A stretch of DNA of 31,155 bases from a virus. A program made the position numbers and the translations under genes. The notes under the pieces are model-generated. The model ran no database searches and had not been told where the DNA came from. It saw only the letters and a list, made by a program, of their open reading frames with translations. Below, piece by piece: positions 1 through 31,155 of the stretch; position 1 is the stretch's first letter; each line of letters begins with the position of its first letter. The stretch spans positions 1 through 31,155 of IMG/VR virus record IMGVR_UViG_3300027796_000280; one strand, given 5' to 3'.

Positions 1-106
1 GTGATTGCCCAAACCCCAAAATGCAGGGACGGCGTGGCGACGAGACCGGTTTGAGACAAATGGCGACGACAGCGTCGCTCTCAGCGATCTGCTCGCGCTG
101 AACCAT
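1..106 (-). CDS. candidate 5' end of the gene after the transposase (B position), partial
   Basis: An ATG at 106 on the minus strand is preceded by GAGG about 5 nt upstream and opens a frame that stays open to base 1, beginning MVQREQIAESD. In Mu-like phages the gene after the transposase usually encodes the B target-capture ATPase, but only 35 residues are visible and no ATPase motif falls in them. It would overlap the transposase tail, in keeping with the rest of this operon. The name rests on position alone. Confidence 0.3.
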   Translation of the reverse strand, partial: MVQREQIAESDAVVAICLKPVSSPRRPCILGFGQS

Positions 107-2061
107 ATTGCCTCACACTCTCTGAGATCAGCGCGGCCGCTGCGCGCTTCGCGGCGCACTTGAGATGCGGTCTGGTCGTATGGAGTGAGGATCACGCTGT
201 TGCTCTGGGCAAGTTCCAGCGGGCGCGCTCCGACGCCTCTTCCGTAGTCGGATCGTATGCGTTCCAGATCCTCTGCATCGGCCTGCGGAGCAATCACGCG
301 CATCGCCTTCAACTCGGCTTTGCGCTGACGAGTTCCGTCGCGCAGGATGGCAAGGCCCAGAGCGTCATCTGGACGCACCATGGCTCCTGCAGCCTCGTAC
401 AGATCACATGTTCCGATGAGGGGGCCGTGCCCCGTGTCGGTCGCCTCGTAGCACCATGCCACGCGCAGGTCGTCTGGATCATACCGCAGTACGACCGTGC
501 GCCCCTTCTCGCGTGGCATCCACTCGGCCCACCAGGTCGCATCGACGGACGCCAGGTGGAATCCGCGGCGGCCTATGGTGCCGCGAGCCATCTTGCTGAC
601 CAGCATGGCCGCAGTGTCTGCTGAGACGCTCGGTAGTGGCCCGTGGATGGCGTAATCGGCTTCAAGCACCTGGGCGCGCGTGCGGCCCTTGTGGGTCTTC
701 CCATTGCAACGGTGGTGCGGGATCAATTCGCTGTACCATTGGTCCAGGGCAGCGCGCACTTGATCAAACGTCGGGATCTGCGATTCGCGTTTGAGCGTTT
801 CCTTCAAACGATTCGGTTTTTCAACGGCATTGCCGCCCTTGAACGTCGACCAGAACCGGTCGAACTTGTTCTTCATCTCCAGGAACTGCCGCTCGATGGG
901 CTTGGCGCGGGCGTTGTGGACTTCAGCGAAATGCACCTGGATCCCGAGCATGGCGGCGACCGATCCCGTATGCTGCTTGTCGTAGTCCACACGATGCCCG
1001 CGTGACATGCCGGTGACTTCGTCGTTGCGGTACTCGCGACCATTGTCGAGGTACCACCAGTCGGGCTTCCCCTTGTTCACGATTCCATGTCGCAAAGCGC
1101 GCATTGTGTTCTCGGCGCTCGGTGCCGAGAGGTGGACGTGCCATCCCATGGGTACGTAGGACTTCATACAAAGGAATGCCGTAACCCAGGAGCGAGTCGT
1201 CGTCTTGATGGAGTCGTCGCGGACGAGAATATCCAGAACGCGAGAGTCACCAACCCAGATTCGACCCGATACCAGATCGCTGTAGTCGCGTTCGACGTAG
1301 TAGCCCCAGCGGTCGTAGAACTTCTTTTCGCCATCGCGCTTGAAGGCGATCACTGCGGGGGAATATTCCCGTTCCAGTCGGCGCATGAATGCGCTGCGCG
1401 ATGGGAATGAGGTGGGATCGAAATGTTCACCGGCTTCTATGGCCAGGCGCATGGCCGCCCCAAGAGCGACCTCGTGAGCGTTGTTGATCGAGATCTTGTT
1501 CTCATTGAGGTAGGCGCCGCAGAACGCCTCGAACCAGTCATCACGGACGGAGCTTTCTGGCAATCGCGAGTCGCGCAGAAGGAGTCCAATCAGGCCTTGC
1601 TCCGCCACCTGGGCGCGGACACGATACAGGCTGCCGAGAGAGATCTGGTGGTCAGCATGCTCACGATTCCAGATCGCGCAGAATTCGTCTAGGGATTTGC
1701 GGCCTTGCAGGTCTTTCGTCGCGACCAACACTTGGCTCCAGCGATCGAAATACTTGCGCGTGCGCTGGTCGGCGCGTTGGTAGGCCTGGAACAGATCGCC
1801 ACCCGCATCCTGCTCGCGAGATGCGTCTACGCGCTGGCGCGCCTCCCAGGCGTCGACTGCGGTGATGGGGAGTGACGCGAGGCGGATCTCGCACCGCTCG
1901 CCGCCACGCCCCTCGCGAGGCACTTGACGCGTCTGGTACTGCGCCATCGCGCGCTGCATGGATCGCTGCGATACTCCCAGCAGCTCCGCTGCAAGATCCG
2001 TGGTGATCCAGGTATCGGCATAGAGCGCCGTGATCGGGGTTGCAAGCAGGGCGTCACCCAT
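1..2061 (-). CDS. Mu A-like DDE transposase (runs to the window edge)
   Basis: This is the phage transposase, which binds the phage ends and catalyses strand transfer during integration and replicative transposition. The minus frame starting at 2061 has no stop codon before base 1 (687 codons). A helix-turn-helix region lies at about residues 20-40. An integrase-type core follows with D272 (in WVGDSRVLD), D339 (in WWYLDNGREYRN) and E390 (in ARAKPIERQF). These sit almost exactly where Mu A has D269, D336 and E392. A Mu-transposase C-terminal domain follows. The start is supported by AGGAGG about 7 nt upstream, and it overlaps the preceding stop by 8 nt. The last ~60 residues look unlike coding sequence, and another frame ends at 81, so the true C-terminus is uncertain. 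Mu A is 663 aa, which suits an end near this edge. Confidence 0.93.
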   Translation of the reverse strand, partial: MGDALLATPITALYADTWITTDLAAELLGVSQRSMQRAMAQYQTRQVPREGRGGERCEIRLASLPITAVDAWEARQRVDASREQDAGGDLFQAYQRADQRTRKYFDRWSQVLVATKDLQGRKSLDEFCAIWNREHADHQISLGSLYRVRAQVAEQGLIGLLLRDSRLPESSVRDDWFEAFCGAYLNENKISINNAHEVALGAAMRLAIEAGEHFDPTSFPSRSAFMRRLEREYSPAVIAFKRDGEKKFYDRWGYYVERDYSDLVSGRIWVGDSRVLDILVRDDSIKTTTRSWVTAFLCMKSYVPMGWHVHLSAPSAENTMRALRHGIVNKGKPDWWYLDNGREYRNDEVTGMSRGHRVDYDKQHTGSVAAMLGIQVHFAEVHNARAKPIERQFLEMKNKFDRFWSTFKGGNAVEKPNRLKETLKRESQIPTFDQVRAALDQWYSELIPHHRCNGKTHKGRTRAQVLEADYAIHGPLPSVSADTAAMLVSKMARGTIGRRGFHLASVDATWWAEWMPREKGRTVVLRYDPDDLRVAWCYEATDTGHGPLIGTCDLYEAAGAMVRPDDALGLAILRDGTRQRKAELKAMRVIAPQADAEDLERIRSDYGRGVGARPLELAQSNSVILTPYDQTASQVRREARSGRADLRECEAIWFSASRSLRATLSSPFVSNRSRRHAVPAFWGLGNH

Positions 2062-2701
2062 GGAGAGCCTCCTGCACCTCTGCTGATCCGCGCCAGCCGA
2101 CGATCAGCGCCCAGAACAGGCGTTGGATGAACTTTCGAGAGATGTTGAAGGCGGATTGAATAGACGATCCTTGTCGACGCCTGGTTTCATACCGCACCAG
2201 ATCGGAGACTGAGCTCCGAAGCTTCCTGTTGAGTCCAATCGCCATCCGTTTCCAGCTACTCGATGCCCGCAACTCCGAGCGCAGGTGTCCAGACAGGATT
2301 CGGCGCTGGCGAAGGAGGCGCTCTCGATCGATGTTCGATGCCCGCAGGCGCTTGGCCATCTCCCATGATTCCTGCAGGACGCTATCAGTGTCCCGATCGA
2401 CCGAGGCGCGATACGAAAGCAGCCGATCCGTCAGCCCGGCGACCTCGAAGCGCAAGTGCTGGATCTCCTCGTCCCGGCTCTGGAGAACGCGGCGCAATTC
2501 GTTCTGGGTACCGGCCTGGTTGTTCCCGCCAGCTTCCAACGCGGCGATGATGCGCTCCGCCAGGCCGAGGCGGTCGCGGAAGATCGCGACATGCCGCGCC
2601 AGAATCCGTCGCTGACGCTTGAGGCGATCGACCTCGCGCAAGGCGCGTGACGAGGTGCGGATGGACAGATTGAGCGCTGCGGTAGTCTCCTTCTCGCTCA
2701 T
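2054..2701 (-). CDS. early coiled-coil protein with two QRRIL motifs, unknown function
   Basis: Unknown function. The protein has 215 aa and is rich in Arg, Leu and Glu, with long predicted helices. QRRIL followed by a basic-hydrophobic helix occurs at residues 30-38 (QRRILARHV) and 132-140 (QRRILSGHL). The same motif appears in the 258-aa protein encoded at 3986-4762. A hydrophobic stretch near residues 192-203 (IQRLFWALIVGW) could touch a membrane or be buried. The start at 2701 is chosen because GGAGGG lies about 10 nt upstream and the ATG overlaps the previous stop as ATGA; a longer frame exists but would run into the upstream gene. It sits directly before the transposase, where it might be an accessory to transposition or early host takeover. 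That role is inference. Confidence 0.8.
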   Translation of the reverse strand: MSEKETTAALNLSIRTSSRALREVDRLKRQRRILARHVAIFRDRLGLAERIIAALEAGGNNQAGTQNELRRVLQSRDEEIQHLRFEVAGLTDRLLSYRASVDRDTDSVLQESWEMAKRLRASNIDRERLLRQRRILSGHLRSELRASSSWKRMAIGLNRKLRSSVSDLVRYETRRRQGSSIQSAFNISRKFIQRLFWALIVGWRGSAEVQEALHG

Positions 2702-2892
2702 GAATCGCTTCCCTCCAGAATGCTGATGCGTTGGTTGGCGCACTCGAGAGCATCGCCCAAGGCGATATTCTCGGTGCGCATGCGGTGGTACTCGCGGCAG
2801 ATCGCCGTCGCGAGATGCGCTGGTGGCTCGATGGGCACGCAGCCCACTTCCAACGCGACACGGTGGAGCGCCTCGAGGGCGGGGGTGCTCAT
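2698..2892 (-). CDS. small early protein (64 aa), unknown function
   Basis: Not recognised. The 64-residue product has a helical, leucine-rich C-terminal half (NIALGDALECANQRISIL) that could form a short coiled coil, and two cysteines (in VGCVP and LECAN). It overlaps both neighbours by the ATGA arrangement, so it is probably translated by coupling with the genes on either side; no strong Shine-Dalgarno sequence is visible before its ATG. The tight packing is the main support that it is real. Confidence 0.65.
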   Translation of the reverse strand: MSTPALEALHRVALEVGCVPIEPPAHLATAICREYHRMRTENIALGDALECANQRISILEGSDS

Positions 2893-3146
2893 GCGGACGC
2901 GCCCACTTCCGGGTATCCCCAGATCGTCACCTCGATGGAGGCGGTGACATTGATCCGGCGAGGAGCCTCTCGCATGGAGTGCTCCTCGCGTACCAGGACC
3001 ATGACCGGCGCGGATTCGATGTCATTGACATTCACGTCCTTGTCGTCGCGCACGTAGTCGGCGGCAGCGGATTCTGGGCATACCGCCGAGACCGGATAGC
3101 CGATCGGTTCGGGCTGGCCATCGTACCAGCAACGAAAGGCGCTCAT
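2889..3146 (-). CDS. small early protein (85 aa), unknown function
   Basis: Not recognised. The 85-aa product has an N-terminal segment with aromatic and Cys residues (FRCWYDG, then VCPES). The second half looks beta-stranded (ESAPVMVLVREEHS, RINVTASIEVTIWGY), suggesting a small globular protein. No membrane segment or catalytic motif is visible. Start and stop both overlap neighbours by 4 nt (ATGA), placing it firmly in the early operon. Small acidic early proteins of phages often bind host factors, but nothing here shows that directly. Confidence 0.68.
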   Translation of the reverse strand: MSAFRCWYDGQPEPIGYPVSAVCPESAAADYVRDDKDVNVNDIESAPVMVLVREEHSMREAPRRINVTASIEVTIWGYPEVGASA

Positions 3147-3391
3147 GCCTCGGCTCCTCCGTAGAGGTCGCCCAGGTCGTCGTCGCCGTTGAGGATCCCC
3201 TCTGCGACCGCCAGGCGCACCAAGGCATCCCAGCTGGGAGTCCAGACGCGGCCCGTGTCCTTGGAGCGGATGATCGGGAGTTTCGAGGATGGATTGAATC
3301 CGATGTGGAACACCCCTCCATCCACCCGGCGAGTACCGATGTAGGAGGTGGGCAGGACAGTGCTGCGCTTGTGGATAATGCCGACGCTCAT
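3143..3391 (-). CDS. small early protein (82 aa), unknown function
   Basis: Not recognised. The start at 3391 (MSVGIIHKRST) is preferred to a longer frame because it makes the ATGA overlap seen throughout this operon. The N-terminal part looks beta-rich (TVLPTSYIGTRRVDGGVFHIGFNP). It then has the pattern TGRVWTPSWDALVRLAVAEGIL, and ends in an acidic tail (NGDDDLGDLYGGAEA). The product is soluble, with no cysteine and no obvious catalytic site. Function cannot be assigned. Confidence 0.68.
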   Translation of the reverse strand: MSVGIIHKRSTVLPTSYIGTRRVDGGVFHIGFNPSSKLPIIRSKDTGRVWTPSWDALVRLAVAEGILNGDDDLGDLYGGAEA

Positions 3392-3750
3392 GCCGGAACC
3401 TCGCATGTGGTACGGTTCGCGAGATCGATCCACTCGTCGGGCCACAAAGCGAGCGGCTTGACGGTGGAGTTATCCAGAATGCGCGGGTTCCCTTTGAGAC
3501 GTTCCAGATCGCGCTGAATCAGAGCGCGGGCTTCAGCTGCATGGACGACAGCTATCTCGTAGTCGCTATCCATCATGACGGTGGGAATGACCATCTCGGG
3601 ACGGCTTTCCGCGTCATTCAGCGTCATCGTGTTCCAGCGCACGACCAGGAGAAGCTCTGCTTCGTTGTCGTAGTCGGCGAGCTCGATGGCGCCGGGCGGG
3701 ACGGTGCGCCCAAGCAAGACGTGGCCGGAGCGGAAGCAGTAGGCTTTCAT
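3388..3750 (-). CDS. early protein (120 aa), unknown function
   Basis: Not recognised. The start at 3750 (MKAYCFRSGHV) is chosen for the ATGA overlap with the upstream gene; the open frame extends further but would cover two neighbours. The product is acidic and mixed alpha/beta. A beta-like N-terminal half (VPPGAIELADY, ELLLVVRWNTMTL) is followed by a helical stretch near residues 68-90 (EIAVVHAAEARALIQRDLER). A dense Asp/Glu content together with WPDEWIDL near the end could suggest a nucleic-acid mimic or protein-binding role, but that is speculation. Confidence 0.68.
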   Translation of the reverse strand: MKAYCFRSGHVLLGRTVPPGAIELADYDNEAELLLVVRWNTMTLNDAESRPEMVIPTVMMDSDYEIAVVHAAEARALIQRDLERLKGNPRILDNSTVKPLALWPDEWIDLANRTTCEVPA

Positions 3751-3989
3751 GCGGCAAGCTCCAGCTTGCATGCATCTCCGATGAAGCTGCCGGTTCGAAG
3801 CTCGAAGCAACGTACAGAGGAGCAAGCGTCGACGAGAGGGATCTCGATGCGCACATTCTGTCCTTTGCGGGATGCCATCCATTCGCCCCACCAGAACGTA
3901 TAGGGGATGTCCGTGCGAATTCCACGTCGTTCGATGAGGACGATCTCCTTGGAGACGATCTCTGCTTTTGGTGATTCCGAGGCATTCAT
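3747..3989 (-). CDS. small early protein (80 aa), unknown function
   Basis: Not recognised. It has 80 aa and begins MNASESPKAEIVSK; the start at 3989 makes the usual ATGA overlap. The middle is aromatic-rich (IPYTFWWGEWMASRKGQ) and the end has two cysteines (VDACSSVRCFEL and GDACKLEL contribute three in all). The content fits a small beta-sheet protein. Nothing visible points to DNA binding or membrane insertion. Confidence 0.66.
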   Translation of the reverse strand: MNASESPKAEIVSKEIVLIERRGIRTDIPYTFWWGEWMASRKGQNVRIEIPLVDACSSVRCFELRTGSFIGDACKLELAA

Positions 3990-4762
3990 GCACGGGCTCC
4001 TGTGCGGTTGAGGAACAGCTCGTTGCCGAGCTTGACGTGGGTGACGCGGCGGTGGTGCACCCGCTTCGACAAGCGTTCGCAATGATTCGCCATTACACGC
4101 AGGGATTTGTTGGATTCGAAAAGGCGGGCCTGGAGGGCGTTGCGGTCGGCGGTTACGGCCGCGATGTGGTTGCGGAGGACCTCGATGTCGGTGGACTTCT
4201 CGGCGATCTCGTTGCCCAGGCGCAGCGCTGTGGCGGCGGCGCGGGACTGGGACTCGTCCAGTTCGGCGCGAAGGGCGCGGGATTCGCGCAGGGAATCGCG
4301 GAGATGGTTGGCGAGGATGCGGCGCTGGGTGAGGAGACGAGCGTCAAGAAGGCTCGCGTTGATGGTCTGGATCTGGATGCCGCGCCGAAACGCCTGGACG
4401 TCCCGCATAAGGACGACTCCGTCAGCTCCCGTGCCGACAACTTCGGCAAGATTGATGCCGAAATCCTTCGCGTACTGCATGGCTCGGCGATGAGACGCTA
4501 GGCGAGAGCCACGCATCCTCCCGACCATTAACGAATTGACGACTCGATCCAATCCAAGCTCCAGCATGATTGGAAGCGCTCCGATGGTATCGGGAGTGCA
4601 GCCCTTCAATATCTGCGTGAGCATGTGGCTCCAAAGCGACTTCGGCGCCAGCTTCAATCGCTCGCAGATGATGGTGGAGACGACATGCCAATCGATCAAC
4701 CCTCGACTATTGCAATAGGGCTGCGCTTCGGGCGGAATGAAAACACCAGGGATAGCGGTCAT
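3986..4762 (-). CDS. early coiled-coil protein (258 aa) with QRRIL motif, unknown function
   Basis: Function unknown. The first ~115 residues look globular and contain hydrophobic helices (DWHVVSTIICERL; GALPIMLELGLDRVV). Residues ~135-235 form a long, charged, heptad-like coiled coil. Within it QRRILANHL (146-154) matches the motif found twice in the 215-aa protein of the same operon, and LRVMANHCERL (221-231) looks like a degenerate further copy. A basic tail with RVHHRRVTHVK follows. It is the second gene of the leftward operon and overlaps both neighbours by 4 nt. A DNA- or protein-bridging role is possible. It could be a nuclease-inhibitor analogue, since Mu Gam is also coiled-coil and early, but no Gam signature is visible. 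Confidence 0.8.
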   Translation of the reverse strand: MTAIPGVFIPPEAQPYCNSRGLIDWHVVSTIICERLKLAPKSLWSHMLTQILKGCTPDTIGALPIMLELGLDRVVNSLMVGRMRGSRLASHRRAMQYAKDFGINLAEVVGTGADGVVLMRDVQAFRRGIQIQTINASLLDARLLTQRRILANHLRDSLRESRALRAELDESQSRAAATALRLGNEIAEKSTDIEVLRNHIAAVTADRNALQARLFESNKSLRVMANHCERLSKRVHHRRVTHVKLGNELFLNRTGARA

Positions 4763-4962
4763 GCGGCGACCCGCTGGGGAGTCTTTGGCGCTGCTTCCAT
4801 AAGATTCATGGCTCGCAGCTCTTTTTCCAGCGGTGCGCTATTGCGGACGCCTCGCGCAACCTCTCGGCAGTAGCTGGATGGGTACTTGCGCCCCAGCTTC
4901 TCAGAGACAATGCGAGAGACAGCGATCCAGTCTGTACGAGTTACGAAAATTTTCTGAGGCAT
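4759..4962 (-). CDS. first gene of the early operon, small possible Ner-like DNA-binding protein
   Basis: A 67-aa protein at the head of the leftward operon. Its ATG has AAGGAG about 10 nt upstream, the clearest start in this block. The region DWIAVSRIVSEKLGRKYPSSYCREVARG resembles a short helix-turn-helix, with a helix, a K/Y turn and a second polar helix. In Mu the first early gene is ner, a small DNA-binding regulator that turns down early and repressor transcription, and position and size fit that role here. I cannot confirm homology, so the regulatory function is inferred. Confidence 0.7.
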   Translation of the reverse strand: MPQKIFVTRTDWIAVSRIVSEKLGRKYPSSYCREVARGVRNSAPLEKELRAMNLMEAAPKTPQRVAA

Positions 4963-5047
4963 CAGAGGCCGCTCCTTCTATGCTTTGATTGGGCTTTGCT
5001 GGTGCTGTACAAGAGCACTACAACCAACATACAATCGGATTGTACAG
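4963..5047. promoter_or_regulatory. divergent early/repressor control region with phased operator repeats
   Basis: This lies between the leftward early operon and the rightward repressor. TACAA occurs at 5008-5012, 5019-5023 and 5030-5034, exactly 11 bp apart (one helical turn). The last copy belongs to a perfect 7+1+7 palindrome, TACAATC-G-GATTGTA (5030-5044). The outer arms CTGTACAA (5005-5012) and TTGTACAG (5040-5047) are a perfect 8-bp inverted repeat. A rightward promoter is plausible with -35 TGTACA (5006-5011) and -10 TACAAT (5030-5035), 18 bp apart. It would start a few bases before the repressor ATG and be covered by the palindrome. Leftward promoter elements are weaker. Confidence 0.65.
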
Positions 5048-5545
5048 ATGGCAAGAGAAATCACGGAGGAAGACCGCCTGATTGGACAGTCGATCTGGGA
5101 GGTTGCACGAACCTCTTTTCCCTCCAAAGGCGCCCTCGCAAAACAGCTTGGAGTCTCTGCGCAGTACCTAAACGCCTATCTGTCAGGAACAAACCGCCCA
5201 GGGATTGTGTTTTTGAAGAAGCTTGCTGACGCAGGCGTAGATATCACGAAGATCAAAGGGACGGAAGAGCTGCGAAACTTCGCCGTAAGAGACGCTTCAA
5301 TCCCAGCTATTCATGCCGGTGCCATTCGCTTACTTGGGAAGAGGCGTCTCGAGGAGATCGCAAAAACCGTTGAAGCAACGCCCCGTGAGATCGAGGATTG
5401 GGATCTCGGGAAACAGCAACCCAACCATCGCCAACTTGCACTTCTCTTTAATGAGTTGTACAAAGCCGCAGCAGCCATTTCCCAGTTTCCTCAAGCCTCC
5501 CCCGCGGGCAAGGGAACTCGGCTCCGCCAAGGAAACGACATCTGA
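5048..5545 (+). CDS. phage repressor, Cro/CI-type helix-turn-helix
   Basis: Probable lysogeny repressor. The 165-aa protein has a Cro/CI-type helix-turn-helix at residues ~27-52 (KGALAKQLGVSAQYLNAYLSG), followed by a hydrophobic helix (VFLKKLADAGVDI). A second helical unit at ~97-136 (LGKRRLEEIAKTVEATPREI) also looks like a helix-turn-helix or a dimerisation domain. It is encoded divergently from the transposase operon, with operator-like repeats in between, as expected for the Mu c/ner region. The start at 5048 is chosen because an upstream extension would read through the palindrome. No Shine-Dalgarno sequence is present and the predicted transcription start is only 5-8 nt upstream, so the message may be leaderless. 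There is no LexA-type autocleavage domain. Confidence 0.82.
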   Translation: MAREITEEDRLIGQSIWEVARTSFPSKGALAKQLGVSAQYLNAYLSGTNRPGIVFLKKLADAGVDITKIKGTEELRNFAVRDASIPAIHAGAIRLLGKRRLEEIAKTVEATPREIEDWDLGKQQPNHRQLALLFNELYKAAAAISQFPQASPAGKGTRLRQGNDI

Positions 5546-5648
5546 CAGTTGTCGCCCGCAAGGGCAACCGCATCTACGTCGCCCCCGCTCCCCGTCCGAA
5601 CCGCCCCAACTGACCCGCTCCACCGATACCCCGCATCTAGGAGAAATC

Positions 5649-6188
5649 ATGAGCCCCGGAAAACTTGGCACAGGTCACGATCACGGAGGCCTCCGCGCCC
5701 ATCCAACGACGAAGTGGCGCTGCGATGGGTGCGGTCAGTGGATGGAAATCATCTCTGTGGTGGTGCTCATTGACTCGATTCGAGGGCAATTGACGAGTCA
5801 TCGCCTCATAAACAAGCAACACACGCTCTGCCTACATGGTCGGGACGTTGAAATCATCTGGCCAGGAATACAGCTGATTGGAGTTGATGGTCTTGCAATG
5901 CTGCTTGGATGGCTTTCTGGAGGATCCCATGATCCTTCCAGCGTCGCCGCACTGATCTGGCGATTCCACATCCCTCGCTTCGAGACGGTCCACCCATGGT
6001 TCCAAGAGCGATACGACGGCCGCCCTCTTTCTGATCCGAACGCATTCATGTGCATGCAAGAGGATCTCGACGCCATGATTCGGACGCTGGATGCTGCAGG
6101 GTGGCCACCACCAGCAGTTCGTGGCCGATACCTGCTCAAGGGAGCTACTCCTGCCAAAGCGAGAGTCCGCAGGGCTCCTGATTTATGA
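5649..6188 (+). CDS. hypothetical protein (179 aa) with a CxxC motif
   Basis: Unrecognised 179-aa protein. AGGAG lies about 6 nt before the ATG, giving a clear start. Near the N-terminus RCDGCG (C25, C28) could bind metal together with C61 and H63 (TLCLHG). The middle is hydrophobic (IQLIGVDGLAMLLGWLSGG), and the C-terminal half is aromatic and basic (IWRFHIPRF, VHPWFQERYDG). It follows the repressor by about 100 nt on the same strand, so it may be expressed in the lysogen and could be a conversion or superinfection gene; that is inference. The 5546-5648 spacer holds only an imperfect hairpin. Confidence 0.65.
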   Translation: MSPGKLGTGHDHGGLRAHPTTKWRCDGCGQWMEIISVVVLIDSIRGQLTSHRLINKQHTLCLHGRDVEIIWPGIQLIGVDGLAMLLGWLSGGSHDPSSVAALIWRFHIPRFETVHPWFQERYDGRPLSDPNAFMCMQEDLDAMIRTLDAAGWPPPAVRGRYLLKGATPAKARVRRAPDL

Positions 6189-6282
6189 TAGAGAAAGACA
6201 TGGTATTCCACCGCGACCTAGTCGCCCACCGCGTGACTCTCCGCGTCTCCCCGACCTGACCAGGCCCATGCCAGGAGCCCCC

Positions 6283-6459
6283 ATGCACGCAACGATCTTC
6301 GACAACACGACTACCACCGAACGCATCATCGTCCAGTCTTCGATCGGCCTCTTCGTCGCGACGCTGACCGTCTCCGGGTCGATCACCGCGACCATCATCG
6401 CAGGCATCTTGATGATCGGCGCGTGGTACTCGATCATCCAAGACGCCGCTGGCCGATGA
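6283..6459 (+). CDS. small membrane protein (58 aa)
   Basis: Short protein with AGGAG about 7 nt upstream of its ATG. After a polar N-terminus (FDNTTTTERIIVQ), residues ~20-53 are almost wholly hydrophobic, enough for one long or two short membrane segments (IGLFVATLTV; TIIAGILMIGAWYSII). The layout resembles the small YgaP/DUF2892-type membrane proteins, and a holin role is another option given its size and the absence of another lysis gene here. Neither can be decided from sequence alone. Confidence 0.6.
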   Translation: MHATIFDNTTTTERIIVQSSIGLFVATLTVSGSITATIIAGILMIGAWYSIIQDAAGR

Positions 6460-6469
6460 CGTATTCTGA

Positions 6470-6757
6470 CTACGGAACCTGCGTTATCCTCGGATTTCCG
6501 GCGTGGTCGCGAGGCATTGCTTCCTGGAAGATCTGCTCGGGCGACCGGAGCGGCTCGATCCCCAGATCGGCCACGAGGGTCTCCGCGTGGACCTGCGCGA
6601 GATGACGCCAGTCCTCCCACTCGCACGAAGCCGCGCAGAAAAACAAGAGCGCATCAAGACACGATCGGATTCGCGTGTCGCGATCCGGGAACAACGAAAG
6701 GATATCGCCTCGTGACGAAGGCCTCCAATCAAAGCCGCTTTCCTTCTGTCGAATCAT
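6470..6757 (-). CDS. hypothetical protein (95 aa), minus strand
   Basis: Unrecognised. The minus frame from ATG 6757 has AGAGG close upstream and encodes a protein-like sequence with a helical core (SCLDALLFFCAASCEWEDW) and an acidic amphipathic stretch (HAETLVADLGIEPL). The opposite frames here look poor, which favours this strand. Its first 46 bases overlap the start of the plus-strand gene at 6712, so either the two genes overlap head to head or one of the starts is further downstream. Function unknown. Confidence 0.45.
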   Translation of the reverse strand: MIRQKESGFDWRPSSRGDILSLFPDRDTRIRSCLDALLFFCAASCEWEDWRHLAQVHAETLVADLGIEPLRSPEQIFQEAMPRDHAGNPRITQVP

Positions 6758-7032
6758 TGGACCTCTGGATCGAACCTGGGGCACTTGGGCTTCATGAGAC
6801 ATGGCACTTCTCCTTGGATGATCTCCCGTCCGGGATCCTGCGGTGCTGCGAGGACCGGAAGTGTCGGGATGGCGGCTTGAACCTTTTGGGAATGATCTCT
6901 GGATGGGTGGAAGCGGGGAAGACCTCGGTGGACGGAATGGTTGCTTGCGTGGGGCGCCAAGTCCTGATGCGCAAGCGCCGCGACTGTGCCAGCCGGTGGC
7001 TGGTGAAGGCGACTATCAGATACAAGGAGTGA
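6712..7032 (+). CDS. small cysteine-rich protein (106 aa), possible zinc binder
   Basis: The frame starts at GTG 6712, with AAAGGA about 8-10 nt upstream, and gives 106 aa. The pattern RCCEDRKCRDGGLNL (C45, C46, C51), then ACVGRQ (C79) and DCASRWLVKATIRYKE (C92), looks like a small metal-binding domain. I recall similar short proteins with a C....C.rGG...C.G....C...I.YK layout in bacterial and phage genomes, but cannot name a family with confidence. It is followed at once by a perfect hairpin. A downstream start is possible, because the first 46 bases overlap the minus-strand ORF. Confidence 0.6.
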   Translation: MTKASNQSRFPSVESLDLWIEPGALGLHETWHFSLDDLPSGILRCCEDRKCRDGGLNLLGMISGWVEAGKTSVDGMVACVGRQVLMRKRRDCASRWLVKATIRYKE

Positions 7033-7038
7033 CTGCAA

Positions 7039-7065
7039 GGCAGAGCAGTCTCGCGCTGCTCTGCC
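7039..7065. terminator. perfect 10-bp hairpin between convergent genes
   Basis: GGCAGAGCAG (7039-7048) and CTGCTCTGCC (7056-7065) are perfect inverted repeats around a 7-nt loop. They lie between the convergent ends of the 106-aa gene (7032) and the methyltransferase (7076). Neither strand has a T-tract afterwards, so it may be a bidirectional stall or 3'-end protection structure, or a terminator of low efficiency. Confidence 0.55.
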
Positions 7066-7075
7066 GGCAGCCTGG

Positions 7076-7840
7076 TCACCAGGACCGGATGATCAGCTCC
7101 CCCCGCGGCTCGGTGGCGTTGGAGCCTCCGCCGACGGTGTAGCGCAGCTCGGTTCGCTCGATCTTGAGCCCCTTGAACGCCTTGCGCATCTCGGGGTGAT
7201 CGTTGACGGAAATCACCATCCGCCCCTGGATCGCCCTGGCCATCTCCGCCAGGCGATCGTACTCCTCGCGGCCAAACGGAACCCCGTACCCCTCCGTTTC
7301 CCAATAGGGCGGATCGCAATAGATGAGCGTGTGTGGCCGGTCGTAGCGCCGGATGCATTCATTCCACGCCAGGTGCTCGATCGTCGTCTTGGCCAGTCGC
7401 AGGTGCGCCATGGAAAGCTCTTCCTCCAAGCGAAGGAGATTCAGTCGTGGCCCGCAGGTGGTACCGGTCCCGAATGTTCGGCTATCCACCTTTCCTCCGA
7501 AGCAGAGTTTCTGGAGGTAGTAGAAGCGGGCGGCTCTCTGGATATCCGTGAGAATCACTTCGGGCGTGATCTTGAGCCAAGAGAAGATCTCCCTGCTCAC
7601 CAGGGACCACCGGAACTGGCGGACGAACTCGTCCAAGTGGTGTTGGACGATCCGGTAAAGATTCACCAGCTCGCTGTTGATGTCGTTGAGCACCTCTGCC
7701 TTCGATGGCTCCTTCAGGAAGTAGAGCGCTGCCGCTCCGCAGAAGGGTTCCACATAGCACTCGTGCTCCCCGAAGTGGGGCAAGATCAGTTTGGCAAGCC
7801 TGCGCTTGCCACCGATCCAGGGGACGATGGGCTTTGTCAT
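7076..7840 (-). CDS. DNA adenine methyltransferase (Dam/D12 class)
   Basis: Transfers a methyl group from S-adenosylmethionine to adenine N6 in DNA. The 254-aa protein has the D12-class motifs in order: PWIGGKRRL near residue 7, YVEPFCGAAALYF (29-41), LNDINSELVNLY, the catalytic CDPPYW (D176-Y179), and MVISVNDH later. The start at 7840 (MTKPIVPWIGGK) places the first motif where the family has it; the frame is open further upstream but nothing there resembles the family. No restriction endonuclease is adjacent, so this is an orphan methyltransferase, most likely protecting phage DNA from host restriction or altering regulatory sites. That parallels Mu's mom modification in purpose, though not in chemistry. 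It reads opposite to the flanking genes. The recognition site cannot be read from sequence. Confidence 0.92.
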   Translation of the reverse strand: MTKPIVPWIGGKRRLAKLILPHFGEHECYVEPFCGAAALYFLKEPSKAEVLNDINSELVNLYRIVQHHLDEFVRQFRWSLVSREIFSWLKITPEVILTDIQRAARFYYLQKLCFGGKVDSRTFGTGTTCGPRLNLLRLEEELSMAHLRLAKTTIEHLAWNECIRRYDRPHTLIYCDPPYWETEGYGVPFGREEYDRLAEMARAIQGRMVISVNDHPEMRKAFKGLKIERTELRYTVGGGSNATEPRGELIIRSW

Positions 7841-7979
7841 GATTGGGTTGTTGCTCTGCGGGGAATTGGGTGGATGGGGTCTGTACTGGGGGAATAGGGG
7901 TGTCCCGCATTTCGGTTTCGTACGCTTGAAAGCCGTATGGAATGGCGTTTTGCGAGAGGTGGGCATATATTTCTTGACC
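7841..7979. promoter_or_regulatory. divergent spacer between the methyltransferase and the Mor-like gene
   Basis: This 139-nt spacer separates divergent genes. It has a TTGAAA element at 7926-7931, a near-palindrome around the GTAC at 7919-7922 (CGGTTTC...GAAAGCCG), and a TATATT at 7966-7971 about 8 nt before the Mor-like ATG. No convincing Shine-Dalgarno sequence precedes either gene. The arrangement suits a regulated middle promoter, but the exact elements are guesses. Confidence 0.35.
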
Positions 7980-8291
7980 ATGAGCCTTCCAAACGCCTGG
8001 GACGAGCTGACGCTTGAGGACTTCCCTTTGGGGGGCTTGCGCACCCTTGCCGAGCACCTTGGCCCCCATGCGGCCACTGATGTCTGGAGGTGCTTGAAGG
8101 GTGGGCGCCTGGATATTCCGACGGGGTTCACCAGGTCGTTCAAGCTGCGCTACATCCGCGACCACTACAGTGGCTCCAACGCAGGTGAGATCGCCCGTCA
8201 CTTGAACTGCACCGAGAAGTTCGTGCGCGACTCCTTGAACGCCACGATCAAGTCCGCCCCGATCGAGAATAGGCAGCTGAGTCTCATTTAG
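7980..8291 (+). CDS. Mor/C-family transcription activator
   Basis: Activator of phage middle or late transcription. The 103-aa protein has the Mor-family layout: a dimerisation part (LGGLRTLAEHLGPHAATDVWRCL, residues ~17-39), the beta-type linker GGRLDIPTG, then a helix-turn-helix at ~66-88 (SNAGEIARHLNCTEKFVRDSL). In Mu, Mor and its paralogue C switch on the middle and late promoters. Here it lies just before the structural genes and probably activates the operons that diverge near 14.7 kb. The ATG at 7980 lacks a Shine-Dalgarno sequence; a GTG or TTG a little upstream is possible. Its stop overlaps the convergent gpG stop by 8 nt. Confidence 0.88.
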   Translation: MSLPNAWDELTLEDFPLGGLRTLAEHLGPHAATDVWRCLKGGRLDIPTGFTRSFKLRYIRDHYSGSNAGEIARHLNCTEKFVRDSLNATIKSAPIENRQLSLI

Positions 8292-8772
8292 CGGCTCCGC
8301 CGAGCAGGTGGGCGCGGATGATTCCCTTGTATTCCTCGACGTCCGCATTCTGGATCACCATGAACGGGCGGGCGGGCGTTCCTTGGCTGGATGTCTGACG
8401 ACGTGTCAGAAGCGAGGCGCGCGGACCCATGGGGCTCCCGAAGTTGAGCCGGGCGGCGTACTCCAAGTTCGTGGAGACAGTCGCCTCGGTCGCGGTGCTC
8501 TCCGGCATGAAGGAGCGCCTCAAGTGCCCATCCTTCTGTAGGAAGCTGGGTTTCCCGTCGGCTTTCTTCTCCCAGTGGCGCGGCCCTCCGAAGATCGAGC
8601 CAGCACGATTGAAGCGTCCACCCTTCTCGAAGTTTTCGTCGATGGAATTACGCATCTTGTGGGAAATGCGGCGCATCGGGCCTGACATGTCTCCACCGGC
8701 CTTGTCCAGATTGGCCAGCATGATCCGGGCTCGCCGGTCATCGACGACCAAGTGAGCTTCGTTGTTGCTCAA
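8284..8772 (-). CDS. Mu gpG-like virion morphogenesis (tail completion) protein
   Basis: Belongs to the Mu gpG / phage virion morphogenesis family, needed for joining or completing head and tail. Family features are a helical start (DDRRARIMLANLDKAGGDM), SGPMRRISHKMRNSIDENFEKGG, and the pattern with W near GGPRHWEKK and QKDGHLRRSF. It ends with GTPARPFMVIQ, the typical RPF segment. The start is uncertain. A TTG at 8772 has GGAG 6 nt upstream and gives 162 aa, close to Mu gpG. An ATG at 8871 would add 33 unconserved residues. It is the last gene of the leftward head operon. Confidence 0.85.
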   Translation of the reverse strand: MSNNEAHLVVDDRRARIMLANLDKAGGDMSGPMRRISHKMRNSIDENFEKGGRFNRAGSIFGGPRHWEKKADGKPSFLQKDGHLRRSFMPESTATEATVSTNLEYAARLNFGSPMGPRASLLTRRQTSSQGTPARPFMVIQNADVEEYKGIIRAHLLGGAAK

Positions 8773-8914
8773 GCGCGTCTCCGGAGATAGATTGATGCTT
8801 GGGTATCGTCCGGAGTTAGCGGAATATGGCTGGCCGCTTGAGTCCGCCCACGGAAACGTGGACATCTCCATGGAGGAGTTTGCCGCCCTCCCCGAACGAC
8901 GCCTTCCCCGCGCG

Positions 8915-10255
8915 TCATGGCAGTTTCTCCGCCAACCCCAACGCGCTCGCGCCAACCTTGGTGGCCGTCTTGAAGCGAAGCTGGTCACCCTGCGGGGCCG
9001 TCCAGGGAGTGAATACGATCTTCCACCGCAAGGCTTCGCTCGCCTCCTTGAACTCGGGGGAAAACGCCAGCAACGCCCCCGCCTTGTCCCAGCGCAACTC
9101 GTAGGTCTTCAGCAGATCGGGAAGCTGCGCAAGCAACTCGCGCGGCATGGCGATCCCTTTGGCCACTTTGGAGTCGCGCAAGGCGTGCGCCAATGCAACG
9201 TCATCGGCGAGCAGGAGTGGTGTCGAAAGGTCGAGCTTCCGGGAGAGCCCTTGGGTGGGATAGAACACCTTCTTGTCCAACGCCTGTACCGTGACTGGAT
9301 CCAGGACCCCGGTGGCCAGGACTTGCTTGCGCGTGATCCACGTATTCTGAAGGACGTCCAGGTACTGGCTGAAATCGTTCTTGATGGCCGTTTCAACGTC
9401 CTGTTGAAAGGCCTTTCGAACGGCTCCCTCGGGAAGGTCTACGACTTTGTCGGCCAGCATCTGTTTGGTACGCCAGGAGAAGTCGCCCGGCCCGTAGTCC
9501 CATCCCGGTTGGGGATAGACGAACGAACTGGATCCAGGCGGCCGGTACCCGATGACGTCGATGTCCTTGCCTTGGACCTGGACCGTCTTGGTATTGAAGT
9601 CCTCGGGCGAGCTCTTCACAAGCGCCTGGTCGAGGGGCTTTCCGGTGCGTCGCTCGATGTCGGAGGCGTCGCCGTTGCGCACGCCGCAGTGGCATCCAAA
9701 CCCCTGACGAGGTCTGTGGGTATACCAGAAGGGATCGTCGTAGCGGAACACCAAGCCAGCAAGAGCGACATGCGTTGGTCGGTGGTGCTGGGCAGATCCA
9801 AGGATGTATTCCCAATAGGGCATGTCGTCGGCGACTTCCATCATGCGTGCGAAATTGCCCGCATCGTAGGCGGTCGCCATGTTGGCGTCGTAGATGACCG
9901 CCAGACGGCGGGGGCTTCCCAGCTGGACGGTCTGGAGCTTGCCTGTTTGGGGATTCTCCACCTCTTGCTTTCCCCACCACCCTTTCGCCTGCAGCTTGGG
10001 GGCGAGCCCCTTACTCCAGGTCGCCTTGCTTTGGCCCTGCTCGATGGCCTCTGTCATGGACTTCTTGATATCGCGCAACAGATCCAGGCTGGTCGCTTTG
10101 GCGACGACGAAAGCGCGGTCGTTGGCATGCCGGAGCGTATCGCTCCAGTCCCAATGCTTTTCGGGTCCGCGAACCCCCTTCTGCTTGAAGAAGTCCACGA
10201 CGTCCTTCGGCGACTTCTTGAACTGGGCGCGGAACTCCTCCTCAGTCATGAGCAT
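8915..10255 (-). CDS. Mu gpF-like minor head protein
   Basis: Minor head (head morphogenesis) protein of the Mu F / SPP1 gp7 family, usually associated with the portal vertex. The 446-aa sequence has the diagnostic region at residues ~148-192: WEYILGSAQHHRPTHVAL, DDPFWYTHRP, then GFGCHCGVR, matching the family's R-x-x-H ... PP-x-x-C-x-C block. It follows the portal gene with a short overlap, as in Mu. The ATG at 10255 has GAGG about 8 nt upstream. The 142 nt between its end and the TTG start of the gpG gene shows no other gene. Confidence 0.92.
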   Translation of the reverse strand: MLMTEEEFRAQFKKSPKDVVDFFKQKGVRGPEKHWDWSDTLRHANDRAFVVAKATSLDLLRDIKKSMTEAIEQGQSKATWSKGLAPKLQAKGWWGKQEVENPQTGKLQTVQLGSPRRLAVIYDANMATAYDAGNFARMMEVADDMPYWEYILGSAQHHRPTHVALAGLVFRYDDPFWYTHRPRQGFGCHCGVRNGDASDIERRTGKPLDQALVKSSPEDFNTKTVQVQGKDIDVIGYRPPGSSSFVYPQPGWDYGPGDFSWRTKQMLADKVVDLPEGAVRKAFQQDVETAIKNDFSQYLDVLQNTWITRKQVLATGVLDPVTVQALDKKVFYPTQGLSRKLDLSTPLLLADDVALAHALRDSKVAKGIAMPRELLAQLPDLLKTYELRWDKAGALLAFSPEFKEASEALRWKIVFTPWTAPQGDQLRFKTATKVGASALGLAEKLP

Positions 10256-11798
10256 CCATCCGGCCTCGCGTCTCTGCCAAAAGGAGGCACTTGGTCATGG
10301 CCGACTGAAATTTGTCGAAGGGAAGACCCGGGAAGATCTCGTCAAGCTTCTCCTCGAACTCGGCGAACGACGCGGACTTGTCGGCCAGATCCAGGATGGG
10401 CTGCACCAGCTGCTCGATCTGCCCTTGGAGTTCCTCGGGAGCCAGCTCTCCGAACAACTCCTTGAGGACATGCTCACCGTTGACGGCTTCTGGTCCGGGC
10501 TCGGCGAAGGAGGGACCGACCAGTCCCGTATTCCGGACCGCCATTGATCCGTTCGACGGAGCGTTGTCCACGCCGCTGAGGTGATCGGCGGCAATGCCGT
10601 ATGTGTCCGTGAAGTAGGATGCGGTGAATCGCGCTCCCACCTCGTAGAGCCCCTTGTCGCGCTCCAGACGTCCCGTCTGCATGTCCTCGGGCATCTGGAT
10701 GACAAACCGCGGCATGGGACCGGGCAGGCTGTTGATCTCCCAGATCCAGGAGATCAGCTCGTTCATGCAGCTCTCGACCAGGTTGGCGTCGTCGAGCGCC
10801 AGGTCGGCGCGCACCTCGTTGTGGACGGTCGCGGCCGCACGGGAGCCACTCGTGCCTTGGATCTCGGTCGAGAGCGTTTCACCCAGCCATGCCTTCGACA
10901 TCTCGGAGTCGGCCCATTTTACCAGCTCTGGAAACGGAAGGGCGCCTCCCGCCTTGGTTTCAAGCAGCTCCACGGTGTTGTTTTCGGGGATCACCACTGC
11001 GGCAGCGCGGACCATCGCCTCCAGCTTGTAGAGGAGATCGAGCTTCTCTCCGTCGGCGGTGGATCCAGGAACCTTTCCAACCACCTTGGGAAGCCCGAAT
11101 TTCTCGCAGAACATCATCCAAAACTTGAGGCCGCCCCGCTTGAAGGCCAGAGGCCAGAAGCATTCTGACAAGATGGGTCGACCGTAGGGGTTGAGGTAGT
11201 CGGATCGGTGGCGGGCAATCAAAAGTTTGCGCGGCGGCACCAGAACGCGCGCACCCTGGTCGGTGATGAATCGCGTCTCACCGCGCAGTCCAAACGTGAA
11301 CCACTCCTGCGGGCGATCCACAACGCGCACCGGAACAATCCAATCGCTTGCTTCCCATACCACTTCCTGCACAGAGTAGCCCATGCCGGTCGCGGTCATG
11401 AATTGGTACGTCATCTCGCGGACATCGAGTTCGTCAAAAATTGTCTGCAGTCGTGCGGTCGCTCTCGCCGACGCGGAACCTCGTTCGATCGACCAGGGAC
11501 GCGCCCGCACGGCAGCGAAGCGTTTTTGCATCACCGACGAGAGGTGCCCGTCCACCATTTTGCGATAGGTCGAGATGGACTTGCCCTCGGCACGCAGGAT
11601 CGGGTCGGGATTGGCGAGACCGGTGATGTCGGCCATCGACACGAGCACCTGGCGGACGGTCAATTCGTCGCCAAGCCCTCCGACCAGGGCGGATTCCGCG
11701 AAGGCGTGCCCCCCGGAAGGGGGGGGCGGGGGGGTGGAGGGGGCCAAATCCCCCCCTTTGGACCCTTTTCGAGGCGTTTTTGGGTGCTTTCTGGACAT
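10242..11798 (-). CDS. Mu gp29-like portal protein (DUF935)
   Basis: Portal protein forming the dodecameric DNA channel at one head vertex. The 518 aa show the DUF935 pattern: DPILRAEGKSISTYRKMVDGHLSSVMQKR near the N-terminus, MGYSVQEVVWE, DRPQEWFTFG, KLLIARHRSDYLNPYGRPILSE split across the middle, and LGETLSTEIQGTSGSRAAATVHNEV further on. GGAGGAG lies about 8 nt before the ATG. Residues ~15-35 are an odd Pro/Gly-rich stretch encoded by long C/G homopolymers that probably varies between relatives. It overlaps gpF downstream and is preceded by an unusual extra ORF instead of directly by the terminase. Confidence 0.93.
   Translation of the reverse strand: MSRKHPKTPRKGSKGGDLAPSTPPPPPSGGHAFAESALVGGLGDELTVRQVLVSMADITGLANPDPILRAEGKSISTYRKMVDGHLSSVMQKRFAAVRARPWSIERGSASARATARLQTIFDELDVREMTYQFMTATGMGYSVQEVVWEASDWIVPVRVVDRPQEWFTFGLRGETRFITDQGARVLVPPRKLLIARHRSDYLNPYGRPILSECFWPLAFKRGGLKFWMMFCEKFGLPKVVGKVPGSTADGEKLDLLYKLEAMVRAAAVVIPENNTVELLETKAGGALPFPELVKWADSEMSKAWLGETLSTEIQGTSGSRAAATVHNEVRADLALDDANLVESCMNELISWIWEINSLPGPMPRFVIQMPEDMQTGRLERDKGLYEVGARFTASYFTDTYGIAADHLSGVDNAPSNGSMAVRNTGLVGPSFAEPGPEAVNGEHVLKELFGELAPEELQGQIEQLVQPILDLADKSASFAEFEEKLDEIFPGLPFDKFQSAMTKCLLLAETRGRMDAHD
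11709..11756. repeat. clustered G and C homopolymer tracts in the portal 5' end
   Basis: On the plus strand the stretch contains C6 (11709-11714), G8 (11719-11726), G7 (11728-11734), G5 (11739-11743) and C7 (11750-11756). The G tracts could fold into a quadruplex on the plus strand, and G5/C7 could pair as a hairpin. It encodes the Pro-rich N-terminus of the portal. Confidence 0.7.
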
Positions 11799-12280
11799 CA
11801 GACGTCTCCTCCGGAGGGGGTACCACCCACGAATCGCCGGAATGCCGTTAGATCCCCGTTTAAATTTTGCCGCAGAGGGGTCGCCGCTACATCCGGGTAC
11901 CCTGAAATCTCGGCGCCTTTTAGGGGCATCTCTGCGCCCGGAAGAGGCATCGCCACTTTTTGGGGCTCGGGCGGGGTGACCGCCTGGGGGGTAGCGGGTG
12001 CGGTTTTTGTCTCAAAACCCCGTAATCGGATCGCGGTTTGTCTCAAAACCCCGCGAAACCTGTGAGGCGTTTGAAGATCGTTTAAAGAATTTAAAGACCG
12101 ATCTTCAAATCTCCGTCGAGCGCAATGCGTCGTTCCCGAATCGCGGGCGACGTGATGATCTCCCCGTGTTCCCGGCGCCACTCTCCGCAATCGCAAGCCG
12201 TGAATGGTGAACGTCTCGTCGAAACGCGCGTTGTGCATGGGTGAATTCTCCGAGAAATCGGGCTCGACGGAATCCGTCAT
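11798..12280 (-). CDS. hypothetical ORF (160 aa) inserted between terminase and portal
   Basis: In Mu the large terminase and portal genes adjoin; here 478 nt separate them. One minus frame fills the gap exactly: its ATG at 12280 overlaps the terminase stop as ATGA, and its stop overlaps the portal ATG as TGATG, which strongly suggests translational coupling. The predicted protein is basic and low in recognisable structure, with a segment read from two direct DNA repeats (LRQTAIRLRG) and a Pro/Ala-rich stretch (APATPQAVTPPEPQ). Alternatively the gap could be a non-coding regulatory insert that happens to be open. Function unknown. Confidence 0.5.
   Translation of the reverse strand: MTDSVEPDFSENSPMHNARFDETFTIHGLRLRRVAPGTRGDHHVARDSGTTHCARRRFEDRSLNSLNDLQTPHRFRGVLRQTAIRLRGFETKTAPATPQAVTPPEPQKVAMPLPGAEMPLKGAEISGYPDVAATPLRQNLNGDLTAFRRFVGGTPSGGDV
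12001..12053. repeat. two direct copies of a CGGTTT..GTCTCAAAACCCCG element
   Basis: CGGTTTTTGTCTCAAAACCC at 12001-12020 and CGGTTTGTCTCAAAACCCCG at 12034-12053 are the same element, 33 bp apart, differing by a 2-nt deletion. Each contains short inverted arms (GGTTT/AAACC) around TGTCTC or GTCTC. A third, shorter match (TTTGTCTCAAACC) is on the minus strand at 48-60, near the transposase end. Confidence 0.6.
12070..12109. repeat. perfect 11-bp inverted repeat around an AT-rich TTTAAAG spacer
   Basis: TTTGAAGATCG (12070-12080) and CGATCTTCAAA (12099-12109) are perfect complements flanking an 18-nt AT-rich spacer with two TTTAAAG copies. The element stands out from the GC-rich surroundings. 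It could be a transcription-factor site, a promoter or attenuator for the downstream portal-gpF-gpG genes, or an RNA hairpin. Confidence 0.6.
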
Positions 12281-13983
12281 TCCATCGCCGCCCATGAATC
12301 GAGATGACCGCGTCCGAATGGCTGCGGATCAAACGGGGTTGTCTCGGCGCGCAGCGGAAGGGACCTCGCGTCAGCAGGACCAGTGTCACCGGTACGCGCC
12401 GCCGCGATCGCATGGGCCAGCGCCCAGAAATGATCGCCGTGGCCATTCTCGTCGTCGCGCTTGGCGTCGTAGCGCGCCTTGTTGGTGATGCTCACGGTGC
12501 GTTGCACCGAGTGGAGGCTTTCGCGTTGCACTGGATCGACGGGGATCAGCACCCCCGAATCCTCGAACTCGCGAACCATGCGCGTGGCGAGTGCGTCCTT
12601 GATGCCTTCGGTCACATGGACGGAGTCGATCATATAGGACCCGAAGCGCTCCAGCGTATCTTCACCGAGCCCCGCGCCTAGTCCCGTGGCGTCGATCGAG
12701 GCGCGCACCATCTTCGGATGCGAAAGCAATAGCCACAGCACGTCCTTCTGCCGTTGGAACCGCGCCTTCTCCATCACGACCAGGTGGCGCGCGTGGAGCA
12801 CCATCCCGCACAGCTCCAACACGTAGATCACCGTGAGATCGCGCTTGCGGCCCACGTCCATGCCCAGGTAGAGCGGACCCGTGACCTGGTTGAGTCCGAG
12901 AATGTTGTCGCGCTCGACCGACTCGATGAGCGAGTACGGAAGCAGCGCATGGGCTTCGTCCTGCGCTCGGCACATGTACTCCTCTTGGTACTGGGCCTCG
13001 TTCAGGCATTGCCGACGCAAGCGACGCAGGTACCCGGCACGCTCGGCATGGGTAGTGGGGCGCTTCTTCACACGGTCATACATGCCGTCGGCCACTGCCT
13101 CTTCAATCGTTACCGTGTGAACCGACCAGTCCGATTCGCTGGTACCGAGCCCCTCGTCTTCGTCGAGGTCGTCGAGGTTGGCGCGATCGAACTCGGGGTT
13201 CCCCAGTTTGTAGAAGGCGCACCCCTTCCCGTTTTGGGTGGAGAGGATGCGGATGGGGTAGCCCCATGCGCCCGCGACGGGCTGCGCCGCCTTCCACAGA
13301 TCGCGGTCGCGGCCATGATGCGCGAACTCATCGAGCACCACCTTTCCACCCTTGGATCGGAAGCCGCTGGGGTTGGAGGACAGGATCGTGATCTTAGAAC
13401 CGTTGTGGAATACCACCACCGTGGCCGTGGCCTCATCGGTATCGGCAACCTGGAGCGTCTCCAGAGTGCCCTCGCCATCGCCTAGGGCATCTTCGGCCAC
13501 CACGACAGTCTGGACGATGAGGTTCGCCACTTCCACCCACATGCGCACGTAGTCGAGGTATTCCAGGCCCGCGGTCTTATCAGCAGAGGAGAACCACACC
13601 TTCAGGCCGGGGCGATCCACGCAGTCGAGGACATCCTCCAGGGATTGAGTCCAGGTACCTCCGATGCGGCGGCTCTTCACCAGCTTCTTCATGGGTGAGC
13701 GATCGCGCAGGTACCTGATCTGGTAGGGAAGCAGCAGATCGGCGAACGGTGCCAGGTCCGAGGCGTCGCGCAGTTCGGCCTCTGGAGCACCATCCTTGGA
13801 GACGTGCGACTTCCGCGTCTTGGGCAAATTCTCCGACCCTGCATTGCCGTCTCGCTTGGGGACCGTTCGGGATGCTTTCGAAGCAGAAGCCTTCACACCC
13901 TTCGAGGGGTGACTTTTCTTCGTAGAGTGGGGTGTCCCGCTTTTTGTGACAGACACCTTTGCCGACTTCGAAGGGCGGCTCAT
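12277..13983 (-). CDS. large terminase subunit (Mu gp28-like)
   Basis: ATP-driven DNA packaging motor with a headful nuclease. The start at 13983 (MSRPSKSAK) overlaps the small-subunit stop by ATGA, giving 568 aa. The ATPase region has KSRRIGGTWTQS (about 103-114) and a Walker B VVLDEFAHH (D217, E218). The RNase H-like nuclease has D376 (GMDVGRKRD), D431 (ASIDATGLG) and D517 (GHGDHFWALAHA). The P-loop lacks the usual lysine after the glycine (GGT instead of GKT), as in terminases where an upstream Arg/Lys substitutes. The first ~65 residues are an unusual Lys/Ser/Ala-rich basic tail. Confidence 0.94.
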   Translation of the reverse strand: MSRPSKSAKVSVTKSGTPHSTKKSHPSKGVKASASKASRTVPKRDGNAGSENLPKTRKSHVSKDGAPEAELRDASDLAPFADLLLPYQIRYLRDRSPMKKLVKSRRIGGTWTQSLEDVLDCVDRPGLKVWFSSADKTAGLEYLDYVRMWVEVANLIVQTVVVAEDALGDGEGTLETLQVADTDEATATVVVFHNGSKITILSSNPSGFRSKGGKVVLDEFAHHGRDRDLWKAAQPVAGAWGYPIRILSTQNGKGCAFYKLGNPEFDRANLDDLDEDEGLGTSESDWSVHTVTIEEAVADGMYDRVKKRPTTHAERAGYLRRLRRQCLNEAQYQEEYMCRAQDEAHALLPYSLIESVERDNILGLNQVTGPLYLGMDVGRKRDLTVIYVLELCGMVLHARHLVVMEKARFQRQKDVLWLLLSHPKMVRASIDATGLGAGLGEDTLERFGSYMIDSVHVTEGIKDALATRMVREFEDSGVLIPVDPVQRESLHSVQRTVSITNKARYDAKRDDENGHGDHFWALAHAIAAARTGDTGPADARSLPLRAETTPFDPQPFGRGHLDSWAAME

Positions 13984-14402
13984 CGCAGGCCCAGCTTGTC
14001 GCGGATCTTGCGTTGGATCTCGTCTCGTCGCGCTTCCGGCGTGACAGGTCCGGGCTTGGGCGGATTCTTTGCCGCGTATCTCCAAGCATTGATCGCGGCT
14101 TTCACGATCTTGTCCAGGTTGGAGACTTGCTTGGGATCAAGGTTCCCGTTCAGGAGATCGTCCTTTATCTGGCGGGCCACGACCGTTCCCAGGCTCATCA
14201 GTTCGGCATGGAAGGTCTCGTCGTTGTTGGTGAGCGCGGCGCGCTGCTCATCCCAAGTCCCCTTGCCGTCCAGGTTGTCGGTCGACCAGGTCTGGAGCGA
14301 TCGTTCCGAAATCCCCAGGCGCTCTCCGATGGCACGCTTGCTCAGGTGGTGGATCACGTAGAGGATGCGCGCCTGCTCGTAGAGGTCTTCGCGCTTGGTC
14401 AT
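13980..14402 (-). CDS. small terminase subunit with helix-turn-helix
   Basis: Likely DNA-recognition subunit of the packaging terminase. The 140-aa product begins MTKREDLYEQARILYVIHHL and has a helix-turn-helix at ~19-40 (KRAIGERLGISERSLQTWS), reminiscent of DUF1804 and gpP-like small terminases. A helical C-terminal half follows (DKIVKAAINAWRYAAKNPP) with a basic end (RRDEIQRKIRDKLGLR). Both ends overlap neighbours by the ATGA arrangement, directly upstream of the large subunit, where Mu has gp27. The start at 14402 is preferred over longer frames because it fits this coupling. Confidence 0.83.
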   Translation of the reverse strand: MTKREDLYEQARILYVIHHLSKRAIGERLGISERSLQTWSTDNLDGKGTWDEQRAALTNNDETFHAELMSLGTVVARQIKDDLLNGNLDPKQVSNLDKIVKAAINAWRYAAKNPPKPGPVTPEARRDEIQRKIRDKLGLR

Positions 14403-14698
14403 GGACCAGTCCGTCCGCGACGCTGCGCCTCGATCTCTTCGAGCTTCAGGAGTCGGTCGTGGCAGCATGCTTCGATGGTCTGTCGCGCATCCTGCGCGTC
14501 GGCGCGATACTGGCCGAACAGCTGTTCCCAACGCTTTTCATCGGCAGCCTGGCGCTCATCCCACCGACGCGACTCCGACTGGTAGTACAACAAGAGAAGG
14601 ATCGCGAGCACCGCGCCGACGCCGAGTTGCCCGAGTGTTTTCGCGAAGAACTCTTTGCCAAGCGAGTTTACGCTGTTAGATTCGTTGGTGGTGGCCAT
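14399..14698 (-). CDS. small membrane protein with coiled coil, possible inner spanin
   Basis: First gene of the leftward head operon, 99 aa. A polar N-terminus (MATTNESNSVNSLGKEF) leads into one membrane helix (LGVGAVLAILLLLYY, ~27-42). A charged coiled coil follows (SESRRWDERQAADEKRWEQL, then DAQDARQTIEACCHDRLLKLEE). One N-terminal anchor followed by an external coiled coil is the layout of Rz-type inner spanins, which help disrupt the envelope at lysis, and Mu places lysis genes just before its packaging genes. No partner outer-spanin lipoprotein is visible nearby, so the role is tentative. No good Shine-Dalgarno sequence precedes the ATG. Confidence 0.7.
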   Translation of the reverse strand: MATTNESNSVNSLGKEFFAKTLGQLGVGAVLAILLLLYYQSESRRWDERQAADEKRWEQLFGQYRADAQDARQTIEACCHDRLLKLEEIEAQRRGRTGP

Positions 14699-14818
14699 AG
14701 ACAGAATCTGATACCACCAACCTCCCCTCGCATTCCGCTGTTGCCCCCGATCTTCGCGTGGCGTGTCGCGTGGAAGGGCGCCACAGCTTTCGACTCGGCT
14801 TCCGGGCAGATTTAGAGC
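14699..14818. promoter_or_regulatory. divergent late promoter region
   Basis: This 120-nt spacer separates the leftward packaging operon from the rightward protease-capsid-tail operon, so promoters for both must lie in or near it. I see no strong sigma70 -35/-10 pair, consistent with activator-dependent late promoters of the Mor/C kind. Neither flanking gene has a clear Shine-Dalgarno sequence. Assignment rests on gene layout. Confidence 0.45.
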
Positions 14819-16003
14819 ATGCCCAAACGTGCTCCACTTTCCGTGACGCCAGCCAATCCGTGGGTGAAGATCCTTTACCCCGGCACCCACACCTCGCTGT
14901 CTGGCAAGGCTGTGACTTTCACACCTGCCGACGTCTCGGCGCGCGTGGACTCCATCAAGGCGCAGCTCGCCACGGGCTACATGCCGCCCGCCGTCGTAGG
15001 GCACCCTCGCCACGACAGCCCTCGCGTGGCCTCGGTCGTCGACGTCAAGCTCCAGGACGGAGCGGCCTACCTGCGCGTCGACGAGCTGACGCCCGAGTTT
15101 GCGGAGTCATGCCGCAAGGGCGAATACAAGTACAATAGCCCAGCCTTCTACGCTGACGGCCGTCTGCGCCACCTCGGAATCCTTGGCGGCTGGAACTCAG
15201 CCATGAAGGATCAGCCTGCGCTTGAATTCGGCGAGGGAATGTTCGCGGAGTCCGATGCGGCATCGGGATGCACCGCCGACGACGTCCAGATGTTTGGCTG
15301 CGAAGCCGACTGGTGCAACGTCGCCGGGGGGTTCCTTTCCCGCCTGGTCTGGACGCTGCGCTCTCTGGGCTCCAACCTGCGCAGCCAGCGCGAGGCCTTG
15401 ATCGAAAAGGAAGGCGTCGAGGCCGCCGACAAAGCGATGCCCGACTGGACCATCAAGGAGCTCGAGAGCCTCGAAGCTCCCGACCTTCCGTCGCTGAACA
15501 GTTGCGACGACGGCGCCACCCCCAGTCCCGCATTTGGCGACGGCACATCCAGCACCCCAGTACCCGCCCCGGCCGCCACAGCAACCCCTCCAGCAGCCGT
15601 CACTGTTGTGCCCGCAACGCCCGGGCTCACCGTTCCGTCGCCCCGCGAGGCGGAACTGCAAGCCCAACTCGAGGCCACCAAGAAACAGTTGACCGCCATC
15701 CAGGCCGAGGCCGCGGGCAAGGCCTTCGGCGAACGCTTGGACAAGGCTGCCGACGAGGGTCGCATGTCGCCTGTCCTGCGTGGCCATCTGGAGCACCTGT
15801 ACGCCGACTTCACCTCAGGCGACCTGGTGTTTGGCGAGGGCGACCCGATTCCCGCCAACCTGGAGCGCATCATCGATGCCCTACCTCAGATCGTCGCCTT
15901 CGGCGAGCTGGGACTGGGACAGCCCCCAGCCTCTTCCATCAACCCACTCGCCGCTGACGCCTTGTCGCGGCACCCACACCCACCCACCGGAGCAACCGCA
16001 TGA
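14819..16003 (+). CDS. Mu gpI-like head maturation protease/scaffold
   Basis: Protease of the Mu-like I protein family, which processes the prohead. In the 394 aa, PPAVVGHPRHDSPRVASVVD (~56-75), then ELTPEFAESCRKGEYKYNSPAFY (~89-111, the serine region) and LRHLGILGG (~116-124) follow the family pattern. A Pro/Ala-rich linker (~235-265) leads to a coiled coil (REAELQAQLEATKKQL, ~271-286) and a helical end typical of a scaffold domain. In Mu an internal start makes a separate scaffold (Z); a similar internal product is possible but not shown. Its stop overlaps the decoration-protein start by ATGA. Confidence 0.88.
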   Translation: MPKRAPLSVTPANPWVKILYPGTHTSLSGKAVTFTPADVSARVDSIKAQLATGYMPPAVVGHPRHDSPRVASVVDVKLQDGAAYLRVDELTPEFAESCRKGEYKYNSPAFYADGRLRHLGILGGWNSAMKDQPALEFGEGMFAESDAASGCTADDVQMFGCEADWCNVAGGFLSRLVWTLRSLGSNLRSQREALIEKEGVEAADKAMPDWTIKELESLEAPDLPSLNSCDDGATPSPAFGDGTSSTPVPAPAATATPPAAVTVVPATPGLTVPSPREAELQAQLEATKKQLTAIQAEAAGKAFGERLDKAADEGRMSPVLRGHLEHLYADFTSGDLVFGEGDPIPANLERIIDALPQIVAFGELGLGQPPASSINPLAADALSRHPHPPTGATA

Positions 16004-16650
16004 CCGCTTTCACCGTCCCCAAGAGCGTCGCCGACGTCCTCCTGGTCGAATCTTCCACAGGTCTCTCCCGCGAGACTGGCATCATCGAAATCAACACCAC
16101 CGTTGCCGTCGGGCAGGTTTTGGGCAAGAAGACCACCGGCACGACCACCAGCGCAGCCAAGGGCGGTGGCAACACGGGCAACGGCACGCTCACCATGGAC
16201 GCCTCCACCCCGACGCTCGCCGGTGCCAAGTTGGGCGTGTACCAGGTGCGCTTCACCGCCGCGACCACGTTCATGGTCATCGACCCCGACGGCTACGTGG
16301 TCGGAGGTGGAGGCATCGTTGGCACGACCTGGTCGTCGAAGGTGAAGTTCCAGACCGCGGCGGGCGGCACGCCTTGGGTCGCTGGCGACGGCTTCGACCT
16401 CACCGTCGCTGCGGGCAACGGCAACTTGGTGCCCATCTCCGCCTCTGCCTTGGACGGCTCCGCCGTCCCCTGCTCGGTGGCCCTCGACGCGGTTGCATCG
16501 CAGGCGACTACGGCCAAGATCGGCACGGTCGCCCGCCAAGCGATACTTGCCGCCAGCGGCCTTGCCTGGAACGGCCTGACCACCCCGCAGCAGAATGCGG
16601 CCATCGCCATCATGCAGGCCAACGGCCTGCGCGTGCGCGCCTCCATCTGA
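16000..16650 (+). CDS. lambda gpD-like head decoration protein
   Basis: Head decoration protein that would cap capsid lattice positions and stabilise the filled head. The N-terminus (RETGIIEINTTVAVGQVLGKK) is the lambda gpD-type beta region, and the C-terminus (NAAIAIMQANGLRVR) the usual end. Between them a Gly/Thr-rich beta domain (~55-140, including LAGAKLGVYQVRFTAATTF and GGTPWVAGDGFDLTVA) is inserted, making 216 aa against about 110 for lambda gpD. Such insertions occur in larger decoration proteins. It lies between protease and capsid genes, the normal place. Confidence 0.82.
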   Translation: MTAFTVPKSVADVLLVESSTGLSRETGIIEINTTVAVGQVLGKKTTGTTTSAAKGGGNTGNGTLTMDASTPTLAGAKLGVYQVRFTAATTFMVIDPDGYVVGGGGIVGTTWSSKVKFQTAAGGTPWVAGDGFDLTVAAGNGNLVPISASALDGSAVPCSVALDAVASQATTAKIGTVARQAILAASGLAWNGLTTPQQNAAIAIMQANGLRVRASI

Positions 16651-16713
16651 TCCTGACCCTCCCCAACGTCCTTTCCACCTGACCTACCTGCCATCCCTCC
16701 ACTGGAGTTTCAA

Positions 16714-17844
16714 ATGAAGTTCAAGAGCGCTTCCTGGGGTCTTCAAATCCTCGCCCTGACCCTGGTCTTGTGCGCCGTTGGCGCCTGGGCCGGAATCCTG
16801 CCCAACCACGTACTGGGATTGCCCCTGGGGCTGGACCATTCCATGCTTTCCGCCATTCCCCTGGTCGGCCTGCCCGACATGTTCACGGTGACAAGCCTCA
16901 CCGACTCGATCACCAAGCTCCCCTACACGCCGACGAAGATTGGTGATTCCGGGCTCTTCAGCGAAACAGGAATCACCACTCGATCGATCACGATCGACGA
17001 GCAGCAGGGACGACTCGTCCTGGTCCCGAATACCTCCGTCAACGATGATCCTGTGCCCCAGACACGCAATGCCCGCAAGAGGCGCGTGCTCTCGGTGACG
17101 CACATCCCGATTCAGGAGACTATTCGGCCCGAAGAACTCCAGAACCTGGTACCGTTCGGACAGGACACCATCGAGGCCCAGCAGGCGCGCGTCATCAACG
17201 ACCGCCTGGCGGCCATGAAGGCCAATCTGGACGTCACCCGCGAATGGCAGCGCCTGGGTGCCATCTGCGGGCAGATCCTGGACGCCGACAGCTCGGTCAT
17301 CCTCGATCTCTTCGCCGAGTACGGCATCACCAAGCGCACCCAGAGCGTGGCACTCTCGGTTGCAGCCACCGACGTGCGAGCCGCGATCATGCAGGCCAAG
17401 CGCGCAGGCGAGGCAGCTCTCGGCGGCGTGATCGTCAAGGGCTGGCGCTGCTACTGCGAGCCCAGCTTCTTCGATTCCTTCGTGGGCCACGCCAACGTCC
17501 AGAAGGCGTTCGCCAACTACCAGGAGGCACAGGACCGCATCGGCGGCGACCTACGCACCGGGTTCACGTTCGGCGGCGTCGAGTTCATGGAATACAACGC
17601 GACCGTGTCGGGCCAGCAGTTCATCCCGACGGGCAAGGCCAAGCTGTTCCCCATCGCTCCGGGCATCTTCCGCATGTACAATGCCCCGGCCAACTACAAC
17701 GAGACGGTCAACACGCTGGGCATTCCGTATTACGCCAAGTCCGAGCCGCGTGAACTGGGCAAGGGCTGGAAGATCGAGGCCCAGACCAACCCGTTGGCTA
17801 TCTGCACCTACCCCGAGACCCTCACGGAATTCACGGCGACCTGA
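16714..17844 (+). CDS. lambda gpE-type major capsid protein with signal-like N-terminus
   Basis: Major capsid protein of the lambda gpE family (HK97 fold). From residue ~56 the sequence follows the family closely: FTVTSLTDSITKLPYTP, IGDSGLFSETGITT, HIPIQETIRPEELQ, and VNTLGIPYYAKSEPRELGKG, ending NPLAICTYPE. The first 55 residues are foreign to the family. A short basic start (MKFKSASW) is followed by a 17-residue hydrophobic core and AWA at 24-26, exactly like a secretion signal. GGAG lies 7 nt before the ATG at 16714, while later ATGs (16843, 16879) lack a good site, so the extension is probably translated. The stop overlaps the next start as TGATG. Confidence 0.93.
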   Translation: MKFKSASWGLQILALTLVLCAVGAWAGILPNHVLGLPLGLDHSMLSAIPLVGLPDMFTVTSLTDSITKLPYTPTKIGDSGLFSETGITTRSITIDEQQGRLVLVPNTSVNDDPVPQTRNARKRRVLSVTHIPIQETIRPEELQNLVPFGQDTIEAQQARVINDRLAAMKANLDVTREWQRLGAICGQILDADSSVILDLFAEYGITKRTQSVALSVAATDVRAAIMQAKRAGEAALGGVIVKGWRCYCEPSFFDSFVGHANVQKAFANYQEAQDRIGGDLRTGFTFGGVEFMEYNATVSGQQFIPTGKAKLFPIAPGIFRMYNAPANYNETVNTLGIPYYAKSEPRELGKGWKIEAQTNPLAICTYPETLTEFTAT

Positions 17845-18317
17845 TGTACTGCGCCGTCGACGATCTTCGCACCGCCCAGCCCGATCTCCGTCTGATCGAA
17901 ACGACCGACGATGCCCATCCCAACGCGGATGGATCGTTCGGGGTCGCAATCGCAGAGGACATGATCGATCTGTCATGCGGTGTCATCGACGGATACATCG
18001 GCTCTCGCCTCACGCTACCCCTACCCGTGGTCCCGCGTGTGCTCACCAAGATCGCTGTGGACCTGACCCTCCACGCGCTCTACGAACGCATCGGGGCCAC
18101 GGGACCAGGGACCCCCATGGAGAAGCGTCGCGACAATGCGATAGCCCTCCTGCGCGACATCGGTTCCGGAAAAGTCTCTCTGGGCCTTTCCGCGATCGAG
18201 TCGGAAGCAATCGATCCGCCCCCAGGGCGCGCCCAAGTCTCAGCCGGTATGGCTCAGTTCACCATGGAATCAATGACCTCCATGGACACCATGAATTCGC
18301 TCGGAGGCAATTGGTGA
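17844..18317 (+). CDS. Mu gp36-like protein (DUF1320), head-tail connector region
   Basis: Member of the DUF1320 family (Mu gp36), thought to act at the head-tail joint. The family pattern is clear: MYCAVDDLRTAQPDLRLIE at the start, DMIDLSCGVIDGYIGSRLTLPLP (~40-62), KIAVDLTLHALYER, and NAIALLRDIGSGKVSLGL (~103-120). A Met/Ser-rich C-terminal extension (MAQFTMESMTSMDTMNSLGG) is less usual. It starts inside the capsid stop (TGATG) and its end overlaps the next gene as GTGA, so translation is coupled. Confidence 0.88.
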   Translation: MYCAVDDLRTAQPDLRLIETTDDAHPNADGSFGVAIAEDMIDLSCGVIDGYIGSRLTLPLPVVPRVLTKIAVDLTLHALYERIGATGPGTPMEKRRDNAIALLRDIGSGKVSLGLSAIESEAIDPPPGRAQVSAGMAQFTMESMTSMDTMNSLGGNW

Positions 18318-18844
18318 GCATCGTCGGAAATCACGATATCGAGCAGGCGATCTACAGCCTGTTCACAGGGGCAGATCGCCGATTTGCAAAAGTCGATCTG
18401 GGAAGTTTCCCCGATGTCATCAAGCCCGGATTGAATGTTGCTGTATCCTCCGGGACATTCGCTCGAGAATCCATGGCGGAATTCCGCCAAGACGTGAATA
18501 TCGTATTGCTTGTCGCGGTCAAGAATCTGCGTTTGGAAATTGAACGACGCAAATTGGCACATCCGCTGATCGAATACGTGATCCAAACCCTGGTGGGATC
18601 CGAGCTGAATCTCGATATCGAGATGATCGAGCCCACCGGATGGAGCGAACAGACCTCGAAGGACCATTTCACCGCTGGTGAAAGCGTCTTTGAGGTGCGT
18701 TTTTCGACCGCTTACAGAATCTCTGCGGCGCCGCCTTCCACGGCGCAAGAGCACGCTCTCACCGAGATCCTCAACGAGTACCGCCTGCACCAGGAGAATC
18801 CTCCGACAGTCAGCGATACCATACCCATCGGAGCCGCCCCATGA
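18314..18844 (+). CDS. Mu gp37-like protein (DUF1834)
   Basis: A 176-aa protein in the gp37 position. It starts at GTG 18314, with GGAGG 6 nt upstream and a 4-nt overlap with the previous stop. It has the DUF1834 appearance: an opening helix (HDIEQAIYSLFTG), a beta-rich middle (QDVNIVLLVAVKNLRLEIER), and a helix plus strand (HPLIEYVIQTLVGSELNLD, then FEVRFSTAYRI). In Mu-like phages this protein belongs to the tail-terminator or connector set between gp36 and the sheath. The identification rests on pattern and gene order. Confidence 0.78.
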   Translation: MSIVGNHDIEQAIYSLFTGADRRFAKVDLGSFPDVIKPGLNVAVSSGTFARESMAEFRQDVNIVLLVAVKNLRLEIERRKLAHPLIEYVIQTLVGSELNLDIEMIEPTGWSEQTSKDHFTAGESVFEVRFSTAYRISAAPPSTAQEHALTEILNEYRLHQENPPTVSDTIPIGAAP

Positions 18845-19140
18845 GCAGAGGCATTCTCACCGTCGTGGCCGTGGGCGACGATCCTGTTCCCATGGAAGGC
18901 CTGGTCGGCTGGATCGGCAAAGAGCCCGTCCAGGTGCCGAACTCGTTCTACTACCGCCGCCAGATCACCGACGGCTCGCTCGCGGAAGCGCCCGAGACCA
19001 CCCCTGCAGGCTCCTCCAGCCCGGCACCGGCTCCAACCGCACCAACTACGACCACCGCACGCCGAGGCCGCGACCAGGCAGCCTCGGCTCCCGACACCGA
19101 CCCCACCATGTCCACCGGGACTGAGGAGACTGTGAAATGA
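18841..19140 (+). CDS. Mu gp38-like protein (DUF2635) with long disordered tail
   Basis: Small protein before the sheath gene. Residues 1-50 fit DUF2635: PVPMEGLVGWIGKEPVQVPN, then SFYYRRQITDGSLAEA. The remaining half is a Pro/Ala/Thr-rich disordered extension (TTPAGSSSPAPAPTAPTTTT). Its role is unknown even in Mu, but its place directly before the sheath is conserved. Both ends overlap neighbours by ATGA, with GGAG 8 nt upstream of the start. Confidence 0.82.
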   Translation: MSRGILTVVAVGDDPVPMEGLVGWIGKEPVQVPNSFYYRRQITDGSLAEAPETTPAGSSSPAPAPTAPTTTTARRGRDQAASAPDTDPTMSTGTEETVK

Positions 19141-20552
19141 CGATTTCTGTCAGCACCATTCCAAGCAACCTGCTCAAGCCGGGCCAGTATTCCGAGCTGA
19201 ACACCCTCTCCGGCCTCAAGGGCTTGCCTGCCAACACGCAGAAGCTGCTCCTGATCGGCCAGATGACGGCTGCCGCCACCGTGGCCGCTGCCGTGCCTAC
19301 CCAGGTCTTCAGCCCTGCCGAGGCCGCAGCCTACTTCGGGCCAGGATCGATCCTGCACCGCCAGGCACTTGCCGCATTCGGCGTCAACCGCAACCTCACC
19401 CTCTGGATGGTCGGCCAGGCCGATGGTGCGGGCACTGCCGCGACGGGCACTGTCGTCTTCACCGGTACCGCCACCGGTGCGGGATCATTCGTGCTACTTG
19501 TGGGCGATGACCGCGTGGAAGTGCCGTTCGCGGTCGCCCAGACTGCCGCAGGCATGGCCACCGCCGCCATCGCTGCGATCAACGCCAATACATCGCTTCC
19601 CGTCACCGCGACGGCCGCGACAGGAACCGTCACGATCACCGCCAAGAACAAGGGCACCGTCGGGAACCAGATCGCACTGACTGGTGCCATCTCCGGCGCT
19701 GGCCTGACCCAGGTCACCGCCGCGGCCCTGACCGCAGGCGCCACCGACCCGACGCTTCAGACCACGCTTGATGCCATCTTCCCGGGCCAGTTCCACATCA
19801 TCAACTACTGGAGCCCTCTCCAGGCGGACCTCACGTCGTTGGCCGCACACCTGGTCTCGGTGTCGTCGTCGCTGGAACAGCGTCCTGGTCGCGGCATTGT
19901 CGCGGCGCTTCCGCAGTCGATCCTGTCGGCTGTCGTGACTCTGGCCACCACGACCAACTGCGAGCGTCTCACCCTACCATACCTGCGAGGCTCCATCAGC
20001 CCCGCTTACGAGATCGGCGCCTCCGTCGCGGCCGCCGTGGCGTCCGAGGAGAATCCGGCGCGTCCGCTCGACGGCGTATTGCTGCCTGGTGTCACCATGC
20101 CCGTGACCTCGTCCCTGCTGTCGCGCACCGAGCAGGAGACGCTCCTGGCCGCGGGCGTGACCCCCCTGGAAGCGTCCGGACAATTCGTATCCATCGTGCG
20201 CCTGGTCACCACGCGCACGGTCACCAACGGAGCCACCGACCTCACTCTGCTCGACAGCGCGACGATCGCAACGCTCGACTACCTGCGGTTCGCGTGGAAC
20301 ACGCGCCAGAAGATCCTCTTCCAACAGATGGCCCTGAACGACCGGGTCCTGTCGGCCATCCGCGAGGCCGCCGTGTCGCTGTGCCTCGAACTGCAGGATG
20401 CCGAACTCCTGCAACACGTCGGCGACTACAAGGCGCAATTCATCGCTGAGAGAGACCCGAACTATCCAGGGCGTGCGCGGGTCTCGATTCCGGCACCCAT
20501 CGTTCCCGGTCTGCACCAGACCTACACCCGCATCGACCTCCTGGTCCTCTAA
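19137..20552 (+). CDS. tail sheath protein (Mu gpL-like)
   Basis: Contractile tail sheath, the sleeve that drives the tube through the envelope. The 471 aa start with ISVSTIPSNLLKPGQYSELN, as in the Mu gpL family, and have NTQKLLLIGQM and FGPGSILHRQALAAFGVN in the first 90 residues. Residues ~95-200 are a Thr/Ala/Val-rich beta domain (GTVVFTGTATGAGSFVLLVG onward). The C-terminal core has TLPYLRGSISPAYEIGASV and a final DPNYPGRARVSIPAPIVPGL, the conserved handshake end. Tube and chaperone genes follow, as expected. Confidence 0.93.
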   Translation: MTISVSTIPSNLLKPGQYSELNTLSGLKGLPANTQKLLLIGQMTAAATVAAAVPTQVFSPAEAAAYFGPGSILHRQALAAFGVNRNLTLWMVGQADGAGTAATGTVVFTGTATGAGSFVLLVGDDRVEVPFAVAQTAAGMATAAIAAINANTSLPVTATAATGTVTITAKNKGTVGNQIALTGAISGAGLTQVTAAALTAGATDPTLQTTLDAIFPGQFHIINYWSPLQADLTSLAAHLVSVSSSLEQRPGRGIVAALPQSILSAVVTLATTTNCERLTLPYLRGSISPAYEIGASVAAAVASEENPARPLDGVLLPGVTMPVTSSLLSRTEQETLLAAGVTPLEASGQFVSIVRLVTTRTVTNGATDLTLLDSATIATLDYLRFAWNTRQKILFQQMALNDRVLSAIREAAVSLCLELQDAELLQHVGDYKAQFIAERDPNYPGRARVSIPAPIVPGLHQTYTRIDLLVL

Positions 20553-20563
20553 GGAGCACATCC

Positions 20564-20923
20564 ATGTCTGCTATTTCGAAAATCATCCTGAGCTGGGAAG
20601 GCAAGGAGATCAAGGAGTTCGCGAGCTTCACCGAGAAGTCGGTTAAGCATGGCGAGCAGGTTGCTCTCGTCAACGGCACCACCTTCTGTGAACTGACTCC
20701 CCAGTACGCCTTCGAACTGGAGTACGTCGAACCCATCGAAGGGCCGTTCGACTTCCAGGCGACCGTGGCAACCCCCGCCACCGTGACGATCCTCTACCAG
20801 GGAAAGCGCAAGCGCGTGTACCGTGGCGTACAGTTGCTCGAAGAGGGCGACGCCAAGGTGGACGGCAAGTCTGCCCGCACCCAGTCGTACACGTTCATGG
20901 CTACCGACCGGGATGATTCGTGA
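20564..20923 (+). CDS. tail tube protein (Mu gpM-like)
   Basis: Inner tail tube protein, a small beta-barrel subunit stacked inside the sheath. At 119 aa it has the expected size. It shows alternating strands (ISKIILSWEGKEIKEFASFT; FDFQATVATPATVTILYQGK; TQSYTFMATDRDDS) and lacks cysteine-rich or membrane features. AAGGAG lies 8 nt before the ATG. Position between sheath and chaperone genes is diagnostic. Confidence 0.87.
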   Translation: MSAISKIILSWEGKEIKEFASFTEKSVKHGEQVALVNGTTFCELTPQYAFELEYVEPIEGPFDFQATVATPATVTILYQGKRKRVYRGVQLLEEGDAKVDGKSARTQSYTFMATDRDDS

Positions 20924-21423
20924 TGAGTCTCCTCGAACGCGTCCGCGCTGGCACCAAGAACTTCCAGATCATCGCTTGGCCTGGCACCAAGGTGAAGGTC
21001 AAGATGCGTGTGCTATCGCGTAGCGAGTTCCAGGAGGCGAACTTCGCAGCCTACCAGCATTTTCGCCAGTACGAGATCGCGGTCGAGTCCCACACGGTCG
21101 AGGCTTACGAAGACGAGAAGACTCTCCAGTTGCTGTGGAGGGCATTGTCCGAGATCGATGGCGACGATGCAGGAAAGCCAGTTGCGGCCAACATCGACGT
21201 ATTCCGAGCCGAGGTCACCAAGGACGAGATCAACGCATTGGTGGAATGCTACGGAATTCTGGAGGAGGAGTGCTCTCCCAACCAGGATCGTATGCCGACG
21301 GAAGAGTTCGACGCATTCCTGGAAACCCTAAAAAAAAAGCCCGACGAGATCCTTGGATCAGTGCGCAGTATCGTCTTTGCGAAAAGGCTGCTGCGTTCTT
21401 TGGTGAGTCCTCCAGAGATCTGA
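20923..21423 (+). CDS. tail assembly chaperone, short form (Mu gp41-like)
   Basis: Product of the first reading frame in the chaperone region, 166 aa from ATG 20923 (a GTG at 20920 is an alternative). Features include FQIIAWPGTKVKVKMRVLSR near the start, helical acidic middle parts, and SVRSIVFAKRLLRSLVSPPEI after the shift site. In long-tailed phages this protein and its frameshifted longer form wrap the tape measure during tail assembly. The gene overlaps the tube stop as TGATG. Confidence 0.82.
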   Translation: MSLLERVRAGTKNFQIIAWPGTKVKVKMRVLSRSEFQEANFAAYQHFRQYEIAVESHTVEAYEDEKTLQLLWRALSEIDGDDAGKPVAANIDVFRAEVTKDEINALVECYGILEEECSPNQDRMPTEEFDAFLETLKKKPDEILGSVRSIVFAKRLLRSLVSPPEI

Positions 21424-21611
21424 CCGACGCCCAGTGGTGTTTGCTCTTCGTGCTTGAATCGGAGGAGCAGGAGAGACGCCTTCACCCAGATCGCCAGGTA
21501 ATCCTGGAGGATGACGATGGACACAGTCAAACTTGGGATCGAGCTCAGTACCGCGGGACTCAAGGCAGGAGCCAAGCAAGCCGAAAAAGATCTCCGCGAG
21601 CTTGGTACTGA
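20923..21611 (+). CDS. tail assembly chaperone, -1 frameshift fusion (gp41/gp42-like)
   Basis: Predicted long form made by slipping back one base at A AAA AAG (21333-21339) and continuing to the stop at 21609-21611, about 229 aa in all. The shifted frame adds LCEKAAAFFGESSRDLTDAQ and CLLFVLESEEQERRL, protein-like sequence unexplained by the zero frame. It runs about 95 nt into the tape-measure gene. Equivalent fusions (lambda G-T; a -2 shift in Mu) are a conserved feature of tail assembly genes. Coordinates are given as one span although the product is joined at 21339. Confidence 0.75.
21330..21339 (+). other. programmed -1 frameshift slippery site
   Basis: A run of nine A (21330-21338) followed by G gives the heptamer A AAA AAG in phase with the zero frame (codons AAA at 21334 and AAG at 21337). 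This is one of the most efficient bacterial -1 slip sites. A GGAGGAGGAG stretch lies roughly 60-70 nt upstream, rather far to act as a stimulator, and no strong downstream stem is obvious. Confidence 0.8.
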
Positions 21612-23832
21612 GGCGAAGGGTGTTGGGCGCGATTTCGACAAGCTGGCAACCGAGGGAAACCAGGCTGAAGAGACGATCAAGGGCGTTGGAAATGCGGCGG
21701 AACGCGCAGATCGGCAGACCGCCGGACTCAGCTCCAGGCTGAAGAGCGGAGCCGCCAGCCTCGGTCTTTCATCCAATGCCGTTCGCGGAATGGGGAGGTT
21801 GATCTCGAGCGGATCGGACAAGCTCGCCAACCAGTACACCGCCCTGGCGGGAAGCGCTGGAATCGGACTTGCGTTGAACAAGCAGATGCAGCTCAACGAC
21901 CAACTTACCCAGATGGGAATCGCGGCTCGCGATGCGAATGGAATGATCGACGGGAAGGTCTTCTCCACTTGGTTCAAGGACACCAAGACCGAGATCATGA
22001 ACGTCTCCAAAGCGACCGGGCAAGGCGCCGAGGATCTCGCGGCAGGCATGCAGGCGGTCGTTCAGCGCACCGGAAATATCAAACTCGCATCCGACAACTT
22101 GAAGCTCATGGGAGAGACGGCAACAGCGTCCGGATCTGCTGTCGAAGATGTTGGCGCGCTCATTGCCAACCTTGGATCCAAGGCCGGGATCGACGGTGCT
22201 ACCCAGATGCGTCAAGCCATTACGCTTCTGTTAGCCCAAGGCAAGAGTGGCGCCTTCGAACTCAAGGACATGGTCACGAACGGAGAGCGCCTATTCTCGG
22301 TGATGTCCCTCTTTGGAAAGGGTGGGCAAGACGGCCTGAAGTCGTTCGGTGCGTTTGTACAAATGGCGAGGACAGGCACAGGAAGCGCAGACAATGCAGC
22401 GACCGCGATCGAACGCCTGGGTGCAACTATGGCCAATACCAAGAACATCGAGAAGCATCTCGCAGGCGTTGGAATCCATGTGAAGCTCGATCCCAAAGCC
22501 GATGCGGCGACCAACATCAAGAAGGTCATCACCGCATCGAAAGGTGATCTCCAAAGATTGACCGCGAGCCAGGCTTTTGGCGAAGAGGGAATCCGTGCGC
22601 TCTCAACCTTCGCCAACGAATTCGCAGCGGGCAGAGGATTCCAGATGTTCGACGCCTTCCGTGACGCAGGCGGAGATATCACCAAAAACGTCATGTTGCA
22701 GGAGGACTTCAAGACGCGCGTCATGGATTCGGCATTCCAGATGAAGCGATTGATCGCCACGATGCGCGACTTTGGGGACAAGACGCTTTCTGGACCACTC
22801 TCGAAACTCACCAGCGCCATGGAGTGGATCAATAACCATGGAGAGCTGACAGAGAATGTCCTCAAAGGAATCACCGGCGCCATCGTCGCGCTTGGCGCCG
22901 CCGTGACGCTGGTGAAGCTGAATCAGTTGGCGCGTGATATTGGATCTGTTTTCAGAGGCGGAAAAACTGGAGGCGGATTGCCTGGAGCTGGCCCACTTGG
23001 AAGCGTCACCCATGTCTGGGTCGACAACATGGGCGTAGGAATGGGTGGTGCTGCGGCCAACAGCGCGGTCGCAGTCGAGGAAGCAGCAGCACAAGGCGCC
23101 GCGAAGTCTGGAGTGATGGCGCGCCTGTTTCCCACCTTCAGTAGTTGGATCAGTTCGTCGGGGGCATGGATCAAAGGGGGTATCAACTCTCTCAACACAT
23201 GGGGCAAAGGCATGGGCTATGCCGCCGAGCGCATGCTTGGTCGCACGGCTGCCGGCCGCATGGCGATGAACGCTGGATCCAGAGTGGCGGAATACGGTTC
23301 GCAAGCATGGCAACGATTCGCATGGGGAGGCGCTGGAGCAACAGCCAATCGCTTCTTTGGAAGCGTGCTCGGAAAAGCGGCTCCATTTGCAAAAGGCGTG
23401 ATCGGTGGGTCATTGCTGGCGCTTCCGATTGAGTACGCCATGAATGGTATCAGCTTGCGTTCGACCGCGGCGGGTCTGGGTAGCACTTTCGGCGGAACCC
23501 TTGGTGGTATGGGGGCGGCTGCGCTCGGGATTCCAACCGGAGGCATCGCATCACCCGCACTTGGATTTGCAGGGATGGTGGGAGGCGGTATTGCTGGACG
23601 CGAAGCGAGCCTCGCCATCTACGATCTCATCGCGAGGATGATCGCATCCAAGAATGAGGCGGATGCATCCGGGTCTGGAGCTGGCTTCGCACCCCAGTTC
23701 AATATTGGAGTCAACTTCGATGCGATGGGCCGACCGACGACTACCGTGGCTGGCCCTGGCGCTTCGATGATGCGCGTGAACTCGCAGAACCTTGGTCCTG
23801 CGTGGGGTCTCCCGATGATGATAAGCGGATGA
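21517..23832 (+). CDS. tail tape measure protein
   Basis: Sets tail length and probably helps DNA cross the inner membrane. It has 771 aa from ATG 21517, with GGAGG 6 nt upstream; the ATG at 21511 abuts the same site and is less likely. The N-terminal helical region has alternating Lys/Glu/Ala (AGAKQAEKDLRELGTEAKG). A hydrophobic helix lies at ~449-467 (LKGITGAIVALGAAVTLVK), and a Gly/Ala-rich membrane-like region near 660-720. Family experience (about 1.5 angstrom per residue) would give a tail of roughly 115 nm, an estimate only. Confidence 0.92.
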   Translation: MDTVKLGIELSTAGLKAGAKQAEKDLRELGTEAKGVGRDFDKLATEGNQAEETIKGVGNAAERADRQTAGLSSRLKSGAASLGLSSNAVRGMGRLISSGSDKLANQYTALAGSAGIGLALNKQMQLNDQLTQMGIAARDANGMIDGKVFSTWFKDTKTEIMNVSKATGQGAEDLAAGMQAVVQRTGNIKLASDNLKLMGETATASGSAVEDVGALIANLGSKAGIDGATQMRQAITLLLAQGKSGAFELKDMVTNGERLFSVMSLFGKGGQDGLKSFGAFVQMARTGTGSADNAATAIERLGATMANTKNIEKHLAGVGIHVKLDPKADAATNIKKVITASKGDLQRLTASQAFGEEGIRALSTFANEFAAGRGFQMFDAFRDAGGDITKNVMLQEDFKTRVMDSAFQMKRLIATMRDFGDKTLSGPLSKLTSAMEWINNHGELTENVLKGITGAIVALGAAVTLVKLNQLARDIGSVFRGGKTGGGLPGAGPLGSVTHVWVDNMGVGMGGAAANSAVAVEEAAAQGAAKSGVMARLFPTFSSWISSSGAWIKGGINSLNTWGKGMGYAAERMLGRTAAGRMAMNAGSRVAEYGSQAWQRFAWGGAGATANRFFGSVLGKAAPFAKGVIGGSLLALPIEYAMNGISLRSTAAGLGSTFGGTLGGMGAAALGIPTGGIASPALGFAGMVGGGIAGREASLAIYDLIARMIASKNEADASGSGAGFAPQFNIGVNFDAMGRPTTTVAGPGASMMRVNSQNLGPAWGLPMMISG

Positions 23833-25088
23833 TCGTAGCCAAACGCATCATCAAGATTGGCGGCTACGTCGTACCGTGCGCCGACGTCGACGAGGAGCGC
23901 AAGAGTTCCGTCGTGCGCCACGAGTACCCGGGGCATAACGGGGCAGACCTGGAGAGCCTCGGATGGAAAGCCACAGAGCACAAGCTCCGCGCTACGTTCT
24001 CGTCCTCCCAGTTGCCCGAATGGGATGGCATCAAAGGCGTTTTGAAGAACGGTTCAAGCGCCGTTCTTGAACACTGGGAATACGGCGACATCGACGTCCA
24101 TATCGAGTCCGTCCATATCAAGTACGACCACCGCATCAATACGGTGGAAGTGGACTTCAGCGTCATCGAAGACGGTATCGACAAGACCGTCACGATCCGG
24201 GTCTCCGCCAAGGACGTCGCCGCAGGCAAAGCGCAGCTGCTCGCCACTACCGCCGCGGATATCTGCGCGAAACAGTTCTACCCCGGCGCGGTACCAGCCC
24301 CCGACCTGAATGACCCAAACTGGCTGGAGAAGCTCGGCGATCTGGGCTCCAAGGCCAACGCCCTGGTACGCAGTCTTCGCACCGACACGCAACGCCTGGA
24401 CGGACTGATCGCCTCCGTGACCTACCCGGTGAGCGCTTCCCTCAACGCGCTCGAATTCGTGGCGGAGCTTCCCGGACAACTCGGCCTTCGTTTGGCCACG
24501 GTCATGGACCTGATGCAAGGACGCGTGGCAGGATCACCGGATCCCGCGACGATGGCCAACCACTTCCTGCGCGACCTGGATGCACTCGTCGCGACCTTCA
24601 ACGGCACAGCATCGGAAGGCTCTGCCAAGATCCTGGCCGCCTCGCAGGCGGCACAGACGGTCGCGAGTGTGATGGCCTCCGATGAAGACCGCCTACGCGC
24701 CATGCAGGCCTACGAGACCAACACGGCATTCGACGACTCGGGCCGCTGGGTGGCGCAAGCCGCTTCTCCGAAGTCGCTGCCCGCAACCGCGACGCAGATG
24801 GAAAATCTTGTCGGGCGTGCACGCCAGATCATCCAGGCCGCACGGACCTGGGTGGACGATCCCGCTGACCTCGATGTCTTGGCTTTGTCACTGCAGGACC
24901 AGTACCGCGACCGGCTCATCCAGTTCGAGCAGATCCGCGAGATCACGGTCGTGACGCCTACTCCATTACATCTGGTGTGCCACCAAAATGGACTCCCCTA
25001 CAACACCGCCGAACGCATCGCGCTTTTGAATCCCCAGATCAAGAACCCCACGTTCGCACAGGGGAGGATTCTGATCTATGCCTCGTGA
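23829..25088 (+). CDS. Mu gpN-like baseplate/DNA circularisation family protein
   Basis: Member of the Mu gpN family, whose N-terminal domain is the DNA-circularisation N-terminus; in the virion it is part of the baseplate hub near the tape measure. The start at 23829 overlaps the tape-measure stop by ATGA and gives 419 aa. Recognisable parts are IKIGGYVVPCADVDEERK, RHEYPGHNGADLESLG and EHKLRATFSS in the first 60 residues. The C-terminal end (VVTPTPLHLVCHQNG, ERIALLNPQIKNPTFAQGR, ILIYAS) is LysM-like in arrangement and typical of the family. Confidence 0.88.
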   Translation: MIVAKRIIKIGGYVVPCADVDEERKSSVVRHEYPGHNGADLESLGWKATEHKLRATFSSSQLPEWDGIKGVLKNGSSAVLEHWEYGDIDVHIESVHIKYDHRINTVEVDFSVIEDGIDKTVTIRVSAKDVAAGKAQLLATTAADICAKQFYPGAVPAPDLNDPNWLEKLGDLGSKANALVRSLRTDTQRLDGLIASVTYPVSASLNALEFVAELPGQLGLRLATVMDLMQGRVAGSPDPATMANHFLRDLDALVATFNGTASEGSAKILAASQAAQTVASVMASDEDRLRAMQAYETNTAFDDSGRWVAQAASPKSLPATATQMENLVGRARQIIQAARTWVDDPADLDVLALSLQDQYRDRLIQFEQIREITVVTPTPLHLVCHQNGLPYNTAERIALLNPQIKNPTFAQGRILIYAS

Positions 25089-26085
25089 TTCTATTCGCCT
25101 GATCATCGGCTCCTACGAGTTTACAGAGTGCCAGAGCATGGAGATGGTTTCCGATCTCTACAGTCCGTCCGGATCGTTCAATTTTTCGCTAGGACAGCGC
25201 ATCTCGGCCGCATCCGGAACACGGTGCAGCGTGCTGATCAACGGCCAGATGGAGCTGACCGGCGTCATCGATCAGGTCGAGGAGAGCCAGGACAAGTCCT
25301 CCCATACCTGGACCGTCACTGGACGATCCCTGGTTGGGCAGATCGAAGACTTCTACGTCACCTCCTGGATGTCTCCGCCGACGACGCTTGCCGCCGCGGC
25401 CAAGAAGTACCTGTCTGAGATCCCATACGTGAACGAGCTGCCATACTCGATCGAGGGTGACGATCCATCCGTCTCGCATGCGCGCCTCGATGTGGGCGAC
25501 ACGGCCTTCAAGCTGCTCAACGAGTTCGCCATGAACCGCGGCCTTCTCTTCTGGGCCAAGCCGGATGGATCGATCATTTTCGGGAAGGCTAAGCGCGACG
25601 GTATCCCGGCCTTTCGGATCACGGGCTCGGTGGTCGAGCAGCGCAGGCGCGTCGAGAACACATCGAAGCTTCACTCGGAAATCTGGATCGTGTCAGATTC
25701 TGATGAAGGCCACCGGACCCACATCGCGAAGAACGCGAGTGTGACGGTTCGGAAGCCCTTCGCCGCCCCCTACAATGGACACGACAGCAATGGCCTCGAA
25801 AAGCAGGCTGCCCAGTACCTGCGCCAGGAGAAGTTGTCCTCGTTCCAGCTGGAATACATGGTGAATGGATTCTCGCAAAACGGGAAGAACTGGACCATCA
25901 ACGAGCTAGCGCAAGTCGATGACGACGAGTTCGGATTGCAGGACACCTACCTGATCTGTCGCCGGACTTTCCGGTACACCCGCAATACAGGATCGACTGC
26001 ATCCCTGATTTTGTCGCCAATCCTCGCTGAAGACGTCTTCAAGGCGTATCCAAAGAAGCGCAAAAAAGAGGAGGAAGCATGGTGA
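25078..26085 (+). CDS. baseplate hub protein (Mu gpP-like)
   Basis: Tail hub protein of the Mu gpP/gp44 family (gpD/T4 gp27-like fold) that joins the tube to the spike. In 335 aa it shows RLIIGSYEFTECQSMEMVSD at the start, SVLINGQMELTGVIDQVEE, TVTGRSLVGQIEDFYV, DTAFKLLNEFAMNRGLLFWA (~141-160) and a closing RTFRYTRNTGSTASLILSP. It overlaps gpN by 11 nt, with GGGGAGG upstream, and the spike gene by 7 nt. Confidence 0.9.
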   Translation: MPRDSIRLIIGSYEFTECQSMEMVSDLYSPSGSFNFSLGQRISAASGTRCSVLINGQMELTGVIDQVEESQDKSSHTWTVTGRSLVGQIEDFYVTSWMSPPTTLAAAAKKYLSEIPYVNELPYSIEGDDPSVSHARLDVGDTAFKLLNEFAMNRGLLFWAKPDGSIIFGKAKRDGIPAFRITGSVVEQRRRVENTSKLHSEIWIVSDSDEGHRTHIAKNASVTVRKPFAAPYNGHDSNGLEKQAAQYLRQEKLSSFQLEYMVNGFSQNGKNWTINELAQVDDDEFGLQDTYLICRRTFRYTRNTGSTASLILSPILAEDVFKAYPKKRKKEEEAW

Positions 26086-26570
26086 CGTGGTTCCGAGGAG
26101 TCGTCCAGTCCGCCAAGGATACCGCCAGCGGTGTCCGCATCGCCAAGGCGATCGGGCGCGGAGTTCGAGAGCTCTCCGACGTGGCGCTCCACCAGCAGCG
26201 CGGCTTCACCTCCGTCCCTCTCGATGGCGAGACCGCGGTGTTCCTGCAGGCCAACGACCTGGTCGTCGCCATCGCCTCCGGGATGAAGGACAAGCCAAAC
26301 GCCGAGCCTGGAGAGACGGTCCTCTACTCCAACTCCGACACGAAGGTCTCGCTCAAGCCAGATGGAAGCATCCTGGTGAAGGGCACGACGGTCGTCATCG
26401 AAGCCGACCAGGTCGCCAACGTCATGGCTCCGCAGATCGGCCTCGGGAAGGACGGTCTCCTCGGGACTCCGCTGGAGCGTCCCGTGACGACCGGCTGTGA
26501 GTGCATCTTCGGCGTCAAGCACCCAGTCGGCGCCGCTGGCGTCACCCTCCCCATGGTGCCATCGCCATGA
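26079..26570 (+). CDS. baseplate spike protein (Mu gp45-like)
   Basis: Membrane-piercing spike of the Mu gp45 family. The 163 aa begin with a short helix, then the OB-like domain HQQRGFTSVPLDGETAVFLQ and NDLVVAIASGMKDKPN. The beta-helix repeats follow (GETVLYSNSDTKVSLKPDGS, then ILVKGTTVVIEADQVANVMA). GGAGGA precedes the ATG closely. The next gene begins inside its stop (ATGA). Confidence 0.88.
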   Translation: MVTWFRGVVQSAKDTASGVRIAKAIGRGVRELSDVALHQQRGFTSVPLDGETAVFLQANDLVVAIASGMKDKPNAEPGETVLYSNSDTKVSLKPDGSILVKGTTVVIEADQVANVMAPQIGLGKDGLLGTPLERPVTTGCECIFGVKHPVGAAGVTLPMVPSP

Positions 26571-26995
26571 GCATGGACAAGACCCGACTCGCCAACACCG
26601 CATTGGCTGCAATGGCTGCCGACGGCATGTCGGATGTCGATGCGCCGCAGGTATTCCGCGGCAACACCGCATCCGCCGCCCGCGTGCTCGCCGAGGCACT
26701 CGCCGCGGGCGTCGTCACCGAGGTCGAGGAGCATTACGCCGGAGGTGGATCCAGTACCACGACAGGAACTGCCGTGAAGCAGTTCACCGTGGGGGATGGC
26801 TCCTCCAAACTGATCACCATCGCCCACAACCTTGGCTCGCAGAACATCATCGACGTCGCGCTGAAGCGCATCGCCGACAACGCCCAGTGCGTGGTCGGAT
26901 GGGTCGCACCCGACGCGAACACGATCACGCTGTCGTTCGGAGTTCCTCCTGCGGCATCGAGCCTGGTCGCCTCGATCCTCTACATCGCACCCTGA
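26567..26995 (+). CDS. small tail-associated protein with a C-terminal HNLG beta domain
   Basis: A 142-aa protein. Residues 1-58 are Ala/Met-rich and helical. After a Gly/Ser/Thr linker, residues ~70-142 form the fibre-type domain KQFTVGDGSSKLITIAHNLG, then QCVVGWVAPDANTITLSFGV and a hydrophobic end. This F.iGdG....i.HnLg...v pattern recurs at the C-termini of phage fibres and appendages, where it folds as a small beta sandwich. In Mu this position holds the baseplate wedge gp46, to which it shows no resemblance. It may be an accessory fibre or an adaptor. Confidence 0.75.
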   Translation: MSMDKTRLANTALAAMAADGMSDVDAPQVFRGNTASAARVLAEALAAGVVTEVEEHYAGGGSSTTTGTAVKQFTVGDGSSKLITIAHNLGSQNIIDVALKRIADNAQCVVGWVAPDANTITLSFGVPPAASSLVASILYIAP

Positions 26996-27019
26996 CCACC
27001 CATCACCAACGGAGACAAC

Positions 27020-27262
27020 ATGGCACAGTCCATCCCCACCAATCATTCCCGCGCCCTCAATGCGCGCGCGCTGCGTCTCGACCAGAGCGTCGTTGATCTG
27101 ACTCGCTACAGCGGTTGGCAGTCAGTCGCCGAGCAGGAACTCGAGGAGGCACGCACGCGCCACGCAGACAAGTTCCTCGGCGGTGAGGAGTTGCTCACGC
27201 TGATCGATTCCGATGCCGTTGTTGCAGCGGATGCGCGCAAGGCCGCGAAGGGAGCAATCTGA
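27020..27262 (+). CDS. hypothetical small tail-region protein (80 aa)
   Basis: Not recognised. An 80-aa soluble, helical, acidic protein (GWQSVAEQELEEARTRHADK; LLTLIDSDAVVAADARKAAK). GGAG lies 6 nt before the ATG, giving a good start, and its stop overlaps the next start as TGATG. It may assist assembly of the fibre with the neighbouring 177-aa protein; this is inferred from coupling only. Confidence 0.68.
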   Translation: MAQSIPTNHSRALNARALRLDQSVVDLTRYSGWQSVAEQELEEARTRHADKFLGGEELLTLIDSDAVVAADARKAAKGAI

Positions 27263-27795
27263 TGTCCAACAGCAGCACCACCTACGACATCAAGTTCGAC
27301 TTCAAGGGCGCTGTCGCGATTCTGAACGTCCACCAGCATGGTCTCCTCAGTGGAGACGGTGGACCCGAGCGCATCAGACTCTACGAGGCGCTCCTCGAAC
27401 CGGCGCGCAAGCACCAGGAGTTGGGCAAGCCCGATTCGGCATTCGATCTCGAACTCAAGGTGACGTCCGGCACCGTGAAGGCTTGGCTGGCTGGCGCCGC
27501 CAACAGCATCATGCGCCACCCGAACGTCCAGGCCGCTCCCGGCCTCCCGCCAGTCCCCATGAACGACACGCACGTCGAACAGCTGTTCAACGCGGCGAAG
27601 GCTCTGGGATTCTCCAAGGAGCTCATGAAGAAGGTCCCTTCGTTCAATGCTGGCGACAATCTGCTTCAGCGGGATGCCGAGGAAGAGGTGATCGAGCGCG
27701 ACACCACCGCAGGCGCACCGGAAAGTGATCCCACCAGCGGCAGCAGCATACTCGCGGGCTCCTCGGATTCGTCCGATCCGTCCACCGAGTCGTGA
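27262..27795 (+). CDS. hypothetical tail-region protein (177 aa)
   Basis: Not recognised. It has an N-terminal beta-like segment (TYDIKFDFKGAVAILNVHQ), a helical middle (IRLYEALLEPARKHQELG; VEQLFNAAKALGFSKEL) and a Ser/Asp-rich disordered C-terminus (ESDPTSGSSILAGSSDSSD). It is translationally coupled to the 80-aa gene and followed by the fibre gene 15 nt later. It could be a fibre chaperone or a baseplate part, but no family signature supports either. Confidence 0.68.
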   Translation: MSNSSTTYDIKFDFKGAVAILNVHQHGLLSGDGGPERIRLYEALLEPARKHQELGKPDSAFDLELKVTSGTVKAWLAGAANSIMRHPNVQAAPGLPPVPMNDTHVEQLFNAAKALGFSKELMKKVPSFNAGDNLLQRDAEEEVIERDTTAGAPESDPTSGSSILAGSSDSSDPSTES

Positions 27796-27810
27796 TTCTG
27801 AGGAGGGGCG

Positions 27811-30800
27811 ATGTACGCGATTCTCGATGATGCCGAGGTTCACTCGCTCAAGATCGCAGGGCTCGCCCCTCCGGCTGTTTCTCCCGCTGTCATCCTCGAA
27901 GACAAAACTCTCTCGTTCCAGGATGCGACCACCTTCCGAGACCTGATCAGCGCAGAGCCCAAGCTGTCGGTACCCACCACCAGCGGATGGGTTCTGTCGA
28001 GCACCGATGCGGGCGTCAAGTCCTGGGTCGCTCCGAACGCCCACAGCCACACCCTCGCCGACGTGGTCGGGCTGGCAACCTCGCTCGCGACGCTGCAGAC
28101 GCAGATCGACCAGAAGTTGTCGACGGTCACAGCGGACGCAACCAGTCGCGCGGCGAACACCGTCTACGCGGGACCGGATGGATCCGCTGGCGCTGCGGCA
28201 TTCCGAGCGCTCGTCGCAAATGACATCCCCAGCCTGAACACGTCCAAACTCACCAGCGGAATACTGAGCACATCACGCGGCGGAACAGCGAAGGGTTCCT
28301 GGTCGCAGTTCGATGTCCCGTTCCTTTCTACGGCTACTGCCTTCGGAGCGGTCGCTGCGAATACGACGACGTCCATCAAGTCCCTCGTCATGACAGGAAC
28401 CGGCAGCGTTGGAGCAGCGCCAGCCTGGGCTTCCGTCGTCACCTCCGTCGCAGGAACCACCGTCCTCGCGGCGAACACGACCGCGACGACTGGAGCGGTG
28501 GCGCTCGCCTGGGCTGGGAGCGCGTCGAACCTCGTTGCCGCTGATGGATCCACTGTCGCCGTCAGCTCGCTTGCAGCCGCGGCGCACACGCATCCTATCG
28601 CTGATGTGACCGGCCTTCAAACAGCGCTCGATGCGCGTCTCACCACCGTCACTGGTGATGCTACCAGCCGCACAGCCAACGCCGTCTACGCAGCCCCCAA
28701 CGGCGCGGCTGGTACCGCAACCTTCCGCGCCCTGGTCGCCGCTGATCTCCCCACCAGCGGCGTCACCGCTGGATCCTACGGTGCCGCGGCGAACACCCTG
28801 ACGGCTACCGTCGACACCTACGGGCGCGTCACCGCGATGGCTGCGACTGCCATCGCCATTGCAGCCACCCAGCTCACCAGCGGGACGTTGGGCACGGCGC
28901 GCGGCGGAACAGGCGCAACAACCTGGTCGCAGTGGGCTGTCCCGTACCTGTCGACCGCGACCGCGATGTCCGGTCTCGCGCCCAACACGACGACGTCCAT
29001 CAAGGCCCTCGTCATGACAGGAACCGGCAGCGCTGGAGCCGCGCCCGCATGGTCTTCCGTGCTCACGTCGATCACCGGCACGACCGTCCTCGCGGCGAAT
29101 ACGACCGCGACGACTGGAGCGGTGGCGCTCGCCTGGGCTGGGAGCGCGTCTAACCTCGTTGCCGCTGATGGATCCACTGTCGCCGTCAGCTCGCTTGCAG
29201 CCGCGGCGCACACGCATCCTATCGCTGATGTGACCGGCCTTCAAACAGCGCTCGATGCGCGTCTCACCACCGTCACTGGTGATGCTACCAGCCGCACAGC
29301 CAACGCCGTCTACGCAGCCCCCAACGGCGCGGCTGGTACCGCAACCTTCCGCGCCCTGGTCGCCGCTGATCTCCCCACCAGCGGCGTCACCGCTGGATCC
29401 TACGGTGCCGCGGCGAACACCCTGACGGCTACCGTCGACACCTACGGGCGCGTCACCGCGATGGCTGCGACTGCCATCGCCATTGCAGCCACCCAGCTCA
29501 CCAGCGGGACGTTGGGCACGGCGCGCGGCGGAACAGGCGCAACAACCTGGTCGCAGTGGGCTGTCCCGTACCTGTCGACCGCGACCGCGATGTCCGGTCT
29601 CGCGCCCAACACGACGACGTCCATCAAGGCCCTCGTCATGACAGGAACCGGCAGCGCTGGAGCCGCGCCCGCATGGTCTTCCGTGCTCACGTCGATCACC
29701 GGCACGACCGTCCTCGCGGCGAATACGACCGCGACGACTGGAGCGGTGGCGCTCGCCTGGGCTGGGAGCGCGTCGAACCTCGTTGCCGCTGATGGATCCA
29801 CTGTCGCCGTCAGTTCGCTTGCAGCTGCGGCGCACACGCATACGCTTGACGGTCTGAGCGATGTGACGATCACGTCGGTCGCGTCTGGTGAAGTGGTGAG
29901 GTGGAATGGCGCCGCATGGGTGAACAACACGCTCGCCGAGGCAGGAATCCAACCGGCGGGCGCTTACCTGACAGGCAACCAAACGATCACGTTGTCGGGC
30001 ATCGTGACCGGGTCCGGAACGACAGCGATTACGACCAGCATCACGGATGGGGCGCTATCGTTTGCGAAGACCGGCGGGTTGCAGGCATTTTACAATGGCG
30101 CCAACTGGGGCAACTCATTTGAATCACCGGATCCATTTACCAGCCGATCTAGTTATGCGGGTCAAGGAGGCGTGCGGACTGCGTATGGTGCTGGCCCGTC
30201 CGGGACGGCGTGGTACAATATGGTGGATGTCCGGCACTACAATACTTGGAGCGCTGGAGTTGTTTATGGTGGCGAATTAGTATGGGGAATGACGAACTAC
30301 ATAAACAAAATGTCGTTCCGGAGCCGCGCCTCTGACGGCGCTCCGCAGGCGTGGTATGAAGTTGCCGTTCAGGGAAATGCTGTATTGTTTGACAGCGTCA
30401 TTACGTCCAATAACGGTGCTGGACAGAACGTCCGGATAGGAGATGATCTCTGGATCGGAGATATTAACAAAGGCGCTACAGCTCAATTGAGTGGGGCAAA
30501 CACCGATAATGCCACAAGCGCCTTTTTGAAATTTGGTACATCCGGGCCAACACTTGGATACGATGGGACCACCTTTGGTATTTCTGGGTCCACCGGCACT
30601 TCCGTTGGGATCACGTTCAAAACCGGATCAATGGACTCTGGCACAGCAAAAGGACGCGTCACAGCCTTGATAAATGATCAGGGTACCGGACAAGCTGACC
30701 TCGTGCTCTATAATTACAATGGAACCACTCTTGCGGAAGCCATGCGGTTGCGTGGATATGACAACTCTGCGTGGTTCTACGGCTTGGTCGCTCCTGCAAC

Positions 30801-31155
30801 CGGTATTTCTTATGATCTGGGAAGTAGCGGTAATCGGTGGAACAATCTGTTTGTTGATGGTATCCAGTTGGGAGACGTGTCGAAGCTCACTCACAATGGT
30901 ACCTCTGTGTTCGCCGTCAGTTCAGATACTACGCTCCCTGCTCCTACCACCATTGGGACAATGCTATTCCTTTACGCCGACTCGGCTCCCTCGGCAAGCA
31001 TCTATATCACGGCACCTTCTGGATACACTTTAATTTATCGATCTTCTGGAACCACGACGGTTTCGGCAGATACGCTAGTATTCAATAATCGTGGCGCCAT
31101 CGCCATAGCGGTGCCACGGTACAACGCGAGCAATGCGTGGTTTATCATTTTTTGA
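27811..31155 (+). CDS. tail fibre protein with tandem repeats and a distinct C-terminal receptor region
   Basis: A 1114-aa receptor-binding fibre, with AGGAGG about 5 nt upstream of the ATG. The N-terminal ~60 residues (MYAILDDAEVHSLKIAGLAP) probably attach to the baseplate. Then come fibre motifs (HSHTLADVVGL; TSKLTSGILSTSRGGT). Residues ~218-675 contain two near-identical 208-residue repeats plus a partial third, each holding AHTHPIADVTGL, VDTYGRVTAMA and TSGTLGTARGGTGATTW. From ~residue 750 the coding DNA becomes clearly AT-richer, and the protein changes to aromatic, Asn/Tyr/Gly-rich adhesin sequence (WYNMVDVRHYNTW; YDLGSSGNRWNNLFVDGI). The stop codon is the last three bases of the window. 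No fibre-assembly gene is visible because the window ends. Confidence 0.93.
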   Translation: MYAILDDAEVHSLKIAGLAPPAVSPAVILEDKTLSFQDATTFRDLISAEPKLSVPTTSGWVLSSTDAGVKSWVAPNAHSHTLADVVGLATSLATLQTQIDQKLSTVTADATSRAANTVYAGPDGSAGAAAFRALVANDIPSLNTSKLTSGILSTSRGGTAKGSWSQFDVPFLSTATAFGAVAANTTTSIKSLVMTGTGSVGAAPAWASVVTSVAGTTVLAANTTATTGAVALAWAGSASNLVAADGSTVAVSSLAAAAHTHPIADVTGLQTALDARLTTVTGDATSRTANAVYAAPNGAAGTATFRALVAADLPTSGVTAGSYGAAANTLTATVDTYGRVTAMAATAIAIAATQLTSGTLGTARGGTGATTWSQWAVPYLSTATAMSGLAPNTTTSIKALVMTGTGSAGAAPAWSSVLTSITGTTVLAANTTATTGAVALAWAGSASNLVAADGSTVAVSSLAAAAHTHPIADVTGLQTALDARLTTVTGDATSRTANAVYAAPNGAAGTATFRALVAADLPTSGVTAGSYGAAANTLTATVDTYGRVTAMAATAIAIAATQLTSGTLGTARGGTGATTWSQWAVPYLSTATAMSGLAPNTTTSIKALVMTGTGSAGAAPAWSSVLTSITGTTVLAANTTATTGAVALAWAGSASNLVAADGSTVAVSSLAAAAHTHTLDGLSDVTITSVASGEVVRWNGAAWVNNTLAEAGIQPAGAYLTGNQTITLSGIVTGSGTTAITTSITDGALSFAKTGGLQAFYNGANWGNSFESPDPFTSRSSYAGQGGVRTAYGAGPSGTAWYNMVDVRHYNTWSAGVVYGGELVWGMTNYINKMSFRSRASDGAPQAWYEVAVQGNAVLFDSVITSNNGAGQNVRIGDDLWIGDINKGATAQLSGANTDNATSAFLKFGTSGPTLGYDGTTFGISGSTGTSVGITFKTGSMDSGTAKGRVTALINDQGTGQADLVLYNYNGTTLAEAMRLRGYDNSAWFYGLVAPATGISYDLGSSGNRWNNLFVDGIQLGDVSKLTHNGTSVFAVSSDTTLPAPTTIGTMLFLYADSAPSASIYITAPSGYTLIYRSSGTTTVSADTLVFNNRGAIAIAVPRYNASNAWFIIF
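28464..29836 (+). repeat. 624-bp tandem duplication in the tail fibre gene (2.2 copies)
   Basis: Sequence from about 28464 to 29212 recurs 624 bp downstream almost base for base. One visible difference is GCGTCGAACC versus GCGTCTAACC at ~29150; the third partial copy diverges near 29815-29840. The period is 208 codons exactly, so the frame is kept. A more diverged earlier unit (28060-28463) lacks a 102-bp (34-codon) segment present in the later units. Confidence 0.9.

Follow-up and report, generated by a model that had tools for sequence, protein, structure and literature searches.

A signal-peptide-like extension on the shell protein of Mu-like phages and its possible role in prohead assembly

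The major capsid protein of the window (the entire 31,155-nucleotide stretch of viral DNA analyzed here) has an ordinary core preceded by some 50 residues that are laid out like a secretion signal. Our analysis confirms, at the level of sequence, that this signal-peptide-like extension is real, and it points to a recurrent design, met in Mu-like head modules on capsids of two families, the gpE type and the B3 type. Since the same kind of leader recurs on otherwise different shell proteins, it probably has a role in shell building that has hitherto not been described. Tailed-phage shell proteins are regarded as cytoplasmic, and in the open-licence literature we found no account of a leader of this kind on any of them. 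The reading we favor, with a probability of a little over one in three, is that the extension serves as a hydrophobic pre-sequence that would direct capsid protein still being made to the inner membrane, where proheads would assemble, and would afterwards be removed or buried.

The capsid gene and its start site

The capsid gene lies at 16714-17844 on the plus strand and encodes 376 residues, starting MKFKSASWGLQILALTLVLCAVGAWAGILPNHVLGLPLGLDHSMLSAIPLVGLPDMFTVTSL. Residues 58-374 match the Pfam family PF03864 with 300.9 bits (cut-off 22.9) over profile positions 1-328 of 329. This whole-profile match joins the core (16879-17844) to lambda gpE and to the capsids of Curvibacter phage PCA1, Vibrio phages MAR and VHML, and Wolbachia phage WO, relatives in which a protease and a decoration protein D are encoded upstream, as in the window. 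The AF2 model of the capsid has a mean pLDDT of 79, and a Foldseek search with it returned the Bas63 capsid as the best match (E 6e-23) along with those of Sf14 and phiTE, lambda and other HK97-fold capsids ranking lower. On this evidence the window's major capsid protein is of gpE type (PF03864) and has the HK97 fold; its core is ordinary for the family, and its novelty is its N-terminus. Known members begin 6-14 residues before the conserved Phe57, and the window differs from them in having about 50 residues more than this canonical short N-terminus. Family similarity sets in at residue 58 (PF03864), 55 (phrog_29) or 56 (PDB capsids), which bears out an earlier note that had counted about 55 residues ahead of the gpE-family sequence.

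The gene is read from the ATG at 16714. A Shine-Dalgarno motif, GGAG, stands at 16704-16707, 6 nt upstream of this codon, and pairing with the 16S tail amounts to -5.9 kcal/mol for Met1, -5.3 for Met44 (16843) and a weak -3.1 for Met56 (16879). The earlier note had rightly assigned the GGAG to the long form; the spacing it gave, 7 nt, was off by one, and its claim that this was the only good ribosome site was slightly too strong, since in the window Met44 pairs nearly as well as Met1. Across the nine extension-bearing genes described below, the long start is strongly favored (combined p 1.7e-6), whereas the internal Met pairs no better than random codons (combined p 0.18). The exception is L114, an IMG/VR phage in which the long start has a poor ribosome site and the internal Met41 a good one. 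The nine-gene comparison does not favor initiation solely at 16843 or 16879, with 16843 a possible start for the window taken alone. Val51 (GTC, 16864-16866) stands where relatives have their start Met (MNLQDLF...) in the alignment, and in the clearest cases, as here, the canonical start codon has been lost.

In all nine extension-bearing capsids a Met stands 4-13 residues ahead of the canonical start (3.7 expected; none of 20000 composition-preserving shuffles reaches nine), followed in each by a mildly hydrophobic stretch; in the window these are Met44 and MLSAIPLV (16843-16866), by which the extension joins the core at its canonical N-terminus. A Met so placed would suit a gene with two products, of which the long one, anchored in the membrane, would nucleate proheads, and the short one, soluble and begun at the internal Met, would make up most of the shell. 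The window, L114 and L322 have internal ribosome sites of fair quality, which agrees with this, as do the nested in-frame starts annotated in the protease/scaffold genes of phages B3 and KS10. Such an arrangement is nonetheless improbable, given the random-codon level of pairing at the internal Met and the lack of an internal ribosome site in L269, L335, L344 and L356. An internal start as the source of the main product was considered as well, and the nine-gene pairing test does not support it.

An extension laid out like a signal peptide

The extension proper comprises residues 1-50 (16714-16863, plus strand), and the sequence upstream of the capsid core is MKFKSASWGLQILALTLVLCAVGAWAGILPNHVLGLPLGLDHSMLSAIPLVGLPD. 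Its in-frame codon log-odds of +21.8 is that of a coding region, the true coding windows of this phage having a mean of +21.2 and a 5th percentile of +8.7, against -21 and -16 in the two other forward frames. The +17 of reverse frame 0 we attribute to the shadow that a GC-rich coding frame usually casts. Beyond the coding score, the extension is marked out by a homologue in L114 and by its absence from most other relatives. A basic n-region, MKFK, leads into a hydrophobic core at residues 8-26 (16735-16791; the SWGLQILALTLVLCAVGAWA region), and the best 19-residue hydropathy of the extension is 2.2, a value that 0.02% of random open translations with matched base composition attain (p = 0.0002). 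As in a Sec-type signal peptide, the n-region is basic (charge +2), the h-region is hydrophobic (KD 2.39 over a 15-residue core) and small residues occupy positions -3 and -1 (A24 and A26), as they also do in L114. The putative signal-peptidase-like junction, A24-W25-A26/G27 (16783-16794), sits where the earlier note had read it within a signal-like layout, and aligns with A-F-A/A at the same place in L114. AF2 places a helix at residues 8-25 with low confidence (pLDDT mostly below 50 there), and the extension lacks a confident fold in the model of the window protein and in that of the B3-type capsid L335, a poor model (pLDDT 63) that we set aside.

This architecture is common to all nine extensions, in which an n-region of charge +2 or +3 is followed by a 15-residue core of mean hydropathy 2.4-3.1 and then by a loop. 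AxA-like sites lie in or after the core of the nine, that of L254 being poorly placed, with none at the expected position, and the putative junctions of L335 (TTVLA/DY) and L344 (DAASA/AC) have a textbook signal-peptide layout. The latter two especially would fit a capsid protein truly exported through Sec, in the manner of filamentous-phage coat proteins. Capsid export is unlikely, however, and we give it by far the lowest standing of the readings considered here: the genes for terminase, portal, protease, scaffold and tail belong to a tailed phage of the kind assembled in the cytoplasm, and the window and L254 hold one capsid gene per record, which leaves no alternative subunit to build the head.

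Carriers and spread of the extension

Homology of the extensions is clear for the window and L114 only; elsewhere the architecture is shared and common descent is unproven. The capsid of L114 is 47% identical to that of the window, and the two extensions align with z = 7.2 (a score that no shuffle out of 5000 attained; z 6.8 with shuffling inside hydropathy class), sharing the motifs S-x-W-G, LxLxLC-VGA(W/F)A and S-(M/V)-L-x-AI-x-x-x-GLPD. An independent assembly from a different sample is identical to L114 across 5,953 overlapping bases, including the start of the extension, so the L114 extension is not an assembly error. The similarity between the window and L254 extensions is suggestive (z 3.8, p 0.003), and the same shuffle test detected none between L114 and L254.

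The remaining carriers, all uncultured phages or prophages, are seven capsids of the B3 type (phrog_1005), a core family with only a remote relation to gpE. A protease-based scan led to L254, whose capsid starts MKKYLSIILRVGLCALCLLVLGSYMGITPLHLSVPGTMSAMAIMVGFDYAV and whose ATG is preceded by AAGGAG and lies a few bases past the preceding stop codon. Scans with the phrog_1005 family yielded L269, L322, L326, L335 (the prophage of an isolate, IMG record 2675903045) and L344, and L356, from the sampled bacterial genomes, was the one extension-bearing capsid of the Gammaproteobacteria sample. The L356 gene lies in genome G671, with no match in four other genomes of the same order. Among viral and genome contigs, single-sequence queries with the window capsid returned no matches and alignment-based queries succeeded. 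The search among relatives that the earlier note proposed thus yields one homologous extension and seven that are alike, and relatives do not all lack it.

No further extension locus turned up when 355 capsid matches (259 gpE and 96 B3-type, redundant) were surveyed in a uniform way, and some 340 other relatives, a count that includes redundant copies, are without the extension, among them every cultured homologue examined. The earlier note was also right to call the feature unusual, as all 14 cultured gpE homologues read lack it, with starts in the range before Phe57 given above and, in nearly all of them, a ribosome site of their own at the short start. Most relatives at 50-61% identity (Pseudomonas, Burkholderiales, IMG/VR) have no extension, nor do the capsids of Pseudomonas phage B3, KS10, Bise and TJ1, which begin 3-6 residues before the phrog_1005 core. 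In an Acidobacteriota sample, gpE-type matches begin at or near the canonical N-terminus, as judged by match start only, and in an Alphaproteobacteria sample the B3-type N-termini, read individually, show no extension. Apparent extensions in PCA1, Pacha, AhyVDH1, TJ1 and others, where tblastn matches start before residue 50, prove on the DNA to be chance matches that run through stop codons or lie ahead of the true start.

In the case of L335, the leader was kept with the phage backbone through an exchange of the capsid core. Between L335 and Pseudomonas phage Bise, the capsid genes have 73% DNA identity that sets in exactly at the canonical N-terminus (MAIRPFPIDP in Bise, GAIRPFPIDP in L335), where the L335 extension replaces the start codon, and upstream of this point no DNA can be aligned. 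The head module of the window is split, with the terminase, portal and F-like genes at 8284-14531 on the minus strand and the protease-to-tail genes at 14819-31155 on the plus strand. The same divergent arrangement is seen in L114/L256, L250/L251, L254, L210 and L269, and these phages form a coherent uncultured clade. Within the divergent-module clade the extension is present on gpE-type cores (window and L114) and on B3-type cores (L254 and L269), and absent from L248, L250/L251 and L210. On a protease tree (a quick tree of 80 rows), well-supported branches force at least five changes of extension state and clustering is weak (13 of 500 shuffles as low); the extension has been gained or lost repeatedly.

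So rare and patchy a distribution, with its five or more changes on the protease tree, would be in keeping with a functionless extension, tolerated where an upstream start happened to capture a hydrophobic segment. We give this little credence, given that one architecture is met nine times, that the homology of the window and L114 extensions persists (z = 7, or 6.8 within hydropathy class) at an overall identity of 47%, and that the canonical start codon is lost. Rather, the recurrence of the leader on two distantly related HK97-fold families, together with destruction of the start codon where the case is clearest, implies that it has been selected for a function in head assembly, either at the membrane or as a pre-domain.

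Membrane docking, an internal pre-domain and the neighboring genes

If the extension docks capsid subunits at the membrane, as we favor, the hydrophobic N-terminus of the nascent protein would be recognized as a membrane-targeting sequence, and subunits would be held against the inner membrane on its cytoplasmic side, the place at which a portal/scaffold initiator would grow the prohead. Translocation would be blocked by fast folding of the HK97 domain or by scaffold binding, and the head maturation protease, or less likely the host signal peptidase, would remove or free the extension before capsid expansion. We count in support of docking the coding character and start of the extension, its homology in L114, the nine-gene architecture and its following of the backbone, as well as a small membrane protein that co-varies with it within the clade (four versus three phages only). 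A precedent is that T4 proheads assemble attached to the inner membrane, which would explain a membrane-seeking head protein; against this, it is the portal gp20, together with gp40, that touches the membrane in T4, and not the capsid protein of the shell (PMC9958956). The rarity of the extension, the close relatives that manage without it and the failure to find the small membrane protein in extension-bearing phages of other clades also count against docking. So does the expectation that, once a basic N-terminus engages Sec, the remaining chain will cross the membrane.

The capsid proteins of HK97 and T4 carry cleaved N-terminal pre-domains, the delta domains, which are charged and coiled-coil-like. 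It is possible, and in our estimate nearly as likely as docking, that the extension is a hydrophobic domain of this kind, lying in the prohead interior, where the N-termini of HK97-fold subunits project, packing with scaffold or with other copies, and cut by the gpI-type protease at maturation with no membrane involved. Like the HK97 and T4 domains, it is N-terminal, tens of residues long and encoded near a head maturation protease, here two genes upstream (14819-16003), and the short Met-led stretch, whose distance from the canonical N-terminus is fixed in 9/9, could be a cleavage or docking site. Unlike them, it is signal-like and hydrophobic, its +2/+3 n-region and AxA-like sites exceed what such a domain would need, it has no confident AF2 fold, and a separate scaffold-bearing protease gene is kept, unchanged relative to extension-lacking phages. 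We rank membrane docking above a delta-like domain because the n-region is uniformly basic and AxA-like sites are usually present.

The protease gene bears on a further point, in that a delta domain serves as scaffold where there is no separate one. The gpI-type head maturation protease/scaffold of the window (14819-16003, plus strand; phrog_976, weak PF10123) is full length at 394 residues and colinear with those of phages whose capsid has no extension, to which about 380 residues align at 61-63%. The earlier suggestion that the extension stands in for a scaffold is thereby ruled out.

A membrane-inserting shell N-terminus, if true, would constitute a membrane-guided assembly route of tailed phages, driven by the shell protein and acquired several times. 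The wider proposition, that in a subset of Mu-like tailed phages shell subunits bring their own membrane-inserting N-terminus, with proheads on or around an inner-membrane patch, and that this arose several times, we consider doubtful. The old question of proheads on the membrane becomes testable through one short, deletable segment. There are consequences for annotation as well: a leader of this kind could be taken for a wrong start and cut off by gene callers and structure pipelines, and an extension-bearing capsid could be labeled as secreted by signal predictors.

The small membrane protein that co-varies with the extension is encoded at 14402-14698 on the minus strand and is predicted to have one TM segment, a coiled coil and a conserved C-terminal Cys-Cys. 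One type of this protein occurs in the four extension-bearing phages of the clade and another in the three without; holin/spanin-like scores are weak only. Since it was not found in extension-bearing phages outside the divergent-module clade, we treat it as a lead and not as main evidence.

Between the protease and capsid genes lies a head decoration protein (HDPD, PF02924; 16000-16650, plus strand) of about 216 residues, which has an insertion relative to the HDPD profile of about 115 residues; a similar enlarged form is found in L114 and L213. Downstream of the capsid gene is a Mu gp36-like head-tail adaptor (17844-18317, plus strand; PF07030, phrog_195). Farther along the plus strand, a tail-fibre-like ORF at 27811-31155, open at the end of the record, contains long, near-identical tandem protein repeats (AVALAWAGSASNLVAADGSTVAVSSLAAAAHTHPIADVTGLQTALDARL...). 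On the minus strand at 7076-8143, a gene looks by eye like a Dam-type (D12 class) adenine methyltransferase (IGGKRRLAKLILPHF...EPFCGAAALYF...DPPY).
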